A DNA stretch of 64,000 nt from NCBI RefSeq assembly GCF_000217815.1, contig NC_015707.1, positions 1,290,014 to 1,354,013 of the forward strand, read 5' to 3'. This DNA is from Pseudothermotoga thermarum DSM 5069 (GTDB taxonomy: Bacteria; Thermotogota; Thermotogae; Thermotogales; DSM-5069). A program made the position numbers and the translations under genes. Positions 1-64,000 of the stretch are shown one piece after another. The notes beneath the pieces were generated by a model that saw only the letters and a list, made by a program, of their open reading frames with translations, had not been told where the DNA came from and ran no database searches. Positions within the stretch are counted from its first letter, which is position 1. Every line of letters begins with the position of its first letter.

Positions 1-95
1 TCTGCTTGAGTAAATATTGAGTAACCTAGAGCACGTGCTTCAAAACCACCTTCTGGAGATTCCTCAACCAAGAAAATTATTTCAGGAACAGACAT
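1..95 (-). CDS. HicB-like small protein (C-terminus outside window)
   Basis: Only the first 31 codons are in the window, reading MSVPEIIFLVEESPEGGF and then EARALGYSIFTQA. This pattern is typical of the small HicB-type antitoxin fold proteins common in thermophiles, often mislabelled as a dehydrogenase subunit. The ATG lies 13 bases after a clear AGGAGG. No HicA-like toxin can be seen because the downstream side is cut off by the window edge. The family call rests on the N-terminus alone; function as an antitoxin is inference. Confidence 0.6.
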   Translation of the reverse strand, partial: MSVPEIIFLVEESPEGGFEARALGYSIFTQA

Positions 96-128
96 ATTTG
101 TACTCTAACCTCCTTCTTGTATTTTGAT

Positions 129-635
129 TCACCAACCTTCGTAATGAATTCTTTCGGGTTTGAACTTTTCAACAGGTTTTGGCTCTTCAGCAGGATAACC
201 TATGGCAATTACGGAAAATGGGATTATGTTTTTTGGTAGACTAAAAAGCTTCTTCAAACCGTTAATTCTTTCTTCATCAGGGTAAACTCCACACCAAACG
301 CTTCCAAGCCCAAGTTCTGTAGCCCTTATGAGAATATTTTCCGTTGCAGCCGAACAATCTTGCGGCCAGAATTTTTCAGATTTTACAAGCGACAAATCGC
401 AGCATACTATTATACAAACTGGAGCTTGAGCAACCATTTTGGCATATGGGTGAACCTCTGCAATTTGTTGCTTTTTGATCCTATCACGTATCACAATGAA
501 ATGCCATGGCTGTTGGTTCCAAGCAGAGGGCGCACACATTGCAGCTTTTAAAAGCTCTAAAACCTTTTCTTGTTCAACCTCTTTCTCCTGATACTTTCTA
601 ATGCTTCTTCTTTTGCAAATGAAACTCACATTCAT
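129..635 (-). CDS. Nitroreductase-family flavoprotein
   Basis: A 168-residue FMN-dependent oxidoreductase of the nitroreductase family, expected to be cytosolic and to use NAD(P)H. The N-terminal RRSIRKYQEKEV, the APSAWNQQPWHFIVI segment (residues about 36-50) and the C-terminal GLGSVWCGVYP and VIAIGYPAEEP segments are the family's FMN-binding and dimer-interface signatures. Length is normal for the short single-domain type. The ATG is preceded by AGGGGG. It reads toward the HicB-like gene, with 33 bases between, so the two may be cotranscribed. The natural substrate cannot be told from sequence. Confidence 0.9.
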   Translation of the reverse strand: MNVSFICKRRSIRKYQEKEVEQEKVLELLKAAMCAPSAWNQQPWHFIVIRDRIKKQQIAEVHPYAKMVAQAPVCIIVCCDLSLVKSEKFWPQDCSAATENILIRATELGLGSVWCGVYPDEERINGLKKLFSLPKNIIPFSVIAIGYPAEEPKPVEKFKPERIHYEGW

Positions 636-742
636 CCCCCTAAAAATTATTTTAGCTCAAAACAACACTATCTACGATGTTATCATCACTGCTTTCAACT
701 TATTCAAAAGAGGAAAAAACCACAGAAAGATTATAAGGTCTA

Positions 743-1855
743 TCACTTTATCAATCCAAGGAGTCTTGGAACTACCATAGTTATGGCTGGAACATAGGTT
801 ATCAAGAAAAGAGACCCAATCATCGCAGCATACAGTGGTAGCATAGCTACCGTGGTTTTTTCTATGGTTGTCTTACCAATCGCACAACCAGTGAACAACG
901 CGTTGCCAACTGGTGGAGTGCAAAGACCTATTCCAAGGTTTATCATCATTATTATTCCAAATTGCTCAGCTGATACTCCAACACTCCTTACAAGGGGTAA
1001 CAATATCGGAGTCATTATGACTATCAAAGGGGCCATGTCCATAACAAGTCCTAGCACCAAGAGAAGCAAGTTCACCATCAATAACACGATGAATTTGTCT
1101 GTACTTACTGCAAGGATGGCTTTCGCTAAATAAACAGGTATTTGTAGATACGCCATTATGTAACTAAAAGCCGTAGCATTAGCGATCAAAAATAAAACCA
1201 TTGCTGCAGTCCGAGCTGACTCTTTGAAGACATTCAACACCGTTCGCCAAGATCTGGATTCCTTGTGAAAAATGAGTCCAAGTATAAGTGCAAGAAAAGC
1301 ACCAAATGCCGAAGCTTCTGCAGCCGTGAACCATCCAAAGATAATTCCTCCAGCCGTTATTAAACCAACGAGCAAAACAGGTATTGACCTTGAAAGTATC
1401 CCAGGGATCTTATCTCTTGGAACAGGTTCTCCTCTTGGAAAATTCTTCAATCTGGCAAGTATGAAAACCACAGCCATCTGACTTAAACCTAAAATCACCC
1501 CAGGGAGATAACCAGCTGCAAAAAGTGTTCCAACAGAAACTCCGCCTGCAGCCATAGCATAAATGATCATATTCTGGCTTGGTGGGATTATTATCCCTTG
1601 GATCGAAGAAGTCACAGTTAAAGCCGTTGCGAATTCTTTTGAGTATCCCTGTCTTTCCATCATTGGTATTTCAACAACTCCCAAGGATGCCACATCCGCT
1701 ACTGCTGAACCTGAAATTCCACCAAAAAGCATACTCGCCAAAATGTTAACGTACGCCAAACCGCCCTTGAATCTTCCCACGATAAGATTTGAAAGTTGTA
1801 TTAAATCATCAGTTAAACCGGTATAATTCACAGCCTGACCTAACAGTATAAAAGG
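743..1855 (-). pseudogene. TRAP transporter large permease (DctM), 5' truncated
   Basis: The hydrophobic protein carries DctM landmarks: FGGISGSAVADVASLG near the start, GWFTAAEASAFGAFLALILG in the middle and GIGLCTPPVGNALF near the end. These permeases import organic acids with a periplasmic binding protein and a small DctQ subunit. Family members have about 425 residues; here roughly the first 65 are missing. The frame reads upstream through FILLGQAV to about position 1855, where native sequence stops and IS remnant sequence begins, so the GTG at 1831 is only an internal codon. No DctP or DctQ gene is present. Likely non-functional. Confidence 0.85.
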
Positions 1856-2271
1856 AGGTTCCCGTAAAGATGAAAGTTACAACAACAAATATCACCGAGT
1901 ACCTATACCAAATTATACCAAACCTTTTTCAAAGACAAAGAGTTCCACATGAGGCGAAAGTATGAACTTGCATTAAGGAAGGCAGCAGCCATAATTGGAG
2001 TCAGTCATGAAGCCTTGAGGAAATGGTGGACGAGGATGAATGCTGAGAAGATAGAAGGCAATGCAGTAGTAGCTATAGACAAGATGAAGGTGAACATAAA
2101 TGAGGTTTGGGGAAAGAAGTCTTGTTGAGAGTGTGATAGGGATAACAAGGTACAGGCTGAGGCGTTTTAACATAAGCAGGTTATGGTACAAGAGGAGGGA
2201 TGAGGACATAGTTAAGTGGCTATTTCCATTTCTTCTATTAGTGCAGTTTTCCTTCTTAAGTTGACAGGTCC
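1851..2271 (+). mobile_element. IS remnant, copy 1 (internally deleted)
   Basis: The sequence from about 1851 matches the 604-bp element at 18114-18717 in the opposite orientation. It ends with the same terminal inverted repeat, CTTAAGTTGACAGGTCC (2255-2271). The opposite terminal repeat is missing: similarity starts inside the element at AAAGGAGGTTCCCG, where it is fused to the truncated TRAP permease gene. Relative to copy 2 it also lacks about 110 bases between two GAGGTT repeats. No intact target duplication is visible. Confidence 0.85.
1949..2128 (+). pseudogene. Truncated IS transposase fragment
   Basis: A 59-codon frame starts MRRKYELALRKAAAIIG, a helix-turn-helix-like segment, runs through AVVAIDKMKVNI and stops early. 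Compared with the longer frame in the copy at 18121-18558, the internal deletion shifts the frame so that the C-terminal part is out of phase. The AIDE of copy 2 is AIDK here, so one presumed catalytic acidic neighbour is also changed. Dead fragment. Confidence 0.8.
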
Positions 2272-2309
2272 AAAATTATAGCACAAAAATACATCTAATA
2301 CATCTTTAA

Positions 2310-3143
2310 CTACTTCTGTAATCTCACACTTCCTCCGATCATCGATAATATCAGTACTGCCATCCCAGCAAGTTGGGATGTAGAAAACCTTTCAGCAAGA
2401 ATTACAGCAGAAAAAATAGCAGCAAAAACAGGTTCTCCCACGTATATGAGCGCCGCGGTGTTCGAGCCTACATGCTTTTGGTACTTTAATTGCACCCAAA
2501 CTGCAAAAACCGTTGCTGCGATCGCCGTAAAAACCAGCACAACCACAAAACCAAAGCTTACGCCCAAGGGCTTTCCTCCAATCGGCGTGAAAAGAAAGTT
2601 TAAAACGGACGTCAAAAACAGCTGTGGAACAAGCAAAGATATTTCATCGTCGTTGTTTTTGGTGTAATGTGTTATAAGCACAACATGAATCGCAAAACCA
2701 ACTGCACAGATGAGTGTTAAAAAGTCCCCAAAGTTGAACGGATCGTGTGAAGGGTCGTTGAGAAGGTATAGTCCAAGTATCGAGCTAACAAACGCCGCAA
2801 GTTGTAAAATAGTCGGTCTGGATCTTTCGATGAAGTACGAAAACAAAGGGACAAGCGGTATGTAAAGAGACGTTATAAACCCACTCTTTGTGGAAGAAGT
2901 TATCTTAAGACCACTTGTTTGCGTTGCGTAAGAGATGGCAAGAAAAAAACCTAAAATCAAACCATGCTTCCAGTTTGACTTCTTTCTAAACACAACCATT
3001 GAAAGAACTGTTGCAACAGCAAATCTACAGGCATTGTAAAAGAAAGGATTCGCGTTGCCTATAACTATCTTTTGTATTGGAAATGTTAAACCCCATACCA
3101 CAGTAACTAGCAAAATCAAAACAATTGCTTGCAATCTTTTCAT
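2310..3143 (-). CDS. EamA/DMT-family transporter
   Basis: A 277-residue membrane protein with about ten hydrophobic segments arranged as two EamA repeats, the usual layout of drug/metabolite exporters. The opening segment LVTVVWGLTFPIQK and the second-half AALIYVGEPVFAAIFSAVIL are typical of the two repeats. It is expected in the inner membrane, exporting a small metabolite or amino acid. It lies alone between the IS remnant and a convergently unrelated peptidase gene 42 bases upstream. Substrate unknown. Confidence 0.85.
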   Translation of the reverse strand: MKRLQAIVLILLVTVVWGLTFPIQKIVIGNANPFFYNACRFAVATVLSMVVFRKKSNWKHGLILGFFLAISYATQTSGLKITSSTKSGFITSLYIPLVPLFSYFIERSRPTILQLAAFVSSILGLYLLNDPSHDPFNFGDFLTLICAVGFAIHVVLITHYTKNNDDEISLLVPQLFLTSVLNFLFTPIGGKPLGVSFGFVVVLVFTAIAATVFAVWVQLKYQKHVGSNTAALIYVGEPVFAAIFSAVILAERFSTSQLAGMAVLILSMIGGSVRLQK

Positions 3144-3184
3144 ATCTTCTTCTTAAAAAACTACCCCCCACGGCTTTCTTGATT

Positions 3185-3874
3185 TTAGTCTCTTCTTCCA
3201 AAAGCACCGGCAAGAATGAGCATCCTAAGAAGCTGCAAGATCGACATCGCAGTTGCGGCAACGTAAGTGAGAGCAGCTGCACTCAGAACTTTTTTAACAG
3301 CTACAAGTTCTTCCTCGCTCATCAAAATGTTTTCTCTCAAAAGCTTGATAGCCTTTCTGCTGGCGTCGTATTCAACTGGCAGTGTAACCAAGCTGAACAA
3401 AACAGCCAAAGAGAACAAGAGTATTCCAAATTGCCACAGAGCGGGAATTGCAAATATCAAACCCATCAGGAACAGTATCCAAGCCAGCGATGAACCAAAA
3501 CCTGCAACCGGTGCTAAGACATTTCTAAAGACAAGCAACGGATGTTTTTGAGCGTGTTGTATAGCATGACCAATTTCGTGAGCAACCACACCAAGAGCCG
3601 CCACAGAACTGCTGGCATAGGTCGAAGCCGAAAGTCTAACCACTTTGGTTCTTGGATCGTAATGGTCTGTGAGATGACCAGGAGTTGGTTCAACTCTCAC
3701 GTCGTAAATGCCAGCATAATCAAGTAGCCTCATTGCAAGCTGACTGCCAGTGTAACCAGTTAGTGACCTTACTCTTGAGTAGCGCGAAAAGGTTGTGCTC
3801 ACTTTGATCTGAGCCCAGAACGCCAGCAGCAAGGCTGGTATCAAAAGAACAAACGTTGGATCGTAGAAGAACAT
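3185..3874 (-). CDS. Zinc metallopeptidase, YugP type
   Basis: A 229-residue membrane-bound neutral zinc peptidase of the YugP (Zn_peptidase_2) family. There is an N-terminal membrane anchor (residues 5-20), the zinc motif HEIGH at 99-103 within VVAHEIGHAIQHAQ, and two further hydrophobic segments from about 125 to 170. The family is widespread, but its substrate is unsettled; membrane protein quality control is the usual guess. Length is normal. An AGGAGG precedes the start on the minus strand. The next gene upstream is the DUF1015 gene, 43 bases away. Confidence 0.88.
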   Translation of the reverse strand: MFFYDPTFVLLIPALLLAFWAQIKVSTTFSRYSRVRSLTGYTGSQLAMRLLDYAGIYDVRVEPTPGHLTDHYDPRTKVVRLSASTYASSSVAALGVVAHEIGHAIQHAQKHPLLVFRNVLAPVAGFGSSLAWILFLMGLIFAIPALWQFGILLFSLAVLFSLVTLPVEYDASRKAIKLLRENILMSEEELVAVKKVLSAAALTYVAATAMSILQLLRMLILAGAFGRRD

Positions 3875-3917
3875 CTAACCACCTCCTTGTTTATGACACT
3901 GAAAAGGTTCATAACGT

Positions 3918-5156
3918 TCAGATCGCATGAATGAATAAACCACTTTTTAACTTTGGTTCAAACCAAGTTGATTTTGGTGGCATTATTTGACCTGAATCTG
4001 AAACTTTCATCAAATCCTCTATAGACGTTGGATACATCGAAAAGGCAACTGCCCAACCTTTATTGTCCACATATTCTTCCAAAGCTTTCAATCCATGTAT
4101 ACCACCAACAAAATCTATCCTTTTGTCGGTCCTTGGGTCCTTTATACCTAGGATCGGCGAAAGCACGTGTTCTTGAAGTAAACTCACATCAAGACTTTTG
4201 ACTGGATCGGAAGCATCGATGAACTTTTCCGTAATCTTCAAAACATACCATTTACCTTCAAGGTACATTCCAAACTCGTGGGCTTTCTTGGGTTTGTAAG
4301 GCGTTTCTGGTGCTGGCTGCACTTCGAACTTTTCCTCCAGAGCCTTAAGGAATTCCTCAGGTTTCAAACCATTTAGATCCTTAACCACGCGATTGTAATC
4401 GTAAATTCTAAGATGACTGTGTGGGAAAAGAACAGCCAAAAAGTAGTTAAATTCCTCTTCACCTGTGTAGTTTTTGTTCTCTTCTCTAAGCATCAAAGCC
4501 GCTCGAACCGCAGCCGCAGCCCTGTGATGACCGTCGGCTATGTAGAAGCTGTCAACTTTTTCAAAAGCCTTTTTGATGCTTTCTATCTTCTCCTTGTCTT
4601 TCACCAAGTAAACAACTTGCCTAACGCCATCTTCGTCTACAAAGTCGTATTCTGGTTCTTTGTTGGTTTCTTCTATGATCAACTTATCAATACTTTCGTT
4701 GGATCTATACATTAGAAAAACAGGACCCGTTTGAGCCTTCAAGTAAAGGATATGCTTTACTCTTTCATCTTCTTTGTCTTTTCTGGTCAATTCGTGCTTC
4801 TTTATCTTGTTGGAAAGATATTCGTCCACAGAAAAGGTTGCCACCAAACCTATTTGCACGTGATCTGGTGCAACTTGCTTGTAAACGTAAAAACATGGTT
4901 CCTCATCCTGTATGAAAATCTTTTCGGCTATCATTCTTTCAAGGTTTTTCTTTGCGACCTCAAGTGCTCTGTCGTCACTTGGTTCAATAGGTTCATCAAA
5001 GTTAACTTCCGGTTTGTTGATTTGATAGAAAGACAAAGGATTCGATTTGAAAATTTTTCTTGCTTCTTCTGAACTTATGACGTCGTAAGGTTTAGCTGCA
5101 ACCTTTGACGCAAATTCTTTTTTTGGCCTTATGGCTTTGAAAGGTCGAACGATCAT
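3918..5156 (-). CDS. DUF1015-family protein
   Basis: A 412-residue cytosolic protein matching the DUF1015 family, with the hallmark ADGHHRAAAAVRAALML at about residues 207-223. DGHHR motifs occur in the ParB/sulfiredoxin fold, which includes free-serine kinases, so a small-molecule kinase or nucleotide-dependent role is possible, but I cannot assign one. The opening MIVRPFKAIRPKKEFASKVA and the later LYRSNESIDKLI-like segment are typical of full-length members. Its start overlaps the end of ybeY by 4 bases, so the two are translationally coupled. Confidence 0.85.
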   Translation of the reverse strand: MIVRPFKAIRPKKEFASKVAAKPYDVISSEEARKIFKSNPLSFYQINKPEVNFDEPIEPSDDRALEVAKKNLERMIAEKIFIQDEEPCFYVYKQVAPDHVQIGLVATFSVDEYLSNKIKKHELTRKDKEDERVKHILYLKAQTGPVFLMYRSNESIDKLIIEETNKEPEYDFVDEDGVRQVVYLVKDKEKIESIKKAFEKVDSFYIADGHHRAAAAVRAALMLREENKNYTGEEEFNYFLAVLFPHSHLRIYDYNRVVKDLNGLKPEEFLKALEEKFEVQPAPETPYKPKKAHEFGMYLEGKWYVLKITEKFIDASDPVKSLDVSLLQEHVLSPILGIKDPRTDKRIDFVGGIHGLKALEEYVDNKGWAVAFSMYPTSIEDLMKVSDSGQIMPPKSTWFEPKLKSGLFIHAI

Positions 5157-5563
5157 TCAAAATCAACCTCCCTAAGATAGCGTTCTTGTTTTTCGAACAT
5201 TTCCTTTGATTTTATATCTTTAAGTTCGTGATCATAACCGGCAACGTGTAAACACGCGTGTATCAAAACTCTCAAAAGCTCTCGCTGAAACGGTTCTTTG
5301 TACTTGGTTGCGTTTTTTTCAACAACGGCGGGGCAGACGTATATTTCCGCGTAAAGATCTTCGTCCTTGTAAACAAAGGTTAAAACATCCGTCGGGGCAT
5401 CGATGGATCTGTAATTTTTGTTCAAAGCCCTGATTCTTCTTTCTCCAACAAATACAACGTTTATCTTCGCATCCTTAAGTTCATTCTCAAGAACTTTTCG
5501 AATTGCTTTCTTTATTTTTTTCATCGGGAGCTTTCTGCGCGTTTTGTTTATCACTCGAACCAT
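5153..5563 (-). CDS. ybeY: YbeY endoribonuclease
   Basis: YbeY is a zinc-dependent endoribonuclease of rRNA maturation and late 70S quality control. The zinc triad is visible in HACLHVAGYDHE near the C-terminus, the family's HxxxHxxGYDH motif, and TDVLTF sits in the middle. Length about 136 residues is normal. I chose the ATG giving MVRVINKT (5563) because it aligns with the family's usual N-terminus; an ATG two codons upstream is also open. No strong ribosome site precedes it, and its first 77 bases overlap the end of the HD-domain gene, so it probably relies on coupling. Confidence 0.9.
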   Translation of the reverse strand: MVRVINKTRRKLPMKKIKKAIRKVLENELKDAKINVVFVGERRIRALNKNYRSIDAPTDVLTFVYKDEDLYAEIYVCPAVVEKNATKYKEPFQRELLRVLIHACLHVAGYDHELKDIKSKEMFEKQERYLREVDFE

Positions 5564-6923
5564 TGGCAAGGGAGATCACCTTCTTTATCTCTTCCTTTGG
5601 ATACTCAACTCTGCTTTTGAACATGTTGACGAGTATTCTGGTGAATTCTTCGGCAATCGCTTCCAAATCTTCCAACGTTAAACCAGATTCGTCCAATTCC
5701 CTTTCGTTGTAAATGCCAGAAACAATTTCTTCCACAAGTGTTTGAATTCTTCCAGGAGTTGGGTTTTTTATGCTTCTGGCAGCTGCTTCAACGGCGTCCG
5801 CAAGCATAATTATACCAGCTTCTTTGAATTGAGGCTTTGGACCAGGATAGCGAAACTCATTCTCACTTATTTCTTCCCCCATAGCCCTTGCTTTGTGGTA
5901 GAAAAACTTTTGAACCCTAGTACCGTGATGCTGTGGAATGACATCCTGAACTAATAACGGTAAGCGATGTTTTCTAGCCAACTCCAAACCAGATTTCACA
6001 TGGTCTTGAATGATCAAATGACTCAACTTTGGACTGAGCTCATCATGTGGGTTGACCTCCGATATGTTCTCAGTATAAAAATAAGGTCTCTTGATCTTTC
6101 CAATATCGTGAAAATAGCCTGCAGTCCTGGCTAAAATAGCGTTCGCTCCTATTCTTTCTGCAGCAGCCTCAGCTAAGTTGGCAACGATCGTGGAATGGTA
6201 ATAAGTTCCCGGTGCTCTCAAAGATAAACTTTTCAAAAGCGGGTTGTTCAAATTTCCAAGCTCCATCATGCCCAAATTGGAATAAATCATGCTTATGTAC
6301 TCTATGTACGGCAAAAGTCCTATTCCAACGATCGAATAAACAACGGGGAAAACCAACGCAATCAAAAATTCTTTCAAGTTGAAATAAAAGTTGCGAGTAT
6401 AATAAGCAATCAACAAGTAAACGAGAGAAATCAAAACAACGTACATGGCTGTTTTCGCCAATTCCAAACGCTTCTTAATCCCAGCCGATGTTATCGCAAC
6501 AACAACTGAGCTCAAAAAAGTTGCCGGAAAAGTCTCAAAACCATGCAAAAGTGCATGGCTTATTGAAAAAAAAGTAGCAAGATCTATTGCTAGGTCCTTG
6601 CTTACCAACAAAGAAGCGAGAAAAACGGGGATAAAGAACAAAGAGGCATGATTTCCAAACTGTCTTTCGACAATTCTTGCAAACAGTGAACCAGCGATGG
6701 TTAAACTGAAAAGCAGATAAAAATAAGCCTTGTGAAGCGAATATGGTTTGATGGATATTTTTGGCTTGACAAAAATCAGCCAGATTGAAACACTGACAAA
6801 GTAGGTTCCGAAGAACGAACTGTTGGCTGAAAAGTTCGGGAATTTGAGAAACAAAATCGAAAGAAATACCACTAAAAGGTCTTGCCAGTTTTTCTTAAGC
6901 AAGTTAAGTATTGTTTTTCCCAT
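5487..6923 (-). CDS. HD-domain membrane phosphohydrolase, PgpH-like
   Basis: A 478-residue protein with about seven membrane segments (residues 15-210) followed by a cytosolic HDIG domain. The metal ligands are seen in GYFHDIGKIKRPYFY and in the later LIIQDHVKSGLELA and DVIPQHHGTRVQ. PgpH proteins hydrolyse cyclic di-AMP. The usual PgpH is about 700 residues with a large extracellular N-terminal domain, which is absent here, so this is a short form. The C-terminal tail is rich in K, N, S and D and overlaps ybeY. The phoH-pgpH-ybeY order is the one common in bacteria. Confidence 0.88.
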   Translation of the reverse strand: MGKTILNLLKKNWQDLLVVFLSILFLKFPNFSANSSFFGTYFVSVSIWLIFVKPKISIKPYSLHKAYFYLLFSLTIAGSLFARIVERQFGNHASLFFIPVFLASLLVSKDLAIDLATFFSISHALLHGFETFPATFLSSVVVAITSAGIKKRLELAKTAMYVVLISLVYLLIAYYTRNFYFNLKEFLIALVFPVVYSIVGIGLLPYIEYISMIYSNLGMMELGNLNNPLLKSLSLRAPGTYYHSTIVANLAEAAAERIGANAILARTAGYFHDIGKIKRPYFYTENISEVNPHDELSPKLSHLIIQDHVKSGLELARKHRLPLLVQDVIPQHHGTRVQKFFYHKARAMGEEISENEFRYPGPKPQFKEAGIIMLADAVEAAARSIKNPTPGRIQTLVEEIVSGIYNERELDESGLTLEDLEAIAEEFTRILVNMFKSRVEYPKEEIKKVISLANGSSDKQNAQKAPDEKNKESNSKSS

Positions 6924-7866
6924 ATTTTTTCCTCTCGTACTCTTCGTAGGCTCTAATTATATCCTTCACGACCGGATGTCTTACCACATCCATATCGGTG
7001 AGATATACAAACTTTATACCTTTGATACCTTTTAAGATCTTCTCACACTCGATCAAACCAGATTGACTTCTATCGATGTCTAACTGAGTGACATCTCCGG
7101 TTATGACTGCCTTTGAATTGAAGCCAATTCTGGTTAAGAACATCTTCATCTGCTGGTGAGTAGCATTTTGAGCCTCATCAAGTATTATGAAACAGTTGTT
7201 CAAGGTTCTTCCTCTCATGAACGCGAGCGGTGCTATCTCGATTATTCCCTTTTGCCTATAATTATAGAATTTCTCAGCTGGCATCATGTCGAAAATGGCA
7301 TCGTATATGGGTCTTAAGTAAGGATCTACTTTTTCCACCAAATCTCCCGGTAAAAAGCCAAGCTTTTCTCCAGCTTCCACAGCAGGTCTTGTCAAAACTA
7401 TCCTCTGAACAATTCCACTTTTAAGATATTCCAAAGCCATTGCAACTGCCAGATAAGTTTTTCCAGTTCCGGCAGGACCAATGGCAAATATCACGTCGTA
7501 ATTTTTCATCGCTTCAATGTACTCAGCTTGACCAGGAGTCTTCGGTCTTATTTTTCCAACCAAGACGGTTTTGCCATTTGAAGAACCTTCCGCCTTCGTT
7601 TCTCCTTCGCTACAAAACTCGACTAATGCTTCAAATTCAGCCCAATCCATGAAATAACCTTTCCTTGCGGCTGCGACGACTTGGGAAATTATGTTTTCAA
7701 CCGTTGAAACAACCGCGTCGTCGTTACCTATAACGGTTATCCTGTTGTCGGAAACCTCGATGCTCACCGGAAACCTTTTTCTCAAAAATCTGATTCTGTT
7801 ATCGTACTGGCCAAGCACAGCGACGATATCGATATTTTCAGGAATTTCAACAGTTTTAAGTGCCAG
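6904..7866 (-). CDS. phoH: PhoH-family P-loop protein, probable CTG start
   Basis: PhoH-like ATPase with an N-terminal KH-like segment and a P-loop domain. The Walker A motif is GPAGTGKTYLA, the Walker B is CFIILDEAQNA, and VILTRPAVEAGEKLGFLPG is the family signature. Family members act in RNA metabolism with YbeY, whose gene lies two genes downstream. The frame is open well above the first GTG (7818): LALKTVEIPENIDIVAV looks like real N-terminal sequence. The only strong ribosome site, AAGGAGGTGG, lies about ten bases before a CTG at 7866, and no ATG, GTG or TTG exists in frame between them. A GTG start at 7818 would cut 16 residues. Confidence 0.85.
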   Translation of the reverse strand: MALKTVEIPENIDIVAVLGQYDNRIRFLRKRFPVSIEVSDNRITVIGNDDAVVSTVENIISQVVAAARKGYFMDWAEFEALVEFCSEGETKAEGSSNGKTVLVGKIRPKTPGQAEYIEAMKNYDVIFAIGPAGTGKTYLAVAMALEYLKSGIVQRIVLTRPAVEAGEKLGFLPGDLVEKVDPYLRPIYDAIFDMMPAEKFYNYRQKGIIEIAPLAFMRGRTLNNCFIILDEAQNATHQQMKMFLTRIGFNSKAVITGDVTQLDIDRSQSGLIECEKILKGIKGIKFVYLTDMDVVRHPVVKDIIRAYEEYERKKYGKNNT

Positions 7867-7919
7867 TTTAACACCACCTCCTTGGTTTTATTATACCTTA
7901 TACTATTGGTGGTGATACG

Positions 7920-10073
7920 ATGCCAGATTATCCGATACAGTACAAAAACCCAGGACCCGAAGTTAAGTTGAAAACAAAACGAGGTTATCCAAAGCTTGGA
8001 GCTACGCCAGACGATACGGGTGTTAACTTTGCCATTTTCACAAGAAATGGAAGACGTGTGATACTTGAGCTTTATCAAAACTTTCACGATGAAAAACCTT
8101 CCCACAGATTTGTCCTAGATCCGATTGAAAACCGAACCGGCGACATTTGGCACATCTACGTTTACGGAGTCGGTCACGGTCAATACTACGGTTGGAGGAT
8201 CGACGGAGAATATGACCCGTTAAACGGAAAAAGGTTCAACGTAAACAAACTTTTGATAGATCCATACGCAAAAGCCATATCGAGTTCTTTTGAGTGGGAT
8301 GAAGAATACCTCTATGGATACGACAAAAAGTCTCCTGAAAAAGATCTTTCCTTTTCCATCCTAGATTCTGCCAAAAGTCCTGCAAAGTCCATAGTCATAG
8401 ACGATTCCAAGTACGATTGGTCAGGTGATAAAAGACCGAAGATTCCTTGGAAAGACACCATTATTTACGAAATGCACGTTAGGTTTTTCACAATTCATCC
8501 AAGTTCAAACGTTAAGTTCCCCGGAACTTATCTTGGAATACTTGAGAAACTCGACCATTTGAAGGAGCTTGGTGTAACCACGATTGAACTTATGCCTATT
8601 TTCGAATTTTGTCCATCTTCAAACACCAGGATAAATCCACTTACTGGAAAAAGGCTTAAAGACATGTGGGGATACAACCCGATCAACTTTTTCGCGGTCA
8701 CGGGAAATTACTCAGTTGGTCTAAGACTTGGAGAACAAGTTTTCCTTTTCAAAGACTTTGTGAAAGAACTTCACAAGAATGGTTTTGAAGTCATACTCGA
8801 CGTTGTTTACAATCACACCGCCGAAGGCAATGAACTTGGTCCAACTTTGTCCTTCCGAGGCATAGACAACGAAATTTATTACATACTGGATCCAAAATGC
8901 AAAAGGTATTATTTGAACTACTCTGGATGTGGAAACACTTTGAACTGCAATCATCCTGTTGTCAAACAGATGATAATCGACAGCTTGAGGTACTGGGCAA
9001 CTGAAATGCACGTGGACGGTTTTAGGTTTGATCTAGCGTCGATACTTGGCCGCACACCAGATGGCAGATGGATCGGGGATTTTTCACTTTTGAAAGACAT
9101 CGCAGAAGATGCGATACTTCACGATTACAAGTTGATAGCGGAAGGTTGGGATGCCGCTGGCGGATATTTCTTGGGACAATTTCCCGAAGGATGGGCGGAG
9201 TGGAACGGAAAGTACAGAGATGTTGTAAGAAGGTTTGTGCGTGGCGACGAAGGGGTCGTTGCAGAGCTTGCGACCAGAATAGCGGGAAGCCAAGATCTTT
9301 ACAGTGGAAAAAGTCCGCATGCCAGCATAAATTTCATAACATGTCACGATGGTTTCACATTGCGTGACCTGGTTAGCTACAGGTACAAGCACAACGAGGC
9401 AAACGGTGAAGACAACAAGGATGGAATGGATGAAAACTTTAGTTGTAACTATGGGATTGAGGGGGAAACGGACGATCCAGTTATAAACAAAATCAGAAAG
9501 CAACAGGTGAAAAACTTCATCACCATTTTGATGGTATCTCACGGTACACCGATGATTCTAATGGGCGATGAAATGTACAGAACGCAGTTTGGCAACAACA
9601 ACGCATATTGTCATGATGATGAAACCACTTGGCTGAACTGGGAACTCAAGCAAAAACACGCGGATATCTTTAGTTTTTTCAAAAAGATGATCCACTTTAG
9701 AAAATCACATCCTGCTTTGAGAAGACCACACTTCTTCACAGGTTCTCAAACCCTCGCAGGCATACCAGATCTCACTTGGCATGGGGTAAAGCCGTTTGAA
9801 CCTGATTTCAGCTACCATTCCCACTCGATAGCCTTCATGATAAGCGGAGCACCGACAAGAGTTGGTGAAGAAGAGGACGACGATATATACGTCATTTTGA
9901 ATCAATGGAGAGAACCTTTAAAGTTCATTCTTCCATACGTTCACGGAAAAAAATGGTACAGAGTTGTTGATACGTCATACGATTCCCCTGATGATTTTCT
10001 GGACGATCCAGAACCTGTGGGATACTTTTACATAGCTCAGCCAAGAAGTTCTGTCGTTTTGATAGGCAGATAA
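7920..10073 (+). CDS. glgX: Glycogen debranching enzyme GlgX/TreX
   Basis: A 717-residue GH13 enzyme that cleaves alpha-1,6 branches of glycogen or limit dextrin in the cytosol. An N-terminal CBM48 domain (about residues 20-130) precedes the barrel. The four GH13 regions are present: DVVYNHT (about 293), GFRFDLAS with the nucleophile Asp (about 366), IAEGWD with the acid/base Glu (about 407), and TCHDGFTL (about 475). Length fits GlgX. ATG follows GGTGGTGATACG. It is divergent from phoH, with about 50 bases between the two starts, and 31 bases ahead of the ygiQ start. Confidence 0.95.
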   Translation: MPDYPIQYKNPGPEVKLKTKRGYPKLGATPDDTGVNFAIFTRNGRRVILELYQNFHDEKPSHRFVLDPIENRTGDIWHIYVYGVGHGQYYGWRIDGEYDPLNGKRFNVNKLLIDPYAKAISSSFEWDEEYLYGYDKKSPEKDLSFSILDSAKSPAKSIVIDDSKYDWSGDKRPKIPWKDTIIYEMHVRFFTIHPSSNVKFPGTYLGILEKLDHLKELGVTTIELMPIFEFCPSSNTRINPLTGKRLKDMWGYNPINFFAVTGNYSVGLRLGEQVFLFKDFVKELHKNGFEVILDVVYNHTAEGNELGPTLSFRGIDNEIYYILDPKCKRYYLNYSGCGNTLNCNHPVVKQMIIDSLRYWATEMHVDGFRFDLASILGRTPDGRWIGDFSLLKDIAEDAILHDYKLIAEGWDAAGGYFLGQFPEGWAEWNGKYRDVVRRFVRGDEGVVAELATRIAGSQDLYSGKSPHASINFITCHDGFTLRDLVSYRYKHNEANGEDNKDGMDENFSCNYGIEGETDDPVINKIRKQQVKNFITILMVSHGTPMILMGDEMYRTQFGNNNAYCHDDETTWLNWELKQKHADIFSFFKKMIHFRKSHPALRRPHFFTGSQTLAGIPDLTWHGVKPFEPDFSYHSHSIAFMISGAPTRVGEEEDDDIYVILNQWREPLKFILPYVHGKKWYRVVDTSYDSPDDFLDDPEPVGYFYIAQPRSSVVLIGR

Positions 10074-10086
10074 AAAATAGCCTATC
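10061..10086 (+). terminator. Small inverted repeat between glgX and ygiQ
   Basis: GATAGGC and GCCTATC form a 7-bp stem with a 12-base A-rich loop that includes the glgX stop codon; TTTGG follows. It could be a weak terminator or an mRNA-end structure. No long T run is present, so termination is uncertain. Confidence 0.35.
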
Positions 10087-10104
10087 TTTGGGGTGAAGTC
10101 TTTC

Positions 10105-11802
10105 ATGTTCCTTCCAACAACTCGTGAGGAAATGGAAAAACTCGGTTGGAAAGAACTTGACATCATATTCGTCACGGGTGATGCTTACGTCGATCATCCA
10201 TCCTTTGGTGTTGCCTTGCTTGGGCACTATTTAGTTTCAAAAAGTTACAAGGTTGGAATAATAGCTCAACCAGATTGGCAGAGTGGTAAAGACATCACAA
10301 GGCTTGGAAGGCCAAGGTTGTTTTTCGGCGTCACCGCTGGAAACGTCGATTCAATGGTTGCAAATTACACCGCTTCAATGAAAAAAAGAAAAAGCGACGA
10401 GTACACACCTGGCGGAGTTAACAACAGAAGACCAGATCGTGCTGTAATTGTTTACTGCAACTTGATCAAAAGGTTCTTTCCAAAGGTTCCAATAATCATA
10501 GGTGGAATTGAGGCAAGTCTTAGAAGATTCGCACATTACGATTGGTGGTCTGACAAGATCAGAAAGTCAATTCTTGTGGACAGCAAAGCAGACCTATTGG
10601 TGTACGGCATGGGAGAAAAAACTCTGCTACAAATAGCCGAAACACTTTCCAAAACCGAAGATATAGAAGCGTGTAAAAGTTTGCGTGGGATAGTTTACTG
10701 GACGAGCAAAAAACCTCAAGAAGGGATTGAACTTCCAAGTTTTGAAGAAATATCTATCAACAAAGAAGCGTACGCCAAAATGGCAAAAATGCAACTTTAT
10801 TTGACAGATCCAATGAAAAACATTGTCCTTTACCAAAAGCAAGACACACGCTACGTTGTTCAAAATCCCCCACAGTTTCCGCTTGAACAAGAAGAGTTTG
10901 ACAAGTTGTATCTGCTTCCCTTCGAAAGAAAGGTACATCCATATTACGAAGCTCAGGGACATGTCCCTGCAATAGACATGATACAGTTTTCCATAACGGC
11001 AGTCCGTGGCTGTTATGGTATGTGTTCCTTCTGTGCTTTAACGCACCATCAGGGAACGCATGTTGTTTCAAGAAGTGAAGAATCGATTTTGGAAGAAACC
11101 AAGATCTTGACAAAGCACGAAAATTTCAAAGGAACAATCACCGATGTAGGTGGACCTACTGCCAACATGTACGGGGCATTCTGCAAAACAAGAAGCGAAA
11201 AAGGTCAGTGTGGAAAATTCTGTCTTCACCCAAATCCTTGCAACCTTTCTTTACCGGATCACGATAGATTTCTTTCACTTTTGGAGAAGGTCAAATCAGT
11301 ACCAGGTGTAAAGCATGTTTATGTTTCCTCCGGTTTAAGACATGACCTTATACTTCACGATAAAGATTATCTCAACATCATTCGAAGACTTGTCGAATTT
11401 ACACCGGGTCAGCTGAAACTAGCCCCTGAACATGCTCATCCAGATGTTCTTCGACTTATGAGAAAACCACCTGTTGAACTGTTTTTGAAATTCAAAAAGA
11501 TTTTCGAAACCGAAGCAAGAAAGATGGGAGAAAAAAGGTACGTGATAGGCTATTTCATAGTCGCCCATCCTGGGGAATCTTTAAAAGAGAACAATTATTT
11601 ACACGATTTCATAGAAAAACACCTTGGTTATCGTCCACAGCAAATTCAAATCTTCACCCCAACACCAGGTACCCTGAGCACAGCAATGTATTACACCGAG
11701 ATGGATCCGATAACCGGAGAGAAATTCCACGTTGAAAAATCGCTGAAAACGAGAAACCAAATGAAAAGAAATGTGCTTTTTACAAAGGAAGAAGAAGTAT
11801 AA
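10105..11802 (+). CDS. YgiQ-type radical SAM protein
   Basis: Large radical SAM protein of the YgiQ family (UPF0313). The 4Fe-4S binding CX3CX2C appears in the segment CYGMCSFCALTHHQG about 300 residues in, preceded by an N-terminal B12-binding-like region and followed by LKLAPEHAHPDVLRLMRKPP, a family hallmark. The natural reaction is not known. I prefer the ATG giving MFLPTTREEM, nine bases after GGGGTG; a GTG four codons upstream is also open. The gene follows glgX closely, but there is no functional link I can name. Confidence 0.9.
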   Translation: MFLPTTREEMEKLGWKELDIIFVTGDAYVDHPSFGVALLGHYLVSKSYKVGIIAQPDWQSGKDITRLGRPRLFFGVTAGNVDSMVANYTASMKKRKSDEYTPGGVNNRRPDRAVIVYCNLIKRFFPKVPIIIGGIEASLRRFAHYDWWSDKIRKSILVDSKADLLVYGMGEKTLLQIAETLSKTEDIEACKSLRGIVYWTSKKPQEGIELPSFEEISINKEAYAKMAKMQLYLTDPMKNIVLYQKQDTRYVVQNPPQFPLEQEEFDKLYLLPFERKVHPYYEAQGHVPAIDMIQFSITAVRGCYGMCSFCALTHHQGTHVVSRSEESILEETKILTKHENFKGTITDVGGPTANMYGAFCKTRSEKGQCGKFCLHPNPCNLSLPDHDRFLSLLEKVKSVPGVKHVYVSSGLRHDLILHDKDYLNIIRRLVEFTPGQLKLAPEHAHPDVLRLMRKPPVELFLKFKKIFETEARKMGEKRYVIGYFIVAHPGESLKENNYLHDFIEKHLGYRPQQIQIFTPTPGTLSTAMYYTEMDPITGEKFHVEKSLKTRNQMKRNVLFTKEEEV

Positions 11803-11809
11803 TTTTTTC

Positions 11810-11838
11810 TTGCAAATGTTGCAAAAAGAATGTATAAT
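11810..11838 (+). promoter_or_regulatory. Sigma-A type promoter upstream of ddh
   Basis: TTGCAA (11810-11815) and TATAAT (11833-11838) are separated by 17 bases, a near-consensus vegetative promoter 73 bases before the ddh start. The -35 box is part of a tandem TTGCAAATGTTGCAAA repeat, which could be a regulator site. It would drive the muropeptide operon. Confidence 0.7.
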
Positions 11839-11910
11839 ATGACATAAGGTAAAAATGGTATAACAAATTTTCGAAATTGAATACCAAGCCTCAGCCGTGG
11901 GGGTATTGCT

Positions 11911-12822
11911 GTGCCGAAAACAAAGGTTCTCGTCGTTGGTTGCGGGCGAGTTGGCAAGGAAGTCGTCACTGCAGTTCAAGAAAGCCCAGACATGGAACTT
12001 GTTGGAATAGTTGAACAGCCTCACGTAGTGAATGACCTTAGAAAAAAGATAAAGGATATTCCAGTTGTCACCTTCGAGCAAGTTAAAGAACTTGGCAATG
12101 TGGATGTTGCAATATTGGCCATAGGCAGTAGGTTGATACCTGAAGTTGCCCCACTTTATTTGAAGATGGGAATGAACACAGTCGATGCTTACGATATTCA
12201 CGCTGAAGGGATAGTGAGACTTAGGAGAAATCTCGACGTTGTTGCGAAGGAGAACAAAGTTGTGGCTGTGATCGCAGCTGGATGGGATCCAGGGACAGAT
12301 TCGATAGTAAGGGCTTTGATGGAAGTAATAGCACCGAGGGGGATAACATATACGAACTTTGGACCTGGGATGAGCATGGGGCACACAGTTGCTGTGAAGG
12401 CAATAGAAGGTGTGGAAGATGCGATTTCGATAACCATACCAAAAGGGATGGGACAGCACAAAAGAGTTGTGTACGTGAGGGTGAAAGATGGGTACGAGTT
12501 TGAGAAGGTGGCAGAAAAGATCTTGAGCGATCCATACTTTTCACACGATGAAACGTATGTATATAAGGTTAACGATGTTTCAAGCCTTGTTGACATGGGA
12601 CATGGGGTGAAGATAGAAAGAAAAGGTGTATCGGCAAGTGCGCACAATCAAAGAATGGAATTCACAATGAGTATCAACAATCCGGCTGCTACAGCACAAG
12701 TTATGGTGGCAGCGGCAAGGGCAAGTTTGAAACAAAAACCAGGGTGTTATACCTTATTAGAAATACCGTTGATTGATTTTCTTTGCGGTGATTTGGAACA
12801 ACTGATTTGTCGTCTGGTTTGA
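11911..12822 (+). CDS. ddh: meso-Diaminopimelate dehydrogenase
   Basis: A 303-residue NADP-dependent enzyme interconverting meso-diaminopimelate and tetrahydrodipicolinate with ammonia. The N-terminal VLVVGCGRVGKEVV is the Rossmann dinucleotide motif. AAGWDPGTDSI, FGPGMSMGHTVAVKAI and the C-terminal PGCYTLLEIPLIDFL match the Ddh family. Start is GTG, with GGGGGTAT just upstream. It heads an operon of a peptide ABC transporter, an NlpC/P60 peptidase and a D-aminoacylase, which suggests use of DAP released from cell-wall peptides rather than, or as well as, lysine synthesis. A related diamino-acid dehydrogenase activity cannot be excluded. Confidence 0.85.
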   Translation: MPKTKVLVVGCGRVGKEVVTAVQESPDMELVGIVEQPHVVNDLRKKIKDIPVVTFEQVKELGNVDVAILAIGSRLIPEVAPLYLKMGMNTVDAYDIHAEGIVRLRRNLDVVAKENKVVAVIAAGWDPGTDSIVRALMEVIAPRGITYTNFGPGMSMGHTVAVKAIEGVEDAISITIPKGMGQHKRVVYVRVKDGYEFEKVAEKILSDPYFSHDETYVYKVNDVSSLVDMGHGVKIERKGVSASAHNQRMEFTMSINNPAATAQVMVAAARASLKQKPGCYTLLEIPLIDFLCGDLEQLICRLV

Positions 12823-12871
12823 GTTCAATTTAGGTCAAAGTACCCAAAAAAATCTTAAGGGGGTGTTTGGT

Positions 12872-14446
12872 GTGAGAAAGTTTGTAACTGTTTTTATCCT
12901 GCTTTCAGTATTAACAGTGTACACAGTTGGGTTCTCAGCTTCTCAACCAAAAAGAGGTGGCATTCTTTACGATTATTTAACCAGTGACCCGCTTGGATTC
13001 GACGTTCAAGAAAGCACTTTGCTATCCGTCTACACACTTGGAAGGCTTCTTTTCAGCACTTTAGTTCGCTACAAAGGAGAAACCTTGGAACTTGAGCCAG
13101 AGCTTCTTGCCAAAATGCCAGAAGTTTCAGAGGATGGTCTTGTTTACACGTTCGAACTGAAGAAAGGTGTTAAATTCCATGACGGAAAAACTGAGTTGAC
13201 TTCTGACGATGTGAGATTCACAATCGAAAGAATGCTTGATCCAAAAGGAAAAGGGTTGAGCGCTTGGTTGTTCGACATGATACTTGGTGCAAAAGATTTC
13301 ATGGCGGGAAAAGCAACATCCATAGAAGGTTTCAAGAAGATCGACAACTACAGATTCCAGATAATCCTTGAGAAGCCCTATTCACCATTCATTTACAATC
13401 TAGCAGTGCCAGGTGCATCGATATATTCTGAAAAACTTGTAAAAGCTGCTGGAGAAAATTGGAAGCTTAATCCAATTGGTACAGGACCTTTCAGACTAAA
13501 GCAATATGTCCCACAAACTGAAATAGTACTTGAGCGAAATCCATATTACTTTGAACCTGGCCTTCCATACTTGGATGGCATTCACATAAGAATTGTTCCC
13601 GACACAACAACAGCTTTGATGGAATTTGAAAATGGTACTCTTGATGTCTGCGTTATACCAGTCATCGAATATGAAAGAATCAAAGCAAGTGGAAAATTCA
13701 ACATTATCGAGACGGTCGCGTTGAACACGTACTATTTCTTGATGAACATGAGCGATCCAATGTGGTCAGATGTCAGACTCAGAAAAGCCATGGCAATGGC
13801 TATAGACAAGGAAAAATTGGCAAAAAGCATTTTTGGACCGCGTGCAACTGTTGCAACAAGTTTTGTTACACCCGGTATACCTGGTGCGTATGAACTTGGT
13901 AAAGGACCAGCTTACGAATACAATCCAGAAGAAGCAAAAAGACTTGTACAAGAGCTGATAAAGGACGGTGTTAGTGTCAAAGTGCAAGCGTGGCAGTGGG
14001 GTGGAGATACACTCTCAGATCCAAACATCATAATCCAGGCAATGGCAAGAGAAGTTGGAATAGATCTTGAAATAATACCAGTCGAAAGTGCCGCATTCAG
14101 AGATGCCCGCCGCAAAGGAAAAATTCCCGCAAACTATGGAAACTGGTGGGCTGACATACCAGATCCGGATAACTATCTGTATGTCTTTTTCGCCAGGGAT
14201 AACATGATGTCGTCTGGTTACAACAACGCACTGGTTCAAGATATGCTGGAAAAGGCGAGAATAGAACCTGATCAAAACAAGAGGATTCAGATGTACAGAG
14301 AGATCGAATACATCATTCTAAGAGAAGATGTTGCGATAATACCGTTGTTCCACCTGAAAAACCTTCTTGCAACCCAGAAAAACGTCAAAGGATTGTTCAG
14401 GCATCCAACTGGTATAACGGTTTACACGTACGCTTGGAAAGAATGA
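12872..14446 (+). CDS. Peptide ABC transporter substrate-binding protein
   Basis: Extracellular solute-binding protein of the family-5 (DppA/OppA) type. A signal peptide (VRKFVTVFILLSVLTVYTVG) is followed by the typical opening KRGGILYDYL and the family motif LKKGVKFHDGKTELTSDDV near residue 95. There is no lipobox Cys, so it is likely secreted or anchored in another way. I chose the GTG at 12872 because it stands 6 bases after AAGGGGGTG; a GTG three codons upstream overlaps the ribosome site. Followed by a hairpin and then the permease genes. Ligand inferred from context: muropeptides or short peptides. Confidence 0.9.
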   Translation: MRKFVTVFILLSVLTVYTVGFSASQPKRGGILYDYLTSDPLGFDVQESTLLSVYTLGRLLFSTLVRYKGETLELEPELLAKMPEVSEDGLVYTFELKKGVKFHDGKTELTSDDVRFTIERMLDPKGKGLSAWLFDMILGAKDFMAGKATSIEGFKKIDNYRFQIILEKPYSPFIYNLAVPGASIYSEKLVKAAGENWKLNPIGTGPFRLKQYVPQTEIVLERNPYYFEPGLPYLDGIHIRIVPDTTTALMEFENGTLDVCVIPVIEYERIKASGKFNIIETVALNTYYFLMNMSDPMWSDVRLRKAMAMAIDKEKLAKSIFGPRATVATSFVTPGIPGAYELGKGPAYEYNPEEAKRLVQELIKDGVSVKVQAWQWGGDTLSDPNIIIQAMAREVGIDLEIIPVESAAFRDARRKGKIPANYGNWWADIPDPDNYLYVFFARDNMMSSGYNNALVQDMLEKARIEPDQNKRIQMYREIEYIILREDVAIIPLFHLKNLLATQKNVKGLFRHPTGITVYTYAWKE

Positions 14447-14463
14447 AAACTTTTCTGTGAATT

Positions 14464-14488
14464 AAAGGGGGAGGTCATCTCCCCCTTT
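14464..14488 (+). terminator. Strong hairpin between binding protein and permease genes
   Basis: A perfect 10-bp stem (AAAGGGGGAG and CTCCCCCTTT) with a 5-base loop lies between the solute-binding-protein gene and the dppB-like gene, followed by ATTAAAA. In binding-protein operons such hairpins cause partial termination or stabilise the upstream mRNA, giving more binding protein than permease. Function here is inferred from position. Confidence 0.75.
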
Positions 14489-14509
14489 ATTAAAAGGGGT
14501 GGAAAACCT

Positions 14510-15430
14510 GTGTTGTCTTACATCGTGCGAAGACTTATTCTCGCGATTCCAGTCTTGCTTGGAGTCTCTTTGATCACTTTCATATTGCTGAACGTTGTAC
14601 CAGGAGATCCTGTGCTGGAAATGGTTGGTAAGCACGCTGATCCTGCCACCATAGAGAGAATTAGAAAACAACTTGGCTTGGATGATCCAATAATCGTTCA
14701 ATTTGGAAGATTTATCTTCAACGCCATGCGTGGTGACCTTGGACGCTCATTCAAAACCAACCAACCTGTTATGAAAATGATAATGGATACTTTCCCCACT
14801 ACGGTGAAACTCGCGCTGACTTCAGCAAGTGTGGCAATCGTGATTGGAATAATCGTGGGAATAATATCAGCGGTTAAACAAGATACAATTTTTGACCATA
14901 CAGCAAGAATAATAGCTTTAGCCGGCATTAGTGCGCCTGTTTTCTGGGTTGCGGTGGTTTTTCAACTGATCTTCGGCCTTAAACTAAAATGGTTTCCAAT
15001 ATCTGGTTACGGCACGTGGAAACACATGATATTACCAGCTTTTGTCTTGGGAATAAGATTTGCTGCATCGATTGCTAGATACACCAGAAGCACTCTTCTT
15101 GACGTCATAAGACAAGATTACATTCGAACCGCAAGGGCTAAAGGTCTTTCAGAAAGAGCTGTGATTTTTGGGCATGCACTTAAAAATGCATTGATACCTG
15201 TGGTAACCATTATTGGAATGCAAATAGGGGGATTGCTAACTGGATCTTTTCTGGTGGAAACGATCTTCGCCATACCTGGCTTAGGAAGGTTGTCCATACT
15301 GGCACTCTCGAACCGTGATTATCCACTCGTTCAGGGTACAGTTCTATTCACGGCAGTTGTTTACACGTTGGCCAACTTAATCGTTGACATATCGTACGCC
15401 TTCCTCGACCCAAGAGTTAGGCTTCAATAA
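14510..15430 (+). CDS. Peptide ABC transporter permease (DppB-like)
   Basis: A 306-residue inner-membrane permease with about six membrane segments. The opening IVRRLILAIPVLLGVSLITF and the cytoplasmic loop DYIRTARAKGLSERAVIFGHALKNA (EAA loop, about residues 200-224) are typical of DppB/OppB. GTG start with AAAAGGGGTGG upstream. It is the first of the permease pair; the partner follows 15 bases later. Together with the broken OppD and intact OppF it would form the dipeptide/oligopeptide importer. Confidence 0.93.
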   Translation: MLSYIVRRLILAIPVLLGVSLITFILLNVVPGDPVLEMVGKHADPATIERIRKQLGLDDPIIVQFGRFIFNAMRGDLGRSFKTNQPVMKMIMDTFPTTVKLALTSASVAIVIGIIVGIISAVKQDTIFDHTARIIALAGISAPVFWVAVVFQLIFGLKLKWFPISGYGTWKHMILPAFVLGIRFAASIARYTRSTLLDVIRQDYIRTARAKGLSERAVIFGHALKNALIPVVTIIGMQIGGLLTGSFLVETIFAIPGLGRLSILALSNRDYPLVQGTVLFTAVVYTLANLIVDISYAFLDPRVRLQ

Positions 15431-15445
15431 AGGGGGACAAAAGCT

Positions 15446-16336
15446 ATGGAAAAAAACGTAAAAACTGTTCAAATTTCTTACTGGAAGGATGTTTGGAGAA
15501 GACTTAAAAAGAAAAAGCCGGCTATGTTTGGACTCGTGGTGATAATCATTTTCACGCTGATGGCAATTTTTGCCCCCCTAATAGCTCCAGCAGACCCAAA
15601 CAAAATAGATCTTGACAATCGTCTAAAGCCTCCTGGATCACCTTCGAGAATTTGCAAAAATGGAATTTACATACTTGGTTCTGATGAGTTTGGAAGAGAT
15701 ATATTTTCCAGGATAATTTACGGTTCAAGGATTTCGTTGAGCATAGGAATTTTGACACAGGCAATAGTTACAGTAATAGGAATTGCGATGGGAGCTATAG
15801 CAGGTTATTACGGAGGCAAAATCGATATGATAATAATGCGAGTTGTTGATATACTCTTTGCCTTTCCGGATCTTTTGTTTTACATTGGAATAATGTTTGC
15901 CCTTGGTCCTGGTATTTACAACCTATTCATCGCTATTTCAGTACTTGGATGGGCTAGCAGAGCAAGGTTGATAAGAAGCCAAGTATTAGCGATAAAGGAA
16001 ACCGAATACATCGAAGCAGCAAAAGCCCAGGGGTTGTCTGATTTCAGGATAATCGTAAAGCATATTCTTCCAAACTGTATAGGTGTAATAATAGTTTCCG
16101 TGACACTTGGTATCCCATCCGCGATTTTAACCGAAGCTTCTCTTTCATTCCTTGGCTTGGGCATCCTGCCACCAACGCCAAGTTGGGGAAACATGATATA
16201 TGCAGCAAGGCCTTATCTTCGAGTTAATCCACTCTACTCGGTCTGGCCAGGTATTGCCATCATGCTCAGCGTTTTTGCGTTCAATTTGCTTGGCGATGGG
16301 TTAAGAGATGTCCTTGACCCAAGGATGAGGCAATGA
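15446..16336 (+). CDS. Peptide ABC transporter permease (DppC-like)
   Basis: A 296-residue inner-membrane permease of the DppC/OppC type. The N-terminal cytoplasmic stretch is followed by KKKPAMFGLVVIIIFTLMAI, then the conserved HxLGSDEFGRDIFSRIIYGSR-like segment and the EAA loop EYIEAAKAQGLSDFRIIVKH. About six membrane segments. Ribosome site AAAGGGGG. Its end overlaps the ATG two-residue lead of the following peptidase frame. Confidence 0.93.
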   Translation: MEKNVKTVQISYWKDVWRRLKKKKPAMFGLVVIIIFTLMAIFAPLIAPADPNKIDLDNRLKPPGSPSRICKNGIYILGSDEFGRDIFSRIIYGSRISLSIGILTQAIVTVIGIAMGAIAGYYGGKIDMIIMRVVDILFAFPDLLFYIGIMFALGPGIYNLFIAISVLGWASRARLIRSQVLAIKETEYIEAAKAQGLSDFRIIVKHILPNCIGVIIVSVTLGIPSAILTEASLSFLGLGILPPTPSWGNMIYAARPYLRVNPLYSVWPGIAIMLSVFAFNLLGDGLRDVLDPRMRQ

Positions 16337-16350
16337 TAGGAGGTCGAAAG

Positions 16351-17505
16351 ATGAAGTACAAAATGTTGGTGATAATTTCTCTGATGATCCTTTCAACACT
16401 TTATTTTGGGAGTGATCAAAAAATGGAAAGTACAAAAATTGGGGAAGTCGTAGAAAACGTTAAAAAAACGGTTGAACTGCTGAGAAAGGAAATGAAAATC
16501 GATCCAAGGGAAACCGTGTTTGTATTAAACGTGAAGGAAGAAAGTGGAAAAGTTGTTTTGGAAGGAAAAATAAGTGATATCAATGTCAAAGAAAAGATTC
16601 TAAACGAGATTCAAACAAGGTTCTTAAACGTTGAAATCAAGGTAGAACAGCTTCCATCAAAAAAACTTGGCGAGAAGATTTGCGCTGTGGTGGCTGTTCC
16701 TGTTTTGAACCTTGGAGAAGCTCCGTGGAAAGATCAGGGCAAACATGTTGTTACACAAGCGCGAATGGGTGAGCTTTTGAAACTTTTTGACGAGAAAGAA
16801 GGATGGTACCTTGTTCAAATGGAAGACAACTACCTTGGATGGGTTTACGGCGAGAGAATATGGATTTGCGACGAAAAAGAGTTAAACAAATTTCTTTCCA
16901 ACAAATTTGCCTTGATAACAGCCAAGATGACGCCAGCATTCGCCAGTTTAGACGGTGTTGTGGCCTTCGATAAGCAATTAGTCCAAGGTACTTTGCTACC
17001 AATCCTTGAACATGATGAAAGATGGTCAAAACTTTTAGTTCCAGGTGGCAGAGAAATTTACGTGAAAAGTCAAGACATAAAAGTCTTCCCCACGCGCGAT
17101 GCTGCTTTCAGCGAGAAAAGAGATGCTCAATACATAATCGAGATAGCCAAGCAATACCTGGGCTTACCTTACCTTTGGGGTGGAACAACTGCCTATGGTT
17201 TTGATTGTTCTGGTTTTACGCAGTTTTGCTTCAAGATGGCAGGTTATTTCCTAAGAAGGGACGCCGACATGCAATTCGAACAAGGCATACCGATCATGGA
17301 TAGAAAGGAACTAAAACCGGGAGATTTGGTCTTTTTCCAAACCTACAAACCTGGTCCCTCACACGTTGGAATTTACATTGGCGATATGAAGTACATCCAC
17401 TCCGGAAGTAACGGTGTTGCTATAAACAGTTTTGATCCTTCTGCTCCCGATTATTCCCAAAGCTTGGATCTTAGATACATTGGAGCTAGAAGGATCCTTC
17501 CATAA
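16351..17505 (+). CDS. Secreted NlpC/P60 cell-wall peptidase with SH3-like region
   Basis: A secreted cysteine peptidase. The N-terminal signal sequence [20 protein letters not shown] is followed by a linker, bacterial SH3-like segments (about residues 95-245) and a C-terminal NlpC/P60 domain. Catalytic Cys is in [11 protein letters not shown] (about residue 285), the His in [10 protein letters not shown] and a further polar residue near YIHSGSNGV. Such enzymes cut gamma-D-Glu-diamino acid bonds in peptidoglycan stem peptides. The ATG at 16351 follows AGGAGG; an ATG six codons earlier overlaps the permease end. Its place inside a peptide-transport operon points to wall-peptide scavenging. Confidence 0.9.
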
Positions 17506-18113
17506 ATGGAGGGAACATCGTGGGAGAGAATAAACTGCTTGAAATTAGAAATTTAAGTGTTGAGTTCGCAACTTTTGCAGGAACAGTTCACGCCGTTGAC
17601 AGAGTAACTTTACACATAAACGAAGGGGAAACTGTCGGAATGGTTGGAGAATCTGGTTGCGGTAAATCCACCGTAGCACTTGCCATAATGAGACTTCTGC
17701 CAACACCTCCAGCGAGAATTAAAAGTGGAGAAATAATATTCGAAGGAGAAAACTTGCTCAAAAAATCAGAAGAAGAAATGAGGCAAATCAGAGGTGGAAA
17801 AATCTCAATGATCTTTCAAGAACCTATGACGTCGTTGAACCCAGTTTACACAATAGGAAAGCAAATTTCCGAAGCAATAATTGTTCACAAAAAAAGCCTC
17901 AAAAGAAGAGGCAAAGCAAATGACCATCGAGATGTTAAAGCTTGTGAAAATACCCAATCCAGAGAAAAGATACTACGAATATCCGCACCAACTTTCAGGT
18001 GGCATGCGACAAAGAGTGATGATAGCAATGGCTTTGGCTTGCAACCCAAAACTTTTGATCGCAGATGAACCCACCACCGCTCTCGATGTTACAATACAAG
18101 CTCAAATTTTAGA

Positions 18114-18717
18114 GGACCTGTCAACTTAAGAAGGAAAACTGCACTAATAGAAGAAATGGAAATAGCCACTTAACTATGTCCTCATCCCTCCTCTTGTACC
18201 ATAACCTGCTTATGTTAAAACGCCTCAGCCTGTACCTTTTTATCCCTATCACACTCTCAACAAGACTTCTTTCCCCAAACCTCTCATGCTCGTGTTCCCA
18301 ATATCCCATATTCTTTTTTCTCGCTTCCCAGTACCATGGCCCTGCTTTGCCTTTCTCTCGTGTCTTACTGACCAACGCATAGATCACTTTCTTCCTCTTA
18401 ACCTCATTTATGTTCACCTTCATCTCGTCTATAGCTACTACTGCTTTGCCTTCTATCTTCTCAGCATTCATCCTTGTCCACCATTTCCTCAAGGCTTCAT
18501 GACTGACTCCAATTATGGCTGCTGCCTTCCTTAATGCAAGTTCATACTTTCGCCTCATGTGGAACTCTTTGTCTTTGAAAAAGGTTTGGTATAATTTGGT
18601 ATAGGTACTCGGTGATATTTGTTGTTGTAACTTTCATATTCACGGGAACCTCCTTTCGGTGAGAAGAGTTGGTTCCCGTTTATTTTATCGTATTTCCCGG
18701 CTTAAGTTGACACCTCC
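18114..18717 (-). mobile_element. IS deletion derivative, copy 2 (604 bp)
   Basis: The ends are imperfect inverted repeats: GGACCTGTCAACTTAAG at the left and the reverse complement of GGAGGTGTCAACTTAAG at the right. It is flanked by TTTAGA on both sides (18108-18113 and 18718-18723), a 6-bp direct repeat that restores the oppD reading frame when one copy and the element are removed. It carries one incomplete transposase gene, so it can move only with help from another copy. I place it tentatively near archaeal-type IS6-like DDE elements, but the family is not certain. Confidence 0.9.
18121..18558 (-). pseudogene. Internally deleted DDE transposase in copy 2
   Basis: A 145-codon frame. The start is HTH-like (MRRKYELALRKAAAIIG and EALRKWWTRM), followed by AVVAIDEMKVNINEV, which holds the first expected catalytic Asp. 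It then jumps to PWYWEARKKNMGYWEHEHE, FGERSLVESVIGIKRYRLRR and a hydrophobic tail. Between these, roughly 80-100 residues expected in a full DDE transposase, including the second Asp region, are missing. So it looks like a non-autonomous derivative. Family assignment is inference from motif style. Confidence 0.75.
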
Positions 18718-19127
18718 TTTAGAATTGATATCGGATTTGAAAAAACAATTCAACATGAGTGTATTGTTGATAACCCACAATCTTGGAATAGTTGCGGAAA
18801 TGACGAGTCGCGTCTTTGTAATGTATGCAGGACAACTTGTGGAGGAATCACCCTGCAAGGAACTTTTTGAAAAACCTCTTCATCCTTACACCGAAGCACT
18901 CTTGAAATCTATACCAAGCTTGGAGTCAAAGAAAGGCAGTAAGTTGTACACAATCCCAGGAACGGTTCCAAATCTTTTGGATCCACCTTCTGGATGTCGC
19001 TTTCATCCAAGATGTGAATTTGCAAAAAAGATATGCTCAGAAAAGGTCCCATCACTCACTTTGCAGGACAACGGAAGAAAAGTTAGATGCTTCCTACGTG
19101 GCTCAGAACCCGAGGAGGTGAACACCA

Positions 19128-20105
19128 TTGAGTTTGCGAAAAGTTGTTGAAGTGCGAGGACTTGTAAAATGGTTCCCAGTAAAGACAGGGATTTTTCAAA
19201 ACAAAATCCTTGGTTACGTGAAAGCAGTTGATGAAGTGGATTTTGAAATATACGAAGGACAAACACTTGGCTTAGTCGGAGAAAGTGGTTGTGGAAAAAC
19301 CACGACCGCAAGGTGCATCTTAAGGCTTGTTGAACCAACAAAGGGAGAAATCATCTTCAACGGGATCGACATAACTAAACTCAAGCAAAAAGAACTTAGA
19401 AAGTTAAGGCCTAAAATGCAAATAGTTTTTCAAGATCCATACAGTTCTCTCAATCCAAGGCTTACAGTTAAAGAAATTATCGGAGAGGCTTTGGATTATC
19501 ACGGTATAGCGAAGGGAAAAGAGCTTGAAGAGAGAGTGAAGGAACTTCTGGAAATGGTTGGACTTGCCCCTGAACATATGAGAAGGTATCCCCATGAGTT
19601 TTCCGGCGGTCAAAGGCAAAGAATAAGCATAGCAAGAGCTCTGGCAACAAATCCAGATTTGATCGTTTGTGATGAACCTGTCTCGGCTTTGGATGTCTCC
19701 ATCCAAAGTCAGATACTCAATTTGCTCGAAGAACTTCAGGAAAAATTTAAGATATCTTACCTCTTTATTTCTCACGAGCTAAACGTTGTAAAGTATATCT
19801 CCCATAGAATAGGCGTCATGTATCTAGGGAAAATAGTAGAAATCTGTGACAGCGAAGAGCTTTACACCAATCCATTGCACCCATACACAAAAGCTTTGAT
19901 TTCAGCTATTCCAATTCCAAATCCAAAGGTTAAAAGACAAAGGATAATCTTGGAAGGAGATGTGCCAAGTCCATTCAATCCTCCACAAGGCTGCAGGTTT
20001 ACCCCAAGATGCCGCTATGCCATGGAAATCTGCAAAAAAGAACATCCAAGGTTGATCGAGGTATCACCAAATCATCTTGTTGCTTGTTACCTTTACCAAT
20101 CATGA
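19128..20105 (+). CDS. Oligopeptide ABC transporter ATP-binding protein (OppF-like)
   Basis: A 325-residue ABC ATPase that powers the peptide importer. Walker A is [16 protein letters not shown], the Q-loop region reads [15 protein letters not shown], the signature is [16 protein letters not shown] and Walker B is [12 protein letters not shown]. The C-terminal [20 protein letters not shown] is the oligopeptide-transporter extension with Cys residues. It overlaps the end of the broken oppD by 23 bases, showing tight coupling in the ancestral operon. The start codon is TTG with GAGGAGG upstream. Intact. Confidence 0.93.
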
Positions 20106-20115
20106 GGTGATGAAA

Positions 20116-21702
20116 ATGTTCGATCTTTTGATAATAAACGGCAAGATAATCGATGGAACTTCCAATCCTTGGTTTTACGGAGATATAGCTGTCAAAGATG
20201 GAAAAATTATTCAAGTCGGTTTTATCAAAGAGAAAAAAGCCAAAAGGATAATCGACGTAAGTGGGCTTTTTGTTTGCCCTGGTTTCATAGACATCCACAG
20301 CCATTCGGACTTAGAACCGATGGCCAATTATCGTTGCGAAAGCAAAGTTAGACAAGGTGTCACAACCGAAGTGGTTGGAAACTGTGGAGATTCAGCTGCG
20401 CCTGTTTTTGGTCAAGCTTACGAAGATCAAAAGAAAGCCACCGAAGAGTATGAATTAAAACTAACCTGGCAAATAGTTGCACAGTATTTGGATGCTCTAC
20501 AAAACTCAAAACCAAGCATCAACTATGCCATGTTGATCGGTCATGGAACGATTCGAAAATCGGTTATGGGATACGATAATAGAAAACCAACAGCCGATGA
20601 ACTGGAAAAGATGAAAGAACTTGTCAAACAAGCGATGGAAGAAGGGGCATTTGGAATCTCAACTGGCTTGCTATATCCTCCTGGTTCATTTGCCGATGTT
20701 GAGGAAATAATAGAGCTATGCAAAGTTGTTGCAAAATACGGTGGTTATTACGCAACGCATATGAGAAGTGAAGGTGATTGGTTAGAACAATCCGTGGCTG
20801 AAACGATAGAAATTGGAAAACAAGCCAACATTTCAGTTCAAATTTCACATCACAAAGCCTTTGGAAAACAAAATTACGGCAAGGTTGAAAAAACCTTGAG
20901 AATGATAGAACAAGCAAGAAAAAATGGTATAGATGTCACTTGCGATGTTTATCCTTACACCGCAACTTCAACAAGCTTGGCTTCGATTCTTCCAAGTTGG
21001 GTTCACGAAGGTGGCAAAGAAAAAATGCTCGAAAGGCTGAAAAACAACGAAATCAGACGGAAAATAGCCGAGCAAATAGACCCAGTACAACGTCGAATCA
21101 GTGGATACGAGAATCTCTACATCAGCTATGTTTCCAGCGACAAGAACAAATGGTGTGAAGGAAAAAGCGTTCAACAAATTGCACATCAACTGAACAAAGA
21201 ACCGATAGATGTGGTTTTGGATCTGATAATCGAAGAAAAAGCACACGTTGGAATGATAAGATTCGCTATGGATGAAGAAGACGTGAAGAAGGTTATATCA
21301 AGTCCATACTCGATGATAGGCTCTGATGGAAGCGCTCTTGCACCGTATGGAATTCTTTCAAAAGGTCATCCTCATCCAAGAAACTACGGTACATTTCCAA
21401 GGGTTTTGGCAAGGTATGTGAGAGAGCTAGAGGTTATAAGTTTAGAAGAAGCGATCAGGAAGATGACGTCTTTTCCAGCTCAAAGGCTTGGACTCAGCGA
21501 TAGGGGTTTGATCAAGCCAAACATGGCAGCAGACATAGTTGTTTTTGATTTTGACAAGGTGAAGGACACTGCGACGCATGAAGAACCGAAGAGATACCCA
21601 GAAGGGATAGAGTATGTGATAGTGAACGGTGTGATCACCGTTGAGAAAGGTGAACACACCGACGCAAGAGTTGGAAAAGTGTTGAGAAAAAATTCAAACT
21701 GA
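20116..21702 (+). CDS. N-acyl-D-amino-acid deacylase (D-aminoacylase)
   Basis: A member of the amidohydrolase superfamily that hydrolyses N-acyl-D-amino acids, about 529 residues. FDLLIINGKIIDGTSNPW and the metal-binding VCPGFIDIHSHSD near residue 55-67 are typical, as are the later GHGTIRKSVMG and YATHMRSEGD and the C-terminal ADIVVFDFDKVKD. I chose the ATG at 20116, after GAGGTGATGAAA. In this operon it could release D-glutamate or another D-residue from wall peptides after NlpC/P60 cleavage; that is inference. Family members also include D-glutamate- and D-aspartate-specific forms. Confidence 0.9.
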   Translation: MFDLLIINGKIIDGTSNPWFYGDIAVKDGKIIQVGFIKEKKAKRIIDVSGLFVCPGFIDIHSHSDLEPMANYRCESKVRQGVTTEVVGNCGDSAAPVFGQAYEDQKKATEEYELKLTWQIVAQYLDALQNSKPSINYAMLIGHGTIRKSVMGYDNRKPTADELEKMKELVKQAMEEGAFGISTGLLYPPGSFADVEEIIELCKVVAKYGGYYATHMRSEGDWLEQSVAETIEIGKQANISVQISHHKAFGKQNYGKVEKTLRMIEQARKNGIDVTCDVYPYTATSTSLASILPSWVHEGGKEKMLERLKNNEIRRKIAEQIDPVQRRISGYENLYISYVSSDKNKWCEGKSVQQIAHQLNKEPIDVVLDLIIEEKAHVGMIRFAMDEEDVKKVISSPYSMIGSDGSALAPYGILSKGHPHPRNYGTFPRVLARYVRELEVISLEEAIRKMTSFPAQRLGLSDRGLIKPNMAADIVVFDFDKVKDTATHEEPKRYPEGIEYVIVNGVITVEKGEHTDARVGKVLRKNSN

Positions 21703-21708
21703 AAAATT

Positions 21709-23328
21709 TTAGCTGTATCTTTTTCTCAAAAACAGTTTTACCAACTCATACAGCGGAACGATCAACAAAGCGGTAACTACCGATACAAGCAGCTGAATTC
21801 CCGTCAACGGATGCGTCCCAAATATCTCTTGAAGTCCTGGTACGTAGATCACAGCCAAAAGCATCAAGAAGGAAACCACACAAGCAAGGATCAAGCGCGG
21901 ATTGTTTCTTATACCCACCTTGAAGAGTGAATGTTTCAAAGATTTCGAGTTAAACGCGTGAAGAAGCTGGCCTGTTGAAAGTGTGAAAAAGACCATTGTT
22001 CGAAGCAACCTGATTTCATCATGCTCCCAAAGTGCCCAACCGTACACAAACATCGTAAGTATCGACAAAAGCAATCCACCAAGTAATATGCTGGTTAAAA
22101 CCTGTTTGTTCATTATTCCTTCCTTTGGATCTCGTGGAGGTCTTTCCATGATATCAGGTTCTGCAGGTTCAACTCCCAAAGCAAGAGCCGGCAGACCATC
22201 TGTGACCAAATTCATCCACAGTATCTGAACGGGTATCAAGGGCAAAGGCAACCTTAAAAGTATCGATATGAAAATAGTCGCAACTTCGCTTATGTTGCAC
22301 GAAAGTAGGTAATAAACCACCTTTCTGATGTTGTCAAAAATCTTTCTTCCCTCTTCGATAGCCGCAACTATGCTTGCAAAATTGTCGTCGGTGAGTATCA
22401 TCTCAGATGCATCCTTTGAAACATCGGTACCAGTGATACCCATCGCAACGCCAATGTCGGCTCTCTTGAGAGCAGGGGCATCGTTGACGCCGTCACCCGT
22501 CATCGCAACGATTTTTCCTTTTCTTTTCAAAGCTTCAACTATCTTGAGTTTATCACTCGGAGAAACTCTTGCGTAAACTTTCACCTTTTCAACAACTTCC
22601 TCTAAATCTTTCACGTCCATTTCGATGAGTTCCTTACCAGTCAGTATCATCCCATTTTCATCCATTATTCCTAGTTCTTGCGCTATTGTTTTTGCAGTTA
22701 TTTTGTGATCACCCGTTATCATCACAACATCGATACCAGCTTTCTTGCACTTTTCAAGAGCTTCTTTAACCTCAGGTCTTGGTGGATCGATCATTCCCAT
22801 AAGTCCAAGAAAGATCAAGTCATCTTCAAGGTTCGAATAATCTTCGCTTTCAAGATATTTGAAGGCCACGGCAAGCACTCTTAAACCCTGTTCTGCCATT
22901 TGGGAGTTAACCTTTTCGATTTCAACCCTATCTTCCTGGGTCATTTCTTTTATTTGTCCCTCATAGTCCATGAAATGGCTACACTTTGATATAACGACAT
23001 CTGGTGCTCCTTTTGTGAAAACTATCTTCTTTGATTCAAACTGGTGAACCGTTGTCATCATCTTTCTTTCAGATTCAAAAGGTATTTCATAAACTCTTGG
23101 ATATGTTTTTTCAAGCTGTTCTTTTTCAAATCCGTTTTCAAAAGCAGCAACTGCCAACGCAACTTCCGTTGGATCACCGGATGTGATTCTTTTACCATCT
23201 TTCACTGTTACAAACGCATCGTTGCACAAAGCGGCACCTTTAAAGAGCATCTCCAACACTTTACTTTTATTTGATTTGATCTGCTGTTGATCGAAAAACA
23301 TCTTTGGATGAACGTAGTACTTCACCAG
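21709..23328 (-). pseudogene. P-type Ca2+/cation ATPase, C-terminal part
   Basis: This is the part of a P2-type cation ATPase after the phosphorylation site. VKYYVHPKMFFDQQ is followed by the nucleotide-binding domain (KGAPDVVIS), MITGDHKITAKTIAQELGI, MTGDGVNDAPALKRADIGVAMG and then the last membrane segments (LLSCNISEVATIFISI, ILWMNLVTDGLPALALGVEPAE). These motifs fit Ca2+ or Na+/K+-like bacterial pumps. The N-terminal part lies at 31119-32068, on the far side of the archaeal segment. The DKTGT phosphorylation loop, about 15 residues, is in neither part. Confidence 0.92.
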
Positions 23329-23341
23329 TAGGGGGAAATAA

Positions 23342-23587
23342 TTGAGTGAAATAGAACTAGATATAAGGAATGTTGGTTCATCATGTACTCAGCACCCTGT
23401 GATAGTACTAGCTAATAAGTTATCCGAGATGGGAGATAAAATCAAGAACCTAAAACTGTATTTCAAGTCCAGGGATATTCCACCCCCTGTCTTGAAACTA
23501 TACCTCTCAAGATATGGTTTTGAAATAGTGGAACTAGGTTACCTGAATAGTGATTCCATGTATGCTCGGGCAGTGAAAAAAGTGTAG
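23342..23587 (+). CDS. TusA/SirA-like sulfur carrier protein
   Basis: An 81-residue protein with the SirA/TusA pattern: IELDIRNVGSSCTQHPVIVLANKL. The SCTQHP segment takes the place of the usual CPxP motif, with Cys 15 as the likely persulfide carrier. TTG start eight bases after GGGGG. It sits 4 bases ahead of a cysteine-desulfurase-like gene, a natural partner that would load sulfur on it. Archaeal type by neighbours and codon use. Role in sulfur relay or thiolation is inferred. Confidence 0.75.
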   Translation: MSEIELDIRNVGSSCTQHPVIVLANKLSEMGDKIKNLKLYFKSRDIPPPVLKLYLSRYGFEIVELGYLNSDSMYARAVKKV

Positions 23588-23591
23588 CATA

Positions 23592-24825
23592 ATGGAATCT
23601 CCCAGTAGTAGGATAAAGGAACTTCTTAGAGAACACGGCGAGCCGCCGAGGCATATCTACTATGATCTCGAAAACAGTGGATGGGTCCCGCCAGAAGTAG
23701 TTGAGGCCATGTTACCATATTTTAATACAAAAGGATATGGTCACCCCTCAATAACACATAAAGTTGGATGGGAGGCACTAGAAATCGTTTACGAGACAAA
23801 GGAATTACTAGCTAGAACCATTGGAGCCAAGGATGTAGAGGAAATAGTGTTCACACATAGCGGCACAGAGGCAAATAACCTAGCTATAATGGGCTACCTA
23901 CTCAAGAATAGACAGAGAAAGGGCAAAGTCATTGTATCAGCAATTGAGCATCTCAGTGTAATACATCCAGCGGAATACTTAGCTGAACTATTCGGATTCC
24001 AGGTTCAACGTATACCAGTAGACACTGAAGGCTTCGTAGACCCGGAGATGCTCAAGTACTATGTTGATAAGGACACAATACTAGTAAGTATACAAATGGT
24101 GAACCACGAGATCGGAACAATACAGAATATACGCGAACTAGTAGACACTGCTAAAACCATTAACTCTAACCTTGTATTTCACACCGATGCAGCTGACGCA
24201 TACGGATGGATGCCAATCGATGTAGACAAGTTAGGCGTGGATTTGTTAACAATCAGTAGCCATAAAATACATGGACCAAGGGGGGGTGGGCGCTCTCTAC
24301 GTGAAAAAAGGAATAGAGCTGGACTCTCCAATAAAAGGTCAACTCAGTGTAGAGAAGCACTGGCCTGGCGTAGAAAATGTTCCAGCCATAGCAGGTTTCA
24401 AGAAGGCTATAGAGCTATTCTTCAGTGATTTCGAAGGCAGAGTTAACTATGTGAAGACCCTGAGAGATAGGCTTCTCAAAGGCATATTGGAAAACGTACC
24501 CCACGTACTTGTAAATGGTCCATTGGGAGATAAAAGAGTTGCAAATAACGTTAATGTTGCATTTCTCTATGTTGAAGGCGAAGCAATAACAGTCGAGCTA
24601 AGTTTGCATGGAATATATGTTTCAAGTGGTAGTGCTTGTTCAAGCCGCATACTAGAGCCAAGCCATGTGTTACTAGCAATAGGCCGCAAACACGAGGAGG
24701 CCCATGAGAGCATATTGTTCAAGGTATCCAGGTATCACACCATGGATGATATAGAGTACACCCTCAAAGTACTACCAGGCGCTATTAATAGACTACGAAT
24801 AATTAGCTCCGTTAAACCAGCATAG
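23592..24825 (+). pseudogene. Cysteine desulfurase-like class V aminotransferase, frameshifted
   Basis: A PLP-dependent enzyme of the NifS/IscS or SufS kind. Visible motifs are FTHSGTEANNLAIMGYL, SAIEHLSVIHPAEYL, NHEIGTIQNIREL, TDAADAYGWMPID and ISSHKIHGPRG with the PLP lysine. Later come YVSSGSACSSRILEPSHVL with the active Cys. The frame breaks in a run of seven G (24280-24286); with six G the frame reads on as VGALYVKKGIELD. The second half runs to 24825. Either a sequencing miscount or a recent mutation. Otherwise full length, about 410 residues. Confidence 0.88.
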
Positions 24826-24956
24826 AGGATTATATATTACTCATGTTTTTTTAACCCATCACTCTCCTAATTTACTCTGGTAATAAGATATTTGCTTATT
24901 ACGATGAATAAAGGTGGCTAACTAGTTGAACAACCCGGTAGAGTAGCTTAATAGCC

Positions 24957-25610
24957 ATGATAGTGACGTTTGCATTAATAGACTCTTTTGACCCGTGTAT
25001 ATATGCATTGTTTATTTCGCTCCTGGCATCTGTGATAAGTAATATCAAGTATGCTTTTAAAATCGGCATATCTTTCCTCATAGCAGTGTATACTGGGTAC
25101 TATATACTTGGATTATTCATCAGGTATATTACAATTCGTCTACACGTATCAATACTTGCAGGCCTTTTATTGATCTACGCTACATTCATGTTTATTCTCA
25201 TTATTATTGAGAAGAATGGAAGAACAAATGAACTAGTGTGCCGTGAAGACAAAATAGAATGTAAAATAATCAATGTACTTCAATTGAATAAGCTCCTGGG
25301 GAGAGGTGTGCTGTTCACAATACTACTAGGCTTCATAGCATCATTTACATTACTGCCATGTACAGCGGGATTATACATAGTCTACAATATTGTAATAAGA
25401 GAACATGGCTTTGCAACGTGGGCCGCGCTCACAGCACTGTACGTATTTCTATTTATATCACCACTGATACTAATATTTCTCATGATCATAGGAGCAGCTA
25501 GAACCATGATCCTGCAGAGATTCATTGTTGGGAAAGAATCTATCTTCAAGCTAGCTGGAGCAGTGGTGATGATAATAACAGCTATATACTTGGTGCTCTT
25601 ATCCCACTGA
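24957..25610 (+). CDS. CcdA/DsbD-type membrane protein
   Basis: A 217-residue protein with six hydrophobic segments. LIDSFDPCIYALFISLLA in the first segment and FTLLPCTAGLYIVYNIVI in the fourth hold a pair of membrane Cys-Pro or Pro-Cys motifs, as in CcdA/DsbD proteins that move electrons across the membrane to reduce thiols outside. Archaeal type. It follows the TusA and desulfurase genes in the same direction, 131 bases apart, so a thiol or sulfur role fits. Intact frame. Cytochrome c maturation is not implied. Confidence 0.75.
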   Translation: MIVTFALIDSFDPCIYALFISLLASVISNIKYAFKIGISFLIAVYTGYYILGLFIRYITIRLHVSILAGLLLIYATFMFILIIIEKNGRTNELVCREDKIECKIINVLQLNKLLGRGVLFTILLGFIASFTLLPCTAGLYIVYNIVIREHGFATWAALTALYVFLFISPLILIFLMIIGAARTMILQRFIVGKESIFKLAGAVVMIITAIYLVLLSH

Positions 25611-25669
25611 GCGTTATAGTTACCTGTTATTAGAGGTTATTCAAAAACATTTTAATGTCACTATTTTGA

Positions 25670-27046
25670 TTGATTACAGCAGAAGGAAAAGGTGATTTAA
25701 AAACGCCAGCAGCAGGTATGAGTATAGTTGAAAAATATAGGGATGAAATAGTCGATAATGATAGGCCGATAATAAAGACCCTTCTCAAGCTTGGAGTACC
25801 ATTGATGCTTGTTCAACTGGTACACATATCATATCATATTGTTGATGCATACTGGCTTGGACAGTATTCAAGTGAGTTGATAGCTGCCCCTAGACAAGTA
25901 TGGCCTACATTCATGTTATTTCATGCTTTAAGCATGGCTCTTAGTACTGCTAATCTTGCTTTGTTGTCGCAGTACGTTGGTGCAAGAATGTATGATAAGG
26001 TAAGAGAAACCTTATCTAAATTCTTCACTGTGTCACTTATACTGGGTGTACTGTTTAGTGTCTTGTATTTTGCTTTAAGAGAAGTAGTATTCGGAATTAT
26101 GCTAGTATAATACCCTTGACCTGCTACTAGCATACTTCTCAATAACATATGCTACTGTATTACAGGCGATAGGTGATACTAGAACACCTGCAATAGTAGG
26201 AGTAATATCTGCGCTAATGAACATTGTTCTAGACCCATTTCTTATTATTGGTATAGGGACCTTTCCCCAGGCTAGGCGTGGTTGGTGCAGCTATAGCAAC
26301 GGTCATTAGCAGACTTATAGGTGTAATTATAGGGTTTTACATATTACTTAAGAGATACCCGGAATTCGAACCATCAGTAACCAGCAATGTTGATAAAGAT
26401 AGGAACTCCTGTTTTAGCTATGCATGTGTTTAATAGTCTTGGATTCATGTTCCAGAATAGGCTTGTAAACTCCTTTGGAGTAGTGGCTGCGGCGGCCTTT
26501 GCAATAGGATTCCTTATAATGGATCTAGCGGATGCTACTATGTGGGGGATTACGCAACCAGTAGCTATAATGATAGGACAAAATCTAGGAGCAGGCAACT
26601 TGGAAAGGAGTAAGAAGATTGCGTGGAGAACTGTTCTATTCGTATTAGTTACTACATATGTAGGTGTAGTCCTTGTTTACTCTATAAGGGAGTGGGTTAT
26701 ATGGGCTTTCACCGACAATCTAGAGATCTATGCTGAAGCATTAAGATTCATTAATATCTTCATGTGGAGCCTGCCTTTCTTCGCTGTATTCTTCGTAGCA
26801 ATGTCCGTTGGTAGAGGCTCAGGCAGAACATTGGTACCAACAATAATTGGTTTCATTAGAATATGGGGTCTACGTATAGCATTAGGCTCAATACTAGCAT
26901 ATATCCTCAACATGGAAATAATAGGTGTGTGGGTGGCCATGACTATAAGTAACTTCATTGGCGGCATTGTAAGTATTCTATGGATAAAATATGGTAATTG
27001 GAACAGCCCAATAATAAAGAGAACTCTTCCAACTCATTCACGTTGA
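25670..27046 (+). pseudogene. MATE-family efflux protein, several frameshifts
   Basis: A multidrug/toxin exporter of the MATE family with about twelve membrane segments expected. The first part (to 26110) contains KTLLKLGVPLMLVQLVHISY and then LSTANLALLSQYVGA. The middle is spread over other frames: DLLLAYFSITYATVLQAIGD and MNIVLDPFLIIGIG, then LGVVGAAIATVISRLIGV. The last part (26387-27046) has NSLGFMFQNRLVNSFGV and WGITQPVAIMIGQNLGAGN. At least three frame breaks between 26100 and 26390 make it non-functional as sequenced. The first start is uncertain: TTG at 25670 or ATG at 25718. Confidence 0.85.
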
Positions 27047-27391
27047 CTCTAGATTAGATCAATATTTTACAAATGGTTCCCCGTATTCATTTATCTAGTA
27101 TCTAGTATACTTGATGTCGCTCCAAGTAGGTTCGCTCCTCGTCACTCTGCTCACAGTTTACAGCTTTAAGGAGTTATTTATTCCTCGGAGCCATCAGTGA
27201 AAAGGTAATTTTATTCGTCCCCATTCAACGGCTCATTCACGGCTTCCAATATATTTAGGTCGGTGGATAGATTTACGAAGTTTGCAAGAAGCTGTTAAAA
27301 AGCCCTGGGTTAATAGGCCATAGTTTGTAAGCCTATGTATCAGCTCTAATATATTAGATTAAAACAATTATAAACAGGTTAGGGGTCTACT
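27047..27391. other. Non-coding stretch inside the archaeal segment
   Basis: About 345 bases between the MATE remnant and the M55 peptidase gene. I see no convincing gene, tRNA or repeat. A 28-codon ATG frame at 27112 has no features. AT-rich sequence directly before 27392 (TTATAAACAGGTTAGGGG) probably holds the promoter and ribosome site of the next gene. Confidence 0.5.
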
Positions 27392-28240
27392 ATGAAGATA
27401 TACGTATCCGTGGATATTGAGGGGTTGCCAGGCGTGGTCCTACCTACAATGACTGCTCCTTGGAGTAGTCAGTTCCAGAGAGCCTCCAGGATAATGACCA
27501 GGTTGACAAATGTGCTCGCAGACGAGGCCTTTAGGAATGGGGCTTCAGAAGTATACGTTGCAGATAGTCACGGGTTAATGACTAATATTGATTATCTTGA
27601 ACTCGATGGTAGAGTAAACATTATACAAGGCTACCCCAGGGCATTCAGTATGGTCAGCCTATTAGACAGCACCTTCAATGCTATCTTCTACCTGGGATAC
27701 CACTCCGCAGCAGGTACTCCACATGGCACATTAGAACATACGTACAATGGGAGGGTATTCTCCGAGATAAGGGTTAATGGTATAAGGGCAAGTGAATATA
27801 TTCTCAATAGTCTCTATGCTAGTGAACAAGGTGTTCCAGTAGCGTTCCTTGCTGGAGATGAATATTTAAGAAAAGAAGTAGAAGTGTACACTCCTTGGGT
27901 TGTCTTTGTACCATTAAAGAAAGGTGTTTCTAGGTATAGTGCCATATCTCCAGGTCTCAGTCAAATTGAAAAGGCCATCAGAGAGGGTGTTACAGAAGCA
28001 ATGAGTAAAGTAAAGGAAAACAAAGTTAAACTGCTAGAAATTACTAAGCCATATAAAGTTGAATTAGTATTCAGAGATTCCCTTATAGCTGATGCACTCG
28101 AAGAATGGGATATCATGGAGAGGCTTGATGCATACACATTAAGATTCACCACCGACTCGGCAAGAAAAATGCTTGCTATAATATCAATATGCTCGCTAGT
28201 CGGTAGCGGTATTGAAAGTCTTAAAGCAAATATAAGATAA
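27392..28240 (+). CDS. M55-family D-aminopeptidase (DppA-like)
   Basis: A 282-residue zinc peptidase of family M55. MKIYVSVDIEGLPGVV gives the metal-binding Asp and Glu (residues 8 and 10). ADSHGLMTNIDY, a GYHSAAGT segment and GTLEHTYNG supply further expected histidine ligands. DppA enzymes form a decameric ring and release N-terminal D-amino acids from short peptides. Archaeal type by codon use. Frame intact and of normal length, with GGGG just before the ATG. It is the best preserved enzyme gene in the foreign segment and echoes the D-amino-acid theme of the bacterial operon upstream, perhaps by chance. Confidence 0.9.
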   Translation: MKIYVSVDIEGLPGVVLPTMTAPWSSQFQRASRIMTRLTNVLADEAFRNGASEVYVADSHGLMTNIDYLELDGRVNIIQGYPRAFSMVSLLDSTFNAIFYLGYHSAAGTPHGTLEHTYNGRVFSEIRVNGIRASEYILNSLYASEQGVPVAFLAGDEYLRKEVEVYTPWVVFVPLKKGVSRYSAISPGLSQIEKAIREGVTEAMSKVKENKVKLLEITKPYKVELVFRDSLIADALEEWDIMERLDAYTLRFTTDSARKMLAIISICSLVGSGIESLKANIR

Positions 28241-28254
28241 TAATAATGAGGCCT

Positions 28255-29550
28255 CTATGGGAGAAGAATATATAATATGTAATGCAAAATTTGTCCAATC
28301 AATACGGCCGTTACGGTATGAGGTACTCCTAATTTAACGAACTCCACAAAGGTCACTTTTCTTTCATTTTTTTCTACGATACCCACTGCAACAGCATTAG
28401 CTGCTGCTCCAATATATGTACAATTACCACCTAGACTACCTCCCAATAACAATGCCCACATTAAGGTATAGATATTCATTCCAGAAATCTCGGAGAGCTT
28501 TACTACGAGTGGAATCATAGTAGCAAAATAGGGAATATTATCAATAAACGCCGATATCAGAACAGATGCCCATATTATTATCGAAGATGCAATAACAATA
28601 TTATTTCTACTATATAAGTGTATATAACTTGCTAGTGTATCTATGACACCTGTCTTATAAAGTGCTCCAGTTAATATTGTCATTTCCACTATAAAACCTA
28701 TTGTCAACCAATCTACTGAGACCCGTAGTGGTTCAAGGACATTATTTCTCCTAATCCTCATAATAGTAATTAACAATGCTCCTAATAGTGGAGGGAACCA
28801 TAGAGGGATATTGTATGTAGAGCGTATACTGAGTAGTATTACAACTAATGTAAATACTGATATTACCTCTGCAATTAGTACTTTATCCTTGAGATACTGT
28901 TTTTCATCAGGCACTACGAGATTATTGTTGGAATTTTTCTTGTCAATATAGCTTCGTGCTGTGAATAATAATGTTGCTGATGCTACAGGTACTGCTACCA
29001 TAATAATAAAGAATATACTTGGTTTGCCTTTGAATACTATGAAGTCCGTGAAGCTTAAATCAAGCGCTGAAGCAACCATCATACTGGGAGGATCTCCTAT
29101 CATTAATGCTGCACCTACTAGATTAGCTCCAAGTGCTACTCCTACAACAAATGGTACTATACTCACACCCATGCTTCTAGCAATATTGATGGCTATTGGA
29201 GCCAAAAGTATAGTTGTAGATACATTATCAAGTAAAGCTGATATGAGCGAGCCAACGACTGATAGTATATAGAGGGATTTAAAAGGATCTCTACCTACCT
29301 TCTTAACAAATTTAATTGCTATCCAGGCAGCTATTCCAGACTTCTCCATATAATATGCAATAATACCCATTCCAATGAGTAGACATGCCACATTGAAATC
29401 AGCATACCTAATAATATCCTCAGGTGTAAGTACACCAAGAATCAATAAAGCAACTACTCCGAGTAAACCAGCATAAAACCTATGTATTCTACCCCATATC
29501 ACTAGTGAAATTACAACTATGAATACTACTATCGAAATGAGTGCATGCAT
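28255..29550 (-). CDS. ArsB/NhaD-type anion or Na+/H+ transporter
   Basis: A 431-residue membrane protein with about eleven or twelve hydrophobic segments. VGVALGANLVGAALMIGDPPSMMVASALDL is split here as GANLVGAALMIGDPP plus SMMVASAL, a hallmark of the ArsB/NhaD/P-protein superfamily. Near the end GGSLGGNCTYIGAAANAVAVG is the matching motif of the second repeat. It could move arsenite, an anion or Na+/H+; no arsR or other context decides this. Intact frame. The downstream gene converges on it with 14 bases between. Confidence 0.85.
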   Translation of the reverse strand: MHALISIVVFIVVISLVIWGRIHRFYAGLLGVVALLILGVLTPEDIIRYADFNVACLLIGMGIIAYYMEKSGIAAWIAIKFVKKVGRDPFKSLYILSVVGSLISALLDNVSTTILLAPIAINIARSMGVSIVPFVVGVALGANLVGAALMIGDPPSMMVASALDLSFTDFIVFKGKPSIFFIIMVAVPVASATLLFTARSYIDKKNSNNNLVVPDEKQYLKDKVLIAEVISVFTLVVILLSIRSTYNIPLWFPPLLGALLITIMRIRRNNVLEPLRVSVDWLTIGFIVEMTILTGALYKTGVIDTLASYIHLYSRNNIVIASSIIIWASVLISAFIDNIPYFATMIPLVVKLSEISGMNIYTLMWALLLGGSLGGNCTYIGAAANAVAVGIVEKNERKVTFVEFVKLGVPHTVTAVLIGQILHYILYILLP

Positions 29551-29664
29551 TATTGTTGACCACCAGCCTGTGGTAATCTCTTTACTAGAATTTAAAGGTT
29601 TATTTTAGGAATAGATCCCGTTCCTATGCACTATGTCAAGATAATGTGTAATGAACAGTACTAA

Positions 29665-30035
29665 TTAATTACTTATTCTCCGAACTCTCCTCGTGGCTAT
29701 GATATCTACGCCACAAATATCTTCTAGTATTACTTGTCCTATTTCAACTGGTGCCTCTACTACAACATTAACGAGTCTTTTCATTACCTCATCTATACAA
29801 CTCTTGGGTACAGGTTTGCTAGTTATGACTGAAACTGTAGGGAATTCCCTTAACAACCTTTACAACGCTCATGACGTATCGTTGTGGGTTGATTACTTCT
29901 TGTTTGGCATACTCAATACCTCTTGCAATTATATCCTTCAACTTTGATTACTTCATTGCCCTTCATAGTTACCTTTAAAGTACAACTCATAGGACATAGA
30001 ATGCATATCAATTCCTTCTCTACTATTTCATTATT
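29665..30035 (-). pseudogene. DUF1667 small protein, frameshifted
   Basis: The upstream part reads VEKELICILCPMSCTLKV and VEGYNCKR in one frame, GIEYAKQEVINPQRYVMSVV in a second, and LREFPTVSVITSKPVPKSC to the end in a third. Together they spell a DUF1667 protein, a Cys-rich partner of archaeal FAD-linked glycerol-3-phosphate or similar dehydrogenases. It follows such an FAD enzyme here, as usual. Two frame breaks (about 29915 and 29865) disable it. Confidence 0.75.
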
Positions 30036-31118
30036 TTCCAACTAGTACCACCTCTAAGGTAAGTTTGTCAGCTTGTAGATTGGAGAATACATCCTTTTTC
30101 AAGTCTAGAACCATCATTTCGGCTGGTCTAACAGCATTATGGTATATTTTCATCTTTAATTCAGGTACTTGTACGAATACTCTTTTCTCCGGGAATTGCA
30201 CCCTAGCATATATTCTAACGTTTCGTGTTCCACTTACATAGTGTGGAACAAGAAGCCTTATATTGCGACCTTTATGATTGGTTTCCAATCATATATAGGA
30301 ATCCCATTATTTGTCACAAATATATATGCTCCTTCAGCCGCTATTTCGCCCTGAAGCACTACATAATCCACAAGATCATTTACGACAAGAGCATTTCCAG
30401 CGACAAATATTCCAGGTACATTTGTCTCTAAGAGTTCATTCACTACGGGACCTCCAGTTGATGGATCAATAATAACTCCCAGCTTCTCTAGTAGATCAAT
30501 ATTGGGTCTTAATCCAGCTGCAATTATTACTGTGTCGCAAGGTATTTCAAATTCTGTACCTTCAATAGGTCGTAATTTTTCATCTACCTTGGCTACTACT
30601 ACTTTTTCCACCCTTTTCCTACCTATGATTTTCACTACCGCGTGACTTAATAATAGTGGTATATTAAAATCTAATAGACATTGAACAATATTTCTCGTTA
30701 ATCCACCAGGATAAGGCATTATTTCAACTACAGCTTTCACTTTTGCTCCTTCAAGTGCAAACCTCCTGGCCATTATTAATCTTACATCACCAGATCCGAT
30801 GATCACTACTTCCTTTCCAGGTAGAATTCCGTAAATGTCCATTAGCGTCTGTACTTCCCCCGCTGCGTATACTCCGTCTACTCTGCTACCAACTATTCCG
30901 AGTCCGTGGATATTTCTCTCGTGTGCACCAGTGGCGTATATGATAGTTTTACTGAACTAGTTTAGCAACGCCTTTAGGAGATATGATACTAGTTATTTTC
31001 TCATTGAACTTGGAATATTGTATTGAATAGACATGTGCATTAGTAATATATTCCACGTTTAGTTTCTCCATTTTATCGATTAATCTCTGGATGAACTCTG
31101 TTCCTGTTAAGTCCTCTG
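30031..31118 (-). pseudogene. Archaeal FAD/NAD(P)-dependent oxidoreductase, 5' cut and frameshifted
   Basis: The three parts in order are TGTEFIQRLIDKMEKLNVEY with NEKITSIISPKGVAKL; then KTIIYATGAHERNIHGLGI, GVYAAGEVQTLMDIYG, EVVIIGSGDVRLIMARRF and NVPGIFVAGNALV; and finally NIRLLVPHYVSGTRNVRIYA with VRPAEMMVLDL. This is the archaeal flavoprotein type that works with DUF1667 proteins beside glycerol-3-phosphate dehydrogenase. The first FAD-binding GxGxxG region is beyond the segment edge and so is lost. Frame breaks lie near 30950 and 30280. Dead fragment. Confidence 0.85.
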
Positions 31119-32068
31119 ACGTTAACAGAACCCAATGCTTCAACAGCTTGAAGTTTTCTTATTATCGCATGGCGTTTCACCATGTTGTACATTCCAAGTG
31201 CAAGAACGATTGTAACCACAGCTGGTAAACCTTCTGGAACTGCGGCGACGGCAAGGCTAACGGCGGTCAAAAACATCTCAAGAACGGGATTACCTTCCAA
31301 AGTCCCAACGATAAACACAATGGCACATATGGCAAGGATGATTATTCCTATTTGTTTTCCAAGCTTTTCCAAGTTAACTTGCAGCGGTGTTTTTGTTTCT
31401 TCCATCTGTGAAAGCGCTTTTGCTATTTTTCCTATCTCCGTCTCGTTTCCGGTGGCTGTAACAATAGCTTTGCCTCTTCCCCTGCTCACAATCGTTCCAG
31501 AGTAAACCATGTTTTTCCTGTCGCCAATCGGCAGATTTTCTTCATCGATCGCTTGAACGATTTTTTCTACAGGTTGAGATTCACCGGTTAAAGCTGCTTC
31601 ACTGGTCGACAAATTCACGGCTTCTACAACTCTTCCATCCGCTGGAACGTAGTTTCCTGCTTCAAGGATGACAACGTCACCTGGAACAATTTCCCTGGAT
31701 GGAACAGTTTGAACTACGCCATCTCTTATGACTTTGGCCGTCGGAGCTGCCATTTTCTTGAGCAAGGCCAAGGATTTTTCTGCCTTTGCTTCTTGAATAG
31801 TGCTGATTATCACATTCAAAACGACTATTGCCATTATCAAAATTGCATCCACCGTTTCTCCAAACAAAAGCGAAATCACTGCTGCCGCCAAAAGTATGAT
31901 TATGAGAAAGTTCGCAAACTGGGAAAGAAACATTTGAAAAATTGTTCTTCTTTTTCCTTCCTCAAGTTCGTTGGGACCGTATTGTTCTAACATTCTTTTT
32001 GCTTCTTGGCTGGAAAGTCCATTCTGCAGATCGGTGGAAAAATGCTTTAAAATCTCGGAAACGTCCAT
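31119..32068 (-). pseudogene. P-type Ca2+/cation ATPase, N-terminal part
   Basis: About 317 residues: the cation ATPase N-terminal domain (LKHFSTDLQNGLSSQEAKRM, YGPNELEEGKR), the first membrane segments (FANFLIIILLAAAVISLLFG), the actuator domain with AALTGESQPVEK (TGE loop), and the PEGL-containing segment VAAVPEGLPAVVTIVLALGM. It ends at KLQAVEALGSVNV, just where ICTDKTGTLT should follow. The rest of the gene is at 21709-23328. The ATG at 32068 is 15 bases below the KamB-like gene, so the pump gene was the tail of the same operon or was read through from it. Confidence 0.92.
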
Positions 32069-32082
32069 TCTATAAAAGTCTT

Positions 32083-32982
32083 TCAGCTTTCCACACCCCC
32101 GTTTCTCTCAACAACACGAGTTAATAACCTACAAAACTCGTTTTCATTCTGCTCCACATCAACTGTAATTATACCCAACGAAGTCCTCAACTTCGAGACC
32201 AACGGCGTTAAGTCGACCTTGGAAAGTTTGTAATCGTCAAACCTTTTTTCGGGATAACATGGATTAACCGTTATGCATAAAAGCTTTGGCTTTCTTGATA
32301 GCGATATTTTTACCGTATCCAAAACCCCGTCAAGCATCTTTGGCTCAGCGGATAAAAGAAGATGAAACGGAGATTCAACGACAATTGATTCATCCCTTGA
32401 TTCTAAAAGTTTTTGCAAAGTCACCAAACCACGAATCGTTGGTTTTTCCTTGACTGCGGGCAATTGAAAGACTTTCACGAATACTTTCATTTCCAAAAAA
32501 AGCTCTTCTAAATCTGTACTTTTGGCTGCACCTGTTGCGATCACAACGTAATCGACATGTTGAAAAGGCATCATCCTATTCACCGCACCGTCTATCAAAA
32601 AAACGTCAACGTTATACTCTTGAACTTCTTTCAACGCAGTCAACAAATCTTGGCTTGAGCTTGGTCCAACCAAAACAACCGTGCCAGTTTCTTTGACCTT
32701 GTAAAGTCCAACTTCACCCATTGGAGTTTTGAAGCTTAAAGACTTTAAAAACTCCAACTTTGCCGTAGAATGTTTTGCTGCCTTTGCACTTGTAACAACC
32801 AAACAGCCTTCCTCAACGAAAATCTTTGGCTTTGGTAGGCCAGTTACAAAGTCAAAATCTTCTCCATCAAAACCTATACTCGTTACTGCCAACTTTAAAT
32901 TCGAAAGGCATTTCAAAGCAACGTTTAAAGTCGTTGTTTTACCTGTATTTTTTGCCGTGCCAAGTATTCCTATCGTCAACAT
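32083..32982 (-). CDS. KamB-like P-loop protein, probable mutase reactivase
   Basis: A 299-residue protein starting MLTIGILGTAKNTGKTTTLN, a P-loop (GTAKNTGKTT). A later segment YNVDVFLIDGAVNRMMPF gives a Walker-B-like Asp, and VDYVVIATGAAKSTDLEEL follows. To my memory it resembles KamB, the protein found beside lysine 5,6-aminomutase genes and thought to help reactivate the B12 enzyme. Its ATG overlaps the end of the B12-domain gene, which supports this. ATP or GTP use and the reactivase role are inferred; no search was done. Confidence 0.65.
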   Translation of the reverse strand: MLTIGILGTAKNTGKTTTLNVALKCLSNLKLAVTSIGFDGEDFDFVTGLPKPKIFVEEGCLVVTSAKAAKHSTAKLEFLKSLSFKTPMGEVGLYKVKETGTVVLVGPSSSQDLLTALKEVQEYNVDVFLIDGAVNRMMPFQHVDYVVIATGAAKSTDLEELFLEMKVFVKVFQLPAVKEKPTIRGLVTLQKLLESRDESIVVESPFHLLLSAEPKMLDGVLDTVKISLSRKPKLLCITVNPCYPEKRFDDYKLSKVDLTPLVSKLRTSLGIITVDVEQNENEFCRLLTRVVERNGGVES

Positions 32983-34754
32983 AGTCTTACCGTTCCTCTG
33001 CCGTTTCTTCCTGGATTTGCACCTTCTTCTCTTGTTCCAAAAAGTCCTTCGTACAACGAGGCCACAAAGTCTCCTCGTTCTGCAACTTTTTTCAAAGTAT
33101 CGTATATTCCTTGCTTTATCATTTCAGCGTCCTCAAAAGCTTGTTTGGTTGGTTCTATACTTGCCTGTCCAAAGAATCTGAAAGCTTCCGCAACGGCTCT
33201 CAAAGTGTCAATTCTTGCTGAGCTTGTTATCGCTCCCCTCGCGTAAGCTTCGTCTGTGGAAGCAATTGTTATAGCGTCCAAATTCAACGATTTGGCGAGT
33301 GCAGCGTGTAAAGCCGTCGTCATGGCAGATTGAACCCTGTCTTCCGTGTGCGTCATAAAACCAATCGGTTCACCTGGCCAAATCGGCGCATCGATTATAT
33401 CTCTTAAAGCAAACACCTTTCCCGCATTGTAATCAATGTAGTTGTCTTCCATGTACTTGTTTATCATGACATCCGGCGAATAACAGAACAAAGGTTTCAA
33501 AATTGGTTTTGCACCAAGTTTTACACCAAGGTACGCAACCACAAGCATTCCCGCAAAAGCCTTGTGAGCTGGAACTCCCCCGAGTTCTTCGTTTGTTGGA
33601 ATGTCAAACGGCATTCCATAACGTGCTGCCAATTTGATAGCATAAACCCCATCGACGGTCAGTCTCTCCGGGTCTGTGCCTCCATTCAAAGAACCATAGA
33701 CCATGTTGATCTTCGTCAAATCAGCCCCTGCTTTAGCAGCAAGAACAACTGTTTCAGGTGTGTTCAATCCTCTGTGTGCTCGAACACACCACAACGTCGA
33801 TTCTTCTAAAACGGATTTTATAATCTTCAAATTCTCAAAGGTGATGATCGAACCATCCTCTTCATGTGCAAGAAGTCCAGAAAGAAATCCCTCACACCTT
33901 GCTCCCCAAGAAGGGTCAAAGTGAAGAACACCATCCGCCCCCCAAGCTTCGCTTACTTTTATGTGCATTGCATCCATGAATGGACATCCTGTACCGTACT
34001 GAACAAAAACCAACGGTTTTTCGCCAACATGTCTCAAGGACTTCGGTTCTATTTTTACCTTCATCAAGTTCTCTTTGAACCTTTCGTATTCGTCTTGTGA
34101 AATCAACCGAACATGCTTTGGTAAAACGTTGTTTTTGTAAAACTCCCTGACCAAATCGTCCGACAACTTCAAATAATCTTGCGTCAAATCTTCCCCTTCA
34201 AAAATTCTTTCTCTTATCTTAGCCCTTTCCACACCAGGGCTGGTCCTTCTCTCGGCCCAATTCAATATCTGAGATGTTATCTTCTCAAGCAATTCTTCAA
34301 AGGCTGAATCTTTTACTTTGTACGAATAACCTTGTGTTATGTCAAACTTTTTCTTTTTAACAATCTCTTCCTTCTTTTCAACCGTTCTTCCTTCGACAAA
34401 TTCTATAACCTCTTCCCACTTTGTTTTTTCACCAAATCCGGCGTCATACCCAAGCTCAGCCGCCAACTGCGGTGTAACTGCCTTTCCCCCAACCACCACC
34501 TTGCACTTTTTCCTCAAACCAGCAGCATCTATCAAATCGATGAATCTTCCAAGTATTTCGGCAGCGTTGTAACCTACGGTTCTGCTGACCATTATGTAAT
34601 CTGGGTTTTCCTTCAAACATATTTCAACAACTTCTTCAAGCTTCATATCCGGAGGAAGAAGCACCACATCATGCCCACGCTCTGAAAAAATCCTTCTGAG
34701 AATTTTAACTGCAACATCGTGAACAGGGTCCAAGGGTACCAAAACTATCTTCAT
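32976..34754 (-). CDS. B12-binding mutase-like protein, N-terminal B12 domain
   Basis: A 592-residue protein in two parts. Residues 1-120 look like a cobalamin-binding Rossmann domain: PLDPVHDVAVKILRRIF keeps the VHD of the DxHxxG-type loop, and CKVVVGGKAVTPQLAAELGY is the far end of such a domain. The rest is a large TIM-barrel-like domain with FVQYGTGCPFMDAMHIK, VLHFDPSWGARCEGF and WCVRAHRGLNTPETVVLA, ending EGLFGTREEGANPGRNGRGT. That tail recalls the GIFGG...KGLNG end of lysine 5,6-aminomutase alpha. In known lysine and ornithine aminomutases the B12 domain is separate or C-terminal and carries a PLP lysine, which I do not see. Best guess: an aminomutase-related B12 enzyme of new layout. 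Confidence 0.6.
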   Translation of the reverse strand: MKIVLVPLDPVHDVAVKILRRIFSERGHDVVLLPPDMKLEEVVEICLKENPDYIMVSRTVGYNAAEILGRFIDLIDAAGLRKKCKVVVGGKAVTPQLAAELGYDAGFGEKTKWEEVIEFVEGRTVEKKEEIVKKKKFDITQGYSYKVKDSAFEELLEKITSQILNWAERRTSPGVERAKIRERIFEGEDLTQDYLKLSDDLVREFYKNNVLPKHVRLISQDEYERFKENLMKVKIEPKSLRHVGEKPLVFVQYGTGCPFMDAMHIKVSEAWGADGVLHFDPSWGARCEGFLSGLLAHEEDGSIITFENLKIIKSVLEESTLWCVRAHRGLNTPETVVLAAKAGADLTKINMVYGSLNGGTDPERLTVDGVYAIKLAARYGMPFDIPTNEELGGVPAHKAFAGMLVVAYLGVKLGAKPILKPLFCYSPDVMINKYMEDNYIDYNAGKVFALRDIIDAPIWPGEPIGFMTHTEDRVQSAMTTALHAALAKSLNLDAITIASTDEAYARGAITSSARIDTLRAVAEAFRFFGQASIEPTKQAFEDAEMIKQGIYDTLKKVAERGDFVASLYEGLFGTREEGANPGRNGRGTVRLC

Positions 34755-34993
34755 CGCAAATCCTCTCCTTCAAACCATTGGTACTTATCGCCCGGCCTGT
34801 AAACGTAAGCCCTCAACCTAATTCTGGCTGCAAAGCCGTTGTGCTCTACAAAAACAACATCCACATCTTTGAAACCAAGAGATTTCATCAAACTCAATCC
34901 AAGTTCTCGAGCTTGATCTTCACTTTCGGCAAGTAAGGTTGTTTCCAAATCTATTCCGTCTATTACAAATCTTGAAAAGTCCATCTTCATCAC
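34751..34993 (-). CDS. Small protein upstream of the B12 gene, unknown
   Basis: An 80-residue protein (MKMDFSRFVIDGIDLETTLL, then GFKDVDVVFVEHNGFAARIR and a charged tail). No motif is recognised. Its stop overlaps the start of the B12-domain gene, so it is likely made in step with it and may be a small subunit, as OraS is for ornithine aminomutase, though it does not look like OraS. ATG after GAGGTGATGAAG. Confidence 0.6.
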   Translation of the reverse strand: MMKMDFSRFVIDGIDLETTLLAESEDQARELGLSLMKSLGFKDVDVVFVEHNGFAARIRLRAYVYRPGDKYQWFEGEDLR

Positions 34994-35003
34994 CTCATGA
35001 AAA

Positions 35004-35021
35004 GGGGGGCGTATGCCCCCC
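35004..35021 (-). terminator. GC-rich hairpin within the B12/PLP operon
   Basis: A 7-bp all-G/C stem (GGGGGGC and GCCCCCC) with a 4-base loop lies in the 35-base gap after the transporter gene, followed on the minus strand by CTTTTC. Either a partial terminator dividing the operon or an mRNA-end stabiliser. The T run is short. Confidence 0.6.
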
Positions 35022-35028
35022 TGATTTA

Positions 35029-36402
35029 CTACATGAGAATCATGGCAACTATAGTTGCTCCAACAAATCCAAGAACCACAGGCACAAAGTTCTTTCTAGC
35101 GATTTCTTCTGGTCTTGTCTTTGTAACACCAGCAACCGCAATCAACGCCCATGGTACAATTGTTCCACCACCGGTATTGACCGCTGTTAGTTGCCCAAGT
35201 GCTGCAAGTACATCGGCTCTAACTTTTGCAGCAACGCTCAACCCACCAGCCAAAGTACCCATGAGTGGTAAACCGGAAAATCCCGAACCATCAAGACCTG
35301 TTATTGCACCAATGACTGCCTGCATTGGCGCCACAGCGAATCGATTCAAAGGAACTTTTTGAGCCAGCGCTTTACACAGATCAAAGAGTAGCTCTCTTCC
35401 AGATTCTCCAAATATTGCTTTTGCCGGACCTCCACCCATATAGAACAAAGCCGCGATTGCAAAAACAGGTGCAAATATCTTTACTCCAAACATGAAACCA
35501 TCTCTGAGAAATTCAACACCCACCTCAAGTCCTTCCGACTTGTACTGAATCAATGTGAAAACAACAAGCAACAAAGCGGCAGAACCACCGAGCAACGCCG
35601 TTGCATCTCCACCTCTGAGTTTCAATGCGAGCATTAAGATGATATTCACAAGGAAGGTCAACGCCACAACAACAGCCTCGACTTTTGCCAAAGTGGAATG
35701 CTTCAAATTCTTATCCTTGAGTATGCTTTCGCCAAATATCTCTATGTCTTTCTTTGGATCATACCCTTTGTTGGCCTTCATTGTGAAGAAATAGGTCAAC
35801 GGAATAGCAATAACCGCCCAAGTGATGATCAACGGAACCATTGCACTCATAACTTGTCCAACGCTAATTCCAGCTGCTTTTGCCGTCAAAGTTGGTGCAC
35901 CTTGAATTACAAAATCTGTTGTCAAAGAGATACCATACGCAAAGATTGCGATGGAAACACCTGTTGCAACGGGGGAAAGTCCCGCGCTGACGGCAACAGG
36001 AACCAACAAACTACCAAGAAGAGCTACAGACGGTGTTGGCCATATGAAGAGCGCAAGAATAGCTGTGATTATTCCAACAAACCAAAATGCTGACTTTGGG
36101 CCTTTGATTGGTTTACCAAGGATACTTATCAAGACTGCTGCTGCTCCACTTCTTTCCATTTGTTTGGAGAGCGCAACCATCAGGGAGATTACCACAACAA
36201 TGCCCATCAGCTCAACTGCTGTGACGACAATCGCGTTGAAAACCGCTTGAACAGCCCCTATAAAGGATTTTGTGACTGCCCAGGCGACGCACAATGCACC
36301 AATCAAACAGATAAGAGGCGTATCTTTGCGTAGAAACATTGTCACGACAACTGCCGCCATGAAGAACAAATAAAGCCAATGAGCTAAGGTAAGTTCCACC
36401 AT
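35029..36402 (-). CDS. Membrane transporter of the operon (ion-transporter superfamily)
   Basis: A 457-residue protein with about eleven to twelve membrane segments. The opening is LTLAHWLYLFFMAAVVVTMF. IWPTPSVALLGSLLVPVAVS and the second-half GGGPAKAIFGESGREL and GAITGLDGSGFSGLPLMGTL look like the two inverted-repeat re-entrant regions of citrate/gluconate-type (GntP, CitMHS) carriers. It lies inside the B12/PLP operon, so it probably imports the amino acid that the operon degrades. Family placement is by pattern only; the substrate is inferred. Confidence 0.75.
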   Translation of the reverse strand: MVELTLAHWLYLFFMAAVVVTMFLRKDTPLICLIGALCVAWAVTKSFIGAVQAVFNAIVVTAVELMGIVVVISLMVALSKQMERSGAAAVLISILGKPIKGPKSAFWFVGIITAILALFIWPTPSVALLGSLLVPVAVSAGLSPVATGVSIAIFAYGISLTTDFVIQGAPTLTAKAAGISVGQVMSAMVPLIITWAVIAIPLTYFFTMKANKGYDPKKDIEIFGESILKDKNLKHSTLAKVEAVVVALTFLVNIILMLALKLRGGDATALLGGSAALLLVVFTLIQYKSEGLEVGVEFLRDGFMFGVKIFAPVFAIAALFYMGGGPAKAIFGESGRELLFDLCKALAQKVPLNRFAVAPMQAVIGAITGLDGSGFSGLPLMGTLAGGLSVAAKVRADVLAALGQLTAVNTGGGTIVPWALIAVAGVTKTRPEEIARKNFVPVVLGFVGATIVAMILM

Positions 36403-36415
36403 CTGAAATACCCCC

Positions 36416-37705
36416 TTAAACTAATTTGGTGTTGAAAATTGATTGTAATCCGGCTTTTTTAACTCTCTCGCGAATAACTTGAACATCTGTAGTGTACAAA
36501 CCTTTAGCCTTCATTCTTTCAAAGTAAATTGATCCTGAAAAGGTGTACTTGTACTGACGTCCTTCTTCTTTCTTCATCTCACCTATCACATAGTTCACAA
36601 AATCTCCTACAGCCAATTCCCACGGCAACTCCAACAACTTCTCACCTATAGCTTTTCTAACTGCGTTGTGACCAGCCAGGGTACCTGTGACTATGGCTTC
36701 GGTGTGACCGACCATGGCTCCTGCTTTTTCTCCAGCGCAGAACAAATTATCAACAGGACCAATAGCCTGAAGGTGCGTATTGCAATTGGCAAAACCGAAG
36801 AATCTCATAGAATTTCCTTTTCCGCCTGCAATTGGATCCTCATACCTTGCCTTTTCCATTCCCGGTATTTTTCTTAGTCTTTCAAGTGGGAAAAAAGGAA
36901 CCATAAGTTTCGCAGGACCAGTATCGAGCAAAACGAGGTTTTCAATGAATTCCTTAAGTGCATACTGTTGGCAAGCTTTCATTGAAAGCAATTTCTCTTC
37001 TTCTCTGACCGATTCTGGAATAGGTATTACCACACAACCTTTTTCCTCAAGCTCCTTTACAATTTGTGGATCGATGGAATCTTTGCAAAGCTTGCACGAT
37101 CCACTCATTGCGCCAACTGTACCATCAGACTTTTTACCAACCCACTCTTCCACTCCAACTTTTGTCGTTATGCTTATCCTTGGTCCAAAACTGTGACACC
37201 TTAATATGCACATAGCACAGCCGTTGCCGTACTTTGTACAATTTGCTGGGACAGCTGACGTACCAGTCGCATCGACAAAGACATCTCCTTCAACTGGACC
37301 AACGTTTTCAACGACAACACATCTTATTTTGTTGCCTTCTTTAGCTGCATCGATAACTCTTGCATTCGTCATGATTTTGACACCAAGTTCTGTCAAATAA
37401 GACCTCACGGCTGGTTCGATTTTGTAAACGTTGTAAAGACTTGCATGCTTGTGCCCAGGAAATTCGACGTTTTTGTGTGTTGTACAGTTGTCCATCACGG
37501 TGAATATATCCGCACCCATCGCAAGCATTTCCTCTGCAGCTGTGAATCTTCCGTTGTTTCTGAAGATTCCCCCAACTAATCCTGTTCCCAAAAGCATATC
37601 CGTTCTTTCTAAAAGTGTTACCTCGGCACCAGCTTTAGCAGCCGCAGCTGCAGCCGCACAACCTCCCCACCCTCCACCGACAACCACTATTTTTGGCTTA
37701 CGCAA
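36416..37705 (-). CDS. FAD-dependent oxidoreductase with extra cysteines
   Basis: A 429-residue flavoprotein. KIVVVGGGWGGCAAAAAAAK is the N-terminal FAD-binding motif and GPVDNLFCAGEKAGAMVGHT the C-terminal one. Between them are Cys-rich segments GNGCAMCILRCHSF and SGSCKLCKDS that might hold a metal or Fe-S cluster. Similar to the broad FAD_oxidored/GidA-like group. The start is TTG after AAAGGGGG; the gene ends 14 bases before the transporter start. Probably oxidises or reduces an intermediate of the diamino-acid route; the reaction is unknown. Confidence 0.8.
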   Translation of the reverse strand: MRKPKIVVVGGGWGGCAAAAAAAKAGAEVTLLERTDMLLGTGLVGGIFRNNGRFTAAEEMLAMGADIFTVMDNCTTHKNVEFPGHKHASLYNVYKIEPAVRSYLTELGVKIMTNARVIDAAKEGNKIRCVVVENVGPVEGDVFVDATGTSAVPANCTKYGNGCAMCILRCHSFGPRISITTKVGVEEWVGKKSDGTVGAMSGSCKLCKDSIDPQIVKELEEKGCVVIPIPESVREEEKLLSMKACQQYALKEFIENLVLLDTGPAKLMVPFFPLERLRKIPGMEKARYEDPIAGGKGNSMRFFGFANCNTHLQAIGPVDNLFCAGEKAGAMVGHTEAIVTGTLAGHNAVRKAIGEKLLELPWELAVGDFVNYVIGEMKKEEGRQYKYTFSGSIYFERMKAKGLYTTDVQVIRERVKKAGLQSIFNTKLV

Positions 37706-37746
37706 GGTATCATCCCCCTTTCAATAAGTTTTTTTCTTTATGACTT

Positions 37747-38586
37747 TTACCAACTCCAACCGTCTGGCAGAATATATCCTTCTGCAACGACCCTTGCATC
37801 GCCTTCCAAAAAGATCTCAGTTGTCTTTTGACCTTCGATTTTAAAGTGAACCTTGAGTGTTCCACCAAGAACTTTCACAACAACCGGTGGTTTAACTTTT
37901 CCAAGCAAAGTTGAAACAATTGCACAACTCACAGCTCCTGTTCCACACGCGTAGGTTTCATCTTCTACCCCTCTTTCGTAAGTTCGAACGGCTATGGTGT
38001 TTTCATCGATCACCTTGACAAAGTTGACATTTGCTCCTTTTGGAAAAATTTCGGTGCAATATCTGACTTTTCTGCCAAGCTCAACAATTTTTTCATGCGT
38101 CAAGTTTGAAAAATCGTCCACGTAGAAAACCGTGTGCGGAACACCGACAGTCGCAAAGTGGTATTTCTCCAATTCCTCTGAAAATTTATAACTTTGATCA
38201 AGTTGAATCTTTGAAAGATCCACGTCCGGGAATTTAACCCGGACGCGATCTTCCACAACTTCAGCTTCGTAAAGTCCTGCTTTAGTCTCAAAGATCATCT
38301 TTTCCTTTGCAACACCTTTTAAATATGCAAACCTTGCAATGCATCTTGCTCCGTTGCCACACATCTCAGCTTCAGATCCATCGCTGTTGAAATATCTCAT
38401 CGAAAAATCTGCAATTTTGGAATTTTCCAAAACAAGTACTCCATCGGCTCCGAGTGAGAACCTTCGATCGCAGATTTTCTTCACAAAGGCTTTAAGATCT
38501 AGGTTATCGAGAATGCCGTCTCGATTGTCGAAAACTATAAAATCATTACCCGCGCCATTCATTTTTGTGAAAGGAATCTTGTTCAT
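37747..38586 (-). CDS. dapF: Diaminopimelate epimerase family protein
   Basis: A DapF-type epimerase of about 279 residues that inverts an alpha carbon through two cysteines, without PLP. Both are present: AEMCGNGARCIARF (about residue 75) and YACGTGAVSCAIV (about residue 220). FTKMNGAGNDFIVFDNRDG is the usual N-terminus, so I chose the ATG giving MNKIPFTK (38586), which follows GAAGGAA; an ATG eight codons upstream overlaps the PLP gene. Lying in a catabolic-looking operon and not with lysine-synthesis genes, it may act on lysine, ornithine or DAP to supply the D- or L-form to the B12 enzyme. Confidence 0.9.
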   Translation of the reverse strand: MNKIPFTKMNGAGNDFIVFDNRDGILDNLDLKAFVKKICDRRFSLGADGVLVLENSKIADFSMRYFNSDGSEAEMCGNGARCIARFAYLKGVAKEKMIFETKAGLYEAEVVEDRVRVKFPDVDLSKIQLDQSYKFSEELEKYHFATVGVPHTVFYVDDFSNLTHEKIVELGRKVRYCTEIFPKGANVNFVKVIDENTIAVRTYERGVEDETYACGTGAVSCAIVSTLLGKVKPPVVVKVLGGTLKVHFKIEGQKTTEIFLEGDARVVAEGYILPDGWSW

Positions 38587-38606
38587 CAAAATTCCTTCAG
38601 CAACCA

Positions 38607-40070
38607 TCAAATCAACTCCGCGTACTTTGCAACTATTTCTATCAACTTAACCAAACCTCTGACCGCAAGCCTTGTTGTTTCCTCGATTATATCCCCATTT
38701 TCATCCGTTGTACCAAGCCCGAGGGATATGAAAATGTTACCATCGTATGCGATGGTTTGTATTATTCCCATCGCATCCGTTCCGACCTGCAGTATGTTCG
38801 TTCCGGCGTACATGTCTTCGATCGTGAATATCGGGAATGGAACACCTTTTTCCCAACAGTCGTCGTAGTTGATCTCCACGGCAGCGGAGTTGTAACTTTT
38901 GGAAATTTTGAAAATGGGTCTGATCCTCTTGTCGAGCTTGTCGAACTCCTCAACGGTTATCTGGTACAACTTGTCAACGGATGCTTTGATTTTGTCAGCC
39001 CTTTCTTTCAAGACCTTCAAAGCGGCTATAGCTCCTGCCAAAGCTTCTTTACCAGGATCGAAGGTGACGTAGGCTGCTTTACCGTAAGAAGACCAAGTTC
39101 CATACCTGTCACCGTGCGTACCCATAGCTCTTCTCAAGGAAACCATCACATCTTCTCTTCCTATGATCAATCCACAGGTTGGTGCACCTGCTGCTTTGTC
39201 CATGCTGTAAGTCATAACCCATGCGCCGATTTTTCTTGGATCCGTTCCTATGAATGGAAGACCCCATGCGTTGTCAACTATGTAAGGAACGTTGTACTTT
39301 TCAGCAAGCTCACCGATTTTCTTTTGAAGCAATGGTGCGCCATCTTCGGCTTTTTCTCCATAACCATAACCGACTGTGTCATAGCCAAGGCTGCTGAAAC
39401 CTGCCAACGTGTCGATGTACCTCTCAGCAGCTTGCTCGATTCTCTTGGCGGTTTCAATCGCATTCACACCGCTCAAAAGAACTGCAGGATGATATTTTAT
39501 GCCGTGAACCGTGTACCTTGCCCCAGCCATTGGAACGATGACCACATCGACGTTTTCAAGCCTTTTGCCATAAAATCCAAGCTCACCGGCAGTACATCCT
39601 CTGTCGGCAAAAACATCTTTGTAGTAAGGTGGCACAGGCCTTCCATACCCACCGTGGTGGTGAATGTGTCTTTCGTACGGGATTATGTAGCGGCTTCTGT
39701 ACTTGTCTCCCCTACCAGTCAAAGGTGGTGCAACCAAAACATCAAAAGAAAGCCACAAAGCCGCTTCGCATGTGCTCACTAAAAGTGCATCGTAGTCGTC
39801 CCCATAGTAATCTTTGACAATATCCCTTATCTCATCGGCAAAGACTTTATTTGGAATAACCTTTCTTGCGACTGCACTTATGGCTTCATCCACTTCTTTT
39901 GTCAATAGACCATGGCACCCTGAAATTGCTCCAGTGAGACCAAACTTTCCTCTCAGTTCTTGAGGTATACCAATTTCGTCGGCAGCCTTTTTCGCTTCCT
40001 CAAGTATCTTTGGCATTGCCAACTTCAAGTTCTTGTAAAGATGGTACCTGTACTTTTGCATTCTTCTCAC
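38607..40070 (-). CDS. PLP-dependent enzyme of the operon, function unknown
   Basis: A 487-residue fold-type I PLP enzyme. The Schiff-base lysine is K292 in TYSMDKAAGAPTCGLIIG, and VDNAWGLPF gives the Asp (266) that contacts the ring nitrogen. ALLVSTCEAALWLSFDVLVA (about residues 95-114) is the phosphate-binding region, and HHHGGYGRP (137-145) is a striking His-rich loop. The general style resembles SelA/DgaE-like or class V enzymes. The start is GTG at 40070 after AAAGGAG. It is the largest protein of the upstream half of the operon and may be the key lyase, transferase or thiolase-like step. Confidence 0.75.
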   Translation of the reverse strand: MRRMQKYRYHLYKNLKLAMPKILEEAKKAADEIGIPQELRGKFGLTGAISGCHGLLTKEVDEAISAVARKVIPNKVFADEIRDIVKDYYGDDYDALLVSTCEAALWLSFDVLVAPPLTGRGDKYRSRYIIPYERHIHHHGGYGRPVPPYYKDVFADRGCTAGELGFYGKRLENVDVVIVPMAGARYTVHGIKYHPAVLLSGVNAIETAKRIEQAAERYIDTLAGFSSLGYDTVGYGYGEKAEDGAPLLQKKIGELAEKYNVPYIVDNAWGLPFIGTDPRKIGAWVMTYSMDKAAGAPTCGLIIGREDVMVSLRRAMGTHGDRYGTWSSYGKAAYVTFDPGKEALAGAIAALKVLKERADKIKASVDKLYQITVEEFDKLDKRIRPIFKISKSYNSAAVEINYDDCWEKGVPFPIFTIEDMYAGTNILQVGTDAMGIIQTIAYDGNIFISLGLGTTDENGDIIEETTRLAVRGLVKLIEIVAKYAELI

Positions 40071-40071
40071 C

Positions 40072-40506
40072 TCACTCCTTTAGGAAAATTATCAAATCAT
40101 CGACGTTGATCCCCATTTCTTCCCCACTCATACGCTTTTCCACTTTGATAACTATGTTTTCATGGTTTGGCATGTGCGTTTCATCAAAACCAGCGATTCT
40201 TCCAACGGTTTTTCCATCTTGAAGGATTACTTTGTCACCCACAACAGCCACACCGGGATTTAAAATTTCAACAAACGCAAGGTAAGCTATTTTGTTGACC
40301 TCTTTTCCCGGTGCTGCTTCCTGTTCATCGGTGACTATTAACTCGTGTATTTCATACCTTTTCAAAGCTCTTGAAGGCATGGGTATCAAAGAAAGTTTTC
40401 TGTTTTCCAGCTTTCCCCTTAACACTGCCACCACTCTTGCCATGATCACAACTTTTTTGGCGTAGGGATCTTCTTTCAACAAACCACTCGAGTAAGGCTC
40501 AACCAT
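40072..40506 (-). CDS. Small conserved-looking protein of the operon, unknown
   Basis: A 144-residue protein (MVEPYSSGLLKEDPYAKKV and later NPGVAVVGDKVILQDGKTVG). No family motif is clear; the second half looks like a beta-rich small domain. I prefer the ATG at 40506, after AAGGTGATAAAA, over one three codons upstream. It overlaps the ridA end and is followed at once by the PLP enzyme gene, so it is probably its accessory protein. Confidence 0.65.
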   Translation of the reverse strand: MVEPYSSGLLKEDPYAKKVVIMARVVAVLRGKLENRKLSLIPMPSRALKRYEIHELIVTDEQEAAPGKEVNKIAYLAFVEILNPGVAVVGDKVILQDGKTVGRIAGFDETHMPNHENIVIKVEKRMSGEEMGINVDDLIIFLKE

Positions 40507-40888
40507 TTTTATCACCCTTGAAGGCTATTACTTCAATTTCGACTTTTGCACCCTTTGGAAGCGCTGAAACTTGTACGAAGGATCTGGCCGGTTTATGCTG
40601 GTCGAAATACTTGGAATAAACTTCGTTGATCTGCGAAAAATCGTTTATGTCTGTCGCAAAAACCGTTGCCTTGACGACGTTGCTGAGATCACATCCAGCG
40701 GCTTTCAATATGGCTTTGATGTTTTCAAAAATTCTTTCCGTTTGCTTTTTGATATCCCCATCCACGAGTTGACCTGTGGCAGGATCGATTGGTATTTGCC
40801 CTGAAACAAAAACAAACCCGTTGACTTCCACTGCTTGTGAGTAAGGACCTATTGCTTTCGGTGCCTGATCAGTTGAAACAATTTTCAT
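40499..40888 (-). CDS. ridA: RidA family enamine/imine deaminase
   Basis: A 129-residue RidA (YjgF) protein: STDQAPKAIGPYSQAVEVNG at the start, VSGQIPIDPATGQLV, the arginine in ARSFVQVSALPKGAKVEIE and a final EVIAF. RidA hydrolyses reactive enamine or imine intermediates made by PLP enzymes such as dehydratases. In an operon with a PLP enzyme and a mutase it would remove such by-products. AAGGAGGG precedes the ATG. First structural gene after the regulator. Confidence 0.93.
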   Translation of the reverse strand: MKIVSTDQAPKAIGPYSQAVEVNGFVFVSGQIPIDPATGQLVDGDIKKQTERIFENIKAILKAAGCDLSNVVKATVFATDINDFSQINEVYSKYFDQHKPARSFVQVSALPKGAKVEIEVIAFKGDKNG

Positions 40889-40903
40889 TCAAAAACCCTC
40901 CTT

Positions 40904-41572
40904 TTACAACATTGCGTTCTTTTTCGACCTTGCCTCACGAAGGTAAGCATAAATTGTGAACTTCGAATTTCCCATCTCTTTTGCCAACGCTTCAACCGCT
41001 CCTTTGAGCAAGAAAAAGCCTTTTTCATCGAGCTTTCGTATAACTTCTATTTTCTCCTCCTTGGTGGCAAACCTCAGTGGTTTACCCGTTTTCTTTTTAA
41101 CCTCGTCTATGACTTCCAAAAGTAGTTCATCAACTTTTTTTGCAAAACTTTCATGTTCGGCGCCCGTCAGTTCTTCAAGGGTTTGAAAGGTCAAAGCTTG
41201 GTCTATCATCTGCTTACAGATGGAAAGCTTTGTGGTGTCGAAGTTGATGCACAGAAAACCTATGATTTTTCCGCTTTCATCCCTTATGAAAATCGTGGTG
41301 GATTTTAAAATCCTTCCATCCGAAGTCGTGGTCATGTAGTTGGCTATGTAGTCAACATCCTTGAATTTTGGAGACTTTAGAAGATACAAACCAAAATCCG
41401 TCAACGGTGATCCAACGGTCCTACCGGTCACATGACCGTTTTCGATGGCGATAACTGAATGCTCCGGATCAGAAACATCGTGCAAAACTATTTCGTAATC
41501 TGGACCGAGCATCGCGGCCAACCCTTTTGTTATTGGTATCAACGGTTTTAACAACGGATGAACCTTTCTCAT
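40904..41572 (-). CDS. YheO-like PAS/HTH regulator of the operon
   Basis: A regulator of about 222 residues. The N-terminal YheO-type PAS region has LHDVSDPEHSVIAIENGHVTG, GSPLTDFGLYLL and GKIIGFLCINFDTTKL. The C-terminal DNA-binding helix region has EEKIEVIRKLDEKGFFLLKG and FTIYAYLREARSKKN. I chose the ATG at 41572, which follows GGAGGGGATGGGTG; the frame is open far upstream, but that part overlaps the promoter. It is divergent from the LUD gene, and a palindrome sits over its own promoter, so it likely controls itself and the operon. Confidence 0.88.
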   Translation of the reverse strand: MRKVHPLLKPLIPITKGLAAMLGPDYEIVLHDVSDPEHSVIAIENGHVTGRTVGSPLTDFGLYLLKSPKFKDVDYIANYMTTTSDGRILKSTTIFIRDESGKIIGFLCINFDTTKLSICKQMIDQALTFQTLEELTGAEHESFAKKVDELLLEVIDEVKKKTGKPLRFATKEEKIEVIRKLDEKGFFLLKGAVEALAKEMGNSKFTIYAYLREARSKKNAML

Positions 41573-41588
41573 CACCCATCCCCTCCAT

Positions 41589-41617
41589 ATTATACAAAAT
41601 TTTGTATGCTTATTCAA
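41589..41617 (-). promoter_or_regulatory. Promoter of the regulator-ridA-B12 operon
   Basis: On the minus strand TTGAAT and TATAAT are 17 bases apart. The -10 box ends 16 bases before the regulator ATG, so the leader is very short, and the palindromic operator covers the spacer and part of the -10 box. Confidence 0.65.
41592..41607. promoter_or_regulatory. 16-bp palindromic operator
   Basis: ATACAAAATTTTGTAT is a perfect palindrome. It overlaps the -10 box of the minus-strand promoter. Another partly matching site, TTGTACAAGATACAAAAG, lies about 30 bases to the right. Most likely the binding site of the adjacent YheO-like regulator. Confidence 0.75.
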
Positions 41618-41657
41618 CATATTATTGTACAAGATACAAAAGTGAGTCGACCAGCTT

Positions 41658-41687
41658 TTGTCCATGTATTTCAGCAATTTATATTAT
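41658..41687 (+). promoter_or_regulatory. Divergent promoter for the LUD-M20 operon
   Basis: TTGTCC and TATTAT, 18 bases apart, lie 38 bases before the LUD gene's GTG start. It shares the intergenic region with the regulator's promoter and operator. Confidence 0.5.
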
Positions 41688-41725
41688 GATAGTCTTAGGA
41701 ACAAAAACATTCGGAGGTGAATTGT

Positions 41726-42358
41726 GTGAGAGAACAACTTTACCAGTTCAAGTATCAAAAACTTTGCGAAAAGATAAAACCGATTCTTGAAAGGAAAAAG
41801 TTTGAAGTCTACATAGCAAAGGATGCCGCTGAAGCTAAACAGATAGTTGAAAGTTTAATCCCAGAAGGAAGTGTTGTCAGCTCTGGCGGATCTGTCACTT
41901 TGGTTGAAACAGGAATATTGGACTTACTTAGAAGCGGAAAGTACAAATTTTTGGATAGGTACAACGCTCCAGACAGAAGAAAGGTTGAACTTGAAGCAAT
42001 GAGTTGTGATTATTACCTTTGCAGTGCAAACGCAATAACTTTGGACGGAGAACTTGTCTTCATGGATGGATTTGGAAACAGAGTGGCAGCTGTGACCTTT
42101 GGTCCTAAGAACGTTATCTTGGTTGTCAGCGCAAACAAAATTGTGAAGGATTTACAAGAAGCACGCGAAAGAATACGGTACATTGCGCCGATGAACGCAA
42201 AAAGGCTGTCGCTTTCAACTCCCTGTGCAACCACAGGTATTTGTGAAGATTGTGCTTCCCCACAGAGAATATGCAGACATTTTCATGTTATAAACGATTC
42301 TTACAATCTTCCTGGAAGAATTAAGATCATTTTAGTGTTGCAGGAACTCGGTTTGTAA
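41726..42358 (+). CDS. LUD domain protein
   Basis: A protein of about 210 residues of the LutC/YkgG (LUD) family: EAKQIVESLIPEGSVVSSGG, ETGILDLLRSGKYKFLDRYN and VVSANKIVKDLQEARERIRY. LUD proteins act in lactate or related acid oxidation, but single-gene forms are of unknown role. A C-terminal Cys group (STPCATTGICEDC and SPQRICRHF) is typical of the longer type. The frame is open from 41717; the GTG at 41726 (VREQLYQF) follows GGAGGTG. First gene of the plus-strand operon facing the B12 operon. Confidence 0.85.
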   Translation: MREQLYQFKYQKLCEKIKPILERKKFEVYIAKDAAEAKQIVESLIPEGSVVSSGGSVTLVETGILDLLRSGKYKFLDRYNAPDRRKVELEAMSCDYYLCSANAITLDGELVFMDGFGNRVAAVTFGPKNVILVVSANKIVKDLQEARERIRYIAPMNAKRLSLSTPCATTGICEDCASPQRICRHFHVINDSYNLPGRIKIILVLQELGL

Positions 42359-42392
42359 TGAAAAAGTTGTAAAATGAGTTAAGGTGAAAAAT

Positions 42393-43475
42393 ATGGAAAA
42401 ACGTTTGATAGAACTCTATGAAAGATTGGTTAACACAGATACCGGCTTTGATATAGATTATTCGACAAAACTTGCTAGAACAAGCTTTGTTGTTGATGAA
42501 CTTAGGAAATTAGGTTTTTCAGCTCACCAAGAAGAAGCCGCTCATGTTGCCATTTTAGGCGAACCCCCATACATAACTTTGATAGGCCATCTAGACACTG
42601 TTTTTAAGGAAGGCGAATCATCCAAAAGACCTTTCAAAGTAGTTGATTCAATTGCCTATGGACCAGGCGTTGCAGACATGAAAGGTGGAATTATCGTCCT
42701 TTTGAAGGTGGCAGAAGAAGCTGTGAAAAGTGGAGTAAAGAACCTTTGCATAATTATGAACGTCGACGAAGAACTTGGATCAAAAGCCAGCAGGAAAACC
42801 TTCTATGCCTACGCCGAAAAAAGTCTGTGTTGCCTTTCCTTCGAACCTGGTGGAGAAAACGGATCATTGATTCTAACTAGAAAAGGTATTGTTCCTACAA
42901 ACCTTTATGTTAAAGGTATCAAAGGGCATGCAGCAAGGTTGCACGAAGGTGCAAATGCCATCTTGGAAGCCGCAAGGAAGATAGATCAAATATACTCGCT
43001 CAACGGCAAATTCGGTTCTGTTACACTCAACCCCACTTTGATAAACGGCGGTGAAAAATCGAACATAACGCCAGATTCCTGCAAAGTTTACTTTGATATT
43101 CGCTACCTTGAAAGAAATGATTTCGAAAAATGCAAGCTGGCTCTTGAAAAAATATGCTCTGAAACAACTGTCCCTGGAACAAGCTGTCAAATCGAGTTTG
43201 AAGAAAGCCGTCCTTCGATGACCCTTCATCCAAAGATGAAGGAAGCCGTTGAAAAGGTATTAAACAAGCTTGGAATAAACGTTGAATTTGAACATTCCAG
43301 CGGTGGTGCAGACAGCGCCTTTTTCTCACAAGCTAACGTACCGACTTTGGACGGCCTTGGAATCTGCGGAGGTAAATTCCATTCAGAGCAAGAATTCGCG
43401 CTTTTGGACACCTTTGAACCGAGGGTGAAAATAGCGCTAGAGCTTATCAGGTACTTTTCGGAGGTGAAAGAATGA
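42393..43475 (+). CDS. M20-family metallopeptidase
   Basis: A zinc exopeptidase or deacylase of the M20 family (ArgE/DapE/CPG2), about 360 residues. TLIGHLDTVF holds the first metal His and Asp, YGPGVADMKGGIIVLL the bridging Asp, and MNVDEELGSKASR the catalytic Glu-Glu. SSGGADSAFFSQANVPTLDG is the C-terminal ligand region. I chose the ATG after AAGGTGAAAAAT. In this place it may release a diamino acid from an acylated or peptide form; the substrate is inferred. Confidence 0.88.
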   Translation: MEKRLIELYERLVNTDTGFDIDYSTKLARTSFVVDELRKLGFSAHQEEAAHVAILGEPPYITLIGHLDTVFKEGESSKRPFKVVDSIAYGPGVADMKGGIIVLLKVAEEAVKSGVKNLCIIMNVDEELGSKASRKTFYAYAEKSLCCLSFEPGGENGSLILTRKGIVPTNLYVKGIKGHAARLHEGANAILEAARKIDQIYSLNGKFGSVTLNPTLINGGEKSNITPDSCKVYFDIRYLERNDFEKCKLALEKICSETTVPGTSCQIEFEESRPSMTLHPKMKEAVEKVLNKLGINVEFEHSSGGADSAFFSQANVPTLDGLGICGGKFHSEQEFALLDTFEPRVKIALELIRYFSEVKE

Positions 43476-44854
43476 AATTTGTCGATACAACTTTGAGAGA
43501 CGGCCATCAATCTTTGATAGCCACAAGAATGTCAACGAAGGACATGCTACCAGCTCTTGAAGCGATGGATCAAATGGGTTTTTATTCAATGGAAGTATGG
43601 GGTGGAGCAACCTTTGATGTGGCTGTGAGATTTTTAAACGAAGATCCATGGGAAAGGCTTAGAAAGATTCGAGAAAAAATTAAAAACACAAAACTTCAAA
43701 TGCTTTTGCGCGGGCAAAATTTGGTTGGATACAGGCATTATGCTGATGATACCGTTAGATTGTTTGTAAGAAAAGCTGTAGAAAATGGTATTGACATAAT
43801 AAGAGTTTTTGACGCTTTGAACGACGAAAGAAACCTAATTGTTGCAATCGATGAAGCAAAAAAGAATAAAGCACATGTACAAGGAGCAATTTCGTACACA
43901 GTCAGCCCTGTACACACCCTTGAATATTACGTCGAATATGCCAAAAAATTGGTTGACCTTGGTGTTGATTCATTGTGCATAAAAGATATGGCAGGACTTT
44001 TGGATCCAAAAACCGCTTACGAACTTGTCAGCGCTTTGAAGAAAAACTTCTCTCTGCCGGTTGACGTTCACTCTCATTGCACCTGCGGCTTTGCAATAGC
44101 AAGTTATCAAGCAGCTATAATGGCTGGGGCAGATATCATTGATACTGCTTTGTCACCATTCGCACTTGGAACTTCTCAACCACCATTTGAACCTTTTTAC
44201 TACACTTTGAGCAAATCCGGCGAAGTTCCACCCATAAACTGGGACGTTTTAAACTTTTTGATCGACCACTTCACAAAGGTTCGTGAAAAGTATTCTGCTT
44301 TCGATGTCAAAATGGTCACGATAGATCCAAAAATTCTCTATGCCCAAGTCCCTGGGGGAATGTACTCCAACCTGATCAAACAACTTCAAGAGCAAAAAAT
44401 GCTTCACAAACTCAAAGAAGTTTTGGAAGAAATTCCAAGAGTCCAAAAAGACTTAGGATATCCTCCGCTGGTGACCCCGACCAGCCAAATAGTTGGAGTA
44501 CAAGCGGTTTTAAACGTTATGACCGGTGAAAGGTACTCGAAGGTCACAAGAGAAGTGAAAGACTACGTCAAGGGATTGTACGGTAGGCCACCAGCTCCAA
44601 TCGATCCAGAGCTTGTCAAAAAAATACTTGGCGATGAAAAACCGATAGACGTAAGACCTGGGGAAATCATCGAACCTGAAGTTGAAAAGGCAAGAAAAGA
44701 ACTTGGGCTGTTAGCCAAATCCGACGAAGATGTTTTGATCTACATCATCCTTGGAGATATTGGAAAAAGATATCTGCAAAAAAGGTATATGCAAGAGTTG
44801 AAAGTCGACTTCAAGTTAATCGAAGAAATAGGTGAGCCAGTTTATCCAGTATGA
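43472..44854 (+). CDS. Biotin-dependent carboxyltransferase subunit (OadA/PycB-like)
   Basis: A 460-residue carboxyltransferase subunit of the oxaloacetate decarboxylase alpha, pyruvate carboxylase B or transcarboxylase 5S kind. VDTTLRDGHQSLIATRMST is the hallmark N-terminus, with LLRGQNLVGYRHYADD and VDVHSHCTCGFAIASYQAA the metal-binding parts. VPGGMYSNLIKQL follows in the C-terminal half. There is no biotin-carrier domain, so biotin would be on another protein not seen in the window. It overlaps the M20 end by 4 bases. Confidence 0.9.
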   Translation: MKFVDTTLRDGHQSLIATRMSTKDMLPALEAMDQMGFYSMEVWGGATFDVAVRFLNEDPWERLRKIREKIKNTKLQMLLRGQNLVGYRHYADDTVRLFVRKAVENGIDIIRVFDALNDERNLIVAIDEAKKNKAHVQGAISYTVSPVHTLEYYVEYAKKLVDLGVDSLCIKDMAGLLDPKTAYELVSALKKNFSLPVDVHSHCTCGFAIASYQAAIMAGADIIDTALSPFALGTSQPPFEPFYYTLSKSGEVPPINWDVLNFLIDHFTKVREKYSAFDVKMVTIDPKILYAQVPGGMYSNLIKQLQEQKMLHKLKEVLEEIPRVQKDLGYPPLVTPTSQIVGVQAVLNVMTGERYSKVTREVKDYVKGLYGRPPAPIDPELVKKILGDEKPIDVRPGEIIEPEVEKARKELGLLAKSDEDVLIYIILGDIGKRYLQKRYMQELKVDFKLIEEIGEPVYPV

Positions 44855-45660
44855 TCTTTGGAATAGGCGTTGACGTGTTGAGAATCGAGCGAGTCGATGA
44901 AAAACTCGCAGACAAAATCCTTGGACCGCACGAAAAGCAAGAGTTTGAAAAAACAAAGGATAAGAAAACCTATCTTGCCTCACGTTTTGCGGCAAAGGAA
45001 GCCTTTTTCAAAGCACTTGGAACAGGGTTGAGAAACTGTTTTTTTAAGGACGTTGAATTTATCCACAACAAACTTGGCAAACCTGTGTTGATATTGCACA
45101 AAGACTTTGAAGGCTTTAACCTTGCTCATGTTTCCATTTCGCACGATTTTGTCGTCGTCGCACAAGTTGTCCTTGAAAAAACAACAGGTGGAATTTACAT
45201 AGGAATCGGTTCAAACCTTGAAAATAGGTTGAAAAACATTCAAAATGCCTGTTTGCTCATGGAAAAACGTCAAATTCAAATTGTGAGAAAATCTTCGATC
45301 TACGAAACAAAACCGTACGGTAAAACAGATCAGCCAGATTTTCTCAACTGCGTTGTCGAAGTTGAAACAACTCTAACACCAACAAGGTTGCTTGAAAATC
45401 TGCTTGAAATAGAAAAAATTCTTGGAAGGGTTAGAACCGAAAAGTGGGGACCAAGGACTATAGATTTGGATATACTGCTTTATGGAAACATAGTGTTTGA
45501 AACGCAAAACCTTACGATTCCACACTACGATCTTTTGAACCGCCAGTTTTTCCTAGTACCTTTAGTCGAACTAAAGGTTTTCCATCATCCTGTTGAAGGA
45601 GATTTTTCCTTGAAGCTGAAAGAAGGTGAAGAATGCAAGCTTTTGACGAGCAACTGGTGA
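44851..45660 (+). CDS. Fusion of AcpS and FolK (HPPK)
   Basis: A 269-residue two-enzyme protein. Residues 1-112 are holo-ACP synthase (IFGIGVDVLRIERVDEKLAD, LASRFAAKEAFFKALGTGLR), which attaches phosphopantetheine to acyl carrier protein. Residues 116-269 are HPPK (GIYIGIGSNLENRLKNIQNA, SSIYETKPYGKTDQPDFLN, WGPRTIDLDILLYG), which pyrophosphorylates hydroxymethyl-dihydropterin in folate synthesis. No in-frame ATG, GTG or TTG at the junction would start the second half alone. The start overlaps the previous gene by 4 bases. Confidence 0.9.
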   Translation: MIFGIGVDVLRIERVDEKLADKILGPHEKQEFEKTKDKKTYLASRFAAKEAFFKALGTGLRNCFFKDVEFIHNKLGKPVLILHKDFEGFNLAHVSISHDFVVVAQVVLEKTTGGIYIGIGSNLENRLKNIQNACLLMEKRQIQIVRKSSIYETKPYGKTDQPDFLNCVVEVETTLTPTRLLENLLEIEKILGRVRTEKWGPRTIDLDILLYGNIVFETQNLTIPHYDLLNRQFFLVPLVELKVFHHPVEGDFSLKLKEGEECKLLTSNW

Positions 45661-45953
45661 AAAGACTTCTTGAAATCGAAGAACAACTGGATCAACTTTT
45701 GGAAGAAGAAAGATTCGAAGAAATGTCAACTCTTTTGGACGAAAGAAAGCTCATTTTGGAAAAATTTACAGACATACCGGTTGAGCTTGCTAAGAAGATC
45801 TTTCAAGCCGACCAAAATAGAATGGAAAAGATAAAACACCTCATGGAACAAATATCCCAGCAGGCAAAACAATCAAAGCAAGGTCAAACCGGCTTAAACG
45901 CTTACAAATCGCTGCTTGAACAAACCACAAATAAGTTGGACAAACTCACTTGA
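45633..45953 (+). CDS. FliT-like coiled-coil protein
   Basis: A 106-residue, highly charged helical protein (LEIEEQLDQLLEEERFEEMS, AKKIFQADQNRMEKIKHLME). Size and pattern fit FliT-type flagellar chaperones or FlgN-like proteins, and a flagellin gene lies 6 kb away. It overlaps the fusion gene by 28 bases, so it is coupled to it. Ending just before a bidirectional terminator, it is the last gene of the plus-strand operon. The family call is tentative. Confidence 0.5.
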   Translation: MQAFDEQLVKRLLEIEEQLDQLLEEERFEEMSTLLDERKLILEKFTDIPVELAKKIFQADQNRMEKIKHLMEQISQQAKQSKQGQTGLNAYKSLLEQTTNKLDKLT

Positions 45954-45955
45954 AA

Positions 45956-45979
45956 AAGGCGCACCGTTTGGTGCGCCTT
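45956..45979. terminator. Bidirectional terminator
   Basis: AAGGCGCACC and GGTGCGCCTT form a 10-bp stem with a 4-base loop (GTTT). A run of A comes before it and A after it, so it can end transcription from both sides. Nearly the same element follows the second glutamate dehydrogenase gene. Confidence 0.9.
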
Positions 45980-45984
45980 AAAAT

Positions 45985-47259
45985 TTATGGATAAATTCCT
46001 TTGAGTTTCAAGGCGGTGGCAACCCTACCTATCGCTACTATGTAAGAAGCCGTTCTTAGATCGGTGCCATATTTTTGCTTTGCTTTTACCACTTCAGCAA
46101 AAGCCGCTTTCATGTTTTTTGCAAGCTTATTTCTAACTTCTTCCAACTCCCAGCGTATACACTGCACATTTTGAACCCACTCAAAGTACGAAACAGTAAC
46201 TCCTCCTCCATTTGCAAGAATGTCTGGTATCACCAAAATTCCCTTTGAATTTAGTATTTTATCAGCTTCCGGCGTGACAGGGCCGTTTGCACCTTCTGCA
46301 ATTATCTTTGCTTTAACATTGTCAGCATTCTCCTCGGTAATAGCATTTTCCAACGCCGCAGGAACAAGGATATCCACATTCAGCTCAAGCAGTTCTTTGT
46401 GGGAAATCTGTTGTGCTTTCGGATATCCAACCAGTGAACCTTTGTTTTGCATTTTATAATTCATCAAATCTTCAACATCAATTCCATTTGGATTGTAAAG
46501 TGCAGCTGTTGATGCACTTATCGCAACTACTTTGGCTCCATATTCTTGTTGAAGAATCTTCGCCGAGAAATATCCAACATTTCCAAAACCTTGAACTGCC
46601 ACAGTTGCTTTCGATATGTCGATACCCAAATACTCACATGCTTCTGCAGTCACTACGGCAAGTCCTCTTCCTGTTGCTTCATCCCTACCAAGGGAACCAC
46701 CAATTTCCACAGGTTTTCCTGTGACGACACCTGGTTCATAACGCCTCATTGTTTTGTTGTATGTGTCAACAAACCATGCCATGACCTGAGAATTCGTTCT
46801 AACATCTGGTGCAGGAATATCTCTAAACTGGCCAACTATGTCCGATATTTCGTAAAAGAACCTTCTGGATAACCTTTCAAATTCGCGCGGAGAAAGTTTT
46901 GTCGTGTCAACTTTAACTCCACCTTTTCCTCCACCGTACGGAAGGTTCATCAAGGAACATTTCCAAGTCATCCAAAAAGCAAGAGTCTCAACCTCATCAA
47001 GTGTGACATCTGGATGATACCTGACCCCACCCTTGGCCGGACCAAGAATTGTACTGTGCTGACAACGATAACCTGTAAAAACTTCAATTCTTCCATCGTC
47101 CATAACAACTGGAAAGCGAACAGTAAGACTTCTTTCAGGAACTGCTAAGATCTTGGCGATTTCTGGATCAAGTTCCATCACGTAGGCGGCGCGATAGAAA
47201 ACTTTAAGAGCCTGTTGATACAAAGATCTTTCTTCTTCACGCAAAGTTGCTTCCATCAA
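45985..47259 (-). CDS. gdhA: Glutamate dehydrogenase, first paralog
   Basis: A 424-residue Glu/Leu/Phe/Val dehydrogenase interconverting glutamate and 2-oxoglutarate with ammonia. The active-site region is GYRCQHSTILGPAKGGVRYH, then LPYGGGKGGVKVD with the catalytic Lys and AVQGFGNVGYFSAKIL the NAD(P) fold. It has an N-terminal extension of about 8 residues compared with its neighbour. Its paralog lies 405 bases upstream in the same direction. Start ATG after GGGAGG. Coenzyme preference cannot be read reliably. Confidence 0.95.
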   Translation of the reverse strand: MMEATLREEERSLYQQALKVFYRAAYVMELDPEIAKILAVPERSLTVRFPVVMDDGRIEVFTGYRCQHSTILGPAKGGVRYHPDVTLDEVETLAFWMTWKCSLMNLPYGGGKGGVKVDTTKLSPREFERLSRRFFYEISDIVGQFRDIPAPDVRTNSQVMAWFVDTYNKTMRRYEPGVVTGKPVEIGGSLGRDEATGRGLAVVTAEACEYLGIDISKATVAVQGFGNVGYFSAKILQQEYGAKVVAISASTAALYNPNGIDVEDLMNYKMQNKGSLVGYPKAQQISHKELLELNVDILVPAALENAITEENADNVKAKIIAEGANGPVTPEADKILNSKGILVIPDILANGGGVTVSYFEWVQNVQCIRWELEEVRNKLAKNMKAAFAEVVKAKQKYGTDLRTASYIVAIGRVATALKLKGIYP

Positions 47260-47664
47260 ACTTAACCTCCCTTCACAAAGATTTAGGAAACTATATATGT
47301 TTTATTTCAAACAACCATATATAACAGCTAAGTCAACATAATAGGGCGACAACAACCAAAGCAGATCTGTAGAGATGATCTGCAAATTCTAGAAGATAAT
47401 TTTTTTGTTTGGAATAACATATACCACGTTTGGTAGAGATTGTGAAGTGCTTTCAGAAATTTTCAACAAATCGATACTTGTCGTTTAAAGTACTTTTTTG
47501 GTACAAAAATTTCCCAAAAATAATCAAAACCAATTCGTGAAAAGAGAATAAAAATGAGAAGAGAAAGTCTGCTAAACATGAGAAGTTTCAAATTATTCCT
47601 TAGAATGTTAATTAAAAAAAAGGCGCACCAATTGGTGCGCCTTGTATTTTGAAAGTTTATCTTT
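47260..47664. other. Spacer between the two glutamate dehydrogenase genes
   Basis: About 405 bases. It holds the terminator of the upstream paralog (47620-47643) and the promoter region of the downstream one. TTGACT and two facing AT-rich 8-base repeats (TATATATG and CATATATA) lie 40-80 bases before the start. No gene is seen. Confidence 0.6.
47620..47643. terminator. Terminator of the second gdh gene
   Basis: AAGGCGCACC and GGTGCGCCTT, a 10-bp stem with an AATT loop. On the minus strand it is followed by a run of seven or eight T. It is the same stem as at 45956-45979 with only the loop changed. Confidence 0.92.
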
Positions 47665-48915
47665 TTATGGGTATATTCCTCTTAGCTTAACTGCCTGCGC
47701 AACTCTATCGATGGCAAGTATATAGGCAGCTGTTCTAAAGTCAGTGTTGTACTTTTCTTTCACTTTGGCAACTTCAGCAAAAGCAGCTCTCATCATCTTG
47801 GAAAGTTTGTTTCTCACATCGTCAAGGTCCCAGAAGAAGAACTGCAAGTCTTGCACCCACTCAAAGTATGAAACTGTAACTCCACCGGCGTTTGCAAGAA
47901 TGTCTGGGATTATCGTTACACCTTTTTCAAGCAGTATCTTATCGGCTTCCGGTGTAACAGGACCATTTGCACCCTCAACGATCAGCTTTGCCCTGATGTT
48001 TGGAGCGTTCTCTTTAGTTATAGCGTTTTCCAACGCTGCCGGAATGAGTATGTCAACGTCAAGTTCCAAAAGCTCTTCGTGTTTGATTGGCTGAGCCTTT
48101 GGATAACCTTTGATCAAACCGTTGTTTTGATCTCTGTAGGCAATCAAATCATTTACGTCAATTCCATCTGGATTGTAGTAAGCTGCTGAAATATCACTTA
48201 CCGCCACTATCTTTGCTTTGTAATCCTCCTGAAGAATCTTTGCAGAGAATGACCCAACGTTTCCAAAACCTTGAACTGCAACGGTTGCTTTTGAAATGTC
48301 TTTTCCAAGGTATTTACAAGCCTCTGAGGCTATGACTGCAACACCGCGCCCTGTTGCCTCATTTCTTCCAACAGATCCACCAAGTTCAACGGGTTTTCCT
48401 GTAACCACACCAGGAGCCATGTAGCCAACGTGCATGCTGTAAGTGTCAAGGTACCATGCCATCACCTGAGCGTTCGTGTTCACATCTGGGGCTGGTATGT
48501 CTTTCTCTGGTCCAATGAAGTTTGCTATCTCGAAGAAGAACCTCCTTGATAGTCTTTCAAGCTCGCCTTTGGAAAGCTTGGTTGGATCTACCCTTACTCC
48601 TCCTTTTCCTCCACCGAACGGCAGGTTGAGCAAAGCACACTTCCACGTCATCCAGAACGCAAGCGTTTGAACTTCTTCAAGTGTTACGTTTGGATGATAC
48701 CTTATACCACCCTTGGCTGGTCCTCTTGCTGTGTTGTGCTGGCAGCGGTACCCTGTGAATATCTCCACTCTTCCATCGTCCATTAGTACGGGGAATTCAA
48801 CTATTATGGTACGCTGTGGTCTTTCCAAATATCTTGCTATGTTTGGATCTAGGTTCATCACGCGCGCGGCATTTCGAAAGACTTCAAGCGCTTGTTCGTA
48901 CAAAGACTTAGCCAT
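47665..48915 (-). CDS. gdhA: Glutamate dehydrogenase, second paralog
   Basis: A 416-residue glutamate dehydrogenase, closely like the gene downstream and of the length usual in Thermotogales. GYRCQHNTARGPAKGGIRYH and LPFGGGKGGVRVDPTK hold the substrate- and Lys-sites, and AVQGFGNVGSFSAKILQ the dinucleotide fold. Most likely the housekeeping copy, with the other arising by tandem duplication. Ribosome site GGGAGGC. The two could form mixed hexamers or serve opposite directions of the reaction. Confidence 0.95.
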   Translation of the reverse strand: MAKSLYEQALEVFRNAARVMNLDPNIARYLERPQRTIIVEFPVLMDDGRVEIFTGYRCQHNTARGPAKGGIRYHPNVTLEEVQTLAFWMTWKCALLNLPFGGGKGGVRVDPTKLSKGELERLSRRFFFEIANFIGPEKDIPAPDVNTNAQVMAWYLDTYSMHVGYMAPGVVTGKPVELGGSVGRNEATGRGVAVIASEACKYLGKDISKATVAVQGFGNVGSFSAKILQEDYKAKIVAVSDISAAYYNPDGIDVNDLIAYRDQNNGLIKGYPKAQPIKHEELLELDVDILIPAALENAITKENAPNIRAKLIVEGANGPVTPEADKILLEKGVTIIPDILANAGGVTVSYFEWVQDLQFFFWDLDDVRNKLSKMMRAAFAEVAKVKEKYNTDFRTAAYILAIDRVAQAVKLRGIYP

Positions 48916-49146
48916 AAAAAAGCCTCCCTTCGCACGTAGGTTGAAGAATTATAAACAGGTCGAAACTCTATATCGAGTCGAATTGTTCTTTATTTCACAA
49001 TTTAATTATACTACCGCGCGCGTCAAAGCCAAAGGGTGTTTTTCTGTGTATTTCACCAAAAAAATCCCAAAACCTCCAAAATAGCCCCAGGATACCTCAC
49101 TTATGCTCATTTTCTTTCATGTATACTCCAGTATGCTTTGTTTTTC

Positions 49147-51711
49147 TCAAAGCTTTGCCAAAACGTACCTTAAGCCAGACTGACAAATGCCGTTTTCAAC
49201 AACTTCATATCCCAAGTTTTTCAACTTCTTCTTCAAAGCCGGCAAGGTCCAAAACAACCTGAAGGCAGGATAGAACCAAGTAGGATCTTGCTCGTTTGAA
49301 AGGTCTGGGAAAACGTGCAGCAAAAGAACATTTTTTCCCTTCAACAGTTTTTCAAAATCGAATTCTTCGTTTATATTCAAAAGCAAAACTTGGTTGTCCG
49401 ATTTTTCGTCAACGACGATTCCAAGTTCCTTCATCACAGACTCGTACTCTTGGTGGTTTTCAAATTCTTTCAAATCTTCCCAACCAAACTTCGACAAAAG
49501 TTCGTACAAATCTTGCTTTTTAACCGACACAGATAAAGTTTTATAACTCTGCTTTTCCCTTCTTTTGTACTCTTTTAGTGCGTCGTTTGATGGATACGGC
49601 AATGCGTAGATAAAGCCTTCCTTTGACATCTTCCAAGCTCTGACTGGATGTATCACCCCAAGTCCGCTGAACCTTTCGCTGATGTTTCCAACCCAAACGA
49701 TTTCATCATCTTCCTTCATCCAAGAAAAAACAGAATTTGGATAAAGCCCTGTGAAAGAATAAACTCCAAAGCTTATATCCCCAAGCCTTTCGTTGTGCTC
49801 CACAGCTTTTATGTGAAGCTCGAAAGCTTTCTTTTTATCCTTTTTCTCGTAAGACTTTGCAAGCCTGTAGTAGTACATCGGAAACTTTTCGATGTCCTTT
49901 ACCTTTTGCAAAAGCTCAATTCTTTTTTCATCGTCCTTCGTGTTGATCGCAGAAACATAGTAAGCAATATCCGAATCTGAAAGAAGATAAAGCTTATCTG
50001 CTTTGTTTTGACAATACTTTCCAACGTCTATCGGAAGCTCTAAATTTTCCGTGTAAAACTTATAAAGCTCGTCGTAAACCCCTTCTATGGTTGGATCAAG
50101 ACGTGTTTTCAAATCGTCGGTAACTGGCTTTATAAATTTGTGAAGTTCTGGCAAAAGTTCTATGGCTTTTCGATAATTTCTTATCGCATCCAAAAACTTT
50201 GATTGTTTCAAATACAAATCCCCAAGCAAGGCATGAACACAACCAAGAACATCTTGTTCAACATGTTCTGTGAGATTTCTCAGGAAAGATTCTTTTTCAC
50301 TATCCTCAAGCAAAGAATAAACAAAAATAAGCCCTCTTATCTTTTCTTTTTGAACGATATCCAAAAGATCTCCGTTGTTTATAAACTTAAGCAAAAGATC
50401 TTTCCCCGTTTGCATTCTTTCAAGAACAAGTTTTGAAAAACTGCTCAGATTGAACTGTAAAAGCAAACTCAAATCAAACTCAACCTTCTTTTCCGCTATC
50501 TTTTCCAAAAGCCCATCCACTTTGACGGCCATTTTGTTCTTCAAACAGTACTGCAAAATGGCTTTTAATCCATCAACGGCTTTTGCAATATCTTTCGCCG
50601 CCACCTCGTCCAAAACAACTTGAACAATCGCTTGATTTGCAGCAGGAGCATCTTGAGATATCAAGTTCAAAGCAATTTGGTTGAACTTTTCATAATCATC
50701 AAGCTTTAAAGCCGCAAGACAACCAAAAAGATCAGCCGTACCAAGTTCTTTGAAAGACATTATCGTCCAAGAGAATTTTTCAACGTTTTTCGACGCTTCT
50801 TCAGTTTTCTCGATAAACCTTCGTCTCCACTCAAGCAGTTTTTCCCACTCTTGCCTTTTGTAACTTAGAAAAAGCATTCCATAGTATGGATCAGGATATT
50901 CCGGTACCACACGTATGGTCAATTCGAGCAGTTCCTGAGCCATATCATATAGTCCAGCCGTTGCAAGTTCCAAACCGAAAATATATGCAAACTCCAAAGC
51001 TATTGCAGGAATTTTTGAAACTTTTCTCAAAAGTAGGTAAGTTTCATATCCAACCTGTGCTGCCAAATGTTTTGGTCCACCTGTTTTCTCGGTTTTGTAA
51101 AGCTGAACTAAATAGTAAAGCTTTTCACCCTCGCTTTTGCAACCTTTAAGTTGTTCTCTAATTAACGTCGCTGTTCGATCGTACTTTTGCTTTTTGAGTT
51201 TCCTTGTCCAAATGTATCCATAATGAATGATCGGGAAATTTGCGTTGACAACTTTTGGTTTGTAAATCGCTTGATTGTGAACGATGTTTTCATAATAAAC
51301 CGTTCCATTTCTGAATATCCTTGCAGTCGAAGCAACCTCTGTTCTTTGAAAATCCCAATCAAGATAGCTTATCGTTGGAAGATACACCGTGTTGACATCC
51401 TTTGGCAGGCTTTGAAGAAACTGTCTTATGTTTTTTCTAAATTCCTCAGAAGCTTCTTCGTCTGCGTCGAATATCAAAACCCATTCACAGGTTGGATATT
51501 TCAAAGAATTATTCCTTGCCTCTGAAAAGTCGTTTTTCCAAGGATGAAAGTAAACTTTGTCGGTGTATTTTTTTGCTATCTCAACGGTTCTATCCGTTGA
51601 ACCTGTATCGACGATGACAATTTCATCCACAACATCCTTTATACTGTTCAAAGCCCTTTCAAGGTTGTGCTCTTCGTTTTTGACAATCATCGCAACGCTC
51701 AAAAGTCCCAT
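49147..51711 (-). CDS. Large GT2 glycosyltransferase with TPR repeats
   Basis: An 854-residue protein. The N-terminal GT2 domain has LSVAMIVKNEEHNLERALNS, IVIVDTGSTDRTVEIAKKY and WVLIFDADEEAS, with the DAD metal motif. From about residue 190 it is mostly helical with TPR-like stretches (LGDLYLKQSKFLDAIRNYRK). The last 150 residues form a further domain without a known motif. Directly downstream of flagellin on the same strand, it is a likely flagellin glycosyltransferase. ATG right after a GGTGATAAA. Confidence 0.88.
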   Translation of the reverse strand: MGLLSVAMIVKNEEHNLERALNSIKDVVDEIVIVDTGSTDRTVEIAKKYTDKVYFHPWKNDFSEARNNSLKYPTCEWVLIFDADEEASEEFRKNIRQFLQSLPKDVNTVYLPTISYLDWDFQRTEVASTARIFRNGTVYYENIVHNQAIYKPKVVNANFPIIHYGYIWTRKLKKQKYDRTATLIREQLKGCKSEGEKLYYLVQLYKTEKTGGPKHLAAQVGYETYLLLRKVSKIPAIALEFAYIFGLELATAGLYDMAQELLELTIRVVPEYPDPYYGMLFLSYKRQEWEKLLEWRRRFIEKTEEASKNVEKFSWTIMSFKELGTADLFGCLAALKLDDYEKFNQIALNLISQDAPAANQAIVQVVLDEVAAKDIAKAVDGLKAILQYCLKNKMAVKVDGLLEKIAEKKVEFDLSLLLQFNLSSFSKLVLERMQTGKDLLLKFINNGDLLDIVQKEKIRGLIFVYSLLEDSEKESFLRNLTEHVEQDVLGCVHALLGDLYLKQSKFLDAIRNYRKAIELLPELHKFIKPVTDDLKTRLDPTIEGVYDELYKFYTENLELPIDVGKYCQNKADKLYLLSDSDIAYYVSAINTKDDEKRIELLQKVKDIEKFPMYYYRLAKSYEKKDKKKAFELHIKAVEHNERLGDISFGVYSFTGLYPNSVFSWMKEDDEIVWVGNISERFSGLGVIHPVRAWKMSKEGFIYALPYPSNDALKEYKRREKQSYKTLSVSVKKQDLYELLSKFGWEDLKEFENHQEYESVMKELGIVVDEKSDNQVLLLNINEEFDFEKLLKGKNVLLLHVFPDLSNEQDPTWFYPAFRLFWTLPALKKKLKNLGYEVVENGICQSGLRYVLAKL

Positions 51712-51740
51712 TTTATCACCTCAAAGCTATTATAAAAGAA

Positions 51741-51764
51741 AAAGGCGGGCAAACGCCCGCCTTT
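51741..51764. terminator. Flagellin terminator
   Basis: AAAGGCGGGC and GCCCGCCTTT form a 10-bp stem with an AAAC loop, ending in TTTT on the minus strand, between flagellin and the glycosyltransferase. It should end most flagellin mRNA and allow only a little read-through. Confidence 0.92.
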
Positions 51765-51778
51765 GTTTGCTGTTATTG

Positions 51779-52966
51779 TTATCTCATTAGCTGCAGCACA
51801 GCCTGTGGTTGTACGTTTGCCTGTGCAAGCATTGCCATGCTTGATTGCATCAAGATCTGCAGTTTGGTGAATTCCATCATCTCTTTCGCCATGTCTGCAT
51901 CTCTGATTCGGCTTTCTGCAGCCGTCAAGTTTTCTGCAGCTACTCCAAGGTTGCTTATCGTATGTTCTAATCTGTTCTGGATAGCACCAAGTTGAGCTCT
52001 TGCTGTGCTTACTTTGTGGATGGCAGCATCTACTACCATTATCGTTCTTTCTGCATTTCCTTGTGCCTCCACTTCCGTATCACCGACAACTTTGAGTGTT
52101 GAGGTTGACAAACCAAGTGCTGCGGCACTCATGTCGTCAATTCCTGCTATCATGTTGTGGCCTTCGTTAGCACCTATCTGGAATACAAGTTGATTGTTAG
52201 CTGTGTACCTTCCTTCAACTCTTACAACTGCGCTGTCTATAACTGCTTCTTGTGGTAATGCTCCACCGAACTGATCAATGTCAAATTGACCTGTTGTCCA
52301 TGTGAATGTTATACCGTTCATTTCATAAGAACCGGCACCAATAGATACTATTGCCGTTGATGCAATTGCACCTGTGCTATCAATATGAACTATTCTCACT
52401 TGTATTTGTGCTGTGACAACTGAACTGAATTGACCGACTTCTATAACATATGTTCCCTCAGTTGCTGCTGATGAGACAGCGCTAAGTTTTACATCGATAT
52501 TTCCACCCGTAACTACCTTCGCATCTGGATTCCACCTGAATCCCTCAAGTTTTCCATCCAACAGTTTCTTCGTGTTGAATTCTGTCACCCTTGCTATCCT
52601 ATCAATCTCTTCCCTCAGTTGGTCAAGTTCTGCCTGTATCTGGGCTCTATCGACGTTTGTGTTCGTATCTGTGGATGCTTGCACTGCAAGTTCTCTCATT
52701 CTTTGAAGTATCGCATGAACCTCTGTCAATGCTCCTTCGGCTGTTTGGATCAAAGATATTGCGTCCTGTGCGTTCTTGATTGCCATGTTCAAACCGCGAA
52801 TTTGACCTCTCATTTTTTCACTTATTGCCAATCCTGCTGCATCGTCTCCAGCCCTGTTGATTCTCAATCCACTTGAAAGTTTTTCAAGTGTTTTGCTCAT
52901 GCTGTACTGTGTCTCACTCATGCTTCTCCAAGCGTTCAACGCACTTATGTTGTGATTAATCCTCAT
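51779..52966 (-). CDS. fliC: Flagellin
   Basis: A 395-residue flagellin. The N-terminal D0/D1 part has MRINHNISALNAWRSMSETQ, LSSGLRINRAGDDAAGLAIS and AQDAISLIQTAEGALTEVHA. The C-terminal part has AIQNRLEHTISNLGVAAENL and ends ANVQPQAVLQLMR. The middle, rich in T, V and A, is the variable exposed part. Exported by the flagellar type III system and built into the filament. A sigma28 promoter lies 86 bases upstream. Ribosome site GGGAGGTG. Confidence 0.97.
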   Translation of the reverse strand: MRINHNISALNAWRSMSETQYSMSKTLEKLSSGLRINRAGDDAAGLAISEKMRGQIRGLNMAIKNAQDAISLIQTAEGALTEVHAILQRMRELAVQASTDTNTNVDRAQIQAELDQLREEIDRIARVTEFNTKKLLDGKLEGFRWNPDAKVVTGGNIDVKLSAVSSAATEGTYVIEVGQFSSVVTAQIQVRIVHIDSTGAIASTAIVSIGAGSYEMNGITFTWTTGQFDIDQFGGALPQEAVIDSAVVRVEGRYTANNQLVFQIGANEGHNMIAGIDDMSAAALGLSTSTLKVVGDTEVEAQGNAERTIMVVDAAIHKVSTARAQLGAIQNRLEHTISNLGVAAENLTAAESRIRDADMAKEMMEFTKLQILMQSSMAMLAQANVQPQAVLQLMR

Positions 52967-52994
52967 TTAAACTACACCTCCCTGTCTGTCTTTC

Positions 52995-53039
52995 AGGTAC
53001 CTTCCTGGTACCTTTTAGTTTTCCCTGGGCGCCTCAGGG
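52995..53039 (-). promoter_or_regulatory. Two hairpins in the flagellin mRNA leader
   Basis: Stem 1 is CCCTG with CAGGG (53023-53027 and 53035-53039). Stem 2 is AGGTACC with GGTACCT (52995-53001 and 53007-53013). Both lie between the promoter and the ribosome site. They may stabilise the very abundant mRNA or control its translation; no protein site is known to me. Confidence 0.6.
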
Positions 53040-53051
53040 TTTCCAATATTT

Positions 53052-53078
53052 ATATCGGCAACTTTTCCAAAGACTTTA
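53052..53078 (-). promoter_or_regulatory. Sigma28 (FliA) promoter of flagellin
   Basis: On the minus strand TAAA, 15 bases, then GCCGATAT: an almost perfect match to the flagellar sigma factor consensus (TAAA-N15-GCCGATAA). Confidence 0.92.
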
Positions 53079-53147
53079 GCGGCAGGTAGGATAAACTTTA
53101 GCCGAAACAGAAAAATCATATGGAAGAAAACATAAGGAGTGAGTAAC

Positions 53148-53900
53148 ATGTTCATCTCTCCAACTGCAAAAATCGGTGAAAATGTTAAGCTTGGATACAA
53201 TGTGGTTGTTGAAGACAACGTTGAAATAGGTGATAACGCCATTATTGGTCACAACGTTGTCATAAGAAAAGACACAAAAATCGGTAAAAATTGCGTGATA
53301 GCCGACAACACGGTTCTCGGGAAAGAACCTTTCAAAGCTTCAACTTCTGCTACAACGGAAGAGAAAATCTTACCACCGCTTGAAATAGGCGACTATGTAA
53401 CAATAGGTGCAAACTGTGTCATATATCGTGGTGCAAAACTTTCCAATTTTGTTTTCGTTGGAGATCTTGCCTCAATTAGGGAAGATGTTTTCATCGGGGA
53501 AAAAACCATCATCGGTCGTGGTGTAACTGTGGAAAACAAAACGGTTATTGGAAAATATGTGAAAATAGAAACCGAAGCTTATATAACGGCTATGTCGATT
53601 ATAGAAGACTATTGTTTCATAGCTCCGGAAGTAACCTTCACCAACGACAACTTCCTTGGAAGAACTGAAGAACGCAAGAAATATTTCAAAGGACCAACTG
53701 TAAAAAAAGGTGCAAGAATAGGAGCCAATGCAACTATACTGCCAGGAATCATAATTGAAGAAGACGCACTTGTTGCAGCAGGCGCAGTTGTGACAAGAAA
53801 CGTTCCAGCAAGGAAAATCGTCGCAGGTGTTCCAGCCAAAGTGATAAAAGACGTTCCAATCGAACAACTTTTGGAAAATCAATCATTCTATAAGGGGTGA
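53148..53900 (+). CDS. Hexapeptide-repeat acyltransferase
   Basis: About 250 residues of left-handed beta-helix repeats: [40 protein letters not shown] and so on through [20 protein letters not shown] and a final [40 protein letters not shown] is the usual C-terminus. Such enzymes acetylate sugars bound to nucleotides. Divergent from flagellin and followed at once by a glycosyltransferase, it may modify the sugar placed on flagellin. I chose the ATG at 53148 after AAGGAGTGAGTAAC; a GTG three codons earlier is too near. Confidence 0.88.
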
Positions 53901-53904
53901 TCAA

Positions 53905-55065
53905 ATGAACGACGAAGAATATAGAAGGCTTGTTAAAAAATACCTTGATGAAGAAAACTGGTTTGAAGCTTGGAGATATTCAACAAGGATTTGGGAAAAG
54001 ACTGCCGATGATTGGTTCTACATGGCAGTTGCCTGCAACGGTTTAAAAAACGTTCCAATGGCGTTTTATTACCTGAAAAAGGCGAAAGAGTTGGATGATA
54101 AATACTCTCAGATTTACGAAGAAGCTTTCAAAGAAGTTCGAAGACCTGAAAAGCTTGCCATTTTATGTCTTCCTGGACTTGACAACTTTTTGAAGGACAT
54201 CTATGATGTTTTCAAAAACATCTTTGAGACCAAGCTGGTGGTTTCAAACAACGCAAATGAATTAAAACAAGCTTACGACTGGGCAGACATCGTGTGGCTT
54301 GAATGGGGTAATGAGCTGGCTGTTTTTGTCACAAACAATTTTGAGAAAAAGAATAAAAAGTTAGTAATGAGATTACATGGATATGAAGCTTACTTACCAG
54401 ATATGCTAAAGCAAATCAAGTGGGAGAAGATTGATCACATTTTCTTCGTTGCAAACCACATAAAAGATAAAGCAATTCAAAATTGTCCTGCTTTAGGTTT
54501 AATAAGTAATTCTATCGTATATAATGGAATAAACCTTAATAGGTACAAATATTCTGTTCGTGAACCACGAAAAAATATTGCTTTCGCTGGTTTGTTCAAC
54601 CATAAGAAAAACCCTCAATTCGTTGTCCAAATACTTAAGAAATTAGTTGATATTTCACCTGACTACAAATTTTACTGGGTTGGAAGGATTCAGGACGAAA
54701 GACTATTTGAATATCTTTTATACATACTTGAAGAAATGCATCTCAAATCTCATTTCATCTTTGAAACTTGGACAAATGATATTAATTCTTGGCTCGAAGA
54801 TAAGTCTTTCTTCCTTTCCACAAGTTGGCTTGAAGGATATGGAGTAGCAATAATGGAGGCTATGGCAAAGGGTATCAAACCAGCTGTGCATAACTTTTAC
54901 GTAGCAAGAGACTATTATCCTGAATACATTCTTTACAATCATATCGACGAGGCCGTGGAAATGATCCTGTCACAAGAATATGATTCCGAGAAATACAGAA
55001 AATTCATAGAAGAACATGGTTCTTTAGAAAATCAGATCCTGGGATTCTATGAAAAACTCTTGTAA
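53905..55065 (+). CDS. Glycosyltransferase (GT-B type) with TPR-like N-terminus
   Basis: A 386-residue protein. Residues 1-75 form helical repeats (YLDEENWFEAWRYSTRIWEK, MAFYYLKKAKELDDKY). The rest is a GT-B fold glycosyltransferase with NIAFAGLFNHKKNPQFVVQ and FLSTSWLEGYGVAIMEAMAK, the donor-binding region of GT4-like enzymes. 4 bases after the acyltransferase; part of the same small operon. Likely surface or flagellin glycan assembly; donor and acceptor unknown. Confidence 0.85.
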   Translation: MNDEEYRRLVKKYLDEENWFEAWRYSTRIWEKTADDWFYMAVACNGLKNVPMAFYYLKKAKELDDKYSQIYEEAFKEVRRPEKLAILCLPGLDNFLKDIYDVFKNIFETKLVVSNNANELKQAYDWADIVWLEWGNELAVFVTNNFEKKNKKLVMRLHGYEAYLPDMLKQIKWEKIDHIFFVANHIKDKAIQNCPALGLISNSIVYNGINLNRYKYSVREPRKNIAFAGLFNHKKNPQFVVQILKKLVDISPDYKFYWVGRIQDERLFEYLLYILEEMHLKSHFIFETWTNDINSWLEDKSFFLSTSWLEGYGVAIMEAMAKGIKPAVHNFYVARDYYPEYILYNHIDEAVEMILSQEYDSEKYRKFIEEHGSLENQILGFYEKLL

Positions 55066-55390
55066 TATTCTGGAAATTTAGAATGCCCTATCACTAACCT
55101 GCGTTGACAAAAAGAACGAAATCACAAAGGAAAGATCGTTGAGTCTTTTGAAGACTAAGAGTACTCACAGATCAAAACTGTTTGAATCAGTTGTGTGTTT
55201 CTACGAGTCCACACTAAGGTTCACATGTTGAATCTTGCGGAGTTCGGACAATTCTGTATTTGATTTTTGCAATAATAAATTCTGAAGAATTAGACACAAG
55301 ACTTACCCAGTCACATCGATATGAAGTTATTCTTGAATATGCTCAATACTTTCTACGATATCCTTCGAATATATAGCGTAGCTGGAAGGC
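55066..55390. other. Gene-poor stretch with a possible HEPN remnant
   Basis: About 325 bases without an intact gene. On the minus strand, just after the MNT gene, one frame reads AIYSKDIVESIEHIQE and then stops (about 55335-55385). This resembles the first helix of HEPN toxins (LYLEDILESIEKIQE style) that pair with MNT proteins. The rest shows stops in all frames. Interpretation as a decayed toxin gene is tentative. Confidence 0.4.
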
Positions 55391-55684
55391 TCATATATAC
55401 ACGACCTCTTTCAATACTCGATCCCTTAATTCCTTCCTGAAGCTGTTTATCTCGACAAGATCAACTTTCCTGCCAACAAGTTCTTCTATGTACATCTCTA
55501 ACTCTATGAGTTTCAAAAGACCTGGCAGTTGTTCGTATTCCACGAGTATGTCAACATCACTTTTCTTGCTTTGTTTTCCTTTCACAAAAGATCCGAAAAC
55601 ACCGATTCTCTTAACGCTGTATTTTTCGCTTATTTCGTGCTCATGTTCTTTGAGGATTCTGATAATATCTTCCAAACTCGTCAC
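55391..55684 (-). CDS. MNT-type nucleotidyltransferase (antitoxin-like)
   Basis: A 97-residue minimal nucleotidyltransferase: VKRIGVFGSFVKGKQSKKSD, then VDILVEYEQLPG, giving the GSF-x-DxD active site. MNT proteins of HEPN/MNT modules add AMP to the HEPN toxin. The C-terminal LELEMYIEELVGRKVDLVEI fits the family. GTG start 3 bases after a small hairpin. The HEPN gene expected downstream seems broken. Confidence 0.9.
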   Translation of the reverse strand: MTSLEDIIRILKEHEHEISEKYSVKRIGVFGSFVKGKQSKKSDVDILVEYEQLPGLLKLIELEMYIEELVGRKVDLVEINSFRKELRDRVLKEVVYI

Positions 55685-56207
55685 AACAGGTGTTTTTTCA
55701 CACCTATCACCCCGGTTAACATTCAGAAATCTGCAGGAGAATTATATCATCTGCGTATTGTAGAGGGCTACGTATCAACAACAGCTAAGAACAACCAAAC
55801 TGGGATTTTGATGTTTGCAAGAATAAAGCTATAGCCAAGGTATTCGAAAATACTTTTGAATCGTTTCTTCACTTTGTATCCTTCCAGAAAAAATGTCTCT
55901 CAAAGAATTCCATGAAAACCTTTGCCCAACGATATCTGGCAATTTTTTGAAGATTTCCAAAACATTTGTTCGAGAACCGAAATATTTTTGTGCATCACCC
56001 ATCAAGAAATCTTGAGTAGTTCCGTGTGAAAGGATCTTTTGTCATGAATGCGCAAATATAAATTGGTAAATACGTCCAAATTTGCCGATTACGATCGGTA
56101 AAATTGGAACATGTACTAAGGTGGTTAGACACACTCTTGGGCATAGCGATCTTTTGTGGTTGTGGTAAGATATCTTCAGAAAGATTGTGCTGAAAGGAGC
56201 ACAAAAC
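55685..56207. other. Gene-poor stretch upstream of the Rpn gene
   Basis: About 520 bases. A hairpin (AGGTGT and ACACCT, 55688-55705) stands directly before the MNT start and could hide its ribosome site. A short inverted repeat (CCGATTACGATCGG, about 56091) is also seen. Otherwise no gene is recognised, and frames are short; it looks like worn accessory DNA. AAAGGAG before 56208 is the ribosome site of the next gene. Confidence 0.5.
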
Positions 56208-56933
56208 GTGGAAAACAACCAAAACCAACCAATCCAAAAACCACACTTTCAACACGACAAAGGATACAAGTTTCTTCTCTCAAACAAAGAAACCTTTCTT
56301 GAACTGCTGCAGAGCTTCATCAAAGAAGAATGGGTCAAATACATCGATGAACAAGACATAGTAAGGATCGACAAATCCTTCATACTCCAAGACTTTTCAA
56401 ACAAAGAAGCAGATTTGGTGTACAGAGTTAAGTTGAAAGGTAAGCAGGTAATAATCTACATATTGTTGGAGTTGCAATCGAGTGTAGACTATGCGATGCC
56501 ATACAGGTTGCTATTGTACATGGTTGAGATATACAGGAGCATATTGAAAGATGCAGCAAAGAAGGAGATGAGAAAGAAAGATTTCAGTTTACCAGCGATA
56601 ATACCGATAGTATTGTACAACGGCAAGCGTAATTGGACAGCGAAGGTGAGTTACAAAGAGATGTTGGATTCGTACGAACTTTTTGGTGAGCATGTATTGG
56701 ATTTCAAGTATATCTTGATAGACGTGAACAGGTATGGTAAGGAAGAGCTGATAAGTTTGAGGAACTTGATAAGCGGAGTATTTTTGTTGGATCAGGATGT
56801 AAATTTCGATGAACTGCTGAGTAGGTTAAAGGAGTTTGCAGCGGCATTAGGGGGGCTAGAGGAGAAGGAGTTTGAAGCATTGAAGGTATGGGTGAAGAGG
56901 ATACTATTGGAGAGGTTTGGAGACTTAGGGTGA
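56208..56933 (+). pseudogene. Rpn/PD-(D/E)XK nuclease-type protein, C-terminus cut by IS
   Basis: A PDDEXK-family transposase-associated nuclease (Rpn or Transposase_31 kind): HDKGYKFLLSNKETFLELLQ at the start, then EADLVYRV and YILLELQSSVDYAMPYRLL, which hold the Asp and the E-x-Q active-site residues. These proteins cut DNA and may aid RecA-independent exchange. Start GTG eight bases after AAAGGAG. The stop TGA lies in the terminal repeat of the IS256-type element, so the natural C-terminus is probably lost. It may still be active, because the core is complete. Confidence 0.8.
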
Positions 56934-58169
56934 ATTTTGTGTCTGGACAAAATACCTCAGTTGAAACATCTGGTTCAGCTCATACATACATCCCTTTACC
57001 CTCATTATCCCGTTCCTCCATTTTGTCTCCCTCAGGTTCTTCCTGTGCAAATACACGCTTAACTCCAATAGCTCAACACTCCCAAAATATCCCCCACTTT
57101 TTATCCTTACTCGCTCTATCTTGCTGTTTATGCTCTCCACCGCATTCGTCGTGTATATGTATCCCCTCAATTCCTCAGGATATTTCGTATATGCCACGTA
57201 TTTCTCTTTCTTACCCTCCAAATATCTCACAAAACTCGGATACTCCTCTTTGTACTTCTCAAGCAGCTTCCCCATCTTCCCTAATGCCTCTTCATAGCTG
57301 AGTTTCTTCAATTCGTCCAACCCTTCCTTGAACCCCTTCGCATCCTCTCGCTTCATTTGCCTATCCGCATTCCTCTTCAAATGCTTCACACAAAGCTGGT
57401 GATCCGCTAATGGATATACCATCCTTATTATCTCCCCTAAGCCACTTAAATCGTCGCTTACTACTACCATCACCCTCTTCAAGCCACGTCTCACCAAATC
57501 CTCAAATACCTTCCCCCATTCCACCCTGCTCTCCTTACCCAAATACGTGTACAAACCGTATATGTCCTTCTTCCCCTCCATGTCTATCCCCAATACTATG
57601 TAACATACCCCATACCTTACTTTCCCTTCTTCCCTTATCTCACTGTGGTAACCATCTATTATTAGCGCAAATGCCTCACTCGGTAGCTCCCTCTCCTTGA
57701 ACCATCTCAATTCTTCCTTCAACCCTTCCTTTATCCTCTCAAGCTCCTTCTCCGAGTATGGTAACCCTAACCTCTTCAAAACACTCATTATCTCAGACTC
57801 CGAAAACCCACTCGCTATCATCGATTCCAATAACTTAACATACGATTCGTCCAGCCTCTTGTACTTTTCCTTCAATAAATGTGGCCTAAAACCGCCTTTC
57901 CTCGTCCTCGGTACTTCAAGTTCCAAAATTCCATACGTGCTGTAAAGATCCCTTTCATACTTCCCGTTCCCTTTGTCCCCTTCCTCAGTCTCAAGATATA
58001 TCTTTCTCTCTGAAAGCATTATCGTGTTCAAAAGCCTTTCAAACAAATCTGCAAGTGTTTCCCTTTGCTTTTGATCAGAATCATCCGCATATTCCTTAAG
58101 CAACATCTCTAAAGACCTTTTCTTGACTTGTTCAAAGTATTCCCTGTCTTCCAGAAATTTGTTCGACAT
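56925..58169 (-). CDS. IS256-type (mutator) transposase
   Basis: A 414-residue DDE transposase. The three acids are visible: FALIIDGYHSEIREEGKV, VVVSDDLSGLGEIIRM and YTTNAVESINSKIERVR. Length is normal and the frame intact, so it may be active. I chose the ATG giving MSNKFLEDREYFEQ (58169), after GAGGTGTCGGGC; the frame is open 31 codons further. Its last codons are in the terminal repeat, and its stop (TAA) lies in the neighbouring Rpn gene sequence. Confidence 0.93.
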   Translation of the reverse strand: MSNKFLEDREYFEQVKKRSLEMLLKEYADDSDQKQRETLADLFERLLNTIMLSERKIYLETEEGDKGNGKYERDLYSTYGILELEVPRTRKGGFRPHLLKEKYKRLDESYVKLLESMIASGFSESEIMSVLKRLGLPYSEKELERIKEGLKEELRWFKERELPSEAFALIIDGYHSEIREEGKVRYGVCYIVLGIDMEGKKDIYGLYTYLGKESRVEWGKVFEDLVRRGLKRVMVVVSDDLSGLGEIIRMVYPLADHQLCVKHLKRNADRQMKREDAKGFKEGLDELKKLSYEEALGKMGKLLEKYKEEYPSFVRYLEGKKEKYVAYTKYPEELRGYIYTTNAVESINSKIERVRIKSGGYFGSVELLELSVYLHRKNLRETKWRNGIMRVKGCMYELNQMFQLRYFVQTQNSP

Positions 58170-58222
58170 GCCCGACACCTCCTTATTGTACAATAATCTT
58201 ACCACCAGACACAAAATTATCC
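56929..58222 (-). mobile_element. IS256-family element, about 1.29 kb
   Basis: The ends are inverted repeats with AATTTTGTGTCTGG in common (56932-56945 and the reverse complement ending about 58219). The flanks are different in kind: an Rpn gene on the left, and the copy 3 IS remnant on the right. I could not find the 8-9-bp target duplication expected for this family, which hints that the flanks were rearranged after insertion. Exact end positions are uncertain by a few bases. Confidence 0.85.
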
Positions 58223-58227
58223 GAACT

Positions 58228-58434
58228 CCCAAAAGAATATGGGATATTGGGAACACGAGCATGAGAGGTTTGGGGAAAGAAGTCTTGTTGAGAGCGTGAT
58301 AGGGATAAAAAGGTACAGGCTGAGGCGTTTTAACATAAGCAGGTTATGGTACAAGAGGAGGGATGAGGACATAGTGAAGTGGCTATTTCCATTTCTTCTA
58401 TTAGTGCAGTTTTCCTTCTTAAGTTGACAGGTCC
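58228..58434 (+). mobile_element. IS remnant, copy 3 (3' part)
   Basis: The last about 207 bases of the same element as copies 1 and 2, from AAAAGAATATGGGATATT to the terminal repeat CTTAAGTTGACAGGTCC. It encodes the transposase tail from about NMGYWEHEHE to the end. The 5' part is gone; the IS256-type element starts six bases away, so it probably jumped into this copy or a rearrangement joined them. Confidence 0.88.
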
Positions 58435-58476
58435 ATCACCTCCTAGAAGTTAATTAAAGTATACACCTTTTTAAAA

Positions 58477-59349
58477 CTATTGAACCACAGTTAAGCCATA
58501 TTTTTTTGCAAGTTCAACTGCTTTGTAATATTCACTTTGGTATATCCTTCTTGAAAGCTCAGGATATCTGGAGGCTTTGTAAGTTGGATAATACTGAGCC
58601 ATGACGTTCACGGGTATATCCTTTGAGACGTCTGCTATGATTTTGAAAACCTTCTCGCTGTTTGCAAGATCATTTGGAAGCACAAGGTGCCTTACAAAAA
58701 CACCTTTTACCGCTACACCGTTTTCTATCCGAAGCGGTCCAACTTGTCTGAACATTTCTTCGAGTGCTGTTTTAGCCACTTCCACATAATTGTGAACACC
58801 AGAATACTTTAAAGCCATCTCATCGTCTCCGTATTTAAAATCCGGCATGTAGATATCTATGACTCCTTCCAGAAGTTTGAGTGTTTCCACCGATTCGTAT
58901 CCACCGCAGTTGTAAACTATTGGAATCTTTAAGCCAAGTTGAAAGGCTTTGATCAAAGCCTCAAAGATCATCGGAACTTGATGGGTTGGCGTAACAAGGT
59001 TTATGTTGTGACAACCAATTTTCTGAAGAAAGAGCATAACTTTTTCAAGTTCGACTTCCTTCCCTTCGCAAGTTTGGCTGATCGTCCAATTTTGACAGAA
59101 CACGCACTTCAAATTGCAACCTGAAAAGAAAATGGTTCCAGAACCACCGTAACCTACCAGGAAAGACTCTTCACCAAAATGGGGACCATAGCTTGCAACA
59201 ACCACTTTTGCACCTATTTGACAAGCTCCTATTTCACCTTCTAGCCTGTTGACTTTGCAATTTCTTGGGCAAAGATCACAATTTTTGAGCTTTTCAAGCA
59301 GTTTTTCCAATCTATTTTTCAAAATTTGAAAATCGGGTCTGCTTGACAC
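58477..59349 (-). CDS. PflX-type radical SAM protein
   Basis: A 290-residue radical SAM protein of the kind related to pyruvate formate-lyase activating enzyme (COG1313, PflX). FFSGCNLKCVFCQNWTISQ holds the CX3CX2C cluster motif about 95 residues in. An N-terminal CDLCPRNCKVNR with GACQIG is a second Cys group. INLVTPTHQVPMIFEALIKA and IYMPDFKYGDDEMALKYSGV are family-typical. Substrate unknown. Reads toward the IS region. Confidence 0.88.
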   Translation of the reverse strand: MSSRPDFQILKNRLEKLLEKLKNCDLCPRNCKVNRLEGEIGACQIGAKVVVASYGPHFGEESFLVGYGGSGTIFFSGCNLKCVFCQNWTISQTCEGKEVELEKVMLFLQKIGCHNINLVTPTHQVPMIFEALIKAFQLGLKIPIVYNCGGYESVETLKLLEGVIDIYMPDFKYGDDEMALKYSGVHNYVEVAKTALEEMFRQVGPLRIENGVAVKGVFVRHLVLPNDLANSEKVFKIIADVSKDIPVNVMAQYYPTYKASRYPELSRRIYQSEYYKAVELAKKYGLTVVQ

Positions 59350-59441
59350 ACCAAATTTCCCCCTGATTAATTTGACTCTCTTTCAAGTACAATGCTACAT
59401 CAAAAGCTCTATTAAGGTAAAATATAGCAGGAGGTGATGGT

Positions 59442-60125
59442 ATGAAGATCAAATTCTTGGGACATGCGGCTGTTTTGGTGGAACTTAAAGAGAAAAACTT
59501 GCTCATCGACCCATTTATAAGCGATAATCCAGCTTGCCCGATAAAGCTTTCCGATCTTCCAAAAATTCACTACATTTTGGTTACGCACGGTCATGCCGAT
59601 CACCTCGGTGATACCATCAAGATAACCAAAGCGAATGGCTCAACTGTAATTGCGAATTTTGAGCTTTGCAGCTATATTGCAAGGCATGGCATTTCAACGC
59701 ATCCAATGCACATTGGTGGAAAATATGCCTTCGATTTTGGAACGGTTAAACTTACACCGGCAGTTCATGGCTCAAGTTTAATCGAAGGAGATCTTCCGGT
59801 GTATGCGGGTAATCCATGTGGTTTTTTGATCGAAGCCGAGGGGAAAAAGATTTACCATGCCGGTGACACTGGTTTGACAAAGGATATGGAGCTTTTGGCA
59901 AAGGAAAATGTAGACGTTGCAATGCTTCCAATTGGAGGCAATTTCGTCATGGACATGTGGGATGCCGTGGAAGCTGTTAAGATGATCAAACCAAAGGTTG
60001 TAGTTCCAATTCACTACAACACCTGGCCGGTTATAAGTGCTGATCCGGAAAAATTCGCCAAAGAAGTTCAAAAAACAGGTGTGAAGTGTGTGATTATGAA
60101 ACCCGGCGACGTTATGGAAATATGA
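59442..60125 (+). CDS. UPF0173 metal-dependent hydrolase (beta-lactamase fold)
   Basis: A 227-residue metallo-beta-lactamase-fold hydrolase. [13 protein letters not shown] is the HxHxDH metal motif (residues about 47-59), with [13 protein letters not shown] and [10 protein letters not shown] the later ligands. Matches the UPF0173 group (YtkL-like). The exact substrate is not known. ATG after GGAGGTGATGGT. First of a run of plus-strand genes to galK. Confidence 0.92.
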
Positions 60126-60135
60126 GGCGATTTCT

Positions 60136-60885
60136 ATGCAAAAGTTGTTTTTTGCATTTTTGCTTTTTGGAGTTACTCTAATGGGCTTTGTTTACTATGC
60201 TCCAGTTGAAGTTGTTTTTCCTTCGGAATATTACCAATCGGTTGGAACAAGATCTTTCAACGTTCAATACATGATACTTTCAAAAGAAAATGAAATTGTT
60301 CTTCTTTTGAAAGCCTGGCGCTTTGCACCCGCGCTTGTTTCAACCGATGTTTTCGACGTGCAAATTGTTGGTCCCAATTTTGTACACAGTTTTGAAATCA
60401 AAGGAAAAAGGAGAAACTTTTACATTGATTTACCTCAACATCTTTTCATCTTACCAAAGGAAACCAGCAAAATATTGGTCTCTGGTTTGGAAGTGGATCT
60501 TCAAGTACAAAAGTCAAAAGACACTTTTCTTGTTAAACCAGTCAGAGGCACCAATGAACCGAGTGTACTAATTTTTGATGAGAATCGCAAACAAACAACA
60601 CGTTTTGAATTCGGAACCAAGATTTTTGTGGTTATAAGCGCAGGTGAAAAACCAACTGGTGGATACAGCATTGAAGTTGATTCGGTTTTGGTGGAAGAAG
60701 GAAAGATAATCATTAAAGCACATGTTGTTTCACCAAAGCCAACGGATATGGTTACACAGGTTTTCACATACCCGGCAGTCGAAGTTGAACTTGTTGGCTT
60801 GCAAAAAGGTCTTTACACCATGCAAGTTTTGTTGGTCGATGGGACTAACCAACATGAGTTTTTGGAAAAAATAGAAGTCTTCTAG
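60136..60885 (+). CDS. Secreted protein with PrcB C-terminal domain
   Basis: A 249-residue protein with an N-terminal signal or anchor (LFFAFLLFGVTLMGFVYYA), a middle beta-rich part and a C-terminal PrcB-like domain: SAGEKPTGGYSIEVDSVLVE followed by KAHVVSPKPTDMVTQVFTYP. In dentilisin PrcB helps a surface protease complex; here no protease is next to it. Located outside the cell or in the periplasm-like space. 10 bases after the hydrolase gene. Confidence 0.8.
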   Translation: MQKLFFAFLLFGVTLMGFVYYAPVEVVFPSEYYQSVGTRSFNVQYMILSKENEIVLLLKAWRFAPALVSTDVFDVQIVGPNFVHSFEIKGKRRNFYIDLPQHLFILPKETSKILVSGLEVDLQVQKSKDTFLVKPVRGTNEPSVLIFDENRKQTTRFEFGTKIFVVISAGEKPTGGYSIEVDSVLVEEGKIIIKAHVVSPKPTDMVTQVFTYPAVEVELVGLQKGLYTMQVLLVDGTNQHEFLEKIEVF

Positions 60886-60902
60886 TACAGGGAGAAGGGT
60901 AT

Positions 60903-62039
60903 ATGAAAATTTTTGGCCAAGTTTGGGAAAAAGGGATATTTTCAACGTTTTTCGAAGCCAAGAAGGTTTCTATCGACTTGGTGAAGCAAGATTTTGGATG
61001 CATATTCTTTGGAACTCTCGACAAAGCTGAAGGAAAAGTTGAAGCATTTTCGATCGATTTAGATCTTACGTTGGCAACGGCAAGCAATTTCGTTGTCGGT
61101 AAAAATATCCTTATTGGGTTTTTGTCGGAAAAAAATGCGATAGCTCATACAAGCAAAATTGGAAGTGAAGTAAAAGGGTATTTGATTTACCAAAAGCCTT
61201 TTGATCAACCAGTTGAAGTAGAACCAGTTGTGCTTTTAGAAGGAGCAAAACCAGACTTTTTGTTGAAAGAGTATGTAAAAACCGTTTGTGAGTACAACAA
61301 AGTGACAAAAGTTTCTTCACCTTTGAGAATACTTAGAACCAGCTTTGAAGAACTTGAAAAGAGGATTAAAGAGGCTGTTTCAAACAACTGCGATGCTTTG
61401 ATGACTCTTTACATCGAGGATGAAAAAGCTTTGGAACACTTTGTCAAACAATGCGCGGCTCACAGATTGAAACCCGTTGTTGACTTGCCGTTTGACCTTA
61501 CCATCTTGAACCGTTTGAAAAATATGAACGTTGAACACTTCAAAATTCGCTTCTCAAAATTGGATGAGCTACAAGCTGCAAGAAATCTGTTGAAAGACTC
61601 TTACATCATTGCAGATGGGATATCGTGGCTTGGTGCCGTTGGAAAAGCCGACGCAATTTTGATGAGAAAACCATTTGTGGAACTACCAGAAGGAGATTTT
61701 CTTAGAGAGCTGATCGTCAACGCTTTGCTCAACAAAGCGGTGAGGGTTTACGTTGAAGTAGACGAAACTGACGAAACAACCTTGAAGATCGTGAATGTTT
61801 TAAACTACGGTTTGGTTTTCCACACCGACGCAAAACAGCTTCCTATCGTAAAACTTTTGAACATTTCAAACATTTTTGAAGATTTCAAGGTAGAATATGT
61901 TGATGAACACAGCAAGTACGGTGTTTTTGAATCTAAAAGAGGTTTTGTGGAAGAACCAAAGAAAATTTTCCTTGTGAAAAACACCGTTTTGAGAGAAAAT
62001 AAAAGGTTGTTTCACTTTTATTCAGAAGGGGGAACATGA
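60903..62039 (+). CDS. GalA-like (GH36) protein without catalytic residues
   Basis: A 378-residue protein in the place where Thermotoga has alpha-galactosidase galA before galT and galK. From memory of T. maritima GalA (552 residues), its ends align: MKIFGQVWEKGIF, then ILIGFLSEKNAIAH, EVEPVVLLEGAKPDFLLKEY and the final KRLFHFYSEGG. The catalytic middle is shortened: CSWYHYF- and IDD-like motifs are missing, and FKIDF, which bears the nucleophile, is FKIRF here. So it is probably not a glycosidase; it may bind sugar or be regulatory. Frame intact, no frameshift, overlaps galT by 4 bases. Confidence 0.7.
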   Translation: MKIFGQVWEKGIFSTFFEAKKVSIDLVKQDFGCIFFGTLDKAEGKVEAFSIDLDLTLATASNFVVGKNILIGFLSEKNAIAHTSKIGSEVKGYLIYQKPFDQPVEVEPVVLLEGAKPDFLLKEYVKTVCEYNKVTKVSSPLRILRTSFEELEKRIKEAVSNNCDALMTLYIEDEKALEHFVKQCAAHRLKPVVDLPFDLTILNRLKNMNVEHFKIRFSKLDELQAARNLLKDSYIIADGISWLGAVGKADAILMRKPFVELPEGDFLRELIVNALLNKAVRVYVEVDETDETTLKIVNVLNYGLVFHTDAKQLPIVKLLNISNIFEDFKVEYVDEHSKYGVFESKRGFVEEPKKIFLVKNTVLRENKRLFHFYSEGGT

Positions 62040-63028
62040 TGCAAGAGCTTCGTTACAATCCACTCACAGACGAATGGATCATAGTTTCTGCTGAAACTCA
62101 AAAAAGGCCAGTTCAACCAAGCCAGCAAAGTTGTCCTATATGCATTGGAGGCGCCGAGTTGCCGCAGCAGTACGATTTGGTAAGTTTTGACAACAAATTC
62201 CCAGCCCTTTTGAGAGAACCACCGGAAGTTGTTCAGGACGATTTTTTCCAAAAAGAAAGATCTTACGGTGTATGCGAAGTTGTTGTATACACATCCGACC
62301 ACAACACCGCATTACCTGGCATGCCACTTAAGCAAATTGAAAAATTGGTCGAAATGTGGGTTGATAGAACAATCGATCTGTCAAAGTACGATTTTGTAAA
62401 ATACATATTCATTTTCGAAAATCGCGGTAAGGAAGTTGGAGCAAGCTTACCACATCCCCACGGACAGCTTTACGCTTTTCCGTTCATCCCAAAGAGAATA
62501 GAGACAAAACTGATGGCAATGAAAAAGTGGTACAAAGAAAAAGGAAGCTGTGTGATCTGCGATGTTGTAAAGCAAGAGTTGATGAAAAAAGAAAGAATCG
62601 TTTGTCAAACGAAGCACTTTTTGGCGGTCGTACCATTCTACGCACGTTTTCCATTTGAGGTTCACATATATCCAAAAAGGCATGTAAGCTACATAACACA
62701 GCTTTCAGGTGAAGAAAGATCGGATTTTGCAAAGATTTTGAAGTTGGTTACATCAAAGTACGATGCTTTGTACCAAGAGGAATTCCCCTACATGATGATG
62801 TTCTTTCAAGCACCTGTTAACGTACCTATAAACGAAGAGATCTTTCATTTCCATGTTGAATTTAACCCACCAAAACGCGATAAAGATAAAATAAAATGGA
62901 TGGCAAGTGTTGAAACTGGCACTTGGACTTTCATAAATCCGGTTGTACCGGAACAGGCTGCCAAAATGCTTAGAGAAGCCAAGGTGGAGGGAGAAGAATG
63001 CCAAAGTTCAGAGCGCCTGGAAGAGTGA
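62036..63028 (+). CDS. galT: Galactose-1-phosphate uridylyltransferase
   Basis: A 330-residue Leloir-pathway enzyme exchanging UMP between UDP-glucose and galactose-1-phosphate. MMQELRYNPLTDEWIIVSAE is the usual start and QSCPICIGG the zinc-binding Cys pair. The active site reads GASLPHPHGQLYAF, with the nucleotide-carrying His. Then PFEVHIYPKRHVSYI. Length normal. It overlaps both neighbours, so galA-like, galT and galK form one operon. Confidence 0.95.
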   Translation: MMQELRYNPLTDEWIIVSAETQKRPVQPSQQSCPICIGGAELPQQYDLVSFDNKFPALLREPPEVVQDDFFQKERSYGVCEVVVYTSDHNTALPGMPLKQIEKLVEMWVDRTIDLSKYDFVKYIFIFENRGKEVGASLPHPHGQLYAFPFIPKRIETKLMAMKKWYKEKGSCVICDVVKQELMKKERIVCQTKHFLAVVPFYARFPFEVHIYPKRHVSYITQLSGEERSDFAKILKLVTSKYDALYQEEFPYMMMFFQAPVNVPINEEIFHFHVEFNPPKRDKDKIKWMASVETGTWTFINPVVPEQAAKMLREAKVEGEECQSSERLEE

Positions 63029-64000
63029 ACATAATAGGTGAGCACACCGACTACAACGATGGGTTCGTTTTACCGTTTGCCATTGACAAATACGTTGAGG
63101 TGGATATTCAACCGAGCGACAGGTTTGAATTTCACTCAGATACCTTCAACGAAACAGTTGTACTTGAAAGACACCAAAAACTTGGCAAGTGGACCGATTA
63201 TCCAATGGGAGTGATATGGGCAATAGAACAAATGGGCTTTAAGGTCGAGCCAGTGAAAATTCATATCAGTTCAACGCTGCCGATCGGTTCTGGCTTATCA
63301 AGCTCCGCAGCTTTGGAAATCTCAGTAGCCTATGGTTTAAGAGAAATATTCAAACTACCGATCGATGGCAAACAGCTTGTCGAAATAGGCGTTAAAGCCG
63401 AAAGAGAATTTGTGGGCGTTCGCTGCGGTGTCATGGACCAATTTACTGCAGTTTTTGGGAAAAAAGACTACGCCCTTTTGTTAGACACTATGACTCTGTC
63501 CTTTGAATACGTTCCTTTGAACCTTGGAGATTACGAGTTTGTGCTCATCGATACTCAAGTTAAGCATGAGCTATCATCTTCAGAGTATAACAAAAGAAGG
63601 GCAGAATGTGAACAAGCCTTAAAGGTTATAAGCAAAAAATCCTTTAGAGAAGTTAAACCGGAAGACCTTGAGATACTTGATCCAATTTTGAAAAAACGTG
63701 CCAAGCATGTCATTGATGAAAATGCTCGCGTACTTAAAGCAGTTAAAGCGTTGAGAGAAAATCGCTTTTACTTACTTGGAGAATTGCTTTACGAATCTCA
63801 CACAAGTTTACGGGATTTGTATGAAGTATCCTGTGATGAACTTGATTTCATAGTTGGATTTCTGAAAGGCAAGCTTGGCATCTTGGGTGCAAGGATGGTT
63901 GGGGGAGGTTTTGGGGGCAGTGTCTTGGTCCTTGCCAGAAAAAATATAATCGAATGGATATTCCCAGAGCTTGATGAACATTATTTCAAAACATTTGGAA
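62998..64000 (+). CDS. galK: Galactokinase (runs off the window end)
   Basis: A GHMP-family kinase that phosphorylates galactose with ATP. [20 protein letters not shown] is the galactose-binding signature at the N-terminus, [20 protein letters not shown] the ATP-binding motif, and [19 protein letters not shown] the third GHMP motif near the C-terminus. About 334 codons are present and only the last residues are cut. ATG follows GGAGGGAGAAG and overlaps the galT end by 31 bases. Confidence 0.95.
   Translation, partial: [334 protein letters not shown]

Follow-up and report, generated by a model that had tools for sequence, protein, structure and literature searches.

A Pseudothermotoga protein with a cobalamin domain ahead of an aminomutase-superfamily barrel, possibly a PLP-independent mutase

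A single-copy gene in the 2.04-Mb genome of Pseudothermotoga thermarum DSM 5069 encodes a 592-aa chain in which a cobalamin-binding domain precedes a barrel of the KamD/OraE type. It lies in a 64,000-nt stretch of contig NC_015707.1, referred to here as the window. This B12-barrel protein very probably belongs to the lysine 5,6-/ornithine 4,5-aminomutase superfamily. Our main reading, to which we give a probability of roughly 0.5, is that it is a PLP-independent AdoCbl mutase for a diaminopimelate (DAP)-like substrate; PLP independence, substrate class, reaction and the role of the neighbouring KamB-like protein are all inferred.

The coordinates and reading frame of the gene (Table 1) were exact on re-check, and across 9/9 orthologues the start Met is identical and the alignment gap-free. 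The cobalamin domain (aa 1 to ~125) is followed by OraS/KamD-N-like helices (aa ~148-181), a TIM-barrel region (aa ~240-530) and a KamD-like C-terminal tail running to aa 592. This domain content and order are well supported by the sequence and the architecture is real; as far as we searched, a B12-first arrangement of this kind has probably not been described. Purifying selection on the gene is strong, with the barrel as its most constrained part: compared with its relatives, barrel dN was ~0.11-0.14 with synonymous changes near-saturated, and dN/dS was about 0.02-0.05 in close pairs.

A preliminary description had proposed an N-terminal B12 domain (residues 1-120) followed by an aminomutase-like barrel whose tail recalls lysine 5,6-aminomutase alpha. 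Both proposals held. Residues 7-111 match Pfam B12-binding (E=1.6e-13), and the KamD tail falls within the long profile alignment given below. In the profile search proposed at that time, B12-binding was thus matched, while Lys-AminoMut_A was not significant and MutE stayed below its cut-off. A full-length match to a characterised B12-free enzyme, named in advance as what would refute the assignment, was sought and not found.

The nearest B12 domain is that of KamE (NCBIfam E=6.4e-15; PDB 8t0v_C E=3e-11), followed by that of OraE (E=1e-8). His12 aligned with the cobalt-ligating His of KamE and is invariant in 9/9 orthologues; the Asp at position -2 of the DxHxxG motif is replaced by Pro. E502 aligns with OraE E338, a glutamate contacting AdoCbl at the adenosine ribose and promoting Co-C cleavage (PMC4413051), and a KamD Glu (LTEAIHTP) lies within the region aligned around E502. 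The KamB-like neighbour and the adenosyltransferase gene cobA present in the genome are consistent with use of AdoCbl. A search of the window for cobalamin riboswitches returned none. We consider it likely that the protein is an AdoCbl radical enzyme; AdoCbl-dependent isomerisation is inferred, without an assay.

Relationship of the barrel to the aminomutases was examined by several profile comparisons. With a profile of residues 130-592 (9 sequences) against 30 KamD sequences, hhalign gave E=1.9e-5 over 418 columns, spanning the N-terminal helices (TSPGIERAKIR / TTVSVERTITR) through the C-terminal tail. A second run was weaker (E=6.4e-4, 120 columns only); hhalign was thus unstable and the relation to KamD must be regarded as remote. 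The absence of a significant Pfam Lys-AminoMut_A match on the protein (and anywhere in the genome) likewise places the homology as remote. The strongest evidence came from a barrel-only HMM run with HMMER on 2251 distinct ORFs of the fetched loci: besides itself, it retrieved at E<1 only KamD (best E=3.7e-7), OraS (1.1e-4, located on the helical segment) and OraE (0.009), the identity of these matches being judged from loci and ORF lengths. NCBIfam Lys_5_6_beta reached 55.5 bits against a cut-off of 280, and the OraE profile NF040743 33.7 bits against 800, in the B12 region only and with no full-length match. An AlphaFold2 model built with four sequences was of low confidence (mean pLDDT 43). 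Since homology is remote and the model poor, the residue correspondences given here rest on sequence alignment.

In KamDE the PLP ligands are K144 (of KamE), R184, S189, R268, S238, Y263 and N299, and K629 is the equivalent lysine in OraE (PMC3958899). The preliminary description had reported that the PLP lysine is not seen. This was confirmed: counted from the cobalt His, KamE K144 aligns with Phe/Leu23, the nine-residue stretch after it is missing from this B12 domain, and the Schiff-base lysine is absent. The change goes further and reaches most residues of the PLP pocket. In a control alignment of KamD with OraE the phosphate loop is kept (IRSTGQS / IRTLGQS), and HMMER and MAFFT alignments are gap-free across this loop, where the B12-barrel family reads LHFDPSWGARCEG, so that R184 becomes D280 and S189 becomes A285; the earliest hhalign run had placed a gap inside it. 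The second phosphate Arg, R268, is replaced by G358 (HMMER and MAFFT). The S238/S162 position corresponds to R328 in the OraE HMMER alignment or falls beside a gap in MAFFT, and the counterpart of N299 is ambiguous (N388 or E389). The PLP-stacking Tyr263/Tyr187 is retained as Y353, invariant in the nine, and is the sole clear remnant of the site, with N388 possibly another.

Thus most of the PLP pocket is altered while B12 features are retained, which makes loss of PLP likely as far as alignment can tell. Because the changes extend beyond the lysine alone, a PLP-type aminomutase activity appears unlikely. That the protein actually works without PLP is an inference, which we consider more likely than not. 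By alignment, the OraE carboxylate ligand H182 is replaced by K348 and its substrate ligands R297 and Q299 by W459 and G461, respectively; R286, R325 and R328 are invariant in nine orthologues. The new conserved Arg and Lys residues may indicate an acidic substrate held without PLP, their role in binding being inferred. A dicarboxylate substrate would account for these basic residues.

The operon order in P. thermarum is YheO-RidA-DUF6917-PLP-DapF-FAD-CitMHS-79aa-B12barrel-KamB. The stop of the 79-aa gene overlaps the B12-barrel start codon (ATGA) and the KamB-like gene overlaps its stop. The 79-aa protein resembles known dimerisation domains weakly (Pfam OAM_dimer E=0.023; best non-self matches of its family HMM, KamE E=0.019 and OraE E=0.067), and it is possible that it supplies the one absent from the 592-aa chain. 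Together with the B12-barrel and KamB-like genes it would provide the parts of KamDE/OraSE in a new order, its own assignment being weak. In eight relatives DapF immediately precedes the 79-aa gene, whereas in P. thermarum it lies two genes further upstream. It reads GVPH in place of the GNPH of other DapFs in 9/9 genomes (37747-38610 and loci L095-L102), and because Val replaces this Asn its substrate may not be DAP. The preliminary description had left it undecided whether a PLP enzyme in the operon cooperates with the B12-barrel protein or is unrelated: it is a separate fold-type-I-like protein (Aminotran_5/SelA-like) of a YheO-RidA-DUF6917-PLP-FAD-CitMHS unit, and we saw no sign that it supplies PLP to the B12-barrel protein. 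The divergent LUD and M20 genes span 41717..43475 (+). At another locus (L131, G056:C26) the same unit has a carbamoyltransferase-like and an M20 gene upstream, and the contig ends before the DapF/mutase site.

Table 1. Features of the window discussed in the text
Feature	Coordinates	Strand	Basis
592-aa B12-barrel protein (P0001)	32976..34754	-	B12-binding, KamD/OraS/OraE profile matches
79-aa protein, putative separate OAM/KamE-type dimerisation domain	34751..34990	-	weak profile matches
KamB-like reactivase	32083..32982	-	NF052386 194.7 bits vs cut-off 210; position conserved in relatives
DapF-type epimerase	37747..38610	-	TIGR00652, 257 bits; only DapF in genome
Transporter, CitMHS-like	35029..36402	-	E=2.4e-4, below cut-off; conserved neighbour
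FAD-dependent oxidoreductase (GIDA/FAD_oxidored-like)	36416..37705	-	profile match; conserved neighbour
PLP enzyme, Aminotran_5/SelA/DgaE type, weakly assigned	38607..40070	-	profile matches
DUF6917 protein	40072..40515	-	profile match
RidA-family enamine/imine deaminase	40499..40888	-	profile matches
YheO-like PAS/HTH regulator	40904..41677	-	profile match
LUD-domain protein	41717-42358	+	divergent, conserved
M20 peptidase, carboxypeptidase-G2-like	42384-43475	+	divergent, conserved
meso-Diaminopimelate dehydrogenase	11911..12822	+	TIGR01921, 302.6 bits; link by co-occurrence, by position in three relatives
Peptide ABC transporter genes and NlpC/P60 endopeptidase (16333-17505)	12863..20105	+	downstream of meso-DAP dehydrogenase

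The B12-barrel gene is present in 9/11 genomes of the Pseudothermotoga family, the eight other full-length homologues being 76-79% identical, and none was found elsewhere among 103 genomes of the phylum. A short-peptide seed scan of GTDB contigs returned three loci, all Pseudothermotoga/Thermotogota, and a seed search of viral contigs and plasmids returned no relatives. Whole-genome comparison was confined to one phylum and distant relatives in others are not excluded. The gene for meso-DAP dehydrogenase occurs in all nine genomes carrying the B12-barrel gene and in neither of the two lacking it; one of these two is 71% complete, its contig ending at the expected site. In three relatives the dehydrogenase (TIGR01921 283 bits; PDB 3wb9 E=1e-99) adjoins DapF or is two genes away, in an operon that also carries a multi-subunit amino-acid dehydrogenase, a TAXI-TRAP transporter and a racemase-like protein. 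Dehydrogenase, peptide uptake and NlpC/P60 genes follow in the same order in P. thermarum and three relatives (four genomes), and DapF is retained in the B12-barrel operon across three genera. Lysine synthesis is also encoded in these genomes, which carry dapA and lysA, so that a biosynthetic role for DapF and the dehydrogenase is possible. No relevant papers on DAP catabolism or on Pseudothermotoga cobalamin enzymes turned up in the open-access literature searched. A DAP-related substrate is an inference that we would place just short of an even bet.

Several other genes in the window appear interrupted or fused. An oligopeptide ABC ATPase (17520-18068 and 18659-19150, +) is apparently interrupted by a transposase-like ORF (18121-18558, -), and a P-type cation ATPase is apparently split into an N-terminal half (Cation_ATPase_N, E1-E2; 31073-32068, -) and a C-terminal half (21709-23325, -) ~7.7 kb apart. 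A class-V aminotransferase/cysteine-desulfurase-like gene occupies two overlapping frames (23592-24428 and 24271-24825, +), both matching Aminotran_5, which suggests a frameshift. A membrane transporter, judged MATE-like by eye, appears as two fragments (25670-26110 and 26387-27046, +), and by eye 44851-45660 (+) is an AcpS (holo-ACP synthase)-FolK (HPPK) fusion.

KamDE is similar in several respects: KamE has the closest B12 domain, the N-terminal helices, barrel and C-terminal tail are homologous to KamD, and a KamB-like partner is present. KamDE carries dimerisation and B12 domains on KamE with helices and barrel on KamD, whereas here B12 comes first on a single chain, dimerisation is putatively left to the separate 79-aa protein, the PLP Lys and most PLP ligands are lost and identity is ~23%. 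With OraSE the protein shares a B12 domain, OraS-like helices, a homologous barrel and the E338 equivalent, with a racemase and a dehydrogenase nearby; there, the helices are on separate OraS, and OraE carries barrel, dimerisation and C-terminal B12 domains together with PLP Lys629. Glutamate mutase (MutS/MutE) also combines a B12 domain and a barrel without PLP and shares barrel-loop arginines (by eye only); membership was rejected on score (PF06368, 12.3 bits against a cut-off of 26.6). Uncharacterised Thermotogota proteins of 541-574 aa (L075-L094) likewise begin with a B12 domain that precedes a mutase-like barrel, and kinship of the barrels was not supported, as the profiles do not match. 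This other family is widespread in Thermotogota; part of the protein is MutE-like, scoring as high as 35.9 bits with PF06368, and at several loci an ATP-grasp ligase-like gene is its neighbour.

In our main reading, the B12-barrel protein would be the catalytic subunit of an AdoCbl-dependent mutase of the lysine-5,6/ornithine-4,5-aminomutase superfamily, in which the B12 domain of KamE has been relocated ahead of the KamD barrel, leaving dimerisation to the separate 79-aa protein. AdoCbl would be bound base-off with His12 as lower ligand. Upon substrate binding, the B12 domain would close over the barrel, E502 would contact adenosine, and, as in OraE, homolysis of the Co-C bond would generate the 5'-deoxyadenosyl radical. 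PLP, which KamDE and OraSE use, would no longer be bound by the barrel; K348, R286, R325 and R328 would hold the substrate directly and a rearrangement or elimination would proceed without aldimine. Glutamate-mutase-like fragmentation or elimination are possible PLP-free routes for migration of an amino group or carbon fragment. The substrate is probably, by inference, a DAP stereoisomer or close derivative that scavenging of cell-wall peptides and the DapF-type epimerase would provide. The meso-DAP dehydrogenase would act in the same pathway and the KamB-like ATPase would repair the cofactor.

The most serious rival is a PLP-dependent aminomutase with a remodelled pocket and another lysine (K348, K420, or K17 or K91 of the B12 domain), shifting an amino group on DAP, lysine or a similar diamine. 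This remains possible: superfamily members of known function are PLP aminomutases (PMC3958899), the stacking Y353 is invariant and several lysines are too. A grouping of racemase, aminomutase and dehydrogenase also resembles the ornithine pathway. Against it stand the exchanges of phosphate-site Arg for Asp and Ser for Ala in a gap-free block, of the second phosphate Arg for Gly and of the pyridine-N Ser for Arg, and the deletion after the lysine.

The substrate could instead be unrelated to DAP, the protein being an AdoCbl-dependent ammonia-lyase or carbon-skeleton mutase (for an amino-dicarboxylate taken up by the CitMHS-type carrier, for example) and DapF and the dehydrogenase mere biosynthetic neighbours. 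The presence of dapA and lysA, the single-copy DapF with its altered GNPH motif and the conserved unit running from YheO to CitMHS alongside would agree with this. We find it unlikely, given that DapF stays in the operon across three genera, that the dehydrogenase accompanies the mutase in 9/9 genomes (within the operon in three) and that such a dehydrogenase suffices on its own to provide meso-DAP for lysine synthesis. A non-catalytic cobalamin-binding regulator or a degenerate mutase would be consistent with the lost PLP site, and B12 domains do occur in sensors; retention of E502 and His12, purifying selection that is strongest in the barrel and the overlapping reactivase-like gene make it very improbable.

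A bolder version of the PLP-independent mutase reading, possible at best, is that a PLP-free superfamily member rearranges DAP within an anaerobic route of DAP use (epimerase, B12 mutase, dehydrogenase), parallel to and distinct from ornithine fermentation. No B12 reaction acting on DAP is reported in the open-access literature searched. Joint action of B12 and B6 has its textbook example in the lysine and ornithine aminomutases. If a relative has kept the B12 radical machinery without the B6 site, it would help to trace how evolution brought the two cofactors together or separated them and, if the link to DAP is true, would reveal how anaerobic thermophiles exploit peptidoglycan amino acids.
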